Translations under genes and position numbers: made by a program
DNA from: Ignavibacteriales bacterium
Lineage (GTDB): Bacteria; Bacteroidota; Ignavibacteria; Ignavibacteriales; Melioribacteraceae
Direction of reading: 5' to 3'
NCBI GenBank assembly: GCA_026390795.1
Contig: JAPLFG010000001.1
Location: forward strand, 248,001-312,000
DNA length: 64,000 nt
The notes under the pieces: model-generated
What the model saw: only the letters and a program-made list of their open reading frames with translations
Databases searched by the model: none
Told to the model about the DNA's origin: nothing
Shown here: positions 1-64,000 of the stretch, one piece after another
Numbering within the stretch: the stretch's first letter is position 1
Layout: every line of letters starts with the position of its first letter

Positions 1-1372
1 TGATCATCCCTATAGAATGAACGATGATAACGAAAAATAATCCGGCAATCATAGGTTCAATCTGATCTAAATATTCAATGTTTATCTGCTCTCGGATAAA
101 AAACCAGAACAAACTTGCAATTGCCCCGCCGATAATTTCAACTAGTGCATAACCATTAGAGATTCTCATTCTTTCATAATATGCCCCAAAGACAACTAAA
201 ATAATTCCGGGAATACAGATACTTCCAATAATATACCAGAGTGATATTACAGATTGTACGAAATAAGCTAATGTAACAGCAACAATTGATGAAAATAATA
301 ACCCTACTCTTGTATAATTCGGTATCTGTTTTTCATTTGAATTCTTCCTTAATTTAAAAACAAAGTCATGACCGAAGGTTGTTGCACTTAGAAATATAAA
401 ACTGTTAAGAGTAGAGATGATCGTCGCGAACATTGCTGCATAAAAAATTCCTTTAGTACCGCTTCCAAGAATCCTCTCTGCATATAGAGGAAATGATAAG
501 ACTGGATTTGACAGATTTGGAAGAGTCGCCCTCGCATATAGTCCGGTCGTAGTTGTAAGAAAATCAAATAAGATCATAAAAAAAACAGAAATAATAATTC
601 CCCACTTTGCAGTATTACCGTTCTTTGCAGCATAACAACGCTGATGAAAACCCGGATCGGCAAAAGTCCACAATGCAATAAGAAACCAAACTATGACATA
701 TATTGGAGAGACATTGGATGTTAGCTGAAGATACGAGTGTGGAAGTGTCTCTTTCAGGTAATGATAATTACCTACATCTGAATAAGAAATGAATACGATA
801 AGAAAGAAACCGATAAACATTACAAAGAACTGAAATACATCCGTATATAAATCCGATTTGTAACCTCCTTTCAACAGATAGATCCCCGATACAAATAGGC
901 TAATAATTAATGCCGGAAGCAGCTTAATATTGAAAATAAGACTTAGTAGGTTTGCGGTCATCAATAGATATGGGGCAGGAGATACAAGTATGAAAATTAG
1001 TATCGCAGAAACAAGTCCTACTTTCCTTCCGTAGACCTGTTCAAGTTTGTCCGGTATTGTAAAAAGAGAAGCAATACGAATCTTTTTAGCAAAAAATAGA
1101 GCAAAGATAATTGCGAAAATGTAGTAAGGTAATCCTTGAGTAAACCAGCTCAATAATCCATAACGATAAGTAAATTCACCTACTCCCAGAATCCCTCCAT
1201 ACCAGGTAGCAACGTTTGTCATAATGAAAAGGAACAATCCCACTTTTCTACCAGAAAGTAAATAGTCGGAAGTATCGCCACTCGTTTCTTTTCGCGGTAA
1301 AAATCCTATTAATAGAAGTATAATAAAGAAAGAAACTATAATAAATAAATCTAGTTGACTAAAAGAGACCAT
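1..1372 (-). CDS. Sodium:solute symporter (SSS family), partial; probable thiamine-related importer
   Basis: The reading frame runs from an ATG at 1372 to the left window edge (about 457 codons, 3' end missing). It is highly hydrophobic throughout, with roughly a dozen membrane segments. The N-terminus reads MVSFSQLDLFIIVSFFIILL, followed by a GRKVGL stretch and an N-V-A-T-W-Y-G-G motif typical of SSS permeases. These use a sodium gradient to import small solutes across the inner membrane. Its start lies inside the thiamine pyrophosphokinase gene (14 bp overlap), and the transcription unit begins with a TPP riboswitch. From that context the substrate is probably thiamine or a precursor. Family assignment is firm; the substrate is inference. 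In related Bacteroidota operons this slot is usually taken by a PnuT-type carrier. Confidence 0.85.
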   Translation of the reverse strand, partial: MVSFSQLDLFIIVSFFIILLLIGFLPRKETSGDTSDYLLSGRKVGLFLFIMTNVATWYGGILGVGEFTYRYGLLSWFTQGLPYYIFAIIFALFFAKKIRIASLFTIPDKLEQVYGRKVGLVSAILIFILVSPAPYLLMTANLLSLIFNIKLLPALIISLFVSGIYLLKGGYKSDLYTDVFQFFVMFIGFFLIVFISYSDVGNYHYLKETLPHSYLQLTSNVSPIYVIVWFLIALWTFADPGFHQRCYAAKNGNTAKWGIIISVFFMILFDFLTTTTGLYARATLPNLSNPVLSFPLYAERILGSGTKGIFYAAMFATIISTLNSFIFLSATTFGHDFVFKLRKNSNEKQIPNYTRVGLLFSSIVAVTLAYFVQSVISLWYIIGSICIPGIILVVFGAYYERMRISNGYALVEIIGGAIASLFWFFIREQINIEYLDQIEPMIAGLFFVIIVHSIGMI

Positions 1373-2012
1373 ATTTTCTCATCGTTTCAAAATCTCGAAT
1401 TACGAAAACAATTCCGCCTCTTATATCCAACTCCACTTCATTTTGCAGTGCAACATTGCTAGTACTCTCTTTTATACCGAATGGAAGCGAAATATTCTTA
1501 AGTTCATATTTTAATCCATGTGAATAGATCTTTGTTTTAGAATCAATCCCGTAGATAGAAATTGTTTCTTTAGGGAATGTTTTTAATCTTACTTTACCGG
1601 TAAATGCTGTGAGAATTGATTTATGATGGATTATCTTTATGATAATTTTATCAAAAAATTTTAGGACTATACCTATATTACAGAATGAATGATCCAACCG
1701 GTCGCCGGTTGCACCCAGCAGGATAACCTCATCATATTTTTTCTTTATGGCAAATTTTAAACACTTTTCAACATCTGTATCGTTCTGCCGAGTAATTTTT
1801 ATAATCTCACATTTTTCATAATAATAATCGTATACACCAGGATTAATCGAGTCCAGATCACCTATTATATAGTCCGGTATAATATTCAGCTTTTCTGCGG
1901 AGTTCGCCCCGCCATCGGCGCAAATAAGCGTTTGATAATCATTCTTAATCAAGTAATCGAAATATTTTTTTCGAGGAGGTTGTCCATTCGCAAGAATAAT
2001 ACACTTCTTCAT
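1359..2012 (-). CDS. thiN: Thiamine pyrophosphokinase
   Basis: It transfers pyrophosphate from ATP to thiamine, giving the cofactor TPP in the cytoplasm. The N-terminal half carries the family motifs ADGGAN (substrate pocket), GDLDS and NDTDVEK (metal and nucleotide binding), then GATGDRLDH. The C-terminal half is the beta-rich thiamine-binding domain. At about 217 residues the length is normal. An in-frame GTG lies at 2015, but I chose the ATG at 2012 because its A overlaps the TGA stop of the upstream receptor gene (TGATG), a classic translational coupling arrangement. The gene overlaps the downstream symporter by 14 bp, so receptor, kinase and symporter form one unit under the TPP riboswitch. 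This supports a salvage role: imported thiamine is trapped by phosphorylation. Confidence 0.93.
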   Translation of the reverse strand: MKKCIILANGQPPRKKYFDYLIKNDYQTLICADGGANSAEKLNIIPDYIIGDLDSINPGVYDYYYEKCEIIKITRQNDTDVEKCLKFAIKKKYDEVILLGATGDRLDHSFCNIGIVLKFFDKIIIKIIHHKSILTAFTGKVRLKTFPKETISIYGIDSKTKIYSHGLKYELKNISLPFGIKESTSNVALQNEVELDIRGGIVFVIRDFETMRKYGLF

Positions 2013-4492
2013 CACATACCTAATTTTATTCCAAAAACAAGATTTCTTTCAGCAGCCGGGAAAAATTCCTTTCCAATTCCATAAGCTGCATATAAGTTAT
2101 CAAACAAATTGTTTACTTGAAGAAATAATTGAAGTTTTTTCGCAATTGGTTCCAATGCAAAATTATATGAAATAAATAGATTAGTTACAAAATATGAATC
2201 AACTCTATTATCAGAGTAGTCTGCTAAAGCGGGGAATGAAGTGAGCAGTTCACTCAATTTTGTATCATAATTATCGGTAAAAAAGTCTCCAACATATTTT
2301 AGATTCGCTTGCAGAAGGAAATTATCGTTATGATATTTTATTACAGCACTCATCATAACGTTTGGGAATCCGCTTATTCGATTTCCAGTCAAGTCAATTT
2401 TGACCGGAGTAGCTATATCACTTGTTTCCAGAAAATAATACCCTTTACTAATGTAATTTCTTGATAAAGATCCATTAATAATAAATTCAAAATTATTGTT
2501 CAATCTCATATTACTAGCTGCTTCAAAACCGTAATGAATGGTCTGATCCATATTTCCGGTTATTGGTTGACCGAAGCGATCAACTTGCCCTTGCTTTACT
2601 ATTTCATCATTAAAAGCCATATAGAAAAAATCGAAAGAAAGATTCAAGTTTTCTCTTGTAAACGATGTACCAAGCTCTAAATTGTTCATAGTTTCCGGTT
2701 TAACCAGCGGTTTAGAAAAATCATACGCTCCGGTCGATGTAATTTCAAATTGCGGAATTGAACCTCCGCTTGATTCCGCGGCATCGTAATAATTGTTCAA
2801 TCTAGGTTCCCTTGTAACCTGGGCAAATGAAAAATAAAAATTCCACTCCGGTGTAAATTTGTAATTAACTCCAATACGGGGATTGAAAAATAAATTGCTT
2901 ACTTCAATATCATTGTTAAGATATTTTTCTGAAAACAATTTATACTTATGGTAAGCCAACTGTCCTTCAATTAAAAAGTTAATATGATTATTTAGAACAT
3001 AATTCTCGTTCGCGTAGAAATTAAGAATATTTTTCCCGCCATGAAATTGATAATAGCGATAATCTTTTGTTAATCCGACGGGAAGGTTATCCGCAAAACT
3101 AATACTTCCCCAATGGAGAGAACGGTGAATACGAAGTTCTCCGCCAAGAATCAATTCTCCATTTGTATGCTTAATGCTAATGCGCGGAATCCAGCCCCAC
3201 TGTTTGTTCTCAACCATTGCTCGTATTAACGCATTCCCGGGGTTTTGAGTCGGCTGAAAACCATTATTGCTTGTAATTCTAAAATAACTTGTATCAGCCC
3301 ACGAGCCATCATAATCGAAAAAGCCATTCCCTAAAACTAAAAAGAGCGCATTGTTCAAAGTTACTTTATCATTAATCTTCAATTCATTCAAAAGTTCAAA
3401 ATGCGGTTGGGAAAAATTTTCAATTTCGTCGGTGCGCCGTTCAATTGTGTAGGTATAATTATTGTTTCCGGCTTCCCAATAAGAATAATTTGCTCTGCGA
3501 AGATCTTTATCCTTAATTGCAAATTTTGGCAACCCGGTATATGCTAATCCATCAGCAACCGGTCCACCGAAGAGATTTAATTGTGTTGTTAAATTATCAT
3601 CATAGCGAACTGCGCTTAAATGATAGGATTTGAAGTCGATCCAGCTGGCATTACGGTATCCGCTGCTTAATGTTTGAGAAAGTTTAGCGTATATAGAATA
3701 TTTGTTTGAAATAAGTCCGCTTGAAAATTGAGCCGAATATTTTCTAGTATTATAGTCGCCAATGGAAGTTGAGAAATCAATTCTTGGTTTATCCGAAAAT
3801 GCAGAAGTAATAATATTTATTGAACCGCCGACTGCAGGATAACCAACAATTCCTGAACCGGCACCTCGTTGAATTTGTATCAACTCAGTGCTCTCAAGAA
3901 GATCCGGAAAGTCCAGCCAGTACACGTTATGATCTTCAGGATCATTTTGTGGAATTCCATTAATTGAAACGGAAATTCTTCTTTGATCAAAGCCACGTAT
4001 GCTAAGATAGTTGTAACCAATTCCGTTTCCGTTTTCAGAATAAAAGGTAATTGATGGCTGATAACTTAATAGTTCCGGAATATCTTGATTAACGTAGGTT
4101 TGTTTGATAGACTTTCGATCAATTTTTGAAAAAGTTATTGGTGTAAATCCGGTTTCACCAATACTTCCCTTCACAAGAATTGTCTGGCTGGTAATTATTT
4201 TACTTTGAAGGAAGATTTGTCGATTTGAGCGAAGGAATTCTTTTACTTTAATTTTCTGTGATTCAAAACCGATGTGGCTAAATATTATAAAATCTTCTGT
4301 GTTTAATTTTTCTTTGATTTCGAAAAATCCATTTTCATCTGTAGTTACACCAGTGTTCTTCCCTTCAATCACTACGCTTGCAAAATTTAAAGGTGATTTA
4401 TCCGATTGGCTGAAAACATTCCCATTGATGATCTCTACCTGTGCATTTAACTGGATTGCAGAGATCAAAAGAACAATTATCAAGTATTTCAT
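2012..4492 (-). CDS. TonB-dependent outer-membrane receptor, probable thiamine uptake
   Basis: An 826-residue outer-membrane transporter. A signal peptide (about residues 1-17, ending L-N-A-Q) is followed by a carboxypeptidase-regulatory-like domain (about 20-105), a plug domain (about 115-235, with the motif SIRGFDQRRISVSINGIPQN and a later R-G-A-G-S-G-I-V-G-Y-P-A-V-G-G-S-I-N segment), and a long beta-barrel ending in G-I-K-L-G-M. Such proteins import scarce ligands using TonB energy. The gene is first in the operon and lies directly behind a TPP riboswitch and terminator, so its ligand is very likely thiamine or a phosphorylated form. Receptor class is seen in the sequence; the ligand is inferred from the riboswitch and the co-transcribed thiamine kinase. 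The ATG at 4492 is preceded by AAAGGAG. Confidence 0.9.
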   Translation of the reverse strand: MKYLIIVLLISAIQLNAQVEIINGNVFSQSDKSPLNFASVVIEGKNTGVTTDENGFFEIKEKLNTEDFIIFSHIGFESQKIKVKEFLRSNRQIFLQSKIITSQTILVKGSIGETGFTPITFSKIDRKSIKQTYVNQDIPELLSYQPSITFYSENGNGIGYNYLSIRGFDQRRISVSINGIPQNDPEDHNVYWLDFPDLLESTELIQIQRGAGSGIVGYPAVGGSINIITSAFSDKPRIDFSTSIGDYNTRKYSAQFSSGLISNKYSIYAKLSQTLSSGYRNASWIDFKSYHLSAVRYDDNLTTQLNLFGGPVADGLAYTGLPKFAIKDKDLRRANYSYWEAGNNNYTYTIERRTDEIENFSQPHFELLNELKINDKVTLNNALFLVLGNGFFDYDGSWADTSYFRITSNNGFQPTQNPGNALIRAMVENKQWGWIPRISIKHTNGELILGGELRIHRSLHWGSISFADNLPVGLTKDYRYYQFHGGKNILNFYANENYVLNNHINFLIEGQLAYHKYKLFSEKYLNNDIEVSNLFFNPRIGVNYKFTPEWNFYFSFAQVTREPRLNNYYDAAESSGGSIPQFEITSTGAYDFSKPLVKPETMNNLELGTSFTRENLNLSFDFFYMAFNDEIVKQGQVDRFGQPITGNMDQTIHYGFEAASNMRLNNNFEFIINGSLSRNYISKGYYFLETSDIATPVKIDLTGNRISGFPNVMMSAVIKYHNDNFLLQANLKYVGDFFTDNYDTKLSELLTSFPALADYSDNRVDSYFVTNLFISYNFALEPIAKKLQLFLQVNNLFDNLYAAYGIGKEFFPAAERNLVFGIKLGM

Positions 4493-4517
4493 TTTATTTC
4501 TCCTTTTACTGATAGAA

Positions 4518-4544
4518 ACAAAAAAGCCGTTTGGGAAACGGCAG
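4518..4544 (-). terminator. Riboswitch-controlled intrinsic terminator
   Basis: On the minus strand a stem GCCGTTT/AAACGGC (4526-4542 on the plus strand) is followed by a run of six T. The 5' arm can alternatively pair with the region just after the aptamer: GGAAAACGGTAC (about 4558-4570) is complementary to GTACTGCCGTTTCC. That would form an antiterminator. Part of the same sequence (AACGG) can close aptamer stem P1 with CTGTT at the aptamer's 5' side. This predicts that TPP binding frees the terminator arm and stops transcription before the receptor gene. Confidence 0.85.
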
Positions 4545-4559
4545 TACTTGATAAATCTG

Positions 4560-4650
4560 TACCGTTTTCCTACGCTGGCATTATCCAGATCAGGTTTAAG
4601 GGTTTACTCTCAGCAATTCCGCGGTAAGTTTTCCGGGACGCACCCCTAAC
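4560..4650 (-). promoter_or_regulatory. TPP riboswitch (THI element)
   Basis: Read on the minus strand, the segment contains the conserved THI-box blocks in the right order: GGGGTGCG near 4646-4639, CTGAGAGT at 4613-4606, an ACCC block, then ACCTGATCTGGATAATGCC and AGCGTAGG ending near 4569. These match the TPP aptamer consensus closely. It sits 68 bp upstream of the TonB-dependent receptor ATG, with a terminator between. The aptamer begins only about 25 bp after the stop of the transglycosylase gene, so the operon promoter probably overlaps the end of that gene. Confidence 0.97.
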
Positions 4651-4674
4651 AGCTTTTATTATTTTAAGAACAAA

Positions 4675-7311
4675 CTAATTTTGAATTTTTATCTTTTGAC
4701 CAGTTTTGACACGGTCGTTTTTCAAATTATTCCATGCTATTAAATTAGAAACATTCACATTATAATTTTTCGCAATAGTCCAGAGGGATTCACCTTCTTT
4801 AACTACGTGAATTGACTTACCAGAATTTTTCTGATTTTGTTTCGAAACTGCTTTTCCGTTTTGAACAGATGCCGGTTTACTTATGATCAATGATTGACCT
4901 TTTATAATCTTACTATTATCGAGGTTATTCCATTGCAGAATTTCCTTAGTGGTGACATTGAATTTATCAGCAATTGCCGAAAGAGTTTCACCAGATTTAA
5001 CTTTATAACTGCTCGTATTCTCTTTTGATTTAGTAGATTTAGTCAAAGTTACATTCGAGGTATTTTTAGATCTTGCTGTTTTTGAAGAAGGATCCACATC
5101 AGAATATATTTCGATTGTTTTACCAAGTACGATATTGTTGTTTCTGAGATTGTTCCAGTTTTTAATATCGTCTACGGAAACCTTAAACATTTCCGCGATT
5201 GATCCAATCACATCACCTTGCTTGACAGTATAATGAAGAACATTTGCTTCTTTACGAGTTGTATTGTCTCCAATAGAACTTGCATCTCTACCATGAACAA
5301 GCAAAACATTCCCGGCGATTAATTTATTTGACGAAAGTTTATTCCATTTTCTCAATTGTGCAACAGAAACGCCAAATTTCATTGCGATCTTACCTAAGGA
5401 TTCACCTTTTCTGATTTTATACTTTGAAGTTTTTCCGCCGGTATTTGCAACTCTTTGTCCGGATCTTGAATCATCTGAATTTACAAATAGAATACTTCTT
5501 TTTTCACTTTCACTCATTTTGTCAATCGAAGAGAAATAATCAACTTTATTTTTAGATACAAAAATTGCCAGTTGCTGTCCAACACGAACTGTTGAAGTAT
5601 ATGGTAAATTATTCCAGTTTCTAATGTCAGTAACACGGACTTTATACAAGTCCGCAATATCCATCAGATTATCTTTGCTCTTTACTGTGTACTTAAGTAC
5701 TTCCATTCCTTCAGGTACAAGATATTTTACAGAATCACCTAACATTTCTTGGTAGATCTTTGAGAATTTACCATTATCTGTGTTATTAGTTAATTGCAGT
5801 TGATACGAAGGATTCAGATCTAAAGTTTTAATTTCTTCTTCAAGAGCAGGAAGTACGTCTGTGTTGACTGCAAAATCATCGGCGTTAAAATTAGAAACCG
5901 GAATTTTGATTTCTGTCCCTACTTTAAGCCGTCCTCGTACAGAAAGATTATTTGCGTCTGCTAAATTTGAAATACTTATATCATATTTAGAAGCAATATC
6001 GGATAATTTTTCGCCATGTTTAACTGTATGAGTAACGAACTGAATTTTAGCTTCATCTGGTATATCTTTCAAATTTTGTACAAATGCATCGTATGATTTT
6101 GTAGGAACTCTTAATGGGTATCCTCCATCATAATTTTGGGGAGTGCAATTTTGAGTTAATTCTGGATTCATATCACGTAATAAATCAACGCTAATACCTG
6201 CACACTTTGCTAAGATGTTAAGATCTATAGCTTCATTAATTTTATGAATAGTATATTCATGTGGTTTCTCAAATTGAATATTTGTAAAACCGTACTGTTC
6301 TGGTCTGCTTGCTATCAAAGTAACTGCAATATATTGAGGAATATAATTCCTGGTTTCCTTTGGCAGATAAGGGCGAATTTCCCAGAAATCGCTTGAGCCA
6401 GCTCTTCTCATTGCTTTACGAACTCTTCCCTCTCCGCTGTTATAAGAAGCAACTGCCAAATACCAATCGCCTAAAGAATAATAAAGATCACGTAAGTGTC
6501 TAGCAGCAGCATAAGTCGCTTTTTCAGGATCGCGTCTTTCATCAATGGCAAAATTAATATTAAGATCATACAATCTTGCAGTACCGCGAACAAACTGCCA
6601 CATTCCTACTGCTTTGGCCCATGATCGTGCATTTGGATTGAGCCCGCTTTCAGGCATGCTCAAATAAATTAACTGCTGCGGAACCTTTTCTTCAGAAAAT
6701 ATTTTAGCCATTAATGGAAAATATTTGCCTGATCTTGAAAGCCAGCTTTCTATGTAATGTCTTCCTTTACCAGTGAAATATTCGATATATTTTTCAACAT
6801 AACGATTGACTTCCAAAGGAAAGTCTCCAACTACTACAATTGTGGTTGGTCCTTTATCAACTTTTACATTAACACTATCGTTTTCCGGGATAACGTCCGG
6901 TATTTTCTTATTCATCCATTCTTCTAATGCGCCAATGGAAGCGTTCTCGGGTAACTCATCTAAACTTTCAATATACTTCTGATAATCTTCCACAATCGAA
7001 TTTTCTAGTTGAACATAAGTTGAGTTTTCTTCAATTGCATTATAGTAGCTAAGTTTATTAATTGTTGATAAAGCTGATTCATAGTAATTCAGAGTCTCAA
7101 TTTTAAAACCTAATTTTTGTTGATATAGTGCGTTGACATAATCTCTACGCGCACTTTCTAGCATTTCATTTATTCTTGAGGGAGTTTCAACAACCTTGAG
7201 TGTATCTTGTATTGCCGGGGTAGTGTTTTTAACATATGACTTTGAACTGCTGCATGAAGAAGTAAAAATAGTAATAGAAATTAATATTGGTAAGATTAGC
7301 AGTTTTTTCAC
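4675..7311 (-). CDS. MltD-like membrane-bound lytic transglycosylase with six LysM repeats
   Basis: It cleaves peptidoglycan glycan strands non-hydrolytically. A lipoprotein-type signal ends at Cys20 (T-S-S-C), so the protein is probably lipid-anchored facing the periplasm. The SLT domain spans about residues 190-345; the catalytic Glu lies in the P-E-S-G-L-N-P motif (about residue 221), followed by KAVGMWQF and [15 protein letters not shown]. Six LysM repeats follow at about 427, 540, 631, 693, 769 and 835, each of the form YxVKxGexLxxIAxxxxVxxxxIxxWNNL. E. coli MltD has two LysM repeats, so six is on the high side. The linkers between LysM2 and LysM5 are Ser/Thr/Lys rich. It is flanked by 121 bp on the upstream side and the riboswitch downstream, and is probably transcribed alone. 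Confidence 0.92.
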
Positions 7312-7432
7312 GCTGACTCCGATTGCTTTAATTTTGGACGCAATTTAATCTCTAATAAACGGATTGTCAAGTTACTTTATGATATCAATATACTTTAGTG
7401 CTTGTAATTAAAAGAGTTAGGTTTTAAAAATA

Positions 7433-8977
7433 TTACAATGGGATATTACAATGCTTCTTTTTGGGGTTTATATCAACTTTTGTTTTTAGTAGTTGGAATG
7501 CTTGTATAATTTTAATTCTAGTCTCTCTTGGAATAATAACTTCGTCAATATAACCACGTTCCGCTGCAATGTATGGATTAGTAAATTTTTCTACATATTC
7601 TGCAAGTTTCTCGTTCAATTTCTCCTCATGATTTTTTGATGCTGCGATTTCCTTCTTGAAAATTATTTCGACCGCACCCTTCGGTCCCATCACAGCAATT
7701 TCCGCACTTGGCCATGCAAAATTAAAATCACCTCTTATATGTTTCGAATTCATTACATCATAAGCGCCGCCATATGCTTTACGAGTGATAACTGTAACCT
7801 TAGGAACCGTAGCTTCACAGAAAGCAAATAGTAATTTTGAACCATGTCTAATAATTCCATTCCATTCTTGCTCTGTACCTGGTAAAAATCCGGGAACATC
7901 TTCAAGAATTAAGAGAGGTATACTGAATGCATCGCAGAAGCGAATGAAACGCGCACCCTTTACAGATGAATTTATATCAAGCACACCCGCTAAAATTTGC
8001 GGTTGATTTGCGACTACACCTACTGAGATACCCCCTATTCTGCCGAATCCAACTATAATGTTTTGTGCATAATTTGCATGAATTTCAAGAAAATCACCAT
8101 CATCTATTAGAAGAGAGATTATTTCTTTCATGTCATAAGGTTTATTAGGAAGATCCGGAATGATTGAATCTAATCTGGTGTCAGTTAAATCCTTTGTAAA
8201 ATCAAATTCTTTTATCGGAGGAATGTCTTTCCAATTTAAAGGTAGAAAGCCAAACAATTTTCGGAGGTTTTCAATTACTTCTACTTCACTATCATAAACA
8301 AAATGTGCAACACCGCTCTTAGACGCATGGGTCTCTGCACCACCGAGATCTTCAAAACTTACTTCTTCATGCGTAACTGTCTTAACAACATTTGGACCTG
8401 TAACGAACATATGGCTTGTGTGTTTTACCATGAAAACAAAATCAGTAATTGCCGGAGAATAAACTGCGCCGCCCGCACAAGGTCCTAGTATTGCAGAGAT
8501 CTGCGGAATTACTCCGGATGCTAATGTATTGCGAAGAAATATATCTGCGTAGCCGCCGAGACTAACAACACCCTCTTGAATTCTCGCTCCCCCGGAATCA
8601 TTTAATCCAATTACTGGAATACCAATCTTAACTGCCATATCCATAACTTTGCAAATTTTTTCTGCATGGGTTTCCGAAAGTGAGCCGCCAAACACTGTAA
8701 AATCCTGGCTAAAGATTGCAACTTGTCTTCCATTGATTTTAGCAAACCCGGTTACTACTCCGTCACCAAGATATTTTTGATTATCCAATCCAAAATCATA
8801 TGAACGATGTTTTACGAACATATCTAATTCTTGAAATGTACCCTCATCAACTAACAACTGGATTCGTTCGCGAGCTGTTAGTTTTCCTTTATCGTGCTGA
8901 GATTTTATTCTATCTATTCCGCCGCCAAGTTGCGCTTCTTCTCTTAACTTTTCCAGTTTGCTTATTTTATCTTTCAT
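7433..8977 (-). CDS. Acyl-CoA carboxylase carboxyltransferase subunit (PccB/MmdA type)
   Basis: A 514-residue biotin-dependent carboxyltransferase. The N-terminus (K-L-T-A-R-E-R-I) is typical of the propionyl-CoA carboxylase beta / methylmalonyl-CoA decarboxylase alpha family. Two crotonase-like halves follow, with the oxyanion-hole regions [10 protein letters not shown] (first half, acyl-CoA side) and a [12 protein letters not shown] stretch; the second half has the [11 protein letters not shown] biotin-side motif. It moves a carboxyl group between carboxybiotin and propionyl- or acetyl-CoA. No biotin carboxylase or biotin carrier gene lies nearby, so partner subunits must be encoded elsewhere. 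It starts 15 bp after the degenerate ABC ATPase gene and is probably co-transcribed with it. The family is clear; the preferred acyl-CoA is not decided by sequence alone. Confidence 0.9.
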
Positions 8978-8992
8978 GAATGTAAATCCGAT

Positions 8993-9739
8993 TTAGATAG
9001 AAAGAGTGGCCATTTTTTGAGATTCTACTTGCTTAAAAGTAGTCAAGATTTTTGTCCGGATCATTTCGAAAGGATCTGAAGTAAATGTTGATTCATCGCG
9101 TTCTGAGGAAAGATCAATATCACTTTCAGAAATGATCTCACCCGGATCGTTTTTCATTAAATAAACTTTATCCGTTAAAAATAATGCTTCTGTAACATTT
9201 GAAGTTGCTAGCAAAAAAGTAACGCCCAGAGTTTTGTTTATTTTTCTTATTAGCATAAGTAATTCATTTTTAGTCTTATTGTCCATTTCACTAAAAGGGT
9301 CATCTAAAAGAATCGCACTAGGATTATGGGCAAGAGAGCGTGCTAAAGAAATTCTAAACCGAAAACCAAGACTACGGTTGTGACACTGAAATGAGTTGTA
9401 TCCTTCTAATCCGACTATATTGATGAGAGATTGAATTTGTTTCTCATCGCATTTATTCAATCCAAATTTTACGTTTTCATATACATTTAACCATGGAAAA
9501 GAAGAAGGAGCCGTTGGTATTAAAATTATTTTTTGAGATGAAGGATTTACGATATCGCCAGATGTTTGTTCTTCTAATCCGGAAATTATTTTTAATAGGA
9601 CAGATTTTCCAGATCCGTGTGGTGCAATAAGAGAAGTGATTTTTTTATCGGGCATATTAAAAGTGATTTTACTTAAAACGGGTGTATTAAAACCAGCATC
9701 CGTTATAAATTCTTTGGAAATATTTTTTATCTCAATCAT
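8993..9739 (-). CDS. ABC transporter ATPase-like protein (NitT/TauT type) with degenerate catalytic motifs
   Basis: A 248-residue ABC nucleotide-binding subunit related to nitrate/sulfonate/taurine ATPases. Several key motifs are altered. Walker A reads A-P-H-G-S-G-K-S (39-46; first Gly is Ala). The signature, normally LSGGxRQR, reads RSLGFRFR (122-129). Walker B is ILLDDPF, so the catalytic Glu is Asp147. The H-loop position, normally T-H-D, reads T-S-N, so the switch His is missing. The lysine and serine of Walker A and the D-loop area remain, so ATP may still bind while hydrolysis is doubtful. It is separated by 1 bp from the permease gene upstream. No solute-binding protein gene is adjacent. 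Substrate unknown. Confidence 0.8.
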   Translation of the reverse strand: MIEIKNISKEFITDAGFNTPVLSKITFNMPDKKITSLIAPHGSGKSVLLKIISGLEEQTSGDIVNPSSQKIILIPTAPSSFPWLNVYENVKFGLNKCDEKQIQSLINIVGLEGYNSFQCHNRSLGFRFRISLARSLAHNPSAILLDDPFSEMDNKTKNELLMLIRKINKTLGVTFLLATSNVTEALFLTDKVYLMKNDPGEIISESDIDLSSERDESTFTSDPFEMIRTKILTTFKQVESQKMATLSI

Positions 9740-9740
9740 T

Positions 9741-10496
9741 TTATAATGTCCAGTGAATGAGTCTTTTGGTAATTAAGCCAATTAGATAGTCACCAAACCA
9801 GATCAATAAAGAAATCATAATTCCTAAAACGAACAGACCCGTAAAATCATTGTAGGCAGAAACTGTACGGTAAATTGTGCCTAAGCCGTAGGAGTTGCCT
9901 ATAAATTCATAGGTCAATACTACTCCCCAAAGGTAATAATGAATTCGCTGCATATATTTTGAGAGAGTTGGAAGAGTAGCTTTCCAATATACATCCTCGT
10001 AAATATCATATGAAGTTAAACCGAGATTACGGGCTACAAGAATATATTCTTCATTTACATTTTTTGATTCTTCAAATAATTTCTTCGAAATCAAGAATGC
10101 TGCAATAATAAAAGTAAAGAAGAACTCTCCAAAAAGATTGCTTGGAAACCAGAAATTAAAAAGCAGAGCAATAAAGAAAATCGTTAAATACCTAAAAAAA
10201 CTTAATGAGCTGAATGAATTCTTAATCTTGATATAAGATTTTAGATATCGGGTATAACCCATATAAAGATGAACCCAGCAGCTAATCAATGCAAGATAGA
10301 TAATTGTCGTTGTGGTTGTAAATGCAAATACCAGATTATAATCGCGCCAGATATGGACGAATGATTCGAACAGCAAAGTCGGTTTTGGGATAATCTTATT
10401 GATTGGTAGAATAAATTCAAACAAAACAATGTAGATAAACATTAGCCATGCAGAGACTATCAGATTATTTTTAATCGTATTATTTTCTTTTATCAT
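9741..10496 (-). CDS. ABC transporter permease-like protein (NitT/TauT type)
   Basis: A 251-residue integral membrane protein with about six hydrophobic segments. The N-terminal stretch F-I-L-P-I-N-K-I-I-P-K-P-T-L-L-F-E-S resembles the start of TauC/SsuC-type permeases. A recognisable EAA-like coupling loop is present near residue 160-175 (V-A-R-N-L-G, then K-A-T-L-P). The C-terminus contains Y-G-L-G-T-I-Y-R and hydrophobic helices. It would form the membrane channel for the ATPase encoded 1 bp downstream. No binding-protein gene flanks the pair, so the substrate cannot be named. It lies 65 bp after the MBL-fold gene with no visible terminator between. Confidence 0.75.
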   Translation of the reverse strand: MIKENNTIKNNLIVSAWLMFIYIVLFEFILPINKIIPKPTLLFESFVHIWRDYNLVFAFTTTTTIIYLALISCWVHLYMGYTRYLKSYIKIKNSFSSLSFFRYLTIFFIALLFNFWFPSNLFGEFFFTFIIAAFLISKKLFEESKNVNEEYILVARNLGLTSYDIYEDVYWKATLPTLSKYMQRIHYYLWGVVLTYEFIGNSYGLGTIYRTVSAYNDFTGLFVLGIMISLLIWFGDYLIGLITKRLIHWTL

Positions 10497-10561
10497 AACA
10501 GTTGAGAATTTATTAAATGATTTCTTGTATCAATATATCCATTGCTTTCGGCTAAATCAAA

Positions 10562-11209
10562 TTAAGTCGATTTCAAAAAAAGATTAAACATTCGTTCATA
10601 CCGTATAGTAGAATCCGAATCATGCCCGGGATAAATCACTGTTTCATCTGGTAAGGTAAGCAACTTATTCTTAATTGAATCAATTAATGTATCATAGTCT
10701 CCGCCCCACAAATCAGTTCTGCCAATATTCTCTTTAAACAAGACATCACCGGTAAAACAAACATTTTCATCCTTAAAGTAAAGACAAAATTCTCCCGGCG
10801 TATGCCCGGGTGTAAAAAGAAATTTTCCTTTAAGGTCACCCATTGAAAATTCAATATCTTCAGTGATGAATTGATCCGGCTTAGGAGAAGGTGTGAACTC
10901 GACACCATAATTTTTAGCAGTGTCTATCATCAAATCCAACATGAAAGCATCTTTTTCAGGAGCTAAGTAGACCGGGTTATATTTTAATCTGATATGAGCA
11001 TTTCCAAAAATATGATCGATATGGCAATGTGTATTAATTAGGTAGGTTAACTTTATGTTATTCGAAAGAATAAAATCATCTACAACCTTTCTTTCTTTCG
11101 TATCATAGCAGCCTGGATCTATGATAGCGCCTTCTTTAGTTATTTCATCCCAAATTATGTATGTGTTTTCGTAAAAAGGACTGAAAACGAAACGTTGGAT
11201 TTGTAACAT
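10562..11209 (-). CDS. MBL-fold metallo-hydrolase (glyoxalase II-like)
   Basis: A 215-residue single-domain metallo-beta-lactamase-fold protein. It shows the metal-binding THCHIDH motif, a second-shell His in TPGHTPGE, the bridging Asp in F-T-G-D-V-L-F, and a C-terminal Y-P-G-H-D. This pattern fits the short glyoxalase II-like (YcbL-type) group, which hydrolyses thioesters such as S-lactoylglutathione in some members. The true substrate is not evident. The ATG abuts the aroC stop exactly (11209/11210), so the two genes are almost certainly co-transcribed. Confidence 0.85.
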   Translation of the reverse strand: MLQIQRFVFSPFYENTYIIWDEITKEGAIIDPGCYDTKERKVVDDFILSNNIKLTYLINTHCHIDHIFGNAHIRLKYNPVYLAPEKDAFMLDLMIDTAKNYGVEFTPSPKPDQFITEDIEFSMGDLKGKFLFTPGHTPGEFCLYFKDENVCFTGDVLFKENIGRTDLWGGDYDTLIDSIKNKLLTLPDETVIYPGHDSDSTIRYERMFNLFLKST

Positions 11210-12424
11210 CTATTCCTTTGAAAAATTATTTTTGGTTCGGGTAAATAATTTATGAGTGTAGTTAGAATAATTCTCTTTTGTTTCTTCAATTGAGTCGCCG
11301 CCAAATTTTTGTAAAACAAACTTTGCAAGAGTCCAAGCAATCATAGATTCAGCAATAACTGCACATGCCGGTACCGCAACAAAATCACTTCGCTCTCTTC
11401 TAGCTTCAACTTTCCTCATTGTTTCTAAATCAATGGTTTCCAATGGTGTCATCAATGTTGAAATCGGTTTCATTGCACCGCGTATAATTATCGGTAATCC
11501 GGTAGAAATGCTGCCCTCAATTCCACCGGCACGATTTGTTTTACGCGAGAATTCTTTTCCCTTAAGTTTAATTTCATCATGAACATTTGAGCCGAAAAGA
11601 TTGGCAGACCCGAATCCCAATCCTATTTCTACTCCTTTAACCGCTTGAATAGAGATAATTGATTTCGATAACTCGGCATCTAGGCGTGAATCATAATCAA
11701 CAAAACTTCCTAGTCCAACCGGAACACCGGTAGCCACAACATAAAATGTTCCGCCAAGTGTATCGCCGCGTTTCTTGGCAAGTTTAATTTTTTTTATAAT
11801 CCTCTTTTCTTGAGATTCTTCCAGAACTCTAACACTACTTTTGTCTGAGAGTTTATTCAATTTATCAGCCGAAAAAGATTTGGGTAACAGGCACTCAAAC
11901 AATTTTGTCGAGAAATTTATTTGAGGATAAATACCGCCTATGCTTTCGACAAAACTACCGACCTCAATTCCAAATTCTTGTAAAAATATTCTAGCAACTG
12001 AACATGCTGCAACCCGTGCGGCAGTTTCCCGAGCACTCGAACGTTCAATTGAATTTCTTATATCGTTGTAATTGTATTTTAATGTACCATTTAAATCTGC
12101 GTGACCCGGTCTTGGAATTGTAATTTTCTCAACTGGCTCAATTGGCATATCAACACTCATTATTGTACCCCAATTATCCCAATCTTTATTCTTTATAAAA
12201 ATTGAGATTGGTGAGCCAAGTGTTTTATTGAACCGCACTCCGGAAATAATTTCGGCAGTGTCTGTCTCAATCTTCATGCGGAGACCCCGTCCATATCCTC
12301 CTTGCCGTCTTCGCAATTGGTCGTTAATATACTTTTCAGATATAGTAAGATTTGATGGAAAACCGGAAACTACTGAAATCAATCCTTTACCATGAGATTC
12401 GCCGGAGGTGACATAGTTGATCAT
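11210..12424 (-). CDS. aroC: Chorismate synthase
   Basis: It converts EPSP to chorismate, the last step of the shikimate pathway, using reduced FMN. Signature motifs are present: GESHGKG at the N-terminus, RPGHADLNG, R-S-S-A-R-E-T-A-A-R-V-A-A, and the C-terminal R-R-E-R-S-D-F. At 404 residues it is slightly longer than many (about 360) because of internal and C-terminal insertions. It is preceded by the terminator of the htrA unit, so it starts its own transcription unit, and it abuts the MBL-fold gene. Confidence 0.96.
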   Translation of the reverse strand: MINYVTSGESHGKGLISVVSGFPSNLTISEKYINDQLRRRQGGYGRGLRMKIETDTAEIISGVRFNKTLGSPISIFIKNKDWDNWGTIMSVDMPIEPVEKITIPRPGHADLNGTLKYNYNDIRNSIERSSARETAARVAACSVARIFLQEFGIEVGSFVESIGGIYPQINFSTKLFECLLPKSFSADKLNKLSDKSSVRVLEESQEKRIIKKIKLAKKRGDTLGGTFYVVATGVPVGLGSFVDYDSRLDAELSKSIISIQAVKGVEIGLGFGSANLFGSNVHDEIKLKGKEFSRKTNRAGGIEGSISTGLPIIIRGAMKPISTLMTPLETIDLETMRKVEARRERSDFVAVPACAVIAESMIAWTLAKFVLQKFGGDSIEETKENYSNYTHKLFTRTKNNFSKE

Positions 12425-12455
12425 AAATTTATTCTTTACTTAGTTTCAGTAAATA

Positions 12456-12492
12456 TAAAAAAAGCGCCCAAATGTTTGGACGCTTTTTTTTA
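12456..12492 (-). terminator. Rho-independent terminator of the htrA operon
   Basis: A near-perfect stem (AGCGCCCAAA... / ...TTTGGACGCT, 12463-12484) is flanked by A-runs on the left and T-runs on the right. It could work in both directions but sits 18 bp after the htrA stop on the minus strand and so separates htrA from aroC. Confidence 0.88.
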
Positions 12493-12509
12493 CTTGGACT
12501 AAGATTTAT

Positions 12510-14012
12510 TTATTTCGGGATTTCCAATCCGACCAGTCTAGAATTACCTTGATCATCAACAACTTTGAGTAAAACAGCTTGACCTTTCTTTTTATCAATG
12601 ATGGAAGTTAAATCCGTGACCGAATTAATTTCTTTTTTATCGGCAGAAACAATTACTAATCCAGTTGCTAATCTTTGATTAAAAGCTTTTCCGTAATTTT
12701 TAACTTCGGTTACAACAACACCATTCTTTACTTTGTACGAATCTCGTTCTTCTTCAGTCATATTACGGACTGTCAATCCCAAGGCATCGTAATTCATTTC
12801 TTTTGAGTCAAGGTCTTTTCCCTTTTTAAGTTTATCTAAAGAGACAAGTGTTTTTGAATCTTTTTCATCACGTGCTTTCAAAGTCACATTTCGTTCAATA
12901 GTTTTACCATCACGGAATACAGTAAGCTTAACAACAGTTCCAGCTCGTTTGGAAGCTACATATGACTGCAATTCGTTCGGTTGATTTGTAACTTTATCAT
13001 CAACTTTAAGAATTACATCACCTTCTTTTATATCAGCTTGCGATGCCGCTCCGCCTTCTACCAAGTCCTGAACAAGAACACCACGCGGATCACCAAGACC
13101 CATTGCTTTTGCGGTTGCGGGATCTACTTCAGTAATACTGACTCCAATATAACCTCTGCTTACTTTCCCGTTTGCAATTAAATCGTGTGCAACAGATTTA
13201 GCAAGATTAACCGGAATTGCAAAACCGTAACCGATGTAACTTTGTGTCATACCGTTTGTTGCAATTGCAGAATTGATACCAATTACAGCACCATTTAAAT
13301 CTACAAGAGCACCGCCGCTGTTTCCGGGATTAATAGCGGCATCTGTTTGAATAAAATCTTCAACGGCATATCTATCTTTATTCATGTTGATGCTTCGGCT
13401 TGTTGCGCTAATTATTCCGGCTGTAACTGTTGATGCAAGTGAAAGTGGATTACCAATTGCCATTACCCATTGTCCAACTTTAATGTTATCGGAGTCTCCA
13501 AAATAAGCCAATGGTAAATCCTTAGCATCAATTTTAATCACTCCAAGATCTGTAAGAGGATCTGTTCCAATTACTTTTGCATCAAAAACTCTTTTATCAT
13601 GAAGAGTAACAGTAACTTGTTTTGCATCCTGGACAACGTGATTGTTTGTAAGAATGTAACCATCATCAGAAATTATAATACCGCTTCCCCCGCCTTCCTG
13701 TTCTTGGGGCATCTCATTTCCGAAAGGTAATTTGAAAAAGAAATGGTATGGATTATTATCCTGGTCGGCTTTAACTGACGAGACTACAGTTATTTGTACA
13801 ATTGATGGAGTAACCTTTTCGGCTACTTCAACAAAAGCATTGTTGAATGCACTGGCATCGGCATTCAATTGAGCTACAGGTGGTTTATCTGCCCCGATTT
13901 TTACATCTCCATAACTTGGACGAACCCACCCGAAGCCGGAAACGAGTACGGCTCCGAATACAACTCCGATGAAGATTAGTGTGGCAGTGCCTATTAAGTT
14001 TTTCTTTCGCAT
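12510..14012 (-). CDS. Do/DegP-type periplasmic serine protease (HtrA family)
   Basis: It is a quality-control protease that degrades or refolds misfolded envelope proteins. The N-terminal anchor or signal (MRKKNLIGTATLIFIG...) is followed by a trypsin-like domain with His in ILTNNHVV, Asp in DPLTDLGVIK and Ser in NPGNSGGAL. Two PDZ domains follow (starting near Y-I-G-V-S-I-T-E-V and near L-G-L-T-V-R-N-M), so it resembles DegP/DegQ rather than one-PDZ DegS. The open frame extends upstream to 14039, but I chose the ATG at 14012 because AGGAG lies 8 nt before it and the signal peptide begins there; this gives 500 residues. It is last in the operon and ends at a terminator. Confidence 0.94.
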   Translation of the reverse strand: MRKKNLIGTATLIFIGVVFGAVLVSGFGWVRPSYGDVKIGADKPPVAQLNADASAFNNAFVEVAEKVTPSIVQITVVSSVKADQDNNPYHFFFKLPFGNEMPQEQEGGGSGIIISDDGYILTNNHVVQDAKQVTVTLHDKRVFDAKVIGTDPLTDLGVIKIDAKDLPLAYFGDSDNIKVGQWVMAIGNPLSLASTVTAGIISATSRSINMNKDRYAVEDFIQTDAAINPGNSGGALVDLNGAVIGINSAIATNGMTQSYIGYGFAIPVNLAKSVAHDLIANGKVSRGYIGVSITEVDPATAKAMGLGDPRGVLVQDLVEGGAASQADIKEGDVILKVDDKVTNQPNELQSYVASKRAGTVVKLTVFRDGKTIERNVTLKARDEKDSKTLVSLDKLKKGKDLDSKEMNYDALGLTVRNMTEEERDSYKVKNGVVVTEVKNYGKAFNQRLATGLVIVSADKKEINSVTDLTSIIDKKKGQAVLLKVVDDQGNSRLVGLEIPK

Positions 14013-14048
14013 ATATTTATCTCCTACTATTATTAACAATTATGATTT

Positions 14049-14423
14049 TTAATTATCCTTATTTAAGCTTTCTTGATCTTTGGTCAATTTATTTAAAGGT
14101 ACCATATAATATGTTTGACCATTGAAATGAAATGGTGTTGCACCATTTGGTAACTTATTCGAGAAGTCTTTCAAATTATTTGGGAAAGGTGGTAATGTAA
14201 CAAGCGGGCTTTCCTTTTTTATTTTATCTATTTCTTTTTGCATCATTTCAATTAGCTTTCCTTGTTCTTTTACAAGTGTTTCCAGCGTCTCGATACGTTT
14301 TAAAAACTTTGCAGTCAATTCATCTTTTTCTTTGTCTTGTCCAAGAGCGGAATTCGAATAAAGAATAAATATTCCAACTAACCCGATAAGACTAACGATT
14401 TTAATAAAATCATATTTTCCCAT
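14049..14423 (-). CDS. Small exported coiled-coil protein of unknown function
   Basis: I do not recognise this 124-residue protein. It has an N-terminal hydrophobic segment (about residues 9-28, ending S-A-L-G-Q) that looks like a signal peptide or anchor. A charged heptad-like region (about 30-70, K-R-I-E-T-L-E-T-L-V-K) probably forms a coiled coil. The tail is Pro/Asn-rich with an F-H-F-N-G-Q-T-Y-Y-M-V-P-L motif. It sits between recO and htrA, 36 bp before the htrA start. A periplasmic accessory or adaptor for the HtrA protease is possible from position, but that is inference. Confidence 0.7.
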   Translation of the reverse strand: MGKYDFIKIVSLIGLVGIFILYSNSALGQDKEKDELTAKFLKRIETLETLVKEQGKLIEMMQKEIDKIKKESPLVTLPPFPNNLKDFSNKLPNGATPFHFNGQTYYMVPLNKLTKDQESLNKDN

Positions 14424-14446
14424 GGCTAATTCCCCTTGTTATCATG

Positions 14447-15184
14447 CTAATTTAATTTTAGAGATTTAAGACCTTTGAATTCATGAATGTGATATGATAA
14501 AAAAGATTCCAGCATTTTAATTATCCCTTTCAAATCTTCTTCTTTGCAAAGAATATTATTTTGTTTGGAGTTTAGACAAAGTAGCAGATTAAAAAGTTCC
14601 TCGTTAAAATCATAATTTGTCAAACGATCATTCCTGCACTCACTGCACATCAAGCCGGCTTCATAATTAAAAGAGACAGGTCTCTTATGATCGATTTCAT
14701 TACCGCACACATTACAAAGTTTCGTTTGAAATTCGTAACCAATTTCTTTCAAAAAAAATAAAAAATATTTGGCAAAAAGGATTTTAGGATTGACATTGGA
14801 TGAATTCAAAAGCTCAAAGATTCTTACCGTGCCTTTAAATATTTTTTTACTATGCTCATTTTCAAGAGTCATGTTTGATAAGAGCTCTATTACAGCCGAA
14901 GCAGAAACATATTTTTCATAGTCATCGCGGATTGACAGATAATGTTTTGTTAGATCGACCTGACTAACCAATTGAACTTCGCGTGTATCTTTTTTATAAA
15001 GTACCAGTTGCAGAAGATTCATCGTGTCTATAAGCGATCCAATTTTCGATTTCGGAGAGCGAGCACCCTTAATTATCGCAGAAATTTTACCAAAATCTTT
15101 TGTATAAAATTGTGCAATTCTGCTTGTGTTGCCAAAATCAATTTTGCGTAAAACAATTGCTTCTGTTTTGATAATTTCAGACAT
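14447..15184 (-). CDS. recO: DNA repair protein RecO
   Basis: It loads RecA onto SSB-coated single-stranded DNA in the RecFOR pathway. The N-terminal OB-fold begins M-S-E-I-I-K-T-E-A-I-V-L-R, followed by S-R-I-A-Q-F-Y-T-K-D-F-G-K. A zinc-finger-like CNVCGN...CSEC group lies in the C-terminal half. The open frame extends another 35 codons upstream, but that part lies inside mtnA and does not resemble RecO, so I take the ATG at 15184. This gives 245 residues, normal for the family. It overlaps the mtnA stop by 8 bp. Confidence 0.92.
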   Translation of the reverse strand: MSEIIKTEAIVLRKIDFGNTSRIAQFYTKDFGKISAIIKGARSPKSKIGSLIDTMNLLQLVLYKKDTREVQLVSQVDLTKHYLSIRDDYEKYVSASAVIELLSNMTLENEHSKKIFKGTVRIFELLNSSNVNPKILFAKYFLFFLKEIGYEFQTKLCNVCGNEIDHKRPVSFNYEAGLMCSECRNDRLTNYDFNEELFNLLLCLNSKQNNILCKEEDLKGIIKMLESFLSYHIHEFKGLKSLKLN

Positions 15185-16190
15185 GTAAAAAATCAAATGG
15201 TGGTTTGTGTATTCCTTTTTCTGTAATAATAGCGGAGATAAGTGCATTTGGTGTAACATCAAAAGCCGGGCAGTATGCCGGAAAATCATTTAGAGTAATT
15301 TGAGTGGAACCAATATGTGTTAGTTCTTTTTTATCACGCAGTTCGATCTTAATCCCATCTCCGTTCAAACATTTTTTGTCTATCGTTGTGGTCGGTGCAG
15401 CTATGTAGAACGGAATTTTGTGATAATGACAAAGCACTGCAAGATTATAAGTACCGATCTTATTGGCGGTATCTCCGTTTATTGCTATTCTATCAGCACC
15501 GGTTAATACAAGATCAATTTTATTTTGCTGCATTAAAAAAGCAGCTGTTGAATCTGTATTAATCGAAAATGGAATTCCATACTTATGCAGTTCCCATGCT
15601 GTTAAACGGGAGCCCTGAAGAAGCGGACGGGTTTCATCAGCATAGACATGTTCTACAAATCCACTTTCAAATGCTTTTCGAATGACATTGAGCGCTGTTC
15701 CATCTCCACCTGTAGCTAAAGCGCCGGCATTGCAATGAGTTAGAACTCTAACTCTCTGTGTAAAAATATTTAATCCGTTTAATGCAATCTGTTCACAGAT
15801 CAAAATATCTTCATTATGAATTGATACTGCTTTTTTTACAAGTCTATCATAAAGATCATCTGAAACTTGATAATGACTATAAACGCTTTTCATTTCATTT
15901 AAGGCAAAAAAGAGATTTACCGCAGTCGGACGTGTGGATGCTAATCTATCAAAAGCATCTTCAAAAATCCTAGTCCATTTTTTTTTAGGAATATTTTTTA
16001 AGGAAAGCGCCAATGCATATGCAGCGGCTACTCCGATTGCCGGAGCTCCTCTAATTTCCAACCTCTCAATAGCAATAGCAATCCTCTCGTAATCATCTGA
16101 AACCAGAATTTCTTCTTCTAGAGGAAGCTTCGTTTGATTTATGAAGTGGAGTTGTTCTTCGATAAATTCAACTGCACGGATCTTTTTCAT
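15177..16190 (-). CDS. mtnA: S-methyl-5-thioribose-1-phosphate isomerase (MtnA / eIF2B-like family)
   Basis: It isomerises methylthioribose-1-phosphate to methylthioribulose-1-phosphate in the methionine salvage route. Family motifs are clear: EIRGAPAIGVAAAYA, R-P-T-A-V-N-L, the catalytic Cys in LTHCNAGALATG, and the catalytic Asp in TGADRIAINGDTANKIGTY. I start at the ATG at 16190 (M-K-K-I-R-A-V-E-F); the upstream extension overlaps the pfkB gene. The gene follows the PfkB kinase by 1 bp and overlaps recO. The same fold includes ribose-1,5-bisphosphate isomerases, so with a sugar kinase next door a pentose-salvage role is an alternative. Confidence 0.9.
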   Translation of the reverse strand: MKKIRAVEFIEEQLHFINQTKLPLEEEILVSDDYERIAIAIERLEIRGAPAIGVAAAYALALSLKNIPKKKWTRIFEDAFDRLASTRPTAVNLFFALNEMKSVYSHYQVSDDLYDRLVKKAVSIHNEDILICEQIALNGLNIFTQRVRVLTHCNAGALATGGDGTALNVIRKAFESGFVEHVYADETRPLLQGSRLTAWELHKYGIPFSINTDSTAAFLMQQNKIDLVLTGADRIAINGDTANKIGTYNLAVLCHYHKIPFYIAAPTTTIDKKCLNGDGIKIELRDKKELTHIGSTQITLNDFPAYCPAFDVTPNALISAIITEKGIHKPPFDFLHV

Positions 16191-16191
16191 T

Positions 16192-17100
16192 TTAACTAAA
16201 AGTTGACAACTCTCTAAATTCGATGAACCGGTTTCGAATTTCAAGAAAGCTCAAATTTTCCAATCCTCTGGTTGAAAACTTTTCGACACAGAATGAAGCC
16301 ATAACGCTGCCATACACAACGGCTCTTTTCAGATTATCAAATGAGAAGTCTCGGTTCTTCTGTAAATACCCGGTAAAGCCGCCTGCAAAAGCATCACCGG
16401 CACCGGTTGGATCAAAAATATTTTCCATTGGATAAGCCGGTGCGGAAAAAATCATGTTATTACCGAAAAGCAACGCACCGTGTTCACCTTTCTTGATTAT
16501 CAAATATTCCGGTCCCATTTTAGAAATTATATGAGCAGCTTTTATTAAATTAGGTTCGTTGGCAAGCAGTCTGGCTTCTGAATCATTTATAATTAGAACA
16601 TTAACTTTTGGCAGCACGTTTAATAAATCATGTTTGGCCCCTTCAATCCAAAAATTCATTGTATCGCAGACAATAAACTTCGGGTTTTCAAGTTGATCGA
16701 GAACGATTGATTGCAGCTGAGGTGCAATATTTCCAAGAACTACAAAACTGCTCTTTTTACTTTTTGCCGGGATCACAGGATTGAATTTTTCAAAAACATT
16801 TAGGTTAGTGAACAAAGAATCTCTCACATTAAGATCGTAATGATATTTACAGCCGTAACGGAATGTTGTAGCACCGGCTACAATTTCTAATCCTTCTAAA
16901 TCAATATTGTGATTCTCCAACATCTCAATATGTTCTTTCGGAAAGTCATCGCCTACTATTCCAACAATTTCAATTGGTCCGGTAAAATAACTCGCAGCAA
17001 GAGCAATGTATGTGGTTGAACCTCCTAATGCATTTTTAACTTTATCAAATGGCGTCTCGATATCATCGAGTCCGATTGAACCAACTATTAAAAGTCCCAA
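16192..17100 (-). CDS. PfkB-family sugar/nucleoside kinase
   Basis: A 302-residue ribokinase-fold kinase. The N-terminal substrate region has GGSTTYIALAASYF, and the C-terminal catalytic motif DPTGAGDAFAGGF holds the anion hole and the catalytic Asp. It phosphorylates a sugar or nucleoside with ATP or ADP; the exact substrate is not readable. The start is TTG at 17100, preceded by TGAGGAAACA. It ends 1 bp before mtnA, so the two proteins probably act in one pathway, such as salvage of methylthioribose, 5-deoxyribose or ribose-1-phosphate. That link is inferred from adjacency only. Confidence 0.88.
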   Translation of the reverse strand: MGLLIVGSIGLDDIETPFDKVKNALGGSTTYIALAASYFTGPIEIVGIVGDDFPKEHIEMLENHNIDLEGLEIVAGATTFRYGCKYHYDLNVRDSLFTNLNVFEKFNPVIPAKSKKSSFVVLGNIAPQLQSIVLDQLENPKFIVCDTMNFWIEGAKHDLLNVLPKVNVLIINDSEARLLANEPNLIKAAHIISKMGPEYLIIKKGEHGALLFGNNMIFSAPAYPMENIFDPTGAGDAFAGGFTGYLQKNRDFSFDNLKRAVVYGSVMASFCVEKFSTRGLENLSFLEIRNRFIEFRELSTFS

Positions 17101-17171
17101 TGTTTCCTCAAAGAATTATTATGAAATATTCTAAAGAAATATAAAGAAATAGAAGCGAATTTCACGATTGA

Positions 17172-17633
17172 CTAAAGAGAAATTTCAACAAAATTCAGAA
17201 AATTAATTTGATTTATAAAATACTCATATATGATTTCAACTGACTTTCGTTGCCCGGGCCATGCTAACAATTTCAATGTCTCAGCTAAATTTACCCATCT
17301 ACATTCCGAATGCTCATCGGAAATTCTAACTTCAGCTTCGTTACTTACCAAAGCTGCAAATACCGGAATCATGCAAATTTCGTTTTGAGTGGATGAGTAA
17401 AAAGAATTAACATTGGGTACAGTCCAAAATTTTAACGGCGTCAATCCTGTTTCTTCCATAATCTCTCTTAAAGCTGCTTGAAATGCTTTCTCGTTTTCAT
17501 TGGTAGAACCGGAAACCATTTGCCACAATCCACCATAAATTTCATTTGACGAGCGTCTAAGAAGAAGAAATTCAATTTCGTTTTCAACTTTTCTAAAGAT
17601 ATGCGCTTCTATTAGAGATGATGTAATATTCAT
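17172..17633 (-). CDS. NUDIX hydrolase
   Basis: A 153-residue NUDIX pyrophosphohydrolase. The full Nudix box is present: a Gly, five residues, Glu, seven residues, then R-E-I-M-E-E-T-G-L. The N-terminus (F-L-L-L-R-R-S) and the W-Q-M-V-S-G segment resemble the dATP / dihydroneopterin-triphosphate pyrophosphatase (NudB) subgroup. The substrate is a nucleoside diphosphate linked to another group, but cannot be named securely. It lies between the large outer-membrane protein gene and pfkB with about 60-70 bp on each side. Confidence 0.88.
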   Translation of the reverse strand: MNITSSLIEAHIFRKVENEIEFLLLRRSSNEIYGGLWQMVSGSTNENEKAFQAALREIMEETGLTPLKFWTVPNVNSFYSSTQNEICMIPVFAALVSNEAEVRISDEHSECRWVNLAETLKLLAWPGQRKSVEIIYEYFINQINFLNFVEISL

Positions 17634-17692
17634 ATAGCCTCTGAATTATGAAAATGATTATTCAATTATATGGGATGAATCATTTCATCAAA

Positions 17693-20600
17693 TTAAAAAT
17701 ATGCTTTTGCTTCAGCTCTCATCGTCTGAATTACTCTACTCTCCCCTTGTTTACGCGCATCGTAGCTAAATGATAACTGGACCAAACTTGAGATACGGTA
17801 ATCGAAAAATACACGCCAAAAATAATTTTTTCCAATTACATTTCCTCTCGTCATCTCAAAGGGCAGATTAAAAGAATTTGATGAAGAAATTAATTCGGTT
17901 CTTTCCACTTCAATGCGTAAGCGCCCTAAATTTTCAAAAGAAAAATTTGCATGTAATAAAACGGAATTCATATCAATTGAAGACGGAAAGATTGGATAAG
18001 TGTCCTCACTTTTACCGCTCTCAATCTTGAATCCAACTTCAATATCATGCTGAGGACGGTACGAAAAATCAGACGATAAATTATTTCTGGTGACGAGACG
18101 GGCTCTATTAGTTGTTGCCGGAGATAATAGATTGTCAATTTGATTTATGAATTCGGTTTGATTACTAATTTCTTCAACCATTTTGAATTTAATACGGAAT
18201 CCGCGTTCGCGGAAAAATCCATTCTCAATTCCGCCGTTGAACTGATTGAGAGATTTTCTCTGAGTAAATCTTAACCTAAAAGAGAGCTCATTACTATTTT
18301 GGAAAATATTGAAATCGTGTTGGAATAGCTGAGAACCTTGTATTGTTGTAGAATCATTCAAAAATTTTGAGAAATGAAGCAAATAAATATTTTTGGTTTC
18401 CGGGTCTTTGCTGTTCTCCTCAATCCGGAAAGAGGTTTCTGTGGAAATTGATTTAAGAATATCTGACCAGATGTTTTGATTTTTAAATGCTTTGTTGAAA
18501 TCAATTTTTAATCTTGTGTTTGTCTTTAACGCCATCACCGGGAATAATTTTTCAGTGGGGATTGTGATAAGTGAATATTCTCCATCATAAGCTGTTATTT
18601 GAAATTCATTTTCTTCTTGAATGCCGTTATTGTTTAGATCGCCTAGATAAATATAATTGCCGGTTCCTTTCGGAACTTTCACAAATACCCTTTCAAATTT
18701 CGCTATTTGTTCCGTTGCTGCCTGGTAATAAATATCGCCCGATATAAATCCATTCCATAGATTAAATCTGCTTTGTGAGAGCAATAATACTGTTTCATTA
18801 TCTCCGTAACCTTGAATTTTGAAATCGTCGGTATATATTTTATTGCGGAATGTCATATTTAGAGATGTTGAAAATTCTTTGAGTCCGTGATAATTAAATT
18901 GCATTTGCTCTGTTGTTGAAGTAGACTGTTTTCTAAGTTGTCCGTTCAAAGGAAATGATTCGTCCCTCAATGAAAAACTAAATTTTGAATCCAAAACAGA
19001 TGAGATTGTAAAATCAATATAAGGTGAGGCTTCGGAATACTTCAGGCTTGATGATAACAAACTATCCTTTGATGCTAATCTTTCTTCCTTATCTTCATAA
19101 ATAAAATTCATACCGGGTTTGAAGGATCCGAAAGTATAAAATACATTTCCATTTTGGCGTAACCAGTTTGAATGAATCATATTATTTGTAGAATTCACAT
19201 AATCAAGATCGTAGTCAAGTTGATAATCTTTTTTGTTGCCAAAGTTTAATTGAGAATATAATCGGTCGGAACTAAAATCGTCTCCTTGTTTCAAGTAACC
19301 GTACTTAGTGATAAGTGATAAGAGTTGGATTGGAGAATAAATTAAAGATATTTCCCGAAGTGTTTGATCTTCTGCGACCAGGACCGGCAAATTATAATTA
19401 CGGTTGAATTCAACATCATTTATTCTATCTAAAGATGAAAATCTTCCCTGGATGAATCTATCTTTAAAACTAAATCCGATTTTACCAAGTGAACTATTCC
19501 CAACTTTTATTTCCCGTTGATTTACTTCAAAAAATATTTTACGGGCATAACCAGAATTAGAGTCATCTCCAATTGAAGAAAACCGATTCTGGTCCCAATT
19601 GCTTCCGGTTAATTCTGCAGAAAGAGTGACACCTTCCATTAGGATTGCGGCTGCAGAAAAATTTCCTAATTGTTTTAATTCCGGCATAGGCAAATAAATT
19701 AATGGTAAGTATGAGCCATTTTTAATTCCAACAAAACGGTAGTTTCCCAAACTCTCTTTTGTATAATCGCCAAAACTCTCTCCTACATAACTGAACGAAA
19801 CATTATAAATTGCAGAGAGTGCGCCGGGTAAATATTTATAGTAAGTATATTGCTGAGAGTTAATGAGAGTATCAATTTTTGAATAGATACCATGAACTTT
19901 ACCGGTTGAATCGGGAAGTGCTAGAACGACTCCCGATCTGGTAGCTGCGTTTCTATCATTACCGGCAAGTTTTAGAATATTTAGATCATTTTCATTGAAT
20001 GTATATTCAATTGGATTGTTTTCATCATCCCCTTCTCTAAAATAGCTAACGCCAATTTTTACTCTCTCATCTAAAATTTTTGTAGAAAAGTCCGTTCCCA
20101 AAAAATTTCTTTTAAATTTCTGATCCGAGTATTCAAAATCGATAGAAATCCGGCTTGCTGAGGTAATCAATCTTTTAGCGGTAAAAGTTATCTCAGAATT
20201 TGAATAATCAATTATGTAATCGTTGTTTTCTCCGCGTTTCATCTGTTCGCCGTCAATATAGACGCGCTCGCTTCCGGCAATAACTATTATCTCTCGTTCA
20301 TTATTAATTCCGTTCAAGCGGTAAGGACCTTGATTTCCGTCCATTCCAGAAAATTGATTGGTAGTAAATTTCCCTCTAGAGCCGGCAATAGCTATTGTTC
20401 CGTTTGATGATTCGTAAAGGACTTCACCTTTCAACCCTTGCAATTTCCTGGTCACCTGGGAGAATTCATTCTCTCTTAAATTCAACTCATAATCACCAAA
20501 TGTTCCAATTGCATTTTTATGCCGAAGTTCGATAAATACTTTATCAAGTTCATCAAGCGTTTCTGTGTTTCCTTCTGGTTGAATTGGCGTATTTTCATCC

Positions 20601-21160
20601 GTGAGTGCTGCAACAAGTTCTATATCATCGGAAAGTTTTCCGGAAAGCTGTAACCGTAAACCGCTATTCAAAGTAAAATCGCGATTAGTTCCAATCGTGA
20701 ATCCGCGAATAATCGCACCGCTCTTATGTAAATCCTTTCCAAAAATAGATTCGGATGTTAGTGGTTCTCCTATCTTTTTGGAAGATCGAATGATATCTAA
20801 AGATTTTTCATTGTACTCTATTACAAGACTTCTTCTTTTGTATTCTTTTTGTAAACTCAATTTGACTGATTCGTACCTAACGAAAAGTGTATCGAGTAAA
20901 GAATATGTTAAATGGGGTGAAAGAGAGAAAGATCCGGTAGAATAATTAAATTCATATTCGCTATTGAGCAAAGTCTTGCCTCTTAAAACAATATTCTCGG
21001 TATGAGGAATTATAATTAAAGAAGAAATTTTGTAAAAATTATCGGAACGAATTTGAATTGTATCTCGAATTACAACAGAATTTTTTATCTGTGGAAATAG
21101 AAATGCCGGAGTGAATAGAATAAATAAAATATATATGTGGTTTAGAAATATCTTCTTCAA
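17693..21160 (-). CDS. Large outer-membrane beta-barrel protein of unknown function
   Basis: A 1155-residue protein with an N-terminal signal peptide (about residues 1-24, ending F-L-F-P-Q). I do not recognise a named family. Two similar immunoglobulin-like segments, each of the form V-x(2)-DG/RG-x-x-L/M...Y-x-(I/F)-x-Y-S-x-(S/G), occur near residues 55-95 and 300-345. Between them is a stretch with G-F-T-I-G-T-N-R-D and D-E-N-T-P-I-Q-P-E-G-N. The remainder alternates polar and hydrophobic residues and ends in a short aromatic-terminated strand (A-K-A-Y-F), as expected for a long outer-membrane barrel. It lies 71 bp downstream of the five-permease export operon and may be co-transcribed. A surface-assembly or export role is conceivable but unproven. 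Confidence 0.72.
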   Translation of the reverse strand: MKKIFLNHIYILFILFTPAFLFPQIKNSVVIRDTIQIRSDNFYKISSLIIIPHTENIVLRGKTLLNSEYEFNYSTGSFSLSPHLTYSLLDTLFVRYESVKLSLQKEYKRRSLVIEYNEKSLDIIRSSKKIGEPLTSESIFGKDLHKSGAIIRGFTIGTNRDFTLNSGLRLQLSGKLSDDIELVAALTDENTPIQPEGNTETLDELDKVFIELRHKNAIGTFGDYELNLRENEFSQVTRKLQGLKGEVLYESSNGTIAIAGSRGKFTTNQFSGMDGNQGPYRLNGINNEREIIVIAGSERVYIDGEQMKRGENNDYIIDYSNSEITFTAKRLITSASRISIDFEYSDQKFKRNFLGTDFSTKILDERVKIGVSYFREGDDENNPIEYTFNENDLNILKLAGNDRNAATRSGVVLALPDSTGKVHGIYSKIDTLINSQQYTYYKYLPGALSAIYNVSFSYVGESFGDYTKESLGNYRFVGIKNGSYLPLIYLPMPELKQLGNFSAAAILMEGVTLSAELTGSNWDQNRFSSIGDDSNSGYARKIFFEVNQREIKVGNSSLGKIGFSFKDRFIQGRFSSLDRINDVEFNRNYNLPVLVAEDQTLREISLIYSPIQLLSLITKYGYLKQGDDFSSDRLYSQLNFGNKKDYQLDYDLDYVNSTNNMIHSNWLRQNGNVFYTFGSFKPGMNFIYEDKEERLASKDSLLSSSLKYSEASPYIDFTISSVLDSKFSFSLRDESFPLNGQLRKQSTSTTEQMQFNYHGLKEFSTSLNMTFRNKIYTDDFKIQGYGDNETVLLLSQSRFNLWNGFISGDIYYQAATEQIAKFERVFVKVPKGTGNYIYLGDLNNNGIQEENEFQITAYDGEYSLITIPTEKLFPVMALKTNTRLKIDFNKAFKNQNIWSDILKSISTETSFRIEENSKDPETKNIYLLHFSKFLNDSTTIQGSQLFQHDFNIFQNSNELSFRLRFTQRKSLNQFNGGIENGFFRERGFRIKFKMVEEISNQTEFINQIDNLLSPATTNRARLVTRNNLSSDFSYRPQHDIEVGFKIESGKSEDTYPIFPSSIDMNSVLLHANFSFENLGRLRIEVERTELISSSNSFNLPFEMTRGNVIGKNYFWRVFFDYRISSLVQLSFSYDARKQGESRVIQTMRAEAKAYF

Positions 21161-21231
21161 AAAATTAGCTTTAGTAAATTTTGTAGAAATAATCTAAACC
21201 GATACTCCATTTAATTCAACACACTAATAAT

Positions 21232-22458
21232 TTACTCGTATCTTAAAGCTTCTATCGGGTCTAGGTTAGATGCCTTAATTGCCGGATAAACTCCAAAAAC
21301 AACTCCGACAAAAGTAGTGAGTATTAATCCAATGATAATCCAATCGATTGGAAGAACAATAGCGACACCTAGCTGTAATGCAACTAAATTCCCGCCCATC
21401 ACACCAAGGAAAATTCCAATCAATCCACCGAACCAGCTGAGTGAAACTGCTTCAACAACAAATTGAGTTAGAATTGATTTTCTTTTGGCTCCTATGGCTT
21501 TACGAATTCCAATTTCGCGTGTACGCTCAGTTACGCTTACAAGCATAATATTCATAATACCAATTCCAGCGGCTAGAAGAGCGATAAATGCTATTACTGC
21601 GGCGCCAAGTTTGAAATATTTAGTGAGATCGTTAAACTGCTGTATTAGCTGTTCATTCGTAACAATCTCAAAATCATTCTCTGCTCCGCTCGGGACTTTT
21701 CTAATTTTTCTTAAAGCACCTATAACTTCATCCGTAGTTTTTTCTATTAGCTCTTTATTCTTGCACATAATAATTATAGAAGCGCTTCGCTCGGTGCCAA
21801 AAATTTTTTCAAAAGTGCCAAGCGGTATTGCAACAAAGTTGTCCTGGGACTGACCAAATATTGATCCACGTTTTTCAAATACACCTGCAATTTCAAAATT
21901 GAAATTATCTATTTTAATTTGCTGTCCGATAGGTGAAATGCTTTTGAAGAATTTTTCTGAGATATCCGTTCCTATAACAACAGTGGGACGTGAATAATCA
22001 TAATCAGCTTTAGATAAGTTCCTCCCCTCACCGATTTTTAAATCTCTCGCAATAAAAAGATCTTGATTTACTCCTGCAATACCGACATTAGGATTGGTTT
22101 TAATGTTGTTATATTTTAATGTTGTACCACCTCGGCTAACGGAAACCCCAACAGCTACAGGAAGAGTTGTAATCTCTTTCAACTTCTCTGCTTCCTTAAC
22201 AGTTATATTTTTACGATTATGATTACGGCTACGATCATGCGGGCCAAGTTGAATTGCCGGCCATTTACTTACAATAAAATTATTTGATCCAATCGAATTA
22301 AAAATATCTTCAAAACTTTGTTGGATTGCGCCAATGGCTGTCATTACGATAATAATCGAGAAGAGTCCGACCGTTATTCCTAACAACGTAAGAGATGATC
22401 TTAGTTTATTAGCAATGATAGAACTAAGAGCGAGTTTTATACTTTCAAAAATTTGCAT
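21232..22458 (-). CDS. MacB/FtsX-type ABC permease, subtype A (third copy)
   Basis: A 408-residue permease: one N-terminal helix (about 20-42, L-R-S-S-L-T-L-L-G-I-T-V-G), a periplasmic MacB-core domain (about 45-280), and a C-terminal FtsX domain of three helices with the conserved loop SVTERTREIGIRKAIGAK. It belongs to the A subtype, recognisable by L-A-L-S-S-I and the D-N-F-V-A-I-P-L motif, but is the most divergent of the three A copies. No ATPase domain is fused; the ATPase is the separate gene at 27596. It is last in the operon, 5 bp after the second B-type permease. Confidence 0.9.
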   Translation of the reverse strand: MQIFESIKLALSSIIANKLRSSLTLLGITVGLFSIIIVMTAIGAIQQSFEDIFNSIGSNNFIVSKWPAIQLGPHDRSRNHNRKNITVKEAEKLKEITTLPVAVGVSVSRGGTTLKYNNIKTNPNVGIAGVNQDLFIARDLKIGEGRNLSKADYDYSRPTVVIGTDISEKFFKSISPIGQQIKIDNFNFEIAGVFEKRGSIFGQSQDNFVAIPLGTFEKIFGTERSASIIIMCKNKELIEKTTDEVIGALRKIRKVPSGAENDFEIVTNEQLIQQFNDLTKYFKLGAAVIAFIALLAAGIGIMNIMLVSVTERTREIGIRKAIGAKRKSILTQFVVEAVSLSWFGGLIGIFLGVMGGNLVALQLGVAIVLPIDWIIIGLILTTFVGVVFGVYPAIKASNLDPIEALRYE

Positions 22459-22463
22459 ACTAT

Positions 22464-23699
22464 TTACTCGTACCGTAATGAATCAACCGGGTTGAGCCTC
22501 GATGCTTTCCATGCAGGTAAAAAACCGGAAATAATTCCGACCATAGCAGAAATAAGTAGAGCAATTAGAACAACATCGAAAGGCATCGCGGTTGGTAAAA
22601 ATTGGTTGATGATAAGGCTAAGCGGAAATGAAATCATTAATCCTATAATTCCACCCATGAGACACAGTAAGGCGGATTCTGTCAAAAATTGAAGAAGAAT
22701 TGACCACGTTTTAGCGCCAATCGCTTTTCTTACTCCAATCTCTTTCGTCCTTTCAGTTACTGAAACGAACATTATATTCATTATTCCAATTGCACCTACA
22801 AATAATGAAAGTGCCGTAATAACAATACCCGCTATTCCAACAACCCCAATAGTTTTATCATACATATCTTTCAGCGCTTCCTGCTGATTGATTGCAAAGT
22901 CATCCGGTTTATTAAATGGGACTTTTCTGATAATACGCATCGCAGCGATTATCTCTTCTCTTGCATCCGGAATTTTATCAACATCACCGATCTTGATATC
23001 TATCCTTAATCTTTGATGTCTATTGCTGATCACAGTTTCAAAAGTCTTTAACGGCATTATTATTTGACCATCCATACTGAATGAACCCATCATACCGCTG
23101 CCTTGTTTTTCCAGAACACCAATAACCTGCATCGGAATATTATTAACTTTTATTTCATTATTAATAGGACTTTCTACAGGAAAAAGCTCATTCGCAATAT
23201 CTTTTCCAATAACACATACTCTTCTTCCGGCTCGTACGTCAAGATCAGTCAAAAATCTACCTTGTTCAGGATTTACATTTCCAGTTTTTTGATAATCTTC
23301 AGTCGTACCATAAACCAAAGTAGATTGAACGGATTTTTCTTTACGTTTGATCGTAGCTCCAAAAGAACTTTTACTTGGAGCCATGGCTTCGTAGTTTTTA
23401 AGTATGCCTCGCAATTTTTCATACTGTTCATAAGTAATATCTTTTCTATTACGAAATTGAGCCCAATCTCCCATTGCGAACCAAGGATATTTATCAACAT
23501 AAAGAACATCGCTTCCAAACGAGGAGATGCTTGAAATAAATGCTTCACGGAGACCGACCATTGCTGTAGACATTGTTGTAACCGCCACTATACCGATAAT
23601 AATTCCAAGTGTAGTTAATATGGAACGAAGTTTGTTCGATCGTATTGCTGTAAAAGCAATTAGAAGGATTTCGCGAAATTCAACGATGAATATTTTCAT
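22464..23699 (-). CDS. MacB/FtsX-type ABC permease, subtype B (second copy)
   Basis: A 411-residue permease with the same architecture as its neighbours. B-subtype marks are the N-terminal F-R-E-I-L-L-I-A-F-T-A-I-R-S-N-K-L-R, V-D-K-Y-P-W-F just after the first helix, the D-G-Q-I-I-M-P-L segment, and the C-terminal loop SVTERTKEIGVRKAIGAK. Its closest relative in the window is the permease at 26347, not the ones beside it. It is likely to pair with an A-type subunit to form a heterodimeric channel; that pairing is inference. Confidence 0.9.
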   Translation of the reverse strand: MKIFIVEFREILLIAFTAIRSNKLRSILTTLGIIIGIVAVTTMSTAMVGLREAFISSISSFGSDVLYVDKYPWFAMGDWAQFRNRKDITYEQYEKLRGILKNYEAMAPSKSSFGATIKRKEKSVQSTLVYGTTEDYQKTGNVNPEQGRFLTDLDVRAGRRVCVIGKDIANELFPVESPINNEIKVNNIPMQVIGVLEKQGSGMMGSFSMDGQIIMPLKTFETVISNRHQRLRIDIKIGDVDKIPDAREEIIAAMRIIRKVPFNKPDDFAINQQEALKDMYDKTIGVVGIAGIVITALSLFVGAIGIMNIMFVSVTERTKEIGVRKAIGAKTWSILLQFLTESALLCLMGGIIGLMISFPLSLIINQFLPTAMPFDVVLIALLISAMVGIISGFLPAWKASRLNPVDSLRYE

Positions 23700-23791
23700 A
23701 CTCTAAAATATTCATTATGAAGATTGAAATGCAATTTTAAAATAAAATAATTGGTCACGCAAAATGAAAAAAATTATTTTATGGAAAAAAA

Positions 23792-25021
23792 TCATTCGTA
23801 TCGCAATGCATCAATCGGGTCTAAGTTGGATGCTTTATATGCCGGATATGTACCGAAAGTTACCCCAATAATAACGCAAAGTAATACGCCTATAATTATC
23901 CAGTCTAACGGAAGAACGGCTGTGGCTTTTAGGAATGAACCTGCTAGATTTCCAACAAGTACACCTAAGATTATTCCAATTAGTCCTCCCAACAAACTCA
24001 GAGTAACGGCTTCTGTTAGAAATTGTATTAATATATTTAGTTTTTTTGCGCCGATAGCTTTTCTAATTCCGATTTCACGAGTTCTTTCCGTAACAGAGAC
24101 CAGCATGATATTCATTATTCCAACTCCGGCTGCAAGAAGAGCAATAGCGGCAATTACAATTGAGCCAATACGAACTCCGGAAGTAATTGTATTTATTTGT
24201 GTCAGCATAGATTCATTTGAAAAGATTTCAAAATTATCCGGTTCCCCAGCCGGTACTTTTCTAATAATTCGTAAGTATCCTGATGCTACATCAATAAGCT
24301 CTTTATAAGTTTCATCATCTTTTCCCATTACAGTTATATTAATACTTCTAGTATGTCTGCCGTAATAATTTTGAAATGTAGTTATCGGGATCACTGCAAA
24401 GTTATCCTGACTCTGACCAAAAGCTCCGCCTTGAGATTCGAGAACACCGATTATTTTTAACTTATGCCCATCCATGGTAACAACTTGATCAACCGCACTA
24501 AAGTTGGGGAACAATTTTTTAGCGATATCCGCTCCAATAACCACAATATCTTCGTAGCGTTGAACATCACGATCGTTGAAGGCCCGCCCGTCTTCCACAG
24601 TCCATTTATTATTTGGAAATGCTTCAGGTGTAGTTCCGGCAATTTGAATATTTGGATTTGTCTCTCTGTTGCCAACTTTTATTAGTTTACCAAAATTCCA
24701 TTGTTCGGCTCCAACATATTTGGCTTCCACAAGTTTTGCTTTCAATTCATAATATTCTTCAAGAGTTATATCTGGACGGTTTCTAAAACGCGCTCGATCA
24801 TTCGGACCATTATTGAAGACTGGAAATTTCTGAATTTGAAATGTATTCTGCCCCAGCATCGAGACACCTTCTTGAATGCTTTTCTGAAGCATTTCAATTA
24901 TGGTGCTGATTGCAATAATAGAAAAGATACCGACTATAATACCTAATATAGTTAGCGAAGACCTTAGTTTGTTTGTCCGGAGAGAAGCAATGGCAATTTT
25001 AATAATTTCTAAAATTCTCAT
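23792..25021 (-). CDS. MacB/FtsX-type ABC permease, subtype A (second copy)
   Basis: A 409-residue permease starting M-R-I-L-E-I-I-K-I-A-I-A-S-L-R. The open frame extends eight codons further, but GGAG lies 8 nt before the ATG at 25021, so I use that. It is very similar to the permease at 25115 along its whole length: both share I-V-G-I-F-S-I, the L-G-Q-N-T-F-Q-I-Q-K-F-P stretch, F-R-N-R-P-D-I-T-L, and G-Q-S-Q-D-N-F-A. A recent tandem duplication is the simplest explanation. The FtsX loop SVTERTREIGIRKAIGAK is intact. Confidence 0.91.
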   Translation of the reverse strand: MRILEIIKIAIASLRTNKLRSSLTILGIIVGIFSIIAISTIIEMLQKSIQEGVSMLGQNTFQIQKFPVFNNGPNDRARFRNRPDITLEEYYELKAKLVEAKYVGAEQWNFGKLIKVGNRETNPNIQIAGTTPEAFPNNKWTVEDGRAFNDRDVQRYEDIVVIGADIAKKLFPNFSAVDQVVTMDGHKLKIIGVLESQGGAFGQSQDNFAVIPITTFQNYYGRHTRSINITVMGKDDETYKELIDVASGYLRIIRKVPAGEPDNFEIFSNESMLTQINTITSGVRIGSIVIAAIALLAAGVGIMNIMLVSVTERTREIGIRKAIGAKKLNILIQFLTEAVTLSLLGGLIGIILGVLVGNLAGSFLKATAVLPLDWIIIGVLLCVIIGVTFGTYPAYKASNLDPIDALRYE

Positions 25022-25114
25022 ACAATCATCTCCATGCTTATTCAAATTGCAAAATGAAATTATATTTCAGCTCTAAACCAGAGCCGTAATCATAGCATGT
25101 TTTAAAAACAGAAT

Positions 25115-26347
25115 TTATTCGTACCGCAGAGCTTCTATAGGATCAAGGCTAGAAGCTTTGTAAGCAGGATAAGTTCCAAAGCTTACACCAATAACGACGC
25201 ACAACATAACTCCAATCATTACCCAGTCTATTGGAATTACGGCAGATGCTTTTAAGAATGAACCTGCTAAATTTCCCACAATAACGCCAAGTATTATTCC
25301 AGCAATACCGCCAAGGAGGCTAAGGGTAACAGATTCGGTTAGGAATTGAAAGAGTATATTTATTTTTTTTGCACCGATCGCTTTTCGTATTCCTATTTCA
25401 CGGGTTCTTTCTGTAACTGATACCAGCATAATATTCATTATTCCAACGCCGGCCGCAAGCAGAGCGATTGCTCCAATAACAATGGAACCAATACGTACCC
25501 CAGAAGTAATCTGATTTATTTGTGTTAGCATCTGTTCATTTGATCTGAAATCAAAATTATTTTCTTCACCCGCTTTCAAACCTCTGATAGTCCTGAAATA
25601 ACCTTCTGAAATTTCCATTACATCATTGTAAGATTCTTTATCCTTCGTCATTACGGTAATATTGATACTGTTATTCCTTTTACCATAAAAATTCTGATAT
25701 GTCGTAATCGGAAGAATCGCAAAATTATCCTGGCTTTGACCGAATACTGCACCTTGCGCTTCGAGGACACCAATCACCCGCAATTTATGACCATCCATAG
25801 TGACCACTTCATCAACCGCACTCATATTTGGAAAAAGTTTTTTTGCTACATCGGCACCAAGTATTATATAATTTTCATACCGTTGAACATCTCTTTCACT
25901 GAAACCACGACCATCATCAACAACCCATTTATTATTTGGAAATGCTTCTAAGGTGCAACCCGAGACTTGAACATTTGGATTTGTTTCTTTATTACCAACC
26001 TTAATCTGTTTTCCGAAATTCCATTGTTCGGCACCGACCGATTTTGCTTCAACAAGTTTAGCTTTCAATCGGTAGTATTCATCTAGAGTAATATCCGGGC
26101 GGTTTCTGAATTTTGCCCGTTCAGCCGGTCCGCCTGTATTAATAGCTGGAAATTTTTGGATCTGAAAAGTATTCTGACCAAGTTGGGAAATACCATCTTC
26201 GATACTTTTCTGCAGCATTTCAATTACTGTACTTATTGTAATAATTGAAAAAATTCCGACTATAATACCAAGAATGGTTAATAAAGAACGCAATCTATTT
26301 GTACGTAATGATGAAAGTGCAACTTTTATTACTTCAATAAATTTCAT
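25115..26347 (-). CDS. MacB/FtsX-type ABC permease, subtype A (first copy)
   Basis: A 410-residue permease, near-twin of the one at 23792. It has the N-terminal helix, a MacB-core periplasmic domain with G-Q-S-Q-D-N-F-A-I-L-P-I, and a C-terminal three-helix FtsX domain with SVTERTREIGIRKAIGAK. The ATG overlaps the stop of the preceding B-type permease by one base (TAATG), showing translational coupling of a B-A pair. That coupling is the best sequence hint that the functional channel is a B/A heterodimer. Confidence 0.92.
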   Translation of the reverse strand: MKFIEVIKVALSSLRTNRLRSLLTILGIIVGIFSIITISTVIEMLQKSIEDGISQLGQNTFQIQKFPAINTGGPAERAKFRNRPDITLDEYYRLKAKLVEAKSVGAEQWNFGKQIKVGNKETNPNVQVSGCTLEAFPNNKWVVDDGRGFSERDVQRYENYIILGADVAKKLFPNMSAVDEVVTMDGHKLRVIGVLEAQGAVFGQSQDNFAILPITTYQNFYGKRNNSINITVMTKDKESYNDVMEISEGYFRTIRGLKAGEENNFDFRSNEQMLTQINQITSGVRIGSIVIGAIALLAAGVGIMNIMLVSVTERTREIGIRKAIGAKKINILFQFLTESVTLSLLGGIAGIILGVIVGNLAGSFLKASAVIPIDWVMIGVMLCVVIGVSFGTYPAYKASSLDPIEALRYE

Positions 26348-27585
26348 TACTCATACCTCAATGCTTCAACAGGATCTAATTTAGCCGCTGTGTAAGCCGG
26401 CGCAAATCCGGAAAGTACTCCGGTTAAAATTGATATTACAATTGCCAGGATGAATGCATCTGCCTGAACAGAGGTAGGGAGGAATTGATTAATGATAAGA
26501 CTCAATATTATTGCTATTACTAACCCAATCATTCCACCGATCAAACAAATTATCGCAGATTCGAAAATAAACTGTCCAAGTATTGATCTTTTTTTGGCTC
26601 CAATCGCTTTGCGGATACCGATTTCTCTGGTTCTTTCTTTTACCGAAACAAACATGATGTTCATAATTCCAATTGCACCAACGAATAAGGACAATCCTGT
26701 GATAAACAATCCCGCTATTTGAATTACACCTACAGTTTGATTAATTGTTTTTAGTAAAGCTTCCTGCTGGTTAATTGAGAAGTCGTTTTCTTCATTGTAT
26801 TTTAAACCGCGTACTCTTCTCATAATGCCAACAGCTTCTTCTTTTACTGCATCAACCATCTGACTATTTGGAGCGCGGACATTAAAAGTGACGCTTCTAA
26901 AATTTTCACTTTGGAAATACTTAAAAATATTTTGTATTGGTATAAATGCCTGGTTATCCGGATTAAAATTTCCCATTACCCATGATCCCTGCTCTGCAAG
27001 GACGCCGATAACTTTAAATTTGTGCCCCTTTATTTTTACATCATTATCTAAAGCGCTGCCAAGTGGAAATAATTTCTTTGCTACTTCACTTCCAAGTACG
27101 CAGACTTCTCTACCACCATTACTTTCTATTTCATTGAAGAACCTTCCTTCACTAAAATTTAAGTTGGTTGTATTGATATACTCATCTGTTGTTCCCTGAA
27201 CTAGTATGAATTCAACAGAATGTTCTTTCTGTTTTATTGTTTGATTTGACCAAACAGTTGGTGCAGAAGCAGCAGGAAGTTTGGCAAGTTCTTTATACCT
27301 TTTATAATCAGCTAACGTAATATTTCTGCGGTTGCGCATTTGCCAAAACGGTATATCATTATTAAACCATTGCCATTTGTCAATGTAAAGGTTATCTGAA
27401 CCGAGAGAAGCTACACCTTTTTGAAATGCGTTATCAATTCCTTTAATTGCCGTAGACATTAGAACAACAGAAGCAATGCCTATTACAATCCCCAGAGTTG
27501 TTAAGACCGCCCGGACTTTATTAGCCCGGATTGCTCTTAGAGAAATCAGTAACCCCTCTTTCAATTCAAATAAATAATTTTTCAT
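26347..27585 (-). CDS. MacB/FtsX-type ABC permease, subtype B (first copy)
   Basis: A 412-residue permease. The open frame reaches 27630, but the upstream part overlaps the ATPase gene and is not permease-like, so I start at M-K-N-Y-L-F-E-L-K (27585), with AAAGG just upstream. B-subtype marks are L-L-I-S-L-R-A-I-R-A-N-K-V-R, I-D-K-W-Q-W-F and D-N-Q-A-F-I-P-I. The cytoplasmic loop reads SVKERTREIGIRKAIGAK. It is 10 bp after the ATPase gene and is coupled to the following A-type permease. Confidence 0.91.
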   Translation of the reverse strand: MKNYLFELKEGLLISLRAIRANKVRAVLTTLGIVIGIASVVLMSTAIKGIDNAFQKGVASLGSDNLYIDKWQWFNNDIPFWQMRNRRNITLADYKRYKELAKLPAASAPTVWSNQTIKQKEHSVEFILVQGTTDEYINTTNLNFSEGRFFNEIESNGGREVCVLGSEVAKKLFPLGSALDNDVKIKGHKFKVIGVLAEQGSWVMGNFNPDNQAFIPIQNIFKYFQSENFRSVTFNVRAPNSQMVDAVKEEAVGIMRRVRGLKYNEENDFSINQQEALLKTINQTVGVIQIAGLFITGLSLFVGAIGIMNIMFVSVKERTREIGIRKAIGAKKRSILGQFIFESAIICLIGGMIGLVIAIILSLIINQFLPTSVQADAFILAIVISILTGVLSGFAPAYTAAKLDPVEALRYE

Positions 27586-27595
27586 TTTGCAACCT

Positions 27596-28318
27596 TTATG
27601 ATTTGGATGCGCCGTTTTTCTTTGGCACATATCTTTTAGTCACTTCTTCATCTCTCTCTATCAATCCATCTCGTAACCTTATAATTCTTGCTGCATGTTC
27701 GGCAATGTATTCTTCGTGCGTTACAAGTATTATCGTGTTGCCCTGTTCATAAATTTCATTGAATAGTGCCATGATATCTTCTCCGGTTTTTGTATCCAGG
27801 TTACCGGTAGGTTCATCCGCAAGGATTATTGCAGGAGCTGTTACAAGAGCGCGGGCAATTGCTACACGTTGCCGCTGTCCGCCGGAAAGTTCATTTGGTT
27901 TGTGATGAATACGATCTGATAATCCAACGTGTTCTAAAGCAAGTCTTGCTCTTTCTTTTCTATCAGAAGATGATACGCCTGCATAAATCATCGGCAGTTC
28001 AACATTATGTAGTGCATCCGATCTTGGAAGTAAATTAAAAGTTTGAAATACAAAACCAATCTCTTTATTTCTAATCGCTGCAAGCTCATTATCATTCATT
28101 TGACTGACATTAGTACCTTTAAAATCATAGAGACCTTTTGTTGGCGTATCCAAACAACCTAATATATTCATCAAAGTTGATTTACCGGAACCGGATGGGC
28201 CCATGATTGCGACGTATTCATTCTTGTTTATCTTCAGAGAAACATCTCTAAGAGCGTGCACTTCTTCACTGCCTACCTGATATATTTTTGCTATATGTTC
28301 AATATTAATGATGTTCAT
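27596..28318 (-). CDS. ABC transporter ATPase (LolD/MacB type)
   Basis: A 240-residue stand-alone ATPase that powers the five downstream FtsX permeases. All catalytic motifs are intact: Walker [10 protein letters not shown], signature [15 protein letters not shown], Walker [13 protein letters not shown], and H-loop V-T-H-E. The family includes LolD, FtsE and the ATPase half of MacB. In canonical MacB the ATPase and permease are fused; here they are separate, and one ATPase gene serves five permease genes. It lies 21 bp after the adaptor gene. Confidence 0.95.
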
Positions 28319-28339
28319 TTTAGTTCCGTTCTTTGTGAT

Positions 28340-29623
28340 TTACTTTTTCTCTGTTCCTGCACGTTTTGGCTGCATCGATATTTTTGAACCATCTTCCAAT
28401 TCTTTTGAGATAGCTCTGTACGGACCGCTAACAACATTTTCATTTCCTTTTAAGCCGCTAACAATTTCAATATACGTATCGTCACTAATTCCGGTTTTTA
28501 CTTCCAGCATTTTAGCTTTATTATCTTGGTTAATAAAAACAACTTCTTTTGGTTTGTTGTTTCTATCTTTTTTTGCTTTAGCGTCAATTGCTGCTTGATC
28601 ATTAGCCTGAGACGGATCCATCACTGCTTCTTTAGCAACACGAGCTGTAACGCTTTGGATTGGAACAGACAATACATTTTCTTTCTTTTCTGTTTGAATA
28701 TCAGCATCGCAAGACATTCCCGGTCTAATTTTATTCTCCGGATTTATAATTAAAATCTTTACCTCAAAGTTTACCACTTCGTCTTGAGTTCCCAGACCCT
28801 GTGTTATTGCACTATTACCTATTTGAGTTACTACACCTGTGAAAGTTCTGTCTGTGAACGCATCAACATGGATTTTTGCGGTATCTCCAACGGAAATTAG
28901 TACAACATCATTTTCATCAACACTTACGGTAGCTTCCATTTTGCTTAGATCCGCAACAGTTAACATTTCGGTACCGGGACTGAATCCGCTGCCCAAAACT
29001 CTTTCACTGAGATCTATATTGCGTTTGCTTATAGTACCATTTAATGGCGAGTAGACAATTGTTTTATTTAGATTTGTAATAGCGTCTTTTAAAGAAGCTT
29101 CAGCCTGTACAACTCCGGATTTCATTGCTTCGTAATTTCCAAGAGTCTGAAGATAAGTAGATTTTGCTGTTTCAAGTTCAGAGTCACTTGCTAATTTCTT
29201 CTGTGCTAGTTCCTGGACTCGTTTATAATCAGATTCAACCTTATCAAGCTGAGCTTTTGTTGATGATAAGGAAGATTTTGATTGTGCCAACCGTGCATCT
29301 GCGCTATTTTTTTGAGCTTCATAATTATCCGGTTTTATTCTAAGAAGAAGTTGCCCTTTTCTAACTACATCTCCTTCCCGAACCGGCAGATCAACGACTT
29401 CTCCGGTTGCTTCTGCACTAATTTTAACTTGATAAACAGGATTAATTTTTCCCGTAGCAGAAACCACTTGAGTAATATTTCTCTTCTCAACTTTTTCTGT
29501 CTGAACTACAACGACTTCTTCCTTACTGCCGCTGAAAATCACCAGCAGAAGAACTACAAGCAGAAGAAGTCCTAATCCGCCGAAAATAAAAAGTTTCTTT
29601 TTCGATTTTTTCCCATTAGCCAT
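28340..29623 (-). CDS. MacA-like periplasmic adaptor (HlyD/RND membrane-fusion family)
   Basis: A 427-residue adaptor that bridges an inner-membrane transporter to TolC. An N-terminal hydrophobic anchor (about 8-30) is followed by a barrel-sandwich (lipoyl-like) half with A-T-G-E-V-V-D-L-P-V-R-E-G-D, a coiled-coil hairpin (about 95-200, rich in A/K/Q/E), the second lipoyl half with V-Y-S-P-L-N-G-T-I, and beta-barrel and membrane-proximal domains. An unusual Lys/Asp/Asn-rich insert (around residues 335-360) interrupts the C-terminal part. It is second in the operon, 24 bp after the TolC-type gene. Confidence 0.93.
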   Translation of the reverse strand: MANGKKSKKKLFIFGGLGLLLLVVLLLVIFSGSKEEVVVVQTEKVEKRNITQVVSATGKINPVYQVKISAEATGEVVDLPVREGDVVRKGQLLLRIKPDNYEAQKNSADARLAQSKSSLSSTKAQLDKVESDYKRVQELAQKKLASDSELETAKSTYLQTLGNYEAMKSGVVQAEASLKDAITNLNKTIVYSPLNGTISKRNIDLSERVLGSGFSPGTEMLTVADLSKMEATVSVDENDVVLISVGDTAKIHVDAFTDRTFTGVVTQIGNSAITQGLGTQDEVVNFEVKILIINPENKIRPGMSCDADIQTEKKENVLSVPIQSVTARVAKEAVMDPSQANDQAAIDAKAKKDRNNKPKEVVFINQDNKAKMLEVKTGISDDTYIEIVSGLKGNENVVSGPYRAISKELEDGSKISMQPKRAGTEKK

Positions 29624-29647
29624 TGTATTTAACTCCTTAATGTAATT

Positions 29648-30994
29648 TTATTCAAATTTTGAAAAATCTAATCTTCCGATAGCATTATTCAATTTATCGT
29701 GCTGGCGATAGAAATCATATCCAGCATTAATCTTGTTACTTAGAGCATCTTGATAATCTCTGCTTGCTTGAAGAACATCGAGTAAAGTAGCAGAACCAAG
29801 ATTATATCTTTCTTGATTGATCTTCCGGGTTTCTTCGGCAGCAGCAACATTTTTTGTTGCAACATCTAGACTTTTTTTAGCGGCAACTAAATCTAAATAA
29901 GTTTGCTTGATCTCAATTTTGATTTGTCTTTCTAACGCAGAAAGATCTTCTCTTGCATTCAACTCGGTAACTCTTGCAAATTGAATTTGAGATTCAGTGC
30001 TAAAGTTAGAGAATATTGGAATATTTAAAGAGAGTCCAATTGAAAAACTTTTTCTATTAAAAAGGTCGCCAGTTGTAACAGCACTTGTTCCATAAGAATA
30101 ATTTCCACTTAATGATGGATACAGACCACTCCTTGCAATCGTTAAACCACTTTCAGCAGCACTAAGAGTCAATTGCTGGCTCTTATAATCAAAACGTTTA
30201 TCTAAAGCAGTATTTACCATAGTTTGAATATCATCGAAATCTTTCAAATAGGTATCAGAATCAACTACTTTTTTCCCCTCAAACGGATCAACCAGCACAT
30301 ATTCTTCTAAGACATTCAAAGCAAGGTAGTTTAGAAGAGAAGCTTTCGACGATTCATAAATATTTTGTGTCTGAATTTGAAGAAGTTCTGCATTACCCAA
30401 TTGAACCTGAGCGGTGTAAACATCGGCAAGTGTAACAGATCCTAAACGGTTTCTTTCTTGAACAGTCTCGTAAAGTTTCTGAAAATATTTCACATTTTCT
30501 TCCCTTACCGAAAGCAATTCCTCAGCATTCAAAACGATGTAAAAATAATCTGTTGTTGTGTACACAATATTCTGTTTTATTTTCGATATGTTATATTCAC
30601 TTGCATGTAAATTATCTTTACTTTGAGAAATAGCAGCATAATTTGCTAATCCATTGAATAGCATAACATTTCCACTTAGACCTACATTATAATATCTATT
30701 CTCGGTAGTGGACGCTGGAATTTCGGTAGCATTGCCGAAAAAATCTCTTTGAATGCCACCCTTATCAGTTATTCTTTGCCAGTTGAATTGAGCGCCAGCA
30801 CCAAGACTTGGGGCCAATTCACCGTAGGCATTTTTAAGTTGTGATTCACTGTTCGTAAGATTGTTCTTAGACTTAATAAGAGTAGTATTTTTTTGAAGCG
30901 CAATTGATATTGCTTCTTGAAGTGTTAATTTCTTCTGAGCGAAAGTCGGTAAGGCAATCATCAAGACAATGAGCAATATTGAAATTCGTTTCAT
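29648..30994 (-). CDS. TolC-like outer-membrane efflux protein
   Basis: A 448-residue outer-membrane channel. A signal peptide (about 1-19, ending T-F-A-Q) is followed by two OEP repeats with the typical long amphipathic helices and Y-x-G-S-A/V-T-L-x-D-V-L/Y motifs (GSVTLADVYTAQ and GSATLLDVLQA). It forms the exit duct for the ABC exporter encoded downstream. The gene is first in the operon; AAAGGAGA precedes the ATG. The 90-bp gap before it, after the cca stop, is the likely promoter region. Confidence 0.94.
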   Translation of the reverse strand: MKRISILLIVLMIALPTFAQKKLTLQEAISIALQKNTTLIKSKNNLTNSESQLKNAYGELAPSLGAGAQFNWQRITDKGGIQRDFFGNATEIPASTTENRYYNVGLSGNVMLFNGLANYAAISQSKDNLHASEYNISKIKQNIVYTTTDYFYIVLNAEELLSVREENVKYFQKLYETVQERNRLGSVTLADVYTAQVQLGNAELLQIQTQNIYESSKASLLNYLALNVLEEYVLVDPFEGKKVVDSDTYLKDFDDIQTMVNTALDKRFDYKSQQLTLSAAESGLTIARSGLYPSLSGNYSYGTSAVTTGDLFNRKSFSIGLSLNIPIFSNFSTESQIQFARVTELNAREDLSALERQIKIEIKQTYLDLVAAKKSLDVATKNVAAAEETRKINQERYNLGSATLLDVLQASRDYQDALSNKINAGYDFYRQHDKLNNAIGRLDFSKFE

Positions 30995-31084
30995 CCGTTT
31001 CTCCTTTTGAGAACAATTGTGGTTTATTGTTTATTAAGACGTAGTCTACTGTAAAAAAGTTACAAATTAAAAATACAAACTTGT

Positions 31085-32503
31085 TTATTGATTCTTATGA
31101 AGAAAGTCATCTTTTATTCTTAAAAAATATTCAAATGATTCTTCATAGTTGTTTGCAATTTTACCATCGAGAATGGCTTCTTCAATTGCGGTCTTTATTT
31201 CGCCAACTAATTTTGATGGAGGTATATTGCAAACTCTCATAATCTCCTCGCCTCTTACCGGAGATTGAAAAGCTCTTAGTTGATCTCTCTCTCTGACATC
31301 CTTAACCTTCTGCATTACAATTTCGTAGTTCTCTAGATAGCGAGAAACTTTTGAAGGATTTTTACTTGTTATATCTGCCCTACAAAGCGTTATCAAATCA
31401 TCCAGATCTTCGTCTGCAGAGACAATTAACCGGCGTATTGCTGAATCGGTAACTACTTCATCAACTAATGCTATTGGACGAAGGTGAAGCCGTACTAGCT
31501 TTTCAATGTAATCTAATTTTGTCAAAGGAAGTTTCATACGGTTGAAAATAGTTTTCATCATACGGGCACCGAGTTCTTCATGCCCGTGAAAAGTCCAGCC
31601 TGTTCCCTCAACAAACCTTTTTGTTTGAGGTTTTGCAATATCATGAACTAGAGCTGCAAACCGTAGCCAAATATTTTCGGTCACTGAGGCAATATTATCA
31701 ACTACTATACAAGTATGGTAAAAAACATCCTTGTGATGAAAATCTTTTCTTTGTTCAACTCCTGCCAATTTATGTATTTCAGGAAAAACTACTTTCATCA
31801 CTCCGCTCTCGAACAAATTTATCAACCCGATCGAAGGTTTTGGCGAGGCGAGAATTTTCATAAACTCATCTGTAATTCTTTCTTGAGATACAATAGTAAG
31901 ACGATCAGCCATTGACCCGGCAGCTTCAATTACCGATTTATCTATAATAAAATTTAGTTGCGAAGCAAACCTAAATGCACGCATGATTCTAAGCGGATCG
32001 TCATCAAATGTTTGAAAAGGATCTAATGGTGTACGGATTAACTTATTTTCAATATCAATTAGGCCGTTAAACTTATCTATTAATTTTCCAAAGTCTTCTT
32101 CATTTAATGAAACCGCAAGAGTATTTATTGTAAAATCACGCCGGTTAATATCATCATCAAGAGTTCCAATTTCAACAATGGGGTTTCTGCTCTCCCTTAA
32201 ATATGATTCTTTACGTGCTCCTACAAATTCAAGTGATATATTTTCGTAAATGAAATGTGCAGTACCAAAATTTTTATAGATCGAAATGTTTTTTACACCA
32301 AGTGAGTTTGCAAATTGTTGAGCAAATTGAGGTCCGCTTCCTACGACAAGAAAATCCATCTCGCTTCGAGATCGTTGCAAGACAATGTCTCTAACAAATC
32401 CACCTATAAGAAACAATTCTTCAGAACGAGATCTAGCTAATACTGATGCTTCTCTTAAAAATGTATATTCTTTTAACTGATCTTCAAAATTCATTTTACT
32501 CAT
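31085..32503 (-). CDS. CCA tRNA nucleotidyltransferase / poly(A) polymerase family with HD domain
   Basis: A 472-residue class II nucleotidyltransferase that would add or repair the tRNA 3' CCA. The head domain has LIGGFVRDIVL and RRDFTINTLAV, the neck has DDPLRIMRAFRFASQL, and an HD domain follows (A-L-V-H-D-I-A-K, with G-H-E-E-L-G-A). One oddity: the metal-binding D-x-D reads E48-M-D50, so the first Asp is Glu. An alternative start is Met4. No tRNA in this window encodes CCA, so the cell needs such an enzyme. The gene overlaps the upstream metallopeptidase gene by 8 bp. Confidence 0.88.
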   Translation of the reverse strand: MSKMNFEDQLKEYTFLREASVLARSRSEELFLIGGFVRDIVLQRSRSEMDFLVVGSGPQFAQQFANSLGVKNISIYKNFGTAHFIYENISLEFVGARKESYLRESRNPIVEIGTLDDDINRRDFTINTLAVSLNEEDFGKLIDKFNGLIDIENKLIRTPLDPFQTFDDDPLRIMRAFRFASQLNFIIDKSVIEAAGSMADRLTIVSQERITDEFMKILASPKPSIGLINLFESGVMKVVFPEIHKLAGVEQRKDFHHKDVFYHTCIVVDNIASVTENIWLRFAALVHDIAKPQTKRFVEGTGWTFHGHEELGARMMKTIFNRMKLPLTKLDYIEKLVRLHLRPIALVDEVVTDSAIRRLIVSADEDLDDLITLCRADITSKNPSKVSRYLENYEIVMQKVKDVRERDQLRAFQSPVRGEEIMRVCNIPPSKLVGEIKTAIEEAILDGKIANNYEESFEYFLRIKDDFLHKNQ

Positions 32504-34715
32504 TACTAAATTTTTTTATCCCATCGGCATTGTTCTTAAACCAGTTTACCATTCTCAAATTTTCCACAAACTGATGATTTGAATTCTCATCTTTCTTAAA
32601 ATCGAATGAATGTACTGCAAAATATTGAGCTTGTCCATAATCCAAATTCTTCAATGCACTCATTGATATTTTAAGTGCGGCATAACTGGAGACGTAATCT
32701 GTAACCTGTAATTTATTCCGCAAATCTGAGATTAATTTTATAATATCTTGATTTGACCGTTCGGCTAATCTCAATAACGATGGTATTGAATAATATTTAA
32801 TTCCCTTCTCATTGTGCCTCAACAAAGTTTCATACTTCATGATTTCATTTTTATCGAAAAATGATTTCAAGGAATCGGTTCCATCTTCAAGGATCGACTT
32901 TCTAATCAAGACTTCGTTCGTGTAATCAACGTGGGGATTCTGCTTTAACAAAGAGTCGTAAACCGCAACAGCGTCGGATTTTCTATTTGTTTCAATGAAT
33001 AGATCACCGAGTGCAAGTTCGAGATAAAAGAAATACTGACTCTTCTTAAAATTAACTAATTGTTCGTTCAAAACCTTTTCCGCTTCAGAATATTTTTTTT
33101 CTTTGGAATAACATGCAATAATACCAATTAAAGATTGATAGGAATTGGAGTAGCTATAGACTTTCTGAAATAGGTTGAGTGCGTCACTAATCCGTTTTGT
33201 ATTGAATAAATTCCATGCTTTTTTTACTTCCGCACCAGCAACGCGGGGACAGAATTTTTTAAATATTGTTGTACCGCCAAAGTAAAGTTGAGCTTTGGAA
33301 TTGTTAACATTAATCTGATATATTTTCAGAAAATCGTTATACTCTACAACAAGAGCAGATAAGTTTTTACCATAGATCATGGTAAAATCAGTGTTGCTGT
33401 AAAGTGTTTTTATTTTTTCAACACCATACTTATCTACCAGATATTTAATAAATGATCCGCAATAGATATACGAAATTGATGAATTCTTAGAAAAAAAGTT
33501 GAGTCCCTCAAAAAGTTTTTCAATCGAGATTTTGTAACCGGCTTGATTTGCCAGTTTTGCCATGTAATGAACTGGATTACCATTGTAGTTGTCCTCGAAA
33601 GCCATGGCGAATCCTTCAATCATTGAAGGATTAAAATTTTCTGCAACTTTTAATATGTTCTTTCCACTTCTAGCAGCTATAACATGCGCTAATTCATGCT
33701 TCAAGCTCCCTTCATAGTTGGAAAAGTTAAGGTAAATTTGATTTAACCAGGGTTTGGCAATATCGGCATTTCCCGACCCGAGAAGTTCCCTCTTTTGATC
33801 TCTATTACTAAAAATATAGGAATCGATTTTTTGTTTGTCAGTATGAAATTTAAGTTCGATTGTCAGTTGATCAAAGTAATACTCGTTAAGAAGAGCAGCA
33901 AATATTGCTTCCTTGTTTTTAAGAGAATCCGGTAAATGTACATGGAAATGTTCTGTAGTTATTGATTTACTCAGATTTCTGTCTAAACGGTTTTTATCCG
34001 TGGCAAAATGTAAAATTGGTTTTAAAAAAATAAATGCGATGACAATTATCAATAATGATGAAGAAATGAGAATTCTTTTGAAAAATACTTTTGAAGAGAT
34101 TCTCTTCGCAATTAAAACCATTGCAACGAAAAAGATAATATTACAAATTCGATAACCGATCAGCAATTTATCTACTGATAAATCTTCGTCATAGATTGTA
34201 CCCGGATAAAACCCGAATATTGGATTATAAAAATAAATTTGAGGATTAAGAAAAAATTCAACCAGAGATGATAAGAGAATCACAAAAAAAAGAACTAAAA
34301 AAAAGAATAAAGCATATTTAGGCGTTACAGAAAAGGAGAAATATCCTGTCACTAATCCAAAAATAAATGATGGAATAGTAATCACAAAAAAGAATAAGAC
34401 ACCGTCTATAATTGGGCATTTTGAAATAAATAAACTTGGTATCAGGCTGATTAGAAATGGTAATAATAAAAAGCTCAAGAATAAAATTTTATTATTATTT
34501 AACAACTCTAAGAAGCTCTTATAACTGTTCTTTTTAAATTTTGATTGGGCAGTTAATCCGCCGAATAAAAAAAGTAATATTCCATTTATAGCAGCAAATT
34601 CAAATCCAATGGTACCTGTTAGCGGTAATTTTGTAAGTAAAATGTTTATGATTATTAATACAAGGAGATAAACACTGGCAATATCTAAATAAATTTCTTT
34701 TTGAAATACCTTCAA
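32496..34715 (-). CDS. Polytopic membrane metallopeptidase (HExxH) with TPR-like C-terminus
   Basis: I do not recognise a named family. The N-terminal third has about seven hydrophobic segments. A soluble domain follows with a zinc-peptidase motif, H-E-L-A-H (His353 to His357, counted from the GTG at 34754), and a downstream M-I-E-G-F whose Glu380 is well placed as third zinc ligand. This matches the gluzincin (peptidase MA-like) pattern. The C-terminal third is helical, with TPR-like repeats. The open frame begins at GTG 34754, inside murA. A TTG at 34715, one base after the murA stop, is the more economical start (739 residues). It sits in a run with a Ser/Thr kinase, murA and a CCA enzyme. 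Substrate unknown. Confidence 0.75.
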   Translation of the reverse strand: MKVFQKEIYLDIASVYLLVLIIINILLTKLPLTGTIGFEFAAINGILLFLFGGLTAQSKFKKNSYKSFLELLNNNKILFLSFLLLPFLISLIPSLFISKCPIIDGVLFFFVITIPSFIFGLVTGYFSFSVTPKYALFFFLVLFFVILLSSLVEFFLNPQIYFYNPIFGFYPGTIYDEDLSVDKLLIGYRICNIIFFVAMVLIAKRISSKVFFKRILISSSLLIIVIAFIFLKPILHFATDKNRLDRNLSKSITTEHFHVHLPDSLKNKEAIFAALLNEYYFDQLTIELKFHTDKQKIDSYIFSNRDQKRELLGSGNADIAKPWLNQIYLNFSNYEGSLKHELAHVIAARSGKNILKVAENFNPSMIEGFAMAFEDNYNGNPVHYMAKLANQAGYKISIEKLFEGLNFFSKNSSISYIYCGSFIKYLVDKYGVEKIKTLYSNTDFTMIYGKNLSALVVEYNDFLKIYQINVNNSKAQLYFGGTTIFKKFCPRVAGAEVKKAWNLFNTKRISDALNLFQKVYSYSNSYQSLIGIIACYSKEKKYSEAEKVLNEQLVNFKKSQYFFYLELALGDLFIETNRKSDAVAVYDSLLKQNPHVDYTNEVLIRKSILEDGTDSLKSFFDKNEIMKYETLLRHNEKGIKYYSIPSLLRLAERSNQDIIKLISDLRNKLQVTDYVSSYAALKISMSALKNLDYGQAQYFAVHSFDFKKDENSNHQFVENLRMVNWFKNNADGIKKFSNE

Positions 34716-34716
34716 T

Positions 34717-35982
34717 TTAGTATTCCGATGTAGTAGTTCGTTCAATATCCGCACCTAATGAACGTAATTTCTCTTCGATGCGCTGGTAGCCTCTATCAAT
34801 ATGATAAATGCGGAGTACTTCAGTAGTTCCGGTAGCTGCTAATCCTCCTAATACAAGAGATGCACTTGCACGAAGATCAGTTGACATTACTTTTGCTCCC
34901 TTCAATTGTGTAACCCCTTTTACTACTGCGCTGTTATTAATGACTTCAATATTGGCACCGAGACGGTTCAATTCCGGAACATGACTAAACCGATCATGAT
35001 AGATCGAATCAGTGACGGTTGAAGTACCATCCGCAAGGGACATATATGCGATCCATTGAGCCTGCATATCTGTGGGGAAACCTGGAAAAACAGATGTTGT
35101 TATATCTCTGCTCTTAGGGATAAGATTAATGGCATCTACTTCCAGTATATCATTCTTATAATTAATTTTAACACCACTTTCCTCAAATTTGAATAGTTCT
35201 GATTGAATATTAGATTGTTCTCGATATTCCAACTCAATTTTGCTCTTGGTTATAGCGGCTGCAGTTATCAAAGTCCCGGCTTCAATTCGATCAGATATAT
35301 TGTGAATTACCGAATGTTCTAAATTATCAACTCCTTCAATCTCAATTGTTGTTGTACCAATACCGTTAATCTTTGCTCCCATTAATTTTAAGCTGTCTGC
35401 TAAAAGTGTAATTTCTGGCTCCATGGAAGCATTAGTAATTAATGTGGATCCTTTTGCCAAGGTAGCCGCCATCATTGCATTTCCGGTTGCACCTACAGAT
35501 GAAACATCAAAATGGATTTTAGCACCATGGAGTTTTATTGCATTCGCAATAATGTAACCTTCTTCTAATTTTATTTCAGTTCCCAATTTTTTCATCGCCT
35601 CGAGATGTAAATTTATGGGTCTCGGTCCCCATGCACATCCACCAGGCATAGAAACTTTAGCAAATCCGAACCGGGCAATCAATGGTCCTAAAACATATAC
35701 GGAAGCACGCATTTTTTTTACATGTTCATAAGGAGCTATTTGACTTGTAATATTCGAGGTATCCAGAATTAATTTATGATTTTCGAACGAAGACTCAACG
35801 CCAAGTTGATTTAGGAGTTTAATCATAGTGTAAATATCATTCACTTCCGGTGTATTATCAATTTCGTTCAGTCCACAATTTAGAAGCGTTGCAGGCATTA
35901 AGACTAAGGCAGAATTTTTTGCACCGCTAACAGATACCTTTCCGCTTAATTTTTTACCGCCGTGTATTACAAATTTATCCAA
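34717..35982 (-). CDS. murA: UDP-N-acetylglucosamine 1-carboxyvinyltransferase
   Basis: It catalyses the first committed step of peptidoglycan synthesis, adding enolpyruvate from PEP to UDP-GlcNAc. Motifs: SGAKNSAL near the N-terminus (Lys/Asn that bind substrate), the active-site loop PGGCAWGPRPINLH with the fosfomycin-sensitive Cys, and F-P-T-D-M-Q-A-Q near residue 305. At 421 residues the length is standard. The start is TTG at 35982 with AAGGA just upstream. It is 8 bp after the Ser/Thr kinase gene. Confidence 0.96.
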   Translation of the reverse strand: MDKFVIHGGKKLSGKVSVSGAKNSALVLMPATLLNCGLNEIDNTPEVNDIYTMIKLLNQLGVESSFENHKLILDTSNITSQIAPYEHVKKMRASVYVLGPLIARFGFAKVSMPGGCAWGPRPINLHLEAMKKLGTEIKLEEGYIIANAIKLHGAKIHFDVSSVGATGNAMMAATLAKGSTLITNASMEPEITLLADSLKLMGAKINGIGTTTIEIEGVDNLEHSVIHNISDRIEAGTLITAAAITKSKIELEYREQSNIQSELFKFEESGVKINYKNDILEVDAINLIPKSRDITTSVFPGFPTDMQAQWIAYMSLADGTSTVTDSIYHDRFSHVPELNRLGANIEVINNSAVVKGVTQLKGAKVMSTDLRASASLVLGGLAATGTTEVLRIYHIDRGYQRIEEKLRSLGADIERTTTSEY

Positions 35983-35990
35983 GGCATTCC

Positions 35991-37892
35991 TTATTGAATT
36001 TTCATAATCGTACCGTTCACACCAACTATAAATACCTGTCCGTACGAACTAATAGCTAAACCGTTCATGTTTGAGTAGAAGTGAGAATCTACCAGATCCC
36101 AACTTTCACCTTTATTCTTTGAGATCAATATTGTTCCGCGGCTTCCAATAATTATTGAATTGTTATCAGTAATAAATTTAACTTTTTGGAATCCGCCGGC
36201 AGAATTTAATTTATTCTTTTCCCAATCTTTGCCAAAATTGACAGTTCTTAAAACTGTTCCATCGCCACCTACAATTAAACCATAACCATCTTTAATCAAA
36301 TCAATAGATTTTAAATAGTTATCAGTAATTGGTTCAGTGGATTTAGTCCAGCTTTCACCGCCGTTATTTGTATTTAATATTACTCCATTCCAACCAACCG
36401 CAATACCCTTCCGGGAATTAAAAAATGACAAATCGAAAATTACTTCATCAGTATTTGTGTTTACTTTAAACCAACTACTGCCACCATTAACTGTTTTAAG
36501 TATCAAACCTTTATTCCCAGTTATAAACCCGGTATAATCATCAATAAATTTTATTTTGAATAATGTAAAACCTTTAATTAAAGGAATCGAGCGAAGTGAA
36601 TCGATAAAGTGGGTACTGTAATAAAGTGAGGAAGAATCACCAACAATCAAAGTTTTGCCGCTTGGGAAGATGTAAATATCACTGAGTGTCTTTGTGCTGT
36701 CGAGATTATTTCTAGTCCAAGTGTTTCCGCCATCAACAGATGAAAGGACTAGCCCCGAGTCACCGACAGCAGCTGCAAACTTATCTCCAACAACATAGAT
36801 AGAGTTTAAATTTCGGAGGATGCCGGATTCTACTTTTGTTATTTCGCTTAATTTGTGTTTTGATTCATCAGAGGCAAACAATTGCTGTATACTGTATTTT
36901 CTGAACTTATCAAGTTCATTTGAAGTAATTAAACTATTTACTTGGTGATATACAAAATAAGATAATCCAATTAATACAATAGTAAAGCCTACAAAAGCTG
37001 AAACTGCAAAGATCTTATACTTCTTAGATCTGGGTTCATTTCGCTTAAAATAACTCGTTAATTTTGCAACTTGATTATCAAGTTCTTGAACATCCGCAAA
37101 CATTTCTTCGCAAGTATTGTACCGGTTTAGTGGATTTTTTTCTAATGCTTTCAAGAGTATTTTATTGACACTTTCCGGTATGCCTGCCATCTTATCTGTA
37201 ATACGTGGCGGGTTTTTTTTCAAATGAGCATCCATAACTTCATACTCACTTTGAAAATCAAAAGGAGGTTCTCCTACAATCATCTCATACGCAGTACATC
37301 CTATTGAATAAATATCGCTGCGGTTCGTCACTTCTTCACTCCGGATTTGCTCCGGACTCATATAATATACAGTACCAATTTTAGATCCGGTTTTCGTCAT
37401 ACTATTATCAAACAAAGATTTCGAAATTCCAAAATCCATTATTTTGGTAATGCCTTCTTTGTTTAAGATAATATTAGATGGTTTGATATCCCTATGGACA
37501 AAACCTTTTGAATGCGCGTATCCGATTCCAAGAAGAAGTTGTTTTATTATATAAATTACATCGTAAAGATTAAATCTGCCCTGACGTTCAATTACTTTTT
37601 CTAAACTTTCTCCTTCAACATACTCCATAACAATACCAAGTAGGTCAGAGTATTCAATAAATCCGTAAACCGTAACTATGTTAGGATGCGATAATTTTGC
37701 TTGATTCTTAGCTTCTCGTTTGAAACGCTCAATGAAACGTTCTTTATCATTCACTTGTGAGTTTAGCATCTTAATAGCTACATAGCGATCTAACTTGGTA
37801 TCGTACGCTTTATAAATAATTCCCATGCCACCTTTACCGAGCACAGAAACTACTTTGTAATTGTCAATTGACTTGCCTATTAGGTTTTCCAT
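35991..37892 (-). CDS. Transmembrane Ser/Thr protein kinase with Ycf48/BNR-like repeat sensor
   Basis: A 633-residue receptor-like Hanks-type kinase. The cytoplasmic domain (about 12-270) has the glycine loop GKGGMG, VAIK (Lys41), HRDIKPSN (Asp135), MDFG (Asp153) and Y-Y-M-S-P-E-Q, so it should be active. One membrane helix follows (about 293-318). The outer part (about 345-633) has repeated D/N-G-G-x-x-W units (SVDGGNTWTRN, T-V-N-G-G-S-S-W, T-N-N-G-G-E-S-W), the mark of Ycf48/BNR-type beta-propellers, instead of the PASTA domains of Gram-positive kinases. It is the first gene of a cluster with murA 8 bp downstream. Confidence 0.93.
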   Translation of the reverse strand: MENLIGKSIDNYKVVSVLGKGGMGIIYKAYDTKLDRYVAIKMLNSQVNDKERFIERFKREAKNQAKLSHPNIVTVYGFIEYSDLLGIVMEYVEGESLEKVIERQGRFNLYDVIYIIKQLLLGIGYAHSKGFVHRDIKPSNIILNKEGITKIMDFGISKSLFDNSMTKTGSKIGTVYYMSPEQIRSEEVTNRSDIYSIGCTAYEMIVGEPPFDFQSEYEVMDAHLKKNPPRITDKMAGIPESVNKILLKALEKNPLNRYNTCEEMFADVQELDNQVAKLTSYFKRNEPRSKKYKIFAVSAFVGFTIVLIGLSYFVYHQVNSLITSNELDKFRKYSIQQLFASDESKHKLSEITKVESGILRNLNSIYVVGDKFAAAVGDSGLVLSSVDGGNTWTRNNLDSTKTLSDIYIFPSGKTLIVGDSSSLYYSTHFIDSLRSIPLIKGFTLFKIKFIDDYTGFITGNKGLILKTVNGGSSWFKVNTNTDEVIFDLSFFNSRKGIAVGWNGVILNTNNGGESWTKSTEPITDNYLKSIDLIKDGYGLIVGGDGTVLRTVNFGKDWEKNKLNSAGGFQKVKFITDNNSIIIGSRGTILISKNKGESWDLVDSHFYSNMNGLAISSYGQVFIVGVNGTIMKIQ

Positions 37893-38006
37893 ATAAGATG
37901 CTGTTTTTTGAAATAGAATATAAGAAATTCTCCTTTTCCTTTTATTGTTTTATCAATTATTCAATTTGATTTCCTATTTTTTTGTTTTCTCTAATCATTT
38001 GACTAA

Positions 38007-38027
38007 TTTTGCAAGCCATTTGCAAAA
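38007..38027. repeat. Inverted repeat just upstream of tRNA-Leu(UAG)
   Basis: TTTTGCAA and TTGCAAAA are perfect 8-bp arms separated by five bases, ending 5 bp before the tRNA. This lies between the divergent kinase and tRNA genes. It might be an operator or a processing hairpin; no function can be assigned. Confidence 0.5.
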
Positions 38028-38032
38028 CACAT

Positions 38033-38114
38033 GCGAGACTGGCGGAATTGGCAGACGCGCTAGACTTAGGATCTAGTATCGAGAGATGTGGGGGTTCGAG
38101 TCCCCCGTCTCGCA
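38033..38114 (+). tRNA. tRNA-Leu (anticodon UAG)
   Basis: The cloverleaf is complete: acceptor GCGAGAC/GTCTCGC (7 bp), D-arm with GGCGGAATTGGCAGACGC, anticodon stem CTAGA/TCTAG with loop CTTAGGA (anticodon TAG), a long class II variable arm, and T-loop GGTTCGAGTCC. The CCA end is not encoded. It lies 36 bp upstream of the trigger factor gene. Confidence 0.97.
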
Positions 38115-38149
38115 CTAACTTTATTTAACAAATTATTATAGAGGCATTT

Positions 38150-39457
38150 TTGGAAATAAAAGTAAATCAGCTTACAGATTCTCAACAAGAAGTTGAAGTG
38201 AATCTGAATTATGATGAAATTCTTCATGAAATTGAAGACGCATACAAAGAAGAGAGGAAAACAATCACCATTGATGGCTTTAGAAAAGGAAAAGCCCCGA
38301 TGGGAATGATTAAAAAATTCTACGGCGAAGCGATTGAATTTAAAGCAAGTGAAAAAATTGCTAATAAAAAGTTTTGGGACGTGGTTGATCAAAAAGAATT
38401 AAAACCGATTAGTACTCCTCAAATGATGGACATCGATTTTGTACCCGGCACAAAACTCTTTTTTAAAGTTAAGTATGAAATTAAACCGAAGCTCGAACTG
38501 AAAAATTACAAGGGATTGGAAGTTGAAAAACCAATTTTTGTAGTTAAAGATGAGGAAGTTGAACGAGAAATCGATTTCCTATTAAAACCATTAATAAAGT
38601 TTGAACCGGCTGAAATAGTTGAAAATAAAAATTATAGAATTACTGCCAATCTGCAGCGGATCGATACGGAAGGTTTGCCAATGGTTGGTTCCAGAAGTGA
38701 AAATATTTTAATTGATTTGAGTGATGAAAAAGTAAATCTTCAGATAAAGGAAAATGCACAAGGTAAAAAAGTTGGCCAGTCTTTCAATTTTACTTTTGTT
38801 GATGAACATTATCACGGCGAAGATCTTCACAAAGAAGAATTCAATTATGTAGCAGAACTTTCAAAAATTGAAAAATTTGTACTGCCTGAACTAACCGAAG
38901 AAGTTATTAAGAAGATAACTAAAGATAAAGCTGCGACTTCAGAAGAACTTCATTCATTCTTGAAAAAGAATATTGAAGATTATTACACGAAGCAATCTGA
39001 AGAGATGTTAACAAATAATTTACTCGGCGAAGTAGTGAAAAATAATGAGTTCACTCCCCCATCCGGTTATGTAAGTTCTGTTCACAAACGTATGGTAGAA
39101 CTAGAGAAAGAAAATGCAAAGCGATATAAGAATCCAAATTTTGACGAAAAAGCAGTTTCAGAATATTATAAACCGAGAGCCGAATGGAATGCTAAATGGC
39201 AAATCATTCTTGAAAACCTCGCTGAAATTGAAAAAATCAAAGTAGAAGATTCCGAATTAGAGGAACTTGCAAAAACAGAAGCTGAATCAACTGGAATTTC
39301 GGTAGCTAAACTGGTTAAGTACTACAAAGACACCAACCGTACCGAAATGTTATTGGAAGAAAAAGTTATCAAATTCTTAAAAGAATCTGCAAAGATTAAA
39401 GAGATTGACGCTGAAGAAAAAATAAAAGAGAAAAAGGAAAAATCAAATGAAGCATGA
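38150..39457 (+). CDS. tig: Trigger factor (ribosome-associated chaperone)
   Basis: It binds the ribosomal exit tunnel and shields nascent chains. The N-terminal ribosome-binding motif GFRKGKAP is present. The middle FKBP-like domain is divergent: the usual G-Q...P-G-F-E active-site pattern is not recognisable, so prolyl isomerase activity is doubtful. The C-terminal arms are helical and charged. At 435 residues the length is normal. The start is TTG at 38150 with GAGG six bases upstream. The stop overlaps clpP by 11 bp, the common tig-clpP arrangement. Confidence 0.95.
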
Positions 39458-40115
39458 TATTCTCACTGAATCTCAATTGATTAAAAAGTTCGAAATTTAC
39501 AATCAGCTTGTTCCCTATGTTATTGAACAAACCGGTCGCGGTGAACGCGGTATGGATATTTTTTCGCGATTGCTTAGAGAGAGAATCATTTTTCTTGGTA
39601 CAGCAATAGACGACCATGTTGCCAGTTTAACAATTGCACAATTACTTTTTCTTGAGGCAGAAGATTCAGAAAAAGATATTAATCTTTATCTGAATTCACC
39701 GGGAGGAAGTGTTTCCGCCGGACTTGCTATATATGATACAATGAAATACGTCCGTTCTAAAGTTTCAACAATTTGTGTTGGTCTTGCAGCAAGTATGGGT
39801 GCAGTACTTCTTGCTGGCGGAGAAGCCGGCAAACGATCTGCTCTTCCAAATGCTAAGATAATGATCCATCAACCTTGGGTTGGAGGTTTACAAGGACAAA
39901 CAACCGATATTGAGATTCATGCCAAAGAGATGGTAAAAACAAGAACAACTCTTTATAACATTCTTGTCGAAAATACCGGGAAGACTTACGAACAAATTGC
40001 ATCCGATTGCGACCGTGATTATTATCTTTCGGCAGAAGAAGCAAAAGAATACAAACTCATTGATACCATTTTAGTGCATAGAGCATCACCAAACGAAAAT
40101 ACTCCTAAAAAATAA
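39447..40115 (+). CDS. clpP: ATP-dependent Clp protease proteolytic subunit
   Basis: The serine protease core of ClpXP/ClpAP, assembling as a double heptamer. Motifs: S-P-G-G-S-V-S-A-G, catalytic Ser in [11 protein letters not shown], catalytic His in MIHQPWVG, and Asp in the C-D-R-D-Y-Y segment. It has 222 residues. The ATG lies inside the 3' end of tig, so translation is coupled. A terminator follows 19 bp after the stop. No clpX is adjacent. Confidence 0.97.
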
Positions 40116-40133
40116 ATTGTTGCTTAAAAATTA

Positions 40134-40158
40134 AGGGGCAGTTAGCTGCCCTTTTTTA
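40134..40158 (+). terminator. Rho-independent terminator after clpP
   Basis: A GGGGCAG/CTGCCC stem with a TTAG loop is followed by six T residues. It ends the tRNA-Leu/tig/clpP unit. Confidence 0.9.
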
Positions 40159-40200
40159 TTTTAAATAGGAACGAATCAAATCACTTATGGAGAATGACAA

Positions 40201-42354
40201 ATGAAACGATTTAGATTGATGCTGTTATTATTATTTGTTTTTATATCGCAAATTATTCCGCAAGAAAAACTTTTTACGGTTGAAGATGTTGTACTAAATG
40301 GTTTTAAATTAGCACCTGCTAATTTGCGTCAATTGAACTGGGTTCCAAATACAGATAACATTACATGGACTGATGGATCCGGTACTAAAGCAGCAATTTT
40401 ATTAACATCCCCAAAGAATGCAAAGATTGATACTTTAATGAAGCTGAGTGATTTGAATTCATTGTTTGCATCTCAGAATGAAAAATCTATCAATACATTC
40501 CCGGCGTTGAACTGGACCTCATCAGATGAATTTAATTTCTGGAATGGGAAAACTTATTATTCGTTTAATACGAAATATAAAAAGCTTTCTAAAATTAATA
40601 GCATAAAAGACGAAGCTGAAAATCTTAATGTTTCCCCTAACAAAAAATTTGTAGCATATACCTATCAAAACAATTTATTTCTAAGTCTTGACGAAGAAAA
40701 GAAGATTCAAATTACATTCGATAAGGATTCCAACATTGTCAATGGACAATCTGTTCATCGTGATGAGTTCGGCATCAATGGAGGAATATTCTGGTCGCCA
40801 AATAGTAATTTTATTGCATTCTACCACATGGATCAGACAATGGTAACGGATTACCCTTTGGTTGATCTTACCACTACCCCGGCACATTTAAGGAATATCA
40901 AATATCCAATGACCGGTCAAACGAGTCATCAAGTTAAAGTTGGGATATACGAAATTAAGACAGGCAAAACAGTCTGGCTGAACACCGGAGAGCCGCTTGA
41001 TCAATATTTAACATCGTTGACCTGGTCGCCAGATGAAAAATATTTTTTCATTGCTCATCTTAATAGAGATCAGAATAATATGCGGTTAGTGAAATATGAT
41101 GTCTCAACCGGGAACCAAATAAAAGTTTTATTCGAAGAAAAGAATGATAAATACGTTGAACCGTTAACGCCTTTAACTTTTTTACCAAACTCAAACGATA
41201 AATTTTTGTTTCAATCACAGAGAAATGGTTATAACCATCTTTACCTTTATGATATTGAAGGAAATTTAATCCGGCAAGTAACAGACGGCAAGTGGGTAGT
41301 TCTTTCATTAAACGGTTTTGATAAATCCGGTAAAAATATTTTCATCTCTTCAACAAAAGAATCTCCACTGGAGCGCAATTACTACCGCGTTAATCTCGAA
41401 AACGGCAAAATGGATCGCCTCACAAAAGAAAGCGGAATGCATAATATATTACCAAGTATAAGTTCTGAATATTTTATTGATTCATACACAAATGCTACTA
41501 CCCCACGCGTGATTAATCTAATTGATAAAAAAGGAATAGTTATAAAGAATCTATTGACAGCGGATAACCCACTCAAAGATTATAAACTTGGTGAGACAAA
41601 AATATTCAGCATAAAAAATGAAGAAGGGATAGAATTATTCTGCAGAACGATTACGCCACCGAATTTCGATCAAACAAAAAAATATCCTGTAATAGTTTAC
41701 GTTTACGGTGGACCCCATGATCAAGAAATTACAAATAGTTTCGGGACTGGAAGATACTTCCTCTGGTTCTATATGATGGCACAAAAAGGTTACATTGTAT
41801 TTACTTTAGATAATCGCGGCTCTGCAAATAGAGGACTCGAGTTTGAACAGGCGACATTCCGTCATCTTGGAACAGTGGAAGTTAAAGACCAAATGGCTGG
41901 TGCAAATTATTTAAAATCACTCCCCTACGTTGACCCTAACCGCTTTGGAGTTTACGGCTGGAGTTACGGCGGATTCATGACAACATCATTAATGTTGAGA
42001 ACAAATAATACATTTAAAGTTGGTGCATGCGGTGGCGCGGTAATAGATTGGAAATTTTATGAAGTTATGTACGGTGAACGATACATGGATACTCCTCAAT
42101 CAAATCCGGAGGGATATAAAGAAGCAAGTTTATTGAATTATGTTGATAACCTGAAAGGAAAATTATTATTAGTACATGGCACAAGCGATCCTACTGTTGT
42201 ATGGCAGAATACACTTTCCTTCGCTAAAAAATGTTCTGAATTAAATAAACCGCTCGATTATTACCCTTACGTAGGACAGCCGCACGGGGTTGGCGGAAAA
42301 GATGCTTTACAGCTTCATACAAAGATCACTAACTATTTCTTAGATAATTTGTGA
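40201..42354 (+). CDS. Dipeptidyl peptidase IV-type serine peptidase (S9B)
   Basis: An exported prolyl-dipeptidase. The signal peptide spans about residues 1-20 (ending I-I-P-Q). The N-terminal beta-propeller (about 40-460) corresponds to the DPP-IV domain, and the C-terminal alpha/beta-hydrolase has the nucleophile in GWSYGGF, the Asp in H-G-T-S-D-P-T-V and the His in Q-P-H-G-V. The propeller carries a D-E-F-G-I-N-G-G segment like the substrate-binding Glu region of the family. With 717 residues it has the standard length. It would supply Xaa-Pro dipeptides from peptides in the periplasm or outside. Confidence 0.94.
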   Translation: MKRFRLMLLLLFVFISQIIPQEKLFTVEDVVLNGFKLAPANLRQLNWVPNTDNITWTDGSGTKAAILLTSPKNAKIDTLMKLSDLNSLFASQNEKSINTFPALNWTSSDEFNFWNGKTYYSFNTKYKKLSKINSIKDEAENLNVSPNKKFVAYTYQNNLFLSLDEEKKIQITFDKDSNIVNGQSVHRDEFGINGGIFWSPNSNFIAFYHMDQTMVTDYPLVDLTTTPAHLRNIKYPMTGQTSHQVKVGIYEIKTGKTVWLNTGEPLDQYLTSLTWSPDEKYFFIAHLNRDQNNMRLVKYDVSTGNQIKVLFEEKNDKYVEPLTPLTFLPNSNDKFLFQSQRNGYNHLYLYDIEGNLIRQVTDGKWVVLSLNGFDKSGKNIFISSTKESPLERNYYRVNLENGKMDRLTKESGMHNILPSISSEYFIDSYTNATTPRVINLIDKKGIVIKNLLTADNPLKDYKLGETKIFSIKNEEGIELFCRTITPPNFDQTKKYPVIVYVYGGPHDQEITNSFGTGRYFLWFYMMAQKGYIVFTLDNRGSANRGLEFEQATFRHLGTVEVKDQMAGANYLKSLPYVDPNRFGVYGWSYGGFMTTSLMLRTNNTFKVGACGGAVIDWKFYEVMYGERYMDTPQSNPEGYKEASLLNYVDNLKGKLLLVHGTSDPTVVWQNTLSFAKKCSELNKPLDYYPYVGQPHGVGGKDALQLHTKITNYFLDNL

Positions 42355-42374
42355 TCTGTATCCCTAATTTACCG

Positions 42375-42405
42375 GCAGAGAGTCTAAAATACTCTCTGCT
42401 AGTTT
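42375..42405 (+). terminator. Possible terminator hairpin after the DPP-IV gene
   Basis: A perfect 9-bp stem GCAGAGAGT/ACTCTCTGC with a 7-base loop begins 20 bp after the stop. The following bases (TAGTTTC) hold only a short T-run, so termination efficiency is uncertain. Confidence 0.55.
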
Positions 42406-42470
42406 CAACTCTTGATTAAAATGGTTATTTTCATGACCAATAAAATAAAATTGACAAACAGAGAATCCGA

Positions 42471-44825
42471 TTGATTGAAAGTACTCTTGAACTTTTAGAT
42501 AGAATAAATGAATTGTATGAATACGCTAGGCGCGGAGATGAATTTTTACCCGATGAGATTTGTAATTTCCTAACAAAGCAATTTGATTTGAATGCGGTAG
42601 TTCTCTTTAATCTTAATGAAGTAAGTTCATTTGAGGTAATTGGAAAGTCTCATAATGTAAAAGGTGCACACCTTAAGGGTTCCCTCTTCAAATGTGAAAC
42701 TTGTAGTCTTATAATCCCGCAAAGCAAACCCTCACTGAATTTTGATACAAAATGCACAATTCAAATTTCTGAAAACATGCTTTTTGAAGCCTGCCTTTTG
42801 CTTGATCTATCGGCAAATTCAAAAATGATGGTAAAAATTGCATGGAAATCGGCAACTTCGCAAAACGAAATCGACACGATTGAAAAAATATTACGTTTAA
42901 TTTCTTCCGTCTTAATAATCTGGAAAGAAAGACAAAATGGATCCCGGAATCATCATGATTCTCTTTCAAAAATTGTAGCTGAGACATCAAATGAACTCAA
43001 ATCCGGCTCCAATTCCATTATAGGATTTACTTCGATCCTCGCGAACCAAAATTTAACTTCTTCACAAATAGAGTATATCTCAAGTATTAAAAAGAATGCA
43101 CAAAATGTATTGCTTAATATTAATGATTTGAGCGAACTCTCGAAGATCGAGTTGAAAAGCATTACAAAAAATCTAAAAAAAGTTGAATTAAGGTCTTATA
43201 TAAATGAAATAATAAATATATTCCAGAGTCGGATCGGTGATAGGGATATAAAATTTGTCGTTTCTCTCGATAATAAACTTGGCAATCCGATTAGTTTAGA
43301 TGATCAAAAGCTGCGGTATGTTATTAGTACTCTTTTGTTTGTCTCGACGACATTAACATTGCACGGTGAAATTGTTATAAATGTTTCTGTTACAAGTGAT
43401 GGAAAGATACAGTTTCTGATTTATGATTCTGGTAAAGCTTTTAGCAGCGAAGTAATTGAAAATATTTTTGAACCTTTTGTTCTATCAAAAGTAGAAGATT
43501 TTAAGAACTCTTCCATCACCGGACTAAGTTTTACTTTAGTCAAAAAATATATTGAATACTTAGGCGGAGAAATTTCTGCTTCGAGTACTGCTGGAAAAGG
43601 TAATTCTTTTACATTCACTATAAGTGGAGAAATGATGTCGAATTTAGAAAATAGTATCGCACAATTACCAAAACCAACTTCTAAAAATCGTGTGCTTGTA
43701 ATAGAGGATGACTACGCAACTTCTAAGTTGCTCAATAATTATTTGACTAAATGGGGATACGATCCCATAATCGTGAGCACGGAAGAGCAAGCTTTCAATT
43801 TGATAAATAACGAACAGTTGCTCGCAATTATTTTAGATATTGAATTGCCGAATCTTAATGGTCTCGAACTGCTTAAGAAAATTCATGAGCATCATAATGT
43901 AAAGAATACTCCTGTGATTGTTTGTTCTGTTGAACCGGAACAGCAAAAAGCATTTATGATGGGAGCCGTTGAATATTTTATCAAACCGATAAATTACAAT
44001 TATCTAGTTGAAGTACTCACAAATTACAGACTCAGAAAAAATTCAAAAATATTATGTGTGGATGATGACCTTCCGACACTAAATTTAGTAAAGCAGGCAA
44101 TTGAATCCGTTGGTTTCATCGCGGTTGCAGAAAATATTTCTGCTAATGTTATGGATTCAATAAAAGATCAAGACATTGATCTTGCAATTGTTGACCTTGA
44201 TATGCCTTACCCTAACGGTTTTGAATTGATTAAGATGATTAAGTCGGAGAAAAAGTTTGCCAACCTGCCGATAATTATATATACGGGTAAAGAGAATTAC
44301 AAGGAAGATCTTTTCAAAATAGAAGGATTGTTCGAAGAACTTTTGGATAAAAGATCAACCAACATTGAGGACCTTGCAGACACAATCAGCGCAATGATTA
44401 ACCGTTACGAAACTCCCCCGCCTCAAGAAGAAGTAATGGCGAAAGATAATGTAATTAAAATTTTACTTGCCGAAGATTACAAGCACTCGCAGATAATTGT
44501 TACAAGACTCTTAAAGAAAAATAGTTTTGAAAACATTGTAGTTGTTGAGAACGGCGAGGACGCTGTAAGAATGGCAAGAGAAGAAAAATTTGATCTTATT
44601 CTGATGGATATGCAGATGCCCGTAATGAATGGATTTGAAGCAACTGAAAAGATTAGAGAGTTATTAGAGTATCGCGATGTTCCAATAATTGCGTTAACTG
44701 CTTTTGCTATGAAAGGTGACCGAGAAAAATGCCTGGAGGTTGGTGCTACGGATTATATTCCTAAACCAATTGATTCCAAAGAATTTATTGAAAAAGTTAA
44801 ATATTATACCCAGACTTTAGCATAA
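42471..44825 (+). CDS. Degenerate hybrid histidine kinase with three receiver domains
   Basis: A soluble 784-residue signalling protein with no membrane segment. Residues 1-150 look like a GAF-type sensor with several Cys residues. The dimerisation region (about 160-230) aligns with HisKA, but the phospho-acceptor His is Asn174 (S-N-E-L-K instead of S-H-E-L-R). The ATPase-like domain (about 270-385) lacks the N-box Asn, and its G1 box reads DSGKAF. Three receiver domains follow: REC1 (about 406-520, Asp456), REC2 (about 525-640, Asp575) and REC3 (about 662-782, Asp713), all keeping the phospho-Asp; REC3 is the most canonical. It may be a pseudokinase scaffold receiving phosphate from other kinases. 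The start is TTG at 42471; no better start exists nearby. Confidence 0.85.
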   Translation: MIESTLELLDRINELYEYARRGDEFLPDEICNFLTKQFDLNAVVLFNLNEVSSFEVIGKSHNVKGAHLKGSLFKCETCSLIIPQSKPSLNFDTKCTIQISENMLFEACLLLDLSANSKMMVKIAWKSATSQNEIDTIEKILRLISSVLIIWKERQNGSRNHHDSLSKIVAETSNELKSGSNSIIGFTSILANQNLTSSQIEYISSIKKNAQNVLLNINDLSELSKIELKSITKNLKKVELRSYINEIINIFQSRIGDRDIKFVVSLDNKLGNPISLDDQKLRYVISTLLFVSTTLTLHGEIVINVSVTSDGKIQFLIYDSGKAFSSEVIENIFEPFVLSKVEDFKNSSITGLSFTLVKKYIEYLGGEISASSTAGKGNSFTFTISGEMMSNLENSIAQLPKPTSKNRVLVIEDDYATSKLLNNYLTKWGYDPIIVSTEEQAFNLINNEQLLAIILDIELPNLNGLELLKKIHEHHNVKNTPVIVCSVEPEQQKAFMMGAVEYFIKPINYNYLVEVLTNYRLRKNSKILCVDDDLPTLNLVKQAIESVGFIAVAENISANVMDSIKDQDIDLAIVDLDMPYPNGFELIKMIKSEKKFANLPIIIYTGKENYKEDLFKIEGLFEELLDKRSTNIEDLADTISAMINRYETPPPQEEVMAKDNVIKILLAEDYKHSQIIVTRLLKKNSFENIVVVENGEDAVRMAREEKFDLILMDMQMPVMNGFEATEKIRELLEYRDVPIIALTAFAMKGDREKCLEVGATDYIPKPIDSKEFIEKVKYYTQTLA

Positions 44826-44855
44826 ATTGAATCATTCATACCTAATTATTTAATT

Positions 44856-44886
44856 AAAAAAAGTCCCGTTTCGGCGGGACTTTTTA
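44856..44886. terminator. Terminator between the triple-receiver gene and gltX
   Basis: An AGTCCCG/CGGGACT stem flanked by AAAAA and TTTTT lies 33 bp after the stop. The symmetry allows termination on both strands, but on the plus strand it ends the receiver-protein transcript. Confidence 0.88.
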
Positions 44887-44953
44887 ATGTTGCAGAATCC
44901 AAAAACAAGTTTTCTTATATTTGCCACAGTTCTAAATTCATTCGGAGATATTT

Positions 44954-46411
44954 TTGGAAAATATTCGTGTTCGCTTCGCTCCAAGTCCTACAGGTTATCT
45001 TCATGTCGGCGGATTACGTACAGCTTTATACAACTATCTTTTTGCCCGTAAAAATAATGGTAAGTTTATTCTAAGAATCGAAGATACAGATCGAAACCGT
45101 TTTGTTGAAGGAGCAGTTGAAAATTTGATTGATGCTCTTAAATGGTGTGGGCTTGAATATGATGAAGGTCCGGTTGTCGGCGGGTCTTACGGTCCTTACA
45201 TGCAATCGCAGAGACTTGATATGTACCAAACATATGTTCAAGAACTGATATCGAGTGGGAATGCTTATTATTGTTTTTGTTCTCCCCAAAGACTCGAGAT
45301 TCTAAAAGAAGAACAACAGAAACAAAAACTGCCCCAGGCAAAATATGATAAACACTGTCTTACTCTAAGTAAAAAGGATATTGAAGATAGACTCGCAAAT
45401 AAAGAGCCCTTTGTAATTAGACTAAATGTAGAACCGAATCATAAAATAATTTTTGATGATATAGTCCGCGGGAAGGTCGAATTTGAAAGCAATCATGTTG
45501 ACGACCAGGTTTTAATTAAGAGCGATGGATATCCAACATACCATCTTGCCAATGTAATTGATGATCACTTAATGCAGATTAGTCATGTTATAAGAGGCGA
45601 AGAATGGCTTTCCTCCACACCTAAACATGTTTTGCTTTATGATGCATTTAAGTGGGAACGACCTATATTCGCACATCTTCCGCTATTGTTAAATCCGGAC
45701 CGTTCAAAACTGAGTAAGAGACAAGGCGATGTAGCAGTTGAAGATTACCGTAAAAAAGGATTTCTAAATGAAGCGCTCGTTAATTTTGTAGCATTACTCG
45801 GATGGAATGCCGGCGATGACCAAGAATTTTATTATATGGCAGATTTAATAGAAAAATTTACGCTCGAAAGAGTCAACAAAGCTGGCGCAGTCTTCGATCT
45901 CGAAAAATTAAATTGGCTAAATGCTGAACATCTTCGTAAAAAATCTAATGAAGAACTTCTTATTTTACTAAAGCAAGAAATTAACAATTCTCAATTCTCA
46001 ACTTTCAATTACACAGATTCTTTCTTGGTTTCGGTCATTGTTGCAATGAAAGAACGGGTTTCATTTGTTAAGGAATATCTTGCCAAATCGCCCTACTTCT
46101 TTGAACCGCCAAAAGAATTCGAAGAAACTGCCGTTCAAAAAAACTGGAAGCAAGAAACGCCTGCTCAACTTAAAAGGCTATTAGATGAGTTCAGTACGCT
46201 TGTCAATCCAGTTAAAGAAGATTTTGAAAACGCGCTTCAGAAAGTTTCTGAAGAGTTAAATGTTGGTAAAGGAAAATTAATTCATCCTCTGCGTCTGGCT
46301 GTGTCTGGAATGAGTACCGGTCCCGGTGTATTTGATATTGTTGTTATTCTTGGAAAAGATGAAACAATCATGAGGATTCACAAAGCATTGGAGAGAATTA
46401 AAATAGACTAA
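44954..46411 (+). CDS. gltX: Glutamyl-tRNA synthetase
   Basis: It charges tRNA-Glu with glutamate. The class I HIGH motif reads HVGG in PSPTGYLHVGGLRTA, and KMSKS reads SKLSKRQGD. The C-terminal helical anticodon-binding region is complete; 485 residues is normal. The start is TTG at 44954 with GGAG upstream. The gene converges with the PAS histidine kinase and overlaps it by 4 bp at the 3' ends. glnS is also in this window, so a direct route for Gln-tRNA exists. Confidence 0.96.
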   Translation: MENIRVRFAPSPTGYLHVGGLRTALYNYLFARKNNGKFILRIEDTDRNRFVEGAVENLIDALKWCGLEYDEGPVVGGSYGPYMQSQRLDMYQTYVQELISSGNAYYCFCSPQRLEILKEEQQKQKLPQAKYDKHCLTLSKKDIEDRLANKEPFVIRLNVEPNHKIIFDDIVRGKVEFESNHVDDQVLIKSDGYPTYHLANVIDDHLMQISHVIRGEEWLSSTPKHVLLYDAFKWERPIFAHLPLLLNPDRSKLSKRQGDVAVEDYRKKGFLNEALVNFVALLGWNAGDDQEFYYMADLIEKFTLERVNKAGAVFDLEKLNWLNAEHLRKKSNEELLILLKQEINNSQFSTFNYTDSFLVSVIVAMKERVSFVKEYLAKSPYFFEPPKEFEETAVQKNWKQETPAQLKRLLDEFSTLVNPVKEDFENALQKVSEELNVGKGKLIHPLRLAVSGMSTGPGVFDIVVILGKDETIMRIHKALERIKID

Positions 46412-47565
46412 GAATCATTCTTAATTTTTAATGGATAACTTGCAGTAAATGTAGTGCCTTCTGCTTCTGAAGAGTTAAAAGCGATTGTACCTTTCAAATA
46501 CGTTTCGGTTAAATATTTCATGCTGTATAGCCCCAACCCACGTCCGGCTCCTTTTGTTGATACTGAACGGTTAAATAGATGCAATTGAATATTTTGCGGG
46601 ATATGTGTGGAGTTATGAATACTGAATGTTACCATACCATTCTTCAAACCGCAGTAAAGATTAATCGTATCATTTTCATTCGAGGCTTCGATAGCATTCT
46701 TTAACATATTATTTAGAACTCTTCCGAGAACCGTTTCATCGCTTTCAAAATAAACATTTTCACTTTCCGGAAAAATGCTTATTGTTTTTGAACTTAATAA
46801 ATCAGCACGGTTAAAATAATTGCAGATGGATTCGAAAAAATCTAAAGATCCGATCTCAGTGATTCTTAGTTTGGTTTGGCTTTTATCAGATGTAAGTAAG
46901 TGTTTATGAGTCCGTATCTCATCAACAATCCGGTTTGAAATACTGGCTACTATCTCTAAATATTGTTTTGTCTCCGGATTCTTAATGCTTTCCGGGTCAA
47001 TCAGTTCAATAAAATTGTTAAGATTACCGGCGGTGTTTATAATATCGTGAAAAAATATTCTTTCAATCTGCTTACGTTCCGTAATATCTTCAAATAAGCC
47101 CACTCCACCGTTTATAACTCCGCCTTCTAAAATAATCGGTGCAAAATTTACGCGTACAGGAGTTATTTTTCCGGAAATTTTTGAGACAATATCGCCCTCA
47201 TAATGTCCAACAGTTCCTGCAAGAGCATTTTCAATTGCGGTAACAAGATGGCTATCAATTACATCAATTAATTGCTCACCAATTATCTTATCCTTAGCTA
47301 AATCAACAATTGAAATGAAATTATCATTGCATGTTGTGATCTTTCCGAATGAATCAAAATGTAAGATACCAAGCGGAACATTTGAAAATAATAATCTGTA
47401 TTTCTCTTCACTTTCGCGTAAAGCATCTCGTGTTAATTGTAAGTCAGATATAAGTTGAGCTATTGTGTCAAGTTCTTCAATAGTTTCAGGATTCAGTTCA
47501 ATATCCGAATTAATAATTTCTTTGACATTAGCAGAAGTTATATTCCCTAATGATTTATTAAGCAT
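46408..47565 (-). CDS. Soluble PAS-domain sensor histidine kinase
   Basis: A 385-residue cytoplasmic sensor kinase. An N-terminal helical linker (E-S-E-E-K-Y-R-L-L-F) leads into a PAS domain (about 55-170, ending F-E-D-I-T-E-R-K). The phospho-acceptor region reads F-F-H-D-I-I-N-T-A-G-N. The ATPase domain has the N-box N-N-M-L-K-N-A-I-E-A and the G2 box GRGLGLYS, but its G1 motif is I-H-N-S, a pattern seen in a subgroup with STKG-x-GRGLG. No response regulator is adjacent; the triple-receiver protein 1.6 kb away is a conceivable partner. Confidence 0.88.
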   Translation of the reverse strand: MLNKSLGNITSANVKEIINSDIELNPETIEELDTIAQLISDLQLTRDALRESEEKYRLLFSNVPLGILHFDSFGKITTCNDNFISIVDLAKDKIIGEQLIDVIDSHLVTAIENALAGTVGHYEGDIVSKISGKITPVRVNFAPIILEGGVINGGVGLFEDITERKQIERIFFHDIINTAGNLNNFIELIDPESIKNPETKQYLEIVASISNRIVDEIRTHKHLLTSDKSQTKLRITEIGSLDFFESICNYFNRADLLSSKTISIFPESENVYFESDETVLGRVLNNMLKNAIEASNENDTINLYCGLKNGMVTFSIHNSTHIPQNIQLHLFNRSVSTKGAGRGLGLYSMKYLTETYLKGTIAFNSSEAEGTTFTASYPLKIKNDS

Positions 47566-47589
47566 AATATTTTAATCCTATTATAAAAT

Positions 47590-47618
47590 ATGATACGAAA
47601 CAATGTTCGTATCTTTTA
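47590..47618 (-). terminator. Probable terminator after glnS
   Basis: GATACGAA/TTCGTATC arms (47592-47599 and 47606-47613) form an 8-bp stem 6 bp after the glnS stop. The minus-strand side continues ATATTTTAT, a weak T-rich tail. Confidence 0.55.
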
Positions 47619-49313
47619 TTAATTCGATTTAGTCCAGCTATCTTTCAATGTAACTGTTCTGTTAAATACCAGTTTTTCATTTGTAGTGAATTTTGTATCA
47701 ACGCAAAAATATCCATGACGTTCAAATTGAATTCTGCTTCCGGGTTTTGATTCTTTTAAAAACGGTTCAATAAACGCATCCTGCAAAATTTCCAATGAGT
47801 TTGGATTAAGAAATTCTAGAAACCCTTTTTCTTTATCAGCGTCCGGGGCTTCAACAGTAAAAAGGCGATCATATAAACGAATTTCTGCTTTAACTGCGTG
47901 CTTTGCGGAAATCCAATGAATTGTTCCCTTCACTTTCTTTTTACTGGTTCCGGTTCCGCTTCTCGTTTCTACATCATAAGTACAGCGAAGTTCAACAATT
48001 TCACCTTTATCATTCTTAATAACCTCTTCGCATTTAATAATGTAAGCGTAACGTAAACGAACTTCACCGCCCGGTATTAAACGATGAAAACCTTTAGGCG
48101 GATTTTCCATAAAGTCTGTCTGCTCAATATAAATTTCATTAGTGAAAGGAATCTTTCGCGTTCCCATTGACTGATCTTCCGGATTATTAATCCCTTCAAG
48201 ATCTTCATCCCCAACGTAATTTGTGATAACCACTTTTAGTGGTCGTAGAACAGCCATTGCGCGTTGAGCGTGTTTATTCAAATCATCCCTTATCGCGTAT
48301 TCAAGAAGAGCAATGTCTGTAAGCGCATCCCGCTTGGCGACTCCTACTATCTCTGCAAAATTTCTGATTGATTCGGGAGTATAACCTCTTCGTCTGAAAC
48401 CGCTTACTGTAGGCATTCGCGGATCGTCCCAGTCGTCAACATATTTTTCTTTGACCAACTGTAAAAGTTTTCTTTTACTCATAACTGTATAGCTTAGATT
48501 GAGCCGTGCGAACTCAATCTGTTGAGGATGATGAATTCCAAGTTCATTCAGAAACCAATCGTAAAGCGGTCTATGGTTTTCAAATTCCAGTGTACATATA
48601 GAGTGGGTTATTCCTTCGATCGAATCTTCGAGACCATGCGCCCAATCATATGTCGGATAAATACACCATTTGTTCCCCTGGCGATGATGTTCATCATGAA
48701 CAATGCGGTACATGATTGGATCGCGCATATTGAAGTTTGGTGAAGACATATCAATTTTTGCACGTAACGTTTTAGAACCGTTAGGAAATTCCCCTTTACG
48801 CATCTTTTCAAAGAGATCAAGATTCTCTTCAATGCTTCTATTCCGGTAAGGAGACTCTTTACCAGGTTCTGTCAAATTTCCTCTTGAAGAGCGAATTTCA
48901 TCCGCATTAAGATCATCAACATACGCCTTCCCTTTCTTGATTAATTCAACTGCCCATTTATACATCTGCTCAAAATAATCGGATGCGAAAAGAATTCTAT
49001 CTTCAAAATTACCGCCAAGCCATTTTACATCTTCTATAATTGAGTCAACATATTCCTGTTCTTCTTTTTCCGGGTTTGTGTCATCAAATCTAAGATTGAA
49101 TTTACCGTTGTAATCACGTGCAATTCCGTAATTCAAGCAGATCGATTTAGCATGACCGATATGAAGATAACCGTTCGGTTCCGGTGGAAAACGAGTGTGT
49201 ACATTCCCGCCCCACTTATTAGATTTCAAATCTTCATCAATAATCTCGTAAATAAAATTTTTGGATTTTACGGGTTCAATTTTATTGTCACTCATGTTAT
49301 CAGAATTGTCCAT
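47619..49313 (-). CDS. glnS: Glutaminyl-tRNA synthetase
   Basis: It charges tRNA-Gln directly. The HIGH motif is in [16 protein letters not shown] and the KMSKS-like loop reads [11 protein letters not shown]. The R-F-D-D-T-N-P-E motif and D-W-A-H-G-L-E-D-S region are typical of GlnRS rather than GluRS, and the C-terminal half is the two-barrel anticodon domain. With 564 residues it matches the family. M7 is an alternative start. Confidence 0.96.
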
Positions 49314-49482
49314 ATTTTCTTTAAAGTAATTTCAGTGTAAAATTACATAATTAGAAATTAGTGCTCAAATAATTAAATCTAATTGAAAAAATAAATGAAT
49401 TGAGCATGGTTTGTAAAAAATAACCAGCAATTGGTAAATATTGTCGCACAGTAGTATAAATTCAGTATCTCATTTCAGCCAT

Positions 49483-49520
49483 TAAAAAAAATCCATCCCC
49501 CGGCTATAAGGGATGGATTA
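49483..49520 (-). terminator. Strong minus-strand terminator in the 49314-49692 gap
   Basis: A perfect 9-bp stem ATCCATCCC/GGGATGGAT (49491-49499, 49510-49518) is followed on the minus strand by seven or more T residues. It lies about 170 bp after the stop of the 49693 gene, so it could end either that transcript or a separate small RNA. Confidence 0.85.
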
Positions 49521-49660
49521 GGAGGGATTTATTGTGGAAGATATTTTGAGCATCGCCGGTTGAAGGCGGTATTTTTATTGTTTTTATTAGATCTGACTTT
49601 TAATACATCTAACTTATTTATACATACTGACGCTCCGGTACCCGCGCGATGCTCTAATTA
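49521..49660 (-). other. Structured intergenic segment, candidate small RNA or long 3' UTR
   Basis: An 8-bp inverted repeat (GAGCATCG at 49548-49555, CGATGCTC at 49647-49654) encloses about 90 bases. On the minus strand a GC-rich block with a GGTACC palindrome comes first, then an AT-rich middle, then the closing arm, a CCTCCT motif (anti-Shine-Dalgarno-like) and the terminator at 49483-49520. No conserved RNA family is recognised. On the plus strand the same motif reads AGGAGGG before a GTG and a nine-codon frame (49534-49563), which may be chance. Confidence 0.4.
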
Positions 49661-49692
49661 TTTTTAAGAATATTTCTGATGTATCTGTATCT

Positions 49693-50070
49693 TTAGTCGG
49701 CATACATTGGTTCAAAAGTTCTCTCTCTTTTACTACCTTTATTTTCAATTGGCTGATTGATTTTTTCATTTCCAGCTTCAAGTCTACGTTTATTCATCAA
49801 ATTCCAAAGTTCATTCGTCCGTCTTAATTCTTCAAGGGACATGTATCCATTCGCTATCTCAATGAATTCAAGGTTGCTGAAATTAATAATACTGCAAACA
49901 TGTTCATTTATCAGCTCTGAAACATCCTGGGCAAACTTGCCCAAATCTTTATAAGAACTTTCAGATCTCTGAAATATGAAATATCCGGTTTCTAACGTGT
50001 CGGGAAGTAACCAGAACTTTGTTGACCACTTAGATTCAAATAACAATGGTCTATTTATTTTTTTATTCAT
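49693..50070 (-). CDS. Hypothetical protein, 125 residues
   Basis: I do not recognise this protein. It has no signal peptide or membrane segment. The N-terminus (F-E-S-K-W-S-T-K-F-W-L-L-P) is hydrophobic and aromatic, the middle is mixed alpha/beta, and the C-terminus is charged and helical (L-E-E-L-R-R-T-N-E-L-W-N-L-M-N-K-R-R) with a basic tail. AAAGGAG precedes the ATG at 50070, which supports it as a real gene. Neighbours (glnS, tRNA-Leu) give no functional hint. Confidence 0.65.
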   Translation of the reverse strand: MNKKINRPLLFESKWSTKFWLLPDTLETGYFIFQRSESSYKDLGKFAQDVSELINEHVCSIINFSNLEFIEIANGYMSLEELRRTNELWNLMNKRRLEAGNEKINQPIENKGSKRERTFEPMYAD

Positions 50071-50267
50071 ATATACTCCTTTAATAAAACTTCGTATTGA
50101 ATATAAATCTGGATGGACTATAAGTATATAGATCCAAAGGATGAAAAAGGGATTAGAAATCTTAATGCGTATACTTTATTGATCTAACAATTCTGGTATA
50201 CTCTGGATACATAGATGTGATTACAATTCAATGGAAAGCAGACTAAATGTTCTCGGTGTGATGACAC

Positions 50268-50302
50268 AAAAAAAGGCTGATTCCGTTTTAGAATCAACCT
50301 TT
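50268..50302 (-). terminator. Terminator after tRNA-Leu(CAA)
   Basis: GGTTGATTC/GAATCAGCC arms on the minus strand (one G-T pair) are followed by seven T residues, 5 bp past the tRNA 3' end. Confidence 0.88.
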
Positions 50303-50306
50303 TATG

Positions 50307-50392
50307 TACCGGAGGCCGGACTCGAACCGGCACGAGGTTTAAGCCTCACTGGATTTTGAGTCCAGCGCGTCTACCAATTCCGCCACTTCGGC
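50307..50392 (-). tRNA. tRNA-Leu (anticodon CAA)
   Basis: A class II tRNA with anticodon loop CTCAAAA (anticodon CAA), long variable arm, and T-arm GCCGG-TTCGAGT-CCGGC. The acceptor stem GCCGAAG/CTCCGGT has a G1-U72 wobble and an A5-C68 mismatch, which is unusual. CCA is not encoded. A terminator follows directly. Confidence 0.95.
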
Positions 50393-50669
50393 ATTTGTTT
50401 TCAGCTTATTTTACACATCAACGACAAGCAATAGTTGGTATTTTTTATTCCAACTTGAAATCGCTTAGCGTTTCTAGTTCAATTTTTGTGAGCGCAAATT
50501 TATAAAAATGATTGATGGAATCAAATTTCGAAAGCATAAATAAAATTCGAAAAATCATTAATGATATTCTTTTAACAATCATGTTTTGATACAACTTGAT
50601 GTTGCACATCTTCCATGATTAATAAATTGATTCTTGCTGTTTGTATTCAATAAATATTTTTGTTAAAAA

Positions 50670-51224
50670 TTACGCACCAGCCAAAATACTTTTCAATTTC
50701 TGCTGATCAGCAGAATCGAGGGTGAAGTGATCCATCGAGAGCATTTTATGATCATCATTATACTTGAACCACACAAATTCTTTTTGCTGTTCTATTTTTG
50801 ATATTAATCCTCTGCCAAAAGAATTGTGAGATATTTCATGTCCAACTATTTTGCGCTTTGTAATCTCGTCTATTAACAGGTTAACAAAGGAATAAAGTGA
50901 TACACCGATCGCCGTACCGTACATTTTATTGAATCCTTGTCTTGTCAATTCATCATTTGTTCTTAGAGCATATCGAATAGCATCCCTTAATTGTGCGCCG
51001 GTAACTTTATTATTTTTCTTGTTACCGCCTCTTCTGTTAAAAGAAATCAATGCATCGGTAACAATAAAATACTCGAGATATTCTTCCTTCTGATCCTTAT
51101 CTGAACTGAGATATGGAATTTTCTTATCTTGTTGTATAATATCATGAATCATTCTGAAAATCTGGTTAATCAATTGTTCTTCTGCAGGTAAGTATATTTC
51201 TGAAAATGTTTTCATTACTTCCAT
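50670..51224 (-). CDS. Hypothetical protein, 184 residues
   Basis: I do not recognise a family. It looks soluble and mostly helical. A motif V-G-H-E-I-S-H-N around residue 130 matches the HExxH zinc-peptidase pattern by letter, but no third ligand or matching surroundings are evident, so this may be chance. A basic R-R-G-G-N-K-K-N-N-K loop lies near residue 65. Two starts are possible (M1 at 51224 or M4). It is flanked by about 270 bp of featureless AT-rich DNA on the tRNA side and about 200 bp on the helicase side. Confidence 0.65.
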   Translation of the reverse strand: MEVMKTFSEIYLPAEEQLINQIFRMIHDIIQQDKKIPYLSSDKDQKEEYLEYFIVTDALISFNRRGGNKKNNKVTGAQLRDAIRYALRTNDELTRQGFNKMYGTAIGVSLYSFVNLLIDEITKRKIVGHEISHNSFGRGLISKIEQQKEFVWFKYNDDHKMLSMDHFTLDSADQQKLKSILAGA

Positions 51225-51421
51225 CCTATTATTCCCACATTGTGGCTATTTTGTTTTTTATCTTCTGTTCGAAGATTGTAATTAGTCCTTTACTAGTGTC
51301 ATGTCATTAGTAAGTTTTTTTATAAAAGTGAATCAATGCTTCCATAAAAAATAAAAACTCAACTTCCTTTAGAAGATGGATTTTTGTTTATCTAATAGCA
51401 TTTGAATAAACATTAATTTTT

Positions 51422-53182
51422 CTACTTTCCTTTTGCCCGTTCAACTATTGGTCTCTTATCGCCGTCTCGGTTAAGTTTTTCCAAAATAATATCGGCTTCT
51501 TTTGGCGGTACATTAAAGAAAGAAAATGCATCGGAGATCTGAATTCCGGTAACTTTAGAAGGATCAATATTTGCTTTCTTTTTGAGCATTGTCAATAATT
51601 CTTTAGCATTCAGATCATCTTTTTTTCCGCGAGCAAAAAACATACGCGCTTTTCCTTTGTCGCTGTCAAATCTTCCTCTTGCTTCAGATCTCTCGCCTCG
51701 TTCCGATCTATCGCTCTTATCAAATCTGCTCGGGCGTTCGGATCTTTCACCGCGTGATGAAAACTCTCTTTTACCTCTTGATCTCTCTCCATCGCGGGAA
51801 TATTCTTTTCTTCCCATCGGTCTGTCGTCTCTTTTATCAAAAGATCTTCTTCCTTCAAACAGATCGTGAATCTTTGCGTAATTCCCTTCTTCCAATTCAT
51901 TTTGATAAGTATATTTGATCAAAGCAGCAACTACATCTTCTGGATTATGGCTCTTGATCATCTCTTTCGCAAGTTCAATGTAATTATGTGCAACACCTAC
52001 TTCCATCATTGATCTTAATTCTGATGCAATTTTCTCTTTCTTAAAATTAATTACATCTTTTATAAGAGGAATTCTTTCTTTTCGTATTTCAGTTTGTGTG
52101 AAGTTTTTAATGAACATCAGTTTGCGGTGTTCCTCCGGAGAAATGAAAGTAATTGCGGTTCCTTCTTTGCCTGCTCGTCCGGTTCTTCCGATTCGATGCA
52201 GATAAGCTTCAGGATCCTGCGGAAGGGCGTAATTAATTACATGTGTTAATTCATCAATATCTAATCCTCTTGCGGCTACATCTGTCGCAATAAGAACATT
52301 TATTTTTTTATTTCTAAACTTAGTCAAAATTCTTTCACGTACATTCTGCGAAATATCTCCGTGAAGACCTTCCGTGTCATAACCTCTATCGGATAATTTT
52401 GAAGTTACATGATCAACATCATGCTTGGTTCTGCAAAATACCAATCCATAGAAACCAACCGTGGTATCAATAATTCTACACAGTGCATCAAGTTTATCGG
52501 ATTCTTTTACTTCATAATAAATTTGTTCTGTGAGCTGAGTGGTTTCTCCGGAGTGTTTTGTTCTAATAATTTCACGTTTGCCCATATATTTTTTTGCGAG
52601 AGTAGCAATTCTTTCAGGCATAGTCGCAGAAAATAATAGAGTCCTTCTGTTTGGATTTGTTCTGCCAAGAATATCTTCTATATCGTCAATGAATCCCATA
52701 TTAAGCATTTCATCAGCTTCATCTAATACAACAAAAGAAACTTCTGAAAGCGACATACTTTTTTTATTTAATAAATCTATCATTCGTCCTGGAGTTCCAA
52801 CTACAACATCTACACCCTTTTTTAATCTTCTAAGCTGAGTATCATAAGACTGTCCGCCGTAAATTGGTGCTGCGTGAATATTTTTATTACCACGCAATGA
52901 ATTAAACTCTTCTGCAACCTGAATTGCAAGTTCGCGGGTAGGAACAAGAACAAGTGCTTGCAAATGTCCTGCTTTAGTTTTAAGCTGCTCGATAATTGGT
53001 AGTGCGAACGCAGCAGTTTTTCCAGTTCCAGTTTGAGCTTGACCTATAAGATCAATTTTATTCTCTAATATTAGAGGAATTATTTTTTTTTGAATTTCTG
53101 TTGGTTCTTCAAACCCTTTCAAATGAATAGCGTGAAGTGATTCTTCCGATAGACCTAATTCTTTAAAGCCGTTGTTAATCAT
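51422..53182 (-). CDS. DEAD-box RNA helicase with C-terminal RNA-binding domain (DeaD/CsdA-like)
   Basis: It unwinds RNA duplexes, for example in ribosome assembly or cold adaptation. All motifs are present: Q-motif, AQTGTGKT (I), PTRELA (Ia), VLDEADE (II), FSATMP (III), ARGLDI (V) and HRIGRTGRAG (VI). After the core (about 1-380) comes a highly charged linker (about 445-510) of repeated R-G-E-R-S-E/R-F-D-K units, then a small DbpA-type RNA-binding domain (about 515-580). At 586 residues it fits the DeaD group. Confidence 0.95.
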   Translation of the reverse strand: MINNGFKELGLSEESLHAIHLKGFEEPTEIQKKIIPLILENKIDLIGQAQTGTGKTAAFALPIIEQLKTKAGHLQALVLVPTRELAIQVAEEFNSLRGNKNIHAAPIYGGQSYDTQLRRLKKGVDVVVGTPGRMIDLLNKKSMSLSEVSFVVLDEADEMLNMGFIDDIEDILGRTNPNRRTLLFSATMPERIATLAKKYMGKREIIRTKHSGETTQLTEQIYYEVKESDKLDALCRIIDTTVGFYGLVFCRTKHDVDHVTSKLSDRGYDTEGLHGDISQNVRERILTKFRNKKINVLIATDVAARGLDIDELTHVINYALPQDPEAYLHRIGRTGRAGKEGTAITFISPEEHRKLMFIKNFTQTEIRKERIPLIKDVINFKKEKIASELRSMMEVGVAHNYIELAKEMIKSHNPEDVVAALIKYTYQNELEEGNYAKIHDLFEGRRSFDKRDDRPMGRKEYSRDGERSRGKREFSSRGERSERPSRFDKSDRSERGERSEARGRFDSDKGKARMFFARGKKDDLNAKELLTMLKKKANIDPSKVTGIQISDAFSFFNVPPKEADIILEKLNRDGDKRPIVERAKGK

Positions 53183-53212
53183 AATTTTTATTTCTCACAA
53201 TAATTTAAATTC

Positions 53213-54208
53213 TCATTCGAAAACAAGAATCCGTTGATAAATGAAATCGAACGAGAAAGTTTTTTTAGCAGTTCTCTGCTCGATATACTCTGCCACTTTT
53301 TCCAATCTTTTTGGAATAGCCAGAATCTTTTCTTGTGCTTTGGAAGCCAGCTCATTCAAACCCGTGATAACTTCAATATCCCAAAATTTGATAGCTTCCT
53401 CTACAATTTTTTTATAATCCCACGGACCATAAATTCCAACACGTCTAACTACATCTGCCATCTCTCTGAAGTTCGGCATTGAAATACCCGGCATATCGAT
53501 TGCGGGCATAATATCAGCCGCTGCAATCAATGCACGGTTCGGATCAATTTCCAGAATCGCTTTGAACACGTTTCGGTAAAACGTGTAATGCTTTGCTTCA
53601 TCGGCAGCAATACTACTCAGAATTCCATCCAATAAGGGCTCATCAGTTCCGACATGTGTTCCCGTATTTTTGTGTGATATTTGTGTTGCTCTTTCTTGAA
53701 GCGTTGTATAAACAAACACTTTGTAAGGATCTCGATCCCAATCCGGATTAAACCCGGCTTCCAGATAGTGATACTGCATCATTTCGACATCTCGGAAACG
53801 AAACAGTCTGCCGTCACGCGCATAATCCCGTAGAATACATCCGTGACGATCTTCTTCTCCAGTCCACATGTTATTCCATTTGGACCAGAAACTTTCATCA
53901 CCAAGATGTTTTGCTATTAAACGGTGAAAATGTGGAAGTCCTTCTTCCGTTAATAGATTTATTGCTACGGCTACGCGAACTGAATCCTTTACCCCTCTAA
54001 CTCGTTCTTTGAGTGAACTTAAATTTTTTTCTTGATCATCACTCATCTTTTCGTCAGCAGGTAGAAAATCACTAGAGAACCACAATTTTCTTTTTGCAAC
54101 GTGCGATTCGATCCACTCCTTTACCTTTGTTTCAAGATGATTAAGAACTTCTATTTTGCCAAATGTTTCCAGCGCTTTTTTATCTTCAAATGGTAGGATG
54201 ATATCCAT
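53213..54208 (-). CDS. Soluble acyl-ACP desaturase (diiron, stearoyl-ACP type)
   Basis: It introduces a double bond into acyl-ACP using O2 and reduced ferredoxin. The diiron ligands are all visible: Glu in L-L-T-E-E-G-L-P, the E-E-D-R-H pair in WTGEEDRHG, Q-E-R-A-T-Q-I-S-H, and D-E-A-K-H. At 331 residues it is slightly shorter than plant enzymes, which carry a plastid transit peptide. It starts 30 bp upstream of (and before) the helicase gene on the same strand, so the two may be co-transcribed. Need for O2 implies at least occasional aerobic growth. Confidence 0.93.
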   Translation of the reverse strand: MDIILPFEDKKALETFGKIEVLNHLETKVKEWIESHVAKRKLWFSSDFLPADEKMSDDQEKNLSSLKERVRGVKDSVRVAVAINLLTEEGLPHFHRLIAKHLGDESFWSKWNNMWTGEEDRHGCILRDYARDGRLFRFRDVEMMQYHYLEAGFNPDWDRDPYKVFVYTTLQERATQISHKNTGTHVGTDEPLLDGILSSIAADEAKHYTFYRNVFKAILEIDPNRALIAAADIMPAIDMPGISMPNFREMADVVRRVGIYGPWDYKKIVEEAIKFWDIEVITGLNELASKAQEKILAIPKRLEKVAEYIEQRTAKKTFSFDFIYQRILVFE

Positions 54209-54334
54209 CTCTCACCTTTCTTTCTGAAAATATTAACGGACTGAGCTTTTCTATGACAATAGACTTTGCGACTCTCTGAGGCTTATTTGATGGGTTAAAT
54301 TGAGAAATACAAAACCTATTTCGGGTTATTACCG

Positions 54335-54353
54335 TAGTATTTATGAAATACTA
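54335..54353. repeat. Perfect palindrome upstream of the desaturase
   Basis: TAGTATTT and AAATACTA are perfect 8-bp arms with a 3-base spacer, 127 bp before the desaturase ATG. The size and symmetry fit a dimeric repressor site for a fatty-acid regulator, but no regulator gene is nearby. Apart from this and the terminator at 54456, the 54209-54509 gap shows nothing. Confidence 0.45.
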
Positions 54354-54455
54354 GTGCAAATATAGACTTAATTGAGGTGATATCACAGAAAATTCCATTT
54401 TATGACCGATTTGTTATGTAAAATTTTTGTAATGGAATAAGTTTGTATGATATAA

Positions 54456-54491
54456 TAAAGCCACCGGTTTCTAATGAAAACGATGGCTTTT
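54456..54491 (-). terminator. Terminator after the DHODH-like gene
   Basis: AAAGCCATCG / CGGTGGCTTT arms (54457-54466 and 54481-54490, one mismatch) lie 19 bp after the stop. The trailing TTTATTATA is a weak T-tract. Confidence 0.7.
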
Positions 54492-54509
54492 CAAATAATA
54501 AGAATTTAT

Positions 54510-55508
54510 TTAGACTAATGTCTTATAGCTTTGCAGCATTCTCATATAGTTAGCGCGTTCGAATGCCGCCGGCTCTGCTATCGATTTTTGGCTCATGCTT
54601 CCTTTCATCAATGATACGGATGCGTATTCTTTTTCTTCCATCCAGTTATTCATTTTAGAAAGAATGTCTGCAATTCTACCAACTCCATTAATTAATAGTT
54701 CAGAACAAATCATTGCAACATCTGCTCCGGCCATCATTGATTTTATAACATCTGTATGTGAATGAACACCGCTTGTCAACGCAAGATTAGCATTGATGTT
54801 TCCATGGAGAATTGCAATCCATCGTAATGGCAGACGCATTTCCCAATTTGTACTCAACACAAGATTCGGTACAACATTAAGATTATCCAAATCAAAATCC
54901 GGTTGATAGAAACGATTGAAAAGTACTAATGCGTCAGCTCCAGCATTATCTAATTTTTGTGCCATGTTAGACATCGAAGAAAAGAAAGGACTCAATTTAA
55001 TAGCAACCGGAATTTTTACATTCTTTTTTACTTCCTTCAAAACATCAACATACATCGTTTCAATTTCAGATCCAGAGGTAAGAGGATTCGTCGGTATGTA
55101 ATAAATATTTAATTCAATTGCATCGGCTCCGGCTTGTTCTATTTTTTTTGCATAATTAATCCAACCGCCAGAACTAACTCCGTTCAAACTTCCAATTATT
55201 GGAATGTCTACTGCTCTCTTAAGATTAGCAATATGATCAAGATATTTTGCGGGAGAAAGATGAAATTTATCCTGTTCCGGGAAATAACTTGCTGCTTCTG
55301 CGTTACTGTTGTCGTGATAAGTTAAATAATGATTAAGTTCTCCGGATTCATGTGTTATCTGTTCTTCAAACAATGAATAAACAACAATCGCAGCAGCGCC
55401 TGCGTCTTCCATCGCTTTTACCGTATCAACACTTTGAGAAAGCGGTGATGCAGAAGGAACTAACGGGTTCTTCAGTTTTAATCCCATATACGTTGTTGAA
55501 AGATCCAT
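54510..55508 (-). CDS. Dihydroorotate-dehydrogenase-like flavoprotein, PFOR-associated
   Basis: A 332-residue TIM-barrel protein with the DHODH fold ([11 protein letters not shown] at the N-terminus, [15 protein letters not shown]). The active-site loop, normally N-x-S-C-P-N or N-x-S-S-P-N, reads N-I-Y-Y-I-P-T, so the catalytic Cys/Ser is absent and it is unlikely to oxidise dihydroorotate. It lies 94 bp after the pyruvate:ferredoxin oxidoreductase gene with no terminator between, so it is probably co-transcribed and may handle electrons or a related substrate. That role is inference. GAGGAG precedes the ATG. Confidence 0.85.
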
Positions 55509-55602
55509 AATAACTCCTCTATTTTATAATTCCTAAACTCACAAAGTGAAATAAAGAATCCCATCAATTGAATGAGATTCTTTTCTCATCTAATGAATAA
55601 AA

Positions 55603-58600
55603 TTAATTTTCTTTATTCTCGTCATCGTTTGATAATTTCATCTCTGACATTTGTTCGTAGAATTTCCATTTTTTCAGAACTTCGGCTTGACCTAGTTCCA
55701 ACAAATGTTTTGCTTCTTCCGGATGAGATTTTGTTAACATTTTATATCTGGTTTCATGATAGATGTATTCTTCCAGTTTAATTTTTGGAGCTTTAGAATC
55801 AAGCTTCAGAGGATTTTTTCCATCAAGAACGTTTAACGGATTATATCTGAATAACGGCCAGTGACCGCTATCTACTGCAAGCTTCTGGCTTTCCATTCCT
55901 TTCGCCATATTGATTCCATGAGCAATGCAATGGCTGTATGCAATGATTATTGAAGGACCATTATATGCTTCTGCTTCTAAGAATGCGCGCAGTGTTTGAG
56001 CATCGTTTGCACCCATAGCAACTTTTGCAACGTAAACATTGCCGTATGTCATTGCCATCATCGCAAGATCTTTCTTAGCTGTAGTTTTTCCTGCCGCAGC
56101 AAACTTAGCAACTGCGCCGTAACTTGTTGACTTTGACATCTGTCCGCCGGTATTAGAATATACTTCCGTATCAAGAACCAGAATGTTTACATTCTTTCCA
56201 GATGCTATTACGTGATCAAGTCCGCCATAACCGATATCATATGCCCAGCCGTCTCCGCCGATAATCCATACAGATTTTTTGACTAGATAATCTGCAACTT
56301 CTATTAACTTCAATGCATTATTCGACTTTATATTAGCAAGTTTTTTCTTGAGTTCATCAACGCGTTCTCTTTGTTCATAAATTCCAACTTCATCTTTTTG
56401 ATCGGCATTTAGAATTGAATCAGCTAATTCTTTACCAATTTCTTGAGAAAGATTTGCTAGTAATTCTTTTACAAATTCATTTTGTTTATCAATCGAAAGT
56501 CTCATACCCATACCGAATTCGGCATTATCTTCAAATAATGAATTTGACCAAGCTGGACCGCGTCCTTCTTTATTAATTGCCCATGGTGTAGTTGGTAAAT
56601 TACCACCGTAGATTGATGAACAACCCGTAGCATTCGCAATTACAGATCTGTCGCCGAATAATTGGGAGACTAGTTTAACGTAAGGAGTTTCACCGCAGCC
56701 TGAGCAAGCACCGCTGAACTCAAACAATGGCTCTTGTAACTGCTGTGCCTTGATGACGGCTGTATTGATCAAACGTCTATCAAGTTCAGGTAGTCCTAAG
56801 AAATACTCAAAATTAGTCCGTTCTTGTTCTCTAATTGGAATTTGTGAGACCATGTTAATTGCTTTGAACTTAGTTTCTTTTTTATTTTTTGCCGGACAAA
56901 CTTCAACGCACATTTCGCAGCCCGTACAGTCTTCAACAGCAGTTTGAATTGTGTAGACATAGCCTTCAGGAAATTCTTTTCCTTTTGCTTCCATCCACTT
57001 AAATGTTTCTGGTTTTGTCTCAACGAATTTTTTATCATATACTTTAATACGTATTGCAGCATGAGGACAAACCATTGCACATTTACCGCATTGAATACAC
57101 CATTCGGAATCCCAAGCCGGGACTTCGAGCGCAATATTTCTCTTTTCCCATTTTGTTGTTGCAGAAGGGAAAGTACCGTCAATTGGCATTTCGCTTACTT
57201 TTACATCGTCGCCTTTACCTTCAAGCATTTTACTCAATGTTGCGCGGACAAATTCGGGCGCTTTATTTGAAACAATTTCCGGAATTTCAATTATACTGGA
57301 AACTTTGGCAGGCACTTCAATTTTGAAAAGGTTCTCAAGAGTCTGATCAACAGCTTCGAAATTTTTCTTAACTATCTCTTCTCCCTTGGCGCCGTATGTT
57401 TTTTTAATTGATTTTTTAATCTGTTCAATTGCTTCATCTTTTGGTAAAATTCCGGATATCGCAAAGAAACAAGTTTGCATAATAGTATTAACTCTGCTTC
57501 CCATTCCGGTTTTGTTAGCAACAGCATAACCGTCAATAACGTAGAAATTTAATTTCTTGTCGATGATTTGCTGCTGAATACGAATCGGCATTTTATCCCA
57601 AGTTTCGTTTGTTCCAAAAGGACTGTTCAATAAAAATGTTCCGCCCTCCTCAATATTTCCAAGAACATCAAATTTTTCTAGAAGTCCGAATGTATGGCAG
57701 CCAACAAATTTTGCTGTTTGAATTAAATATGTAGAACGAATCGGTTTTTTCCCAAATCTTAAATGCGAAACAGTGGTAGATCCGGATTTTTTAGAATCGT
57801 AAACAAAATAACCTTGAGCATAGTTTTCAGTTTCTTCACCAATAATTTTGATAGAGTTTTTATTTGCACCAACAGTTCCATCCGCACCGAGACCGTAGAA
57901 CAAACAACGTACAACATCTGGTCCTTCAGTCATAAAATTTACATCGTAATCAAGACTTGTAAATGTAACGTCGTCATTTATTCCAACTGTAAAGTGATTT
58001 TTCGGTTCGGCTTTTTTCATATTATCAAAAACTGCTTTAACCATTGCCGGTGTAAATTCTTTAGATGATAAACCATAACGTCCGCCAACTATTTTAGGCA
58101 TCTTTGCAAATGGTGGATTGTTTGAACTCATAGCTTCAGAAATTGCAGTTACAATATCCAGATACAAAGGTTCTCCGATTGAACCCGGTTCCTTTGTTCT
58201 ATCGAGAACAGAAATATTCTCAACTGTTTTAGGAAAAGCTGCGAGTAAATGTTTAGCTGAGAATGGTCGGTACAATCTGACTTTTATTATACCAACTTTC
58301 TCTTCCATTTTTTGAGATAGATACTCAACAGTTTCTTCTGCGGCTTCGGCACCGGAACCCATTAAGATCACAACACGTTTTGCATCCGGAGCGCCATAAT
58401 AATCAAACAAGTGATATTGTCGACCGGTGATTTGTGCAAATTTATCCATTGCATTCTGAACAATATCCGGACAAGCATCATAAAATTTATTTACAGTTTC
58501 TCTTCCTTGGAAATAGACATCCGGATTCTGTGCCGTACCGCGTATGAACGGATGTTCCGGGCTCAATGCTCTATCTTTAAACTCTTTTACCTTTGTGTCA

Positions 58601-59187
58601 TCTATCATTGCACGGATGTCGTCATCAGTCAGCTCTTCCATTTTCATTACTTCGGCAGACGTTCTAAAGCCGTCAAAGAAATGAACAAATGGGATTCTTG
58701 ATTCGAGTGTTGCTCTATGCGCAATTGCAGCGGTATCTGTAGCTTCTTGAACAGAGTTTGAAGCAATCATTCCGAAGCCGGTTTGTCTTGTTGCCATTAC
58801 ATCACTGTGATCTCCAAAAATTGAGAGAGCAGCTGCAGCAATTGAACGGGCACTTACATGAAATACTGCTGGTGTTAATTCACCGGCAATTTTATACATA
58901 TTCGGAATCATTAAGAACAAACCTTGAGATGCCGTAAAAGTTGTGGTTAAAGCTCCCGTCTGAAGTGCGCCATGAACTGCACCGGCAGCCCCGCCTTCAC
59001 TCTGCATTTCTGTTACACTCGGCACTGTCCCCCAAATGTTTTTCAGTTTCTTTGCAGACCAAGCATCCGACAATTCTCCCATTGTAGACGATGGTGTGAT
59101 TGGATAGATGGCAATTACTTCACTTACCCTATAAGCAACATGAGCAGCCGCCTCGTTTCCGTCAATAGTTATTTTTTTCCTTTCCAT
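55603..59187 (-). CDS. nifJ: Pyruvate:ferredoxin (flavodoxin) oxidoreductase, single-chain
   Basis: It converts pyruvate and CoA to acetyl-CoA and CO2, reducing ferredoxin or flavodoxin. Domain order matches the homodimeric enzyme: domain I from residue 1 (Y-P-I-T-P-S-S-T-M-G-E), domain III (gamma), the two [4Fe-4S] ferredoxin motifs CIQCGKCAMVCP and CTGCEMCVEVCP (about 690-760), a proximal cluster site (C-S-G-C-G-E), and the TPP site GDGWAYDIGYGGLDHV. The length of 1194 residues is standard. GAGGAAC precedes the ATG. Confidence 0.97.
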   Translation of the reverse strand: MERKKITIDGNEAAAHVAYRVSEVIAIYPITPSSTMGELSDAWSAKKLKNIWGTVPSVTEMQSEGGAAGAVHGALQTGALTTTFTASQGLFLMIPNMYKIAGELTPAVFHVSARSIAAAALSIFGDHSDVMATRQTGFGMIASNSVQEATDTAAIAHRATLESRIPFVHFFDGFRTSAEVMKMEELTDDDIRAMIDDTKVKEFKDRALSPEHPFIRGTAQNPDVYFQGRETVNKFYDACPDIVQNAMDKFAQITGRQYHLFDYYGAPDAKRVVILMGSGAEAAEETVEYLSQKMEEKVGIIKVRLYRPFSAKHLLAAFPKTVENISVLDRTKEPGSIGEPLYLDIVTAISEAMSSNNPPFAKMPKIVGGRYGLSSKEFTPAMVKAVFDNMKKAEPKNHFTVGINDDVTFTSLDYDVNFMTEGPDVVRCLFYGLGADGTVGANKNSIKIIGEETENYAQGYFVYDSKKSGSTTVSHLRFGKKPIRSTYLIQTAKFVGCHTFGLLEKFDVLGNIEEGGTFLLNSPFGTNETWDKMPIRIQQQIIDKKLNFYVIDGYAVANKTGMGSRVNTIMQTCFFAISGILPKDEAIEQIKKSIKKTYGAKGEEIVKKNFEAVDQTLENLFKIEVPAKVSSIIEIPEIVSNKAPEFVRATLSKMLEGKGDDVKVSEMPIDGTFPSATTKWEKRNIALEVPAWDSEWCIQCGKCAMVCPHAAIRIKVYDKKFVETKPETFKWMEAKGKEFPEGYVYTIQTAVEDCTGCEMCVEVCPAKNKKETKFKAINMVSQIPIREQERTNFEYFLGLPELDRRLINTAVIKAQQLQEPLFEFSGACSGCGETPYVKLVSQLFGDRSVIANATGCSSIYGGNLPTTPWAINKEGRGPAWSNSLFEDNAEFGMGMRLSIDKQNEFVKELLANLSQEIGKELADSILNADQKDEVGIYEQRERVDELKKKLANIKSNNALKLIEVADYLVKKSVWIIGGDGWAYDIGYGGLDHVIASGKNVNILVLDTEVYSNTGGQMSKSTSYGAVAKFAAAGKTTAKKDLAMMAMTYGNVYVAKVAMGANDAQTLRAFLEAEAYNGPSIIIAYSHCIAHGINMAKGMESQKLAVDSGHWPLFRYNPLNVLDGKNPLKLDSKAPKIKLEEYIYHETRYKMLTKSHPEEAKHLLELGQAEVLKKWKFYEQMSEMKLSNDDENKEN

Positions 59188-59675
59188 ATGTTCCTCAGAT
59201 TTATATTAGTACAATTTTTACATTTAAAACAACTTTCTTTCGCAATTACCTTGCCAGGTGCGGACAAGAATTTTCTTAGATAAGTCTGCATTATTCCGAC
59301 TTTTAAAGTAGACTAAAAATAATCTTTGTCGGTTTTTGGAATTTATCGGCTAACAAATCTTATTTCTAAGAAATCTGTGAAAAAGCAAGTGTAATAATAG
59401 AGATTCGTAAGGAGAAAATAAAGACTCGTATATCTAATAATTTGATTCAGAGTTAAAAAGTTTACATGAAAATTTTAAGAGTTGGCGTGATAACTAAGTA
59501 TTCATAGGCTTGAAGGTATAACTAAACCTCTTTTCTATGGTCTTAGATTCGAAATTAGGGAAATATTCTTCTACTCTCTTTGTAGAGTAGTGCGAAGTAT
59601 TTCTTTGAATTCAGCGTCTATCTGCATCCTTATTGAAAATTGAGGATAATTCTGTTTATGAAAGGCTGAACTGAT
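59188..59675. other. 488-bp gap between nifJ and ftsY
   Basis: No gene is visible. Near nifJ on the minus strand a TTGTTT, 18 bases, TAATAT pattern (about 59195-59226) could be a sigma70-like promoter. An imperfect hairpin (CTACTCT/AGAGTAG, 59571-59590) lies about 85 bp after the ftsY stop and may help end that transcript. The rest is AT-rich and unassigned. Confidence 0.4.
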
Positions 59676-60602
59676 TTAGAACATGGCATCTACAAATTCT
59701 TCCGCGTCAAATTCTTGAAGATCTTCAATTCCCTCCCCCAAACCGATGTACCGGATCGGTATATTTTTTTCAGAGGCGATTTGAAGAACCGACCCACCTT
59801 TGGCGGTGCCGTCAAGTTTTGTAATGATAACACCGGTTAGATTGGAATATTTATTAAATTCTTCAAACTGCATTATGGCATTTTGACCTGAATTACCATC
59901 AACTACCAAGAGACATTCATGTGGTGCTCCCGGAATAAGATTAGATATAACTCCGTTAATTTTGTTCAGTTCCAACATTAAATTTTTGTTGTTGTGAAGT
60001 CTTCCAGCAGTATCAATTAAAACAATCTCATAATTGTTCGTCAAAGCAGATTTAATAGTTTCATAAACAACAGCGGAGGGATCTTTTGAAATATCTTCAA
60101 CCAAGTCAACACCGGCTTTTGTAGCCCAACTTTTCAATTGTTCATTAGCAGCAGCTCTAAAAGTATCGGCAGAACCTATAATTACTTTTTTCCCCTCGGT
60201 TTTATATTTATGCGCCAATTTGCCAATTGTCGTAGACTTTCCGGAACCATTTATTCCAATAATTAGAATTAATTTCAATTTATTTTGATCTGAAATTGAA
60301 TCAACCAAGATTTTCTGATCTTGCGGTTTAATCAATTTAACAAGCTCAGCTTTTAATATATCTTTTATTTTATCAAGTGTTCTATCTTGTTCTTTTAATA
60401 AAGCGGATTTAGCATTGTTAATTAATTGGTCGGTTAGCTTACTTCCTAAATCACTATTAATTAAAATTTCTTCCAGATCATCAAGTGTACTTTCATCTAT
60501 TTTTACTTTTCTTGTAATAACTTCTGAAATCTTGGCTGTAAGATTTTCCCTTGTTCTTGTTAATCCTTCTTTTAATTTTTTAAAATCAGGAAATAGTTTC
60601 AT
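59676..60602 (-). CDS. ftsY: Signal recognition particle receptor FtsY
   Basis: It docks SRP-bound ribosomes at the inner membrane. The NG domain is complete: an N-terminal helical bundle, G1 GINGSGKST, D-T-F-R-A-A-A, DTAGRLHNN, T-K-L-D-G-T-A-K-G-G and G-L-G-E-G-I-E-D-L. It lacks the acidic A domain of E. coli FtsY, so at 308 residues it is the short form. It overlaps pgsA by 17 bp. Confidence 0.96.
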   Translation of the reverse strand: MKLFPDFKKLKEGLTRTRENLTAKISEVITRKVKIDESTLDDLEEILINSDLGSKLTDQLINNAKSALLKEQDRTLDKIKDILKAELVKLIKPQDQKILVDSISDQNKLKLILIIGINGSGKSTTIGKLAHKYKTEGKKVIIGSADTFRAAANEQLKSWATKAGVDLVEDISKDPSAVVYETIKSALTNNYEIVLIDTAGRLHNNKNLMLELNKINGVISNLIPGAPHECLLVVDGNSGQNAIMQFEEFNKYSNLTGVIITKLDGTAKGGSVLQIASEKNIPIRYIGLGEGIEDLQEFDAEEFVDAMF

Positions 60603-61164
60603 TCTTTTTCCAATTTATAATTTCTTTCGCCCGTAATAAATAACCGATAAGTGATGCAAAACATAATGTTATAGAAATAATCATAACTCCTTGATAAACA
60701 ATACTTAATTGATCTAATCGTAATAATGTGATAATAATAAAAATGCCTATTGAAAAGACAGTTGCCTTTCCCAGCATGTTCGATGGAAGAACCTTACCAA
60801 TCTTTTTCTTAACATATAGTCCTCCAAGAAAAATCAAAATATCTCGGAGAATAATCAGCCAAAAATAAAAAGCCGGGATCATATTCAGCATGAATAGATT
60901 TATAACTATTAATGCAACCAGAACCTTATCTGCCAAAGGGTCAATTATTTTACCTAGTTCTGATATTTGATTAGTCTTGCGGGCTGTATATCCATCTAGA
61001 AGGTCGGATACAAATGCAATTAAAATAAGTACGAGAATGTAGTATCTGTAATAATCTTCATCTCTCATTAAATTAAAAAACAGTATAAAAGGAATGAACA
61101 AGAGCAATCTGAATAAACTGATTAGATTAGGCAGCAAGTATATTTCTCTTAATGTTTTATTCAT
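60586..61164 (-). CDS. pgsA: CDP-alcohol phosphatidyltransferase, probable phosphatidylglycerophosphate synthase
   Basis: A 192-residue membrane enzyme of phospholipid synthesis with about five helices. The family signature DG(x)2AR(x)8G(x)3D(x)3D is present (D-L-L-D-G-Y-T-A-R, then G-K-I-I-D-P-L-A-D-K). Length and motif fit PgsA, which joins CDP-diacylglycerol to glycerol-3-phosphate. Other CDP-alcohol transferases share the motif, so the alcohol substrate is likely but not certain. Confidence 0.88.
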   Translation of the reverse strand: MNKTLREIYLLPNLISLFRLLLFIPFILFFNLMRDEDYYRYYILVLILIAFVSDLLDGYTARKTNQISELGKIIDPLADKVLVALIVINLFMLNMIPAFYFWLIILRDILIFLGGLYVKKKIGKVLPSNMLGKATVFSIGIFIIITLLRLDQLSIVYQGVMIISITLCFASLIGYLLRAKEIINWKKNETIS

Positions 61165-61182
61165 TTGATATGAGATTATTAA

Positions 61183-62655
61183 CTAATCTTCGTAAACATC
61201 TTTTGTAATTAGTTTGTCGATTGCAACAGGATAATTGCCCGAAAAACAAGCTGTGCAAAAATTATCCGGTTTATGATCAACCATTGCCTCTAACATTTCA
61301 TCAATTGTAAGATATTCTAAAGTATCTACCTCTAGGTATTTTCGAATTGCTTCAATATCCACACTAAATTTATTAGCTATTAATTCTTCCTTAGAAGGAA
61401 AATCCATTCCATAATAACACGGACTAATAATCGGAGGAGATGAAATTCTCAAATGAATTGATTTGGGATTTGCCTCTCTTAATAATTTTACCAACTGCTT
61501 AGAAGTTGTCCCTCTTACAATTGAATCGTCTATCAAGACTACGGTTTTGTTTTCCAGTACACCTTTTACAGTATTGAATTTAATTTTAACTCCTATTTCC
61601 CTAGCACGCTGACCGGGTAATATAAAAGTTCTACCAACGTAATGGCTTCGAATTAATCCAATTTCCAGTTTTGATAAAACGCCTTGTTTTGCTAATTGTC
61701 TTTGATATCCAATTGCGGCTGTGTTCGAACTGTCCGGAACGCTTATGACAATAATTTTATCGCCATCCTTATCAAATGCCGGGTGTTTCTCTGCCAACAC
61801 TTTTCCTAATTTTCTTCTCATCTTATCAACATTGGCGCCAAAGACTCTGCTATCGGGTCTGGAGAAATAGATATACTCAAAGACACAATGTTTTTTTGGA
61901 AAATTTTGCAGAATAATTTTAATTGACTTAGCAATTCCGGAACTGTTTGCTTCGCTGTCAATAATTACCATCTCCCCAGGTTCAACATCTCGTATATATT
62001 CGGCTGAGTTAATATCAAGTGCGCACGTTTCAGAAGTGATTATTAGAGAACCATTAATTTTTCCGATACATAAAGGACGGAAACCATGTGGATCTCTTGC
62101 GCCAATCAATTTGTCATTTGTTAAAATTACGATGCTGTATGCGCCTTCAACTTTTTGAAGCGCTTCCTTTATTTGGTCTACTTGATTATCAAGTTTACTA
62201 CGCGCTATTAAATGTAATATAACCTCAGTATCGCTCGTAGTCTGAAAAATCGCTCCATCATTTACAAGTTCTTCGCGCAGCTGCTTTGCATTAGTTAAAT
62301 TGCCATTATGTGCAATAGCTAAGTTTCCCATCCGGTAATTAACAGTAAATGGCTGGATGTTTTTTGAAGAATCCGACGAGCCGGTAGTTGAATAGCGATT
62401 ATGCCCAATTGCGTTAGGTCCGATAAGAACATTTTCGAATATATTATCATCATTAAATATTTCGGAAACCAATCCAAGATTCCGATGCACGTTAAATATC
62501 GGCTTGTTTTTCAAATTATAAGATAACGAAACAATTCCAGCTGCTTCTTGACCTCTATGTTGTAAAGATAATAATCCATAGTAAGTAGTTAAAGCGGCAT
62601 CTTTAGCTCCAAATATTCCGAATACTCCACAATTACATTTTGGTTTATCATTCAT
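61183..62655 (-). CDS. purF: Amidophosphoribosyltransferase
   Basis: It makes phosphoribosylamine from PRPP and glutamine, the first step of purine synthesis. The class II glutaminase domain has its nucleophile at Cys9 (C-G-V-F-G-I), so a short propeptide must be removed. The PRPP loop reads VVLIDDSIVRGTTS. Cysteines in K-K-H-C-V-F-E, S-P-C-Y-Y-G and F-C-T-A-C match the Bacillus-type [4Fe-4S] ligands, so this is the oxygen-sensitive iron-sulfur form. It heads a purF-pgsA-ftsY operon (18 bp gap, then a 17 bp overlap). Confidence 0.96.
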   Translation of the reverse strand: MNDKPKCNCGVFGIFGAKDAALTTYYGLLSLQHRGQEAAGIVSLSYNLKNKPIFNVHRNLGLVSEIFNDDNIFENVLIGPNAIGHNRYSTTGSSDSSKNIQPFTVNYRMGNLAIAHNGNLTNAKQLREELVNDGAIFQTTSDTEVILHLIARSKLDNQVDQIKEALQKVEGAYSIVILTNDKLIGARDPHGFRPLCIGKINGSLIITSETCALDINSAEYIRDVEPGEMVIIDSEANSSGIAKSIKIILQNFPKKHCVFEYIYFSRPDSRVFGANVDKMRRKLGKVLAEKHPAFDKDGDKIIVISVPDSSNTAAIGYQRQLAKQGVLSKLEIGLIRSHYVGRTFILPGQRAREIGVKIKFNTVKGVLENKTVVLIDDSIVRGTTSKQLVKLLREANPKSIHLRISSPPIISPCYYGMDFPSKEELIANKFSVDIEAIRKYLEVDTLEYLTIDEMLEAMVDHKPDNFCTACFSGNYPVAIDKLITKDVYED

Positions 62656-62677
62656 ATTTTATTAGTTATCAAGATTT

Positions 62678-62704
62678 ATAAAAAAGGCACATAATGCTGT
62701 GCCT
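62678..62704 (-). terminator. Terminator following the truncated tRNA
   Basis: AGGCACA/TGTGCCT arms (7 bp, six-base loop) are followed by six T on the minus strand, 12 bp past the tRNA-fragment 3' end. It looks like the original tRNA gene's terminator. Confidence 0.88.
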
Positions 62705-62715
62705 GTATGCGTGTG

Positions 62716-62753
62716 TCGGAACGGTGGGATTTGAACCCGCGACCCCTTGAACA
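62716..62753 (-). pseudogene. 3' fragment of a tRNA gene (probable attachment-site remnant)
   Basis: On the minus strand: GTTCAAGGGGTC, T-stem/loop GCGGG-TTCAAAT-CCCAC (one mismatch), acceptor 3' strand CGTTCCG and discriminator A. The matching 5' half (it would need CGGAACG) is absent from the next 150 bases. The fragment begins in the 3' side of the anticodon stem, the usual crossover region of tRNA-targeting integrases. The tRNA identity cannot be read because the anticodon is missing. Confidence 0.8.
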
Positions 62754-62925
62754 CCATTCTAGCAAAATGTTGGGAATTGAGGATTTTGATTCACTCTAAT
62801 CATCATTTGGCCTTTTGGTTTGTTGACTTTCTGTCATTATTTTTTTCTGGCGTCAAATTAATCATTATGATTTTATTCTGCAACTCCCCACATTCATAAT
62901 CTCCACTGGCAAAAGCAGGTAAAAA

Positions 62926-62955
62926 TAATGCGCCTTAATTTTAAGGCGCACTTTC
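62926..62955. terminator. Perfect hairpin, probable terminator of the 63145 gene
   Basis: A 10-bp perfect stem TGCGCCTTAA/TTAAGGCGCA with a 2-base loop; the minus strand continues TTATTTTTA. It lies about 195 bp after the stop of the small membrane protein gene. Confidence 0.65.
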
Positions 62956-63144
62956 TAATAGAGATTTCTGAAAAACTCCTCCATGATGGCCATTGCGAGT
63001 AATGAAATAATAGCCCGCTCCGCATTAATTTTGTACGGAAGAAATCCTAATTTAGATTATGATGCCACCTCAGACTGCTTTTCCGTTCACTTCGGAATAT
63101 CAAAGACAATTACAGGTATTAAGATGTTTCCAATACTTAATGAT

Positions 63145-63462
63145 TTAATTTTGGGTAATTCTTTTAATTATTACCTCCACCACCGCAGCAATTATTACCA
63201 CCCCGATCATAATCAATAGAGCGATTTTAACATTCTTTTTCCGGTCGTACCTTCCCTCATATATTACAAAACGGAAAAACAACCCAGAAACTATTCCAAG
63301 CGCAAGTGATCTTGTTACATATATCCAGGACCACTTCGAGTCATTGACAAGGAAGTAAAACACAATAAAATAATAGAGTGAATAGACAGGTATTGAGAGT
63401 GCCATGTTTGAATTAATTCGATGTACTATTTTTATTACAATATTTTTATTTTTCTTTTCCAC
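63145..63462 (-). CDS. Small membrane protein of unknown function
   Basis: I do not recognise this 105-residue protein. It has three hydrophobic segments (about 20-40, 45-65 and 78-98) and a basic cytoplasmic-looking loop (E-G-R-Y-D-R-K-K-N-V-K). The start is GTG at 63462, supported by AAAGAGG seven bases upstream. It lies 18 bp after the gene at 63481, so the two are probably co-transcribed. From the tRNA fragment to its left it probably belongs to an integrated element. Confidence 0.65.
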   Translation of the reverse strand: MEKKNKNIVIKIVHRINSNMALSIPVYSLYYFIVFYFLVNDSKWSWIYVTRSLALGIVSGLFFRFVIYEGRYDRKKNVKIALLIMIGVVIIAAVVEVIIKRITQN

Positions 63463-63480
63463 GATAACCTCTTTCCAATA

Positions 63481-64000
63481 CTAAGAAAGCAATTCAACTA
63501 TTAGCGCTATGCATTGCACAAGAAGAACCGTGGCAGATACAACTGAAGTGTATACGGCAACACATGCTGGATATGTAGTAAAAAGTAATGATTCGGCACA
63601 ATTAATAACTGCACCAGCAAAAGCAGCAGCATCAGCATATATAACAGCCATCAAATCTATTTCCGCTAAAGAAGTTTTAGAAAGTTTATTATCCTTTTTG
63701 CCTTCAATGGGCAAATTCTTAACTAATTCAATCCACTCTCTACTATTCTTACTATGGTATTCATAAGAACTTTCAACTATAGAAGATACTGCAAGAACAT
63801 GTTTAGCATCAGTTTCTCCAAGTTCTTTAACTGCCCTCTCATTCATCTCCGCAATAGTGTCTTTAAGATCGTTAGGAGACATTCTTTTGTCTATCAGACT
63901 ATAAAAACCGTCAATAAACGCAAGTTGTTTATTATTCAATCCTTCATCTGATAGATTTTTCAAAAACTTCTCTTTTGATATTATGTAACGTTTATAATCG
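63481..64000 (-). CDS. Unknown protein with hydrophobic C-terminus, 5' end beyond the window
   Basis: The frame stays open to the right window edge (it continues D-Y-K-R-Y-I-I-S-K-E-K-F-L before K-N-L-S-D-E-G), so the TTG near 63963 is probably not the true start. The N-terminal part is helical and charged. The last 65 residues are strongly hydrophobic and Ala/Val/Cys-rich (A-A-A-F-A-G-A-V-I-N-C and V-V-S-A-T-V-L-L-V-Q-C-I-A), forming one or two membrane segments. The composition differs from the housekeeping genes to its left. I do not recognise a family; a small secreted or membrane-active peptide precursor is one possibility. Confidence 0.65.
   Translation of the reverse strand, partial: DYKRYIISKEKFLKNLSDEGLNNKQLAFIDGFYSLIDKRMSPNDLKDTIAEMNERAVKELGETDAKHVLAVSSIVESSYEYHSKNSREWIELVKNLPIEGKKDNKLSKTSLAEIDLMAVIYADAAAFAGAVINCAESLLFTTYPACVAVYTSVVSATVLLVQCIALIVELLS

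Follow-up and report, generated by a model that had tools for sequence, protein, structure and literature searches.

Textbooks present tripartite pumps of the MacB type as homodimers. The operon studied here raised the question of how five MacB-like permeases could be served by one ATPase, and whether they act as homodimers or as pairs of unlike subunits. In the window, which is the whole stretch of 64,000 nucleotides that was analysed, eight genes on the minus strand were arranged in the order of a TolC-type outer membrane factor, an adaptor, a LolD-type ATPase, and five unfused permeases of two types, B-A-A-B-A (Table 1). The coordinates and the Pfam domains bore out this gene content, which had been read from the sequence in a first-pass annotation.

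Table 1. Genes of the operon, listed from its opening gene to its last.
Gene	Coordinates	Strand	Length (aa)	Evidence
TolC-type outer membrane factor	29648..30994	-	448	Pfam OEP 6.2e-60
MacA/HlyD-type periplasmic adaptor	28340..29623	-	427	HlyD_D23 + HlyD_3
Stand-alone LolD/MacB-type ATPase	27596..28318	-	240	ABC_tran 1.9e-34
B1, type-B MacB-like permease	26347..27585	-		MacB_PCD + FtsX; type-B clade 100/99
A1, type-A MacB-like permease	25115..26347	-	410	type-A clade 100/99
A2, recent duplicate of A1 lacking a B of its own	23792..25045	-		76% identity to A1; tree
B2, second type-B permease	22464..23699	-		B2 clade 100/100
A3, putative type-A partner of B2	21232..22458	-		A3 clade 100/100; 26/26 B2 genes followed by A3

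The TolC-type gene was the opening gene of the operon in relatives too. When the adaptor was compared with NCBIfam-type models, it passed the cut-off of TIGR01730 and was 127 bits short of the cut-off of 342 for the MacA model. The Walker A, ABC signature, and Walker B motifs were all readable in the translated ATPase, and its top NCBIfam match was the ATPase part of MacB, followed by LolD, neither of which reached its cut-off. Each of the five permeases (408–427 aa) scored above the Pfam cut-offs for MacB_PCD and FtsX, and Pfam found no ATPase domain in any of them. The methionine at 27585 is a likelier start for B1 than position 27630, given in the list of open reading frames: most full-length relatives begin close to it, and 27596 is where the ATPase gene ends. 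The list's overlap of 35 bases between the ATPase and B1 genes is thus probably spurious. The stop codon of B1 and the start codon of A1 share one base at 26347, which confirmed the overlap proposed for the first B and A genes, and the gap between B2 and A3 was 5 bases. The single-chain predicted structures of A1 and B1 both had the MacB fold, composed of TM1, a periplasmic domain, and TM2–TM4. The domains of all five permeases and the four-TM topology of these two models were those of type VII (MacB/FtsX) ABC transporters.

The pairwise identities were 76% for A1–A2, 46% for A1–A3, 50% for A2–A3, and 49% for B1–B2, and fell to 33–37% between A and B permeases; the two types are therefore real. 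In an IQ-TREE phylogeny of 110 permeases, A (44 sequences) and B (47 sequences) formed separate clades, each supported at 100/99, as expected from the two sequence types first described. The A and B clades were joined at 97/89 with single-permease MacBs outside. The motif after helix 1, by which the types had first been described, did not hold up as a family-wide marker: when the 44 A and 47 B sequences were aligned, the types were separated at a level of at least 75% by a single position in this stretch, occupied by Asn in A and by Asp in B. The types were distinguished instead by two TM2 positions just before the coupling helix, which were Ala/Leu in 135 of 142 A sequences, Gly/Phe in 99 of 104 B sequences, and Gly/Leu in 38 of 41 other MacB-type permeases. 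Compared with the single MacBs, each type thus carried one derived residue: Ala in place of Gly in A, and Phe in place of Leu in B. Both types were present as parallel duplicates. B1/B2 and A1/A3 came out as sisters in FastTree (88 and 82, respectively), but one joint duplication of the pair is not proven because they were not clear sisters in IQ-TREE, where B2 branched outside a weak group (83/90) that held B1 and other lineages.

The arrangement of the genes was compared among 60 stretches, the window and 59 from relatives. All 75 B genes had an A gene directly downstream, an order that exceeds chance and that upheld the suggested conservation of B–A adjacency, and a one-base overlap occurred in 32 of the 75 gaps. 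Among the 93 A entries, 15 came after another A and one stood alone. B–A pairs were also found at 17 of 80 further named loci, and one locus (L086) carried B-A-B-A-B-A behind a single ATPase.

The two types were also found together in a phylum sample of 60 genomes that were not picked for A or B. Among the matches listed, 53 genomes had both types, six had neither, one had A only, and none had B only. Two families (f14 and f19) each contained genomes with both and genomes with neither among the matches listed, which indicates joint loss of A and B. In Bacteroidia, A and B were mostly single genes amid housekeeping neighbours and were unlinked, yet of 19 genomes chosen because they have A, 18 also had B; B was not found in the remaining one (G063). 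From 12 of these 18 Bacteroidia B loci, 14 sequences fell inside the B clade in IQ-TREE. Tandem B copies occurred in two Bacteroidia (L173 and L178). The pairing is not one to one, because A-only extra copies, a lone A, and tandem B copies exist.

The operon probably encodes a B/A heterodimeric tripartite exporter, in which B1–A1 and B2–A3 alternate on one ATPase, adaptor, and duct, and A2 can replace A1. In such a type VII (mechanotransmission) exporter, one B and one A subunit would sit in the inner membrane on two copies of the single ATPase, with a stoichiometry like LolC1-LolD2-LolE1, and the MacA-like adaptor would couple the B/A permease to the TolC-like duct. The cognate pairs would take turns on the common ATPase, adaptor, and duct, and A2 would be an alternative A, able to take the position of A1 beside B1. 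By analogy with the MacB and LolCDE families, ATP binding and hydrolysis would make the two unlike periplasmic domains move together, driving cargo from the periplasm or the outer leaflet into the adaptor–TolC tube. The sequences themselves show the gene order, the two clades, the linkage and co-occurrence of A and B, the parallel duplicates, and the orthologous ATPases behind either pair; the physical B/A heterodimer, the sharing of the ATPase, the export mechanism, and anything on cargo are predictions.

Five separate MacB-like homodimeric exporters, in a duplicated tandem array with a common ATPase, would be an unlikely explanation of the same genes. Among close relatives of solved structure, those with an adaptor (MacB and Spr0695) all carry one permease, the same genome contains a single-permease MFP–ATPase–permease system, and A-only and B-only extra copies occur. 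However, independent homodimers would be lost or moved independently, whereas B without A was seen in none of the 60 sampled genomes among the matches listed, every B gene in the stretches compared kept an A behind it, and A and B co-occurred even where they were unlinked.

When the operon was compared with MacAB-TolC of E. coli and A. baumannii, the MacB_PCD and FtsX fold, the TolC-type duct, and a MacA/HlyD-type adaptor, here below the MacA equivalog cut-off, were shared. In contrast to the one fused homodimer of MacAB-TolC, the ATPase was encoded by a separate 240-aa gene, and five permease genes fell into two unlike clades. DevBCA-HgdD, YknXYZ, Spr0693–0695 of S. pneumoniae (PDB code 5xu1), and the C3 system of this genome also have a separate ATPase and an adaptor, but each has one permease gene and so a homodimer, unlike the A plus B found here. 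The permeases scored at most 32 bits against the DevC model TIGR01185 (cut-off 290), and 5xu1 was the top fold match of the predicted models of both A and B, with Z values of 30–31.

The lipoprotein extractor LolCDE comprises two unlike type VII permeases and one separate LolD-type ATPase (PMC5985334), and the gene content here likewise comprised two different permeases and one LolD-type ATPase. A heterodimeric type VII system that is a LolCDE- or YbbAP-like housekeeping extractor of lipids or lipoproteins, rather than a TolC exporter, would share this make-up; the housekeeping neighbours of A and B in Bacteroidia fit it, and LolE was among the top fold matches (Z 25–26). This function is nevertheless improbable. 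In Ignavibacteriales relatives, the TolC, adaptor, and ATPase genes lay directly before B in nearly all stretches whose contig extended there, sequence profiles gave MacB at 1e-84 or better against about 1e-10 for LolC, and the permeases scored at most 62 bits against the NCBIfam LolC/E model (cut-off 362). The B/A heterodimer is most likely LolCE-like in its predicted subunit make-up and, unlike LolCDE, MacB-like in its permease sequence and in its possession of an adaptor and TolC.

Orthologous ATPases were found behind either pair. In three genomes, B2–A3 alone lay directly behind an ATPase 81–85% identical to the ATPases of B1–A1 operons, and these ATPases nested among those of B1–A1 in the ATPase tree. 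At two loci, L047 and L040 (the latter from a genome of a single contig), the 15-kb stretch with B2–A3 contained no homologue of the ATPase, the adaptor, or TolC. The ATPase-less pairs and the orthologous ATPases give indirect support to the earlier suggestion that two channel pairs use a common ATPase and a common duct, and B1–A1 and B2–A3 may share one ATPase. The genome also holds other ATPases that could serve B2–A3. The trees of the ATPase, the adaptor, and TolC argued against an origin of the operons with B2–A3 only by duplication of the whole operon and later loss, although exact branch places in them were weakly supported. The strict B/A pairing first proposed does not extend to A2, which has no B of its own and can replace A1: at one locus (L030), A2 occupied the place of A1 behind a B1 98% identical to that of the window.

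In per-branch rates at 17 loci, covariation was r = 0.52 (p = 0.003) for B1–A1 and r = 0.37 (p = 0.04) for B2–A3, with p values uncorrected for the number of pairs, and −0.11 and 0.04 for the cross pairs B1–A3 and A1–B2, respectively. The adaptor also covaried with B1 (0.53) and A3 (0.51) in this set. In a set of 43 loci, the B1–A1 covariation was weak (r = 0.23, p = 0.04; rank rho 0.15, p = 0.18), and the ATPase covaried with B1 (r = 0.39, p = 2e-4) and hardly with A1 (0.08), again with uncorrected p values. An initial pattern from partial correlations of distance matrices, in which A went with the adaptor and B with the ATPase, was not upheld by per-branch rates: the adaptor–A1 signal was gone in the 43-locus set (0.06), and ATPase–B1 alone remained. 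A mixed pool in which any B joins any A, instead of two cognate pairs and a spare A, would accord with the replacement at L030 but is very improbable, given that B1 was followed by A1 or A2 in 49/49 cases and B2 by A3 in 26/26 among the 60 stretches, and that rate covariation across the pairs was near zero.

More broadly, and only tentatively, A and B could form an old lineage of heterodimeric pumps, with one ATPase–adaptor–TolC engine, exchangeable permease pairs, and A swapped on a conserved B. The lineage would then be spread through the Bacteroidota–Chlorobiota–Ignavibacteriota group and scattered beyond it, and pump specificity would be altered by plugging in new permease pairs, not whole pumps. 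Swapping pairs on a common motor would widen the cargo range at little cost, and many annotated 'ABC transporter permease' pairs, even the far-apart ones of Bacteroidia, would be halves of one pump. If asymmetric, the pump would connect MacB with LolCDE, which is also asymmetric, and provide a natural system in which both halves of the mechanotransmission cycle could be studied apart. Because two TM2 residues identify A and B, many genomes, as well as Bacteroidia grown in the laboratory, lend themselves to a test of the idea. A literature search found no description of a B/A-type pump, a weak absence as most subscription papers lay outside it.

Tandem permeases of two unlike, adjoining clades, termed X and Y, also occurred in Acidobacteriota and Zixibacteria (L107, L114, L118, L140, L147, L157, and others), and TolC, adaptor, and ATPase genes preceded them at L107, L114, and L118. 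Unlike A and B, they formed clades outside A+B and had Gly/Leu or Gly/Met at the TM2 markers. To our knowledge, they have not been described.

A gene of 1155 aa (17693–21160) lay just downstream of the array and was close behind it in many family-level relatives, with 29 matches among the stretches. A functional tie to the array was rejected, since five genomes without A or B have this gene (G087, G091, G103, G115, and G126). It was present in 41 of the 60 phylum-sample genomes, mostly far from the array.

The five MacB-like permeases (408–427 aa) of the minus-strand export operon were encoded in the order B1-A1-A2-B2-A3, together with a stand-alone LolD-type ATPase gene. All five matched MacB_PCD and FtsX, and none contained an ATPase domain. 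B1 and B2 shared 49% identity, A1 and A2 76%, and A3 46–50% with A1/A2, and the identity between the A and B types was 33–37%. The B1 and A1 genes overlapped by one base and B2 and A3 were separated by 5 bases, with spacings of 69 bases between A1 and A2 and 92 bases between A2 and B2. The operon agreed with the first-pass annotation apart from the start of B1, likelier at 27585 than at 27630, and the diagnostic motif.

Coordinates of the operon and its flanking genes
Feature	Position	Strand	Content
Eight-gene export operon	30994-21232	minus	TolC-type, MacA/HlyD-type adaptor, LolD-type ATPase, five permeases
Probable outer membrane protein, 1155 aa	17693-21160	minus	without Pfam match
Upstream region	31085-34754	minus	tRNA nucleotidyltransferase/HD protein and 752-aa membrane protein

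The same genome had ten MacB_PCD matches, five in the operon, one on contig C3, and four on contig C5. The C3 match belonged to a classic split system of adaptor, ATPase, and single permease, so the same cell should also have an ordinary homodimer. Two side-by-side pairs with weaker MacB_PCD matches were located on C5 (47502-49383 and 404176-406036). The C5 pairs were of neither the A nor the B type where tested (L007 and L008).

The proposed division into two permease types was recovered as two clades in both FastTree (273 permeases) and IQ-TREE (110 permeases). In the IQ-TREE phylogeny, the A clade (44 rows) and the B clade (47 rows) were each supported at 100/99 and joined at 97/89, with single-permease MacBs and the X/Y clades, a further pair of unlike permeases from Acidobacteriota and Zixibacteria, lying outside. 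The same loci (e.g. L091, L101, L087-L089, L083/L086, L090/L084, and L093/L096) were present in both clades, as were the Ignavibacteriales loci and Bacteroidia, a pattern that joint transmission of the two genes would produce. B2, A3, and the A1/A2 group were each supported at 100/100, as was B1 with L094, an Aminicenantes record by title that, like other metagenome-assembled records, is possibly mis-binned. The two trees disagreed on how B1, B2, and further lineages branch: in IQ-TREE, B2 lay outside a weak group (83/90) containing B1, whereas FastTree joined B1 with B2 (88) and A1 with A3 (82). The A and B genes were likely duplicated in parallel. The X/Y permeases possibly represent an independent heterodimer.

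Linkage was counted in the window and in 59 further stretches, which came from 52 of the 56 listed relatives. The predicted B-A adjacency was conserved, A lying directly downstream of B within 700 bases in 75/75 cases; the gap was -1 in 32, between -8 and 5 in 62, and 533 at maximum. B1 was followed by an A1/A2-type gene in 49/49 cases and B2 by A3 in 26/26. Among 93 A rows, fragments counted, 75 stood behind B, 15 behind another A, 2 at contig ends, and 1 alone (L052). In the genome collection, 17 of 80 named loci likewise held a B followed by an A, including L101, with ~1.1 kb between the genes, L092, with a divided B, and L086, with the order TolC-adaptor-ATPase-B-A-B-A-B-A. A B gene (L092:6648-7895) and an A copy (L021:583-1579) were each split into two open frames.

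In the remaining Bacteroidia-type loci, A was present without B within reach. When 19 of 21 such genomes, picked for having A, were searched with the B profile, a separate permease scoring higher with the B than the A profile was found in 18, with G063 as the sole exception. Nine of these unlinked A and B loci were surrounded by unrelated-looking housekeeping genes, and an ATPase gene lay ~3 kb ahead of B in L161, L169, and L175. Tandem B copies occurred in two Bacteroidia genomes (three in L173, two in L178), mirroring the A copies that Ignavibacteriales carry. Because the Bacteroidia-type genomes were chosen for having A, a phylum sample of 60 genomes served as the unbiased test. Among the matches listed, 53 genomes had both types, 6 neither, 1 A only, and none B only (the match in G088 was partial and its assignment manual, and the A-only genome, G108, had a second match not listed). 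A was directly downstream of 49 of the 58 B genes among the matches listed. Families f14 and f19 each contained genomes with both types and with neither; if the sampling is right, A and B were jointly lost at least twice.

The one-contig genome G018 carried TolC-adaptor-ATPase-B1-A1 at ~2.69 Mb (L039) and a separate B2-A3 pair at 3.03 Mb (L040), where no ATPase, adaptor, or TolC was detected in the 15-kb stretch. L047 held a second such pair; L028, L032, and L065 were left out because contig ends were too close. G027, G031, and G032 (completeness 97, 90, and 87%, respectively) yielded no pair other than B2-A3, which stood immediately after TolC-adaptor-ATPase. Their ATPases were 81–85% identical to those of B1-A1 operons and nested among them, and their adaptors likewise fell among B1-A1-operon adaptors, on starred branches. 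The simplest reading is that one engine would serve either pair, B1-A1 or B2-A3.

The A1/A2 split of the window ran within the genus. A1-type genes stood behind B1 in L022, L024, L026, and L027, and both A copies of L025 fell on the A2 side. L030 had only an A2-type gene behind B1, although its B1 was 98% identical to that of the window. Between A1 and A2, the periplasmic domain was most divergent (70% identity) and TM2-4 least (87%). The pattern fits A as a changing subunit on a conserved B.

The AlphaFold2 models of A1 and B1 (pLDDT 84 and 82, respectively) best matched 5xu1, the split pneumococcal MacB (Z 30.4 and 31.0), followed by LolE (24.8 and 26.4) and MacB 5gko (21.2 and 21.6). The A and B profiles matched MacB sequences at 5e-89 and 2e-84, respectively, and LolC at ~1e-10. 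Two TM2 positions before the coupling helix separated the types, being Ala/Leu in 135/142 A and Gly/Phe in 99/104 B. They were Gly/Leu in 6/7 single MacB-type rows and 32/34 X/Y rows. One derived residue therefore seems to be present in each type. Y rows had Val at the position of the second Gly of X in the TM2 motif, and X/Y carriers (L107, L114, L118, L116, L127, L138, L140, L147, L157, and others) encoded the permeases side by side.

Passages of a 2018 MacB review describe permease halves as homodimeric (MacB, FtsX), heterodimeric (LolCE), or fused, and its Table 2 gives one permease name per tripartite example (PMC5985334). The heterodimeric system in passages of a 2021 tripartite review is LolCDE (PMC8277102), and a MacB-like system is homodimeric in passages of a 2026 Borrelia paper (PMC13078400). 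The literature search turned up no account of a MacB-type pump that is heterodimeric and has both an adaptor and TolC. The name MacAB would not fit since, unlike MacAB, the operon has neither a fused ATPase nor a single permease type, and LolCDE would not fit since the permeases fell short of the LolC/E model score. The encoded pump most likely operates as MacAB-TolC does, with an asymmetry like that of LolCE; the parts are known, and the new element would be their combination.

Residual evolutionary rates were compared over 31 branches in 17 loci with both pairs. Covariation was 0.52 (p=0.003) for B1-A1 and 0.37 (p=0.04) for B2-A3, versus -0.11, 0.04, -0.05, and -0.38 for B1-A3, A1-B2, B1-B2, and A1-A3, respectively, and was equally high for adaptor-B1 (0.53) and adaptor-A3 (0.51). 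In a second set of 43 loci, B1-A1 covaried weakly (0.23, p=0.04; rho 0.15, p=0.18), the strong signals coming from ATPase-B1 (0.39) and TolC-adaptor (0.47). Rate covariation is at most mild support for pairing.

The 1155-aa protein belonged to a conserved, single-copy family found in 41/60 phylum genomes. Its likeness to SprA was weak, with 1/16 members matching at 1e-4 and 26 bits in the window (20039-20284), and a genuine SprA-type gene was located on contig C2 of the same genome. The tRNA nucleotidyltransferase/HD gene kept its place ahead of the operon in ~40 of the relatives' stretches, and was adjoined by the 752-aa membrane protein gene, with a weak Peptidase MA match.
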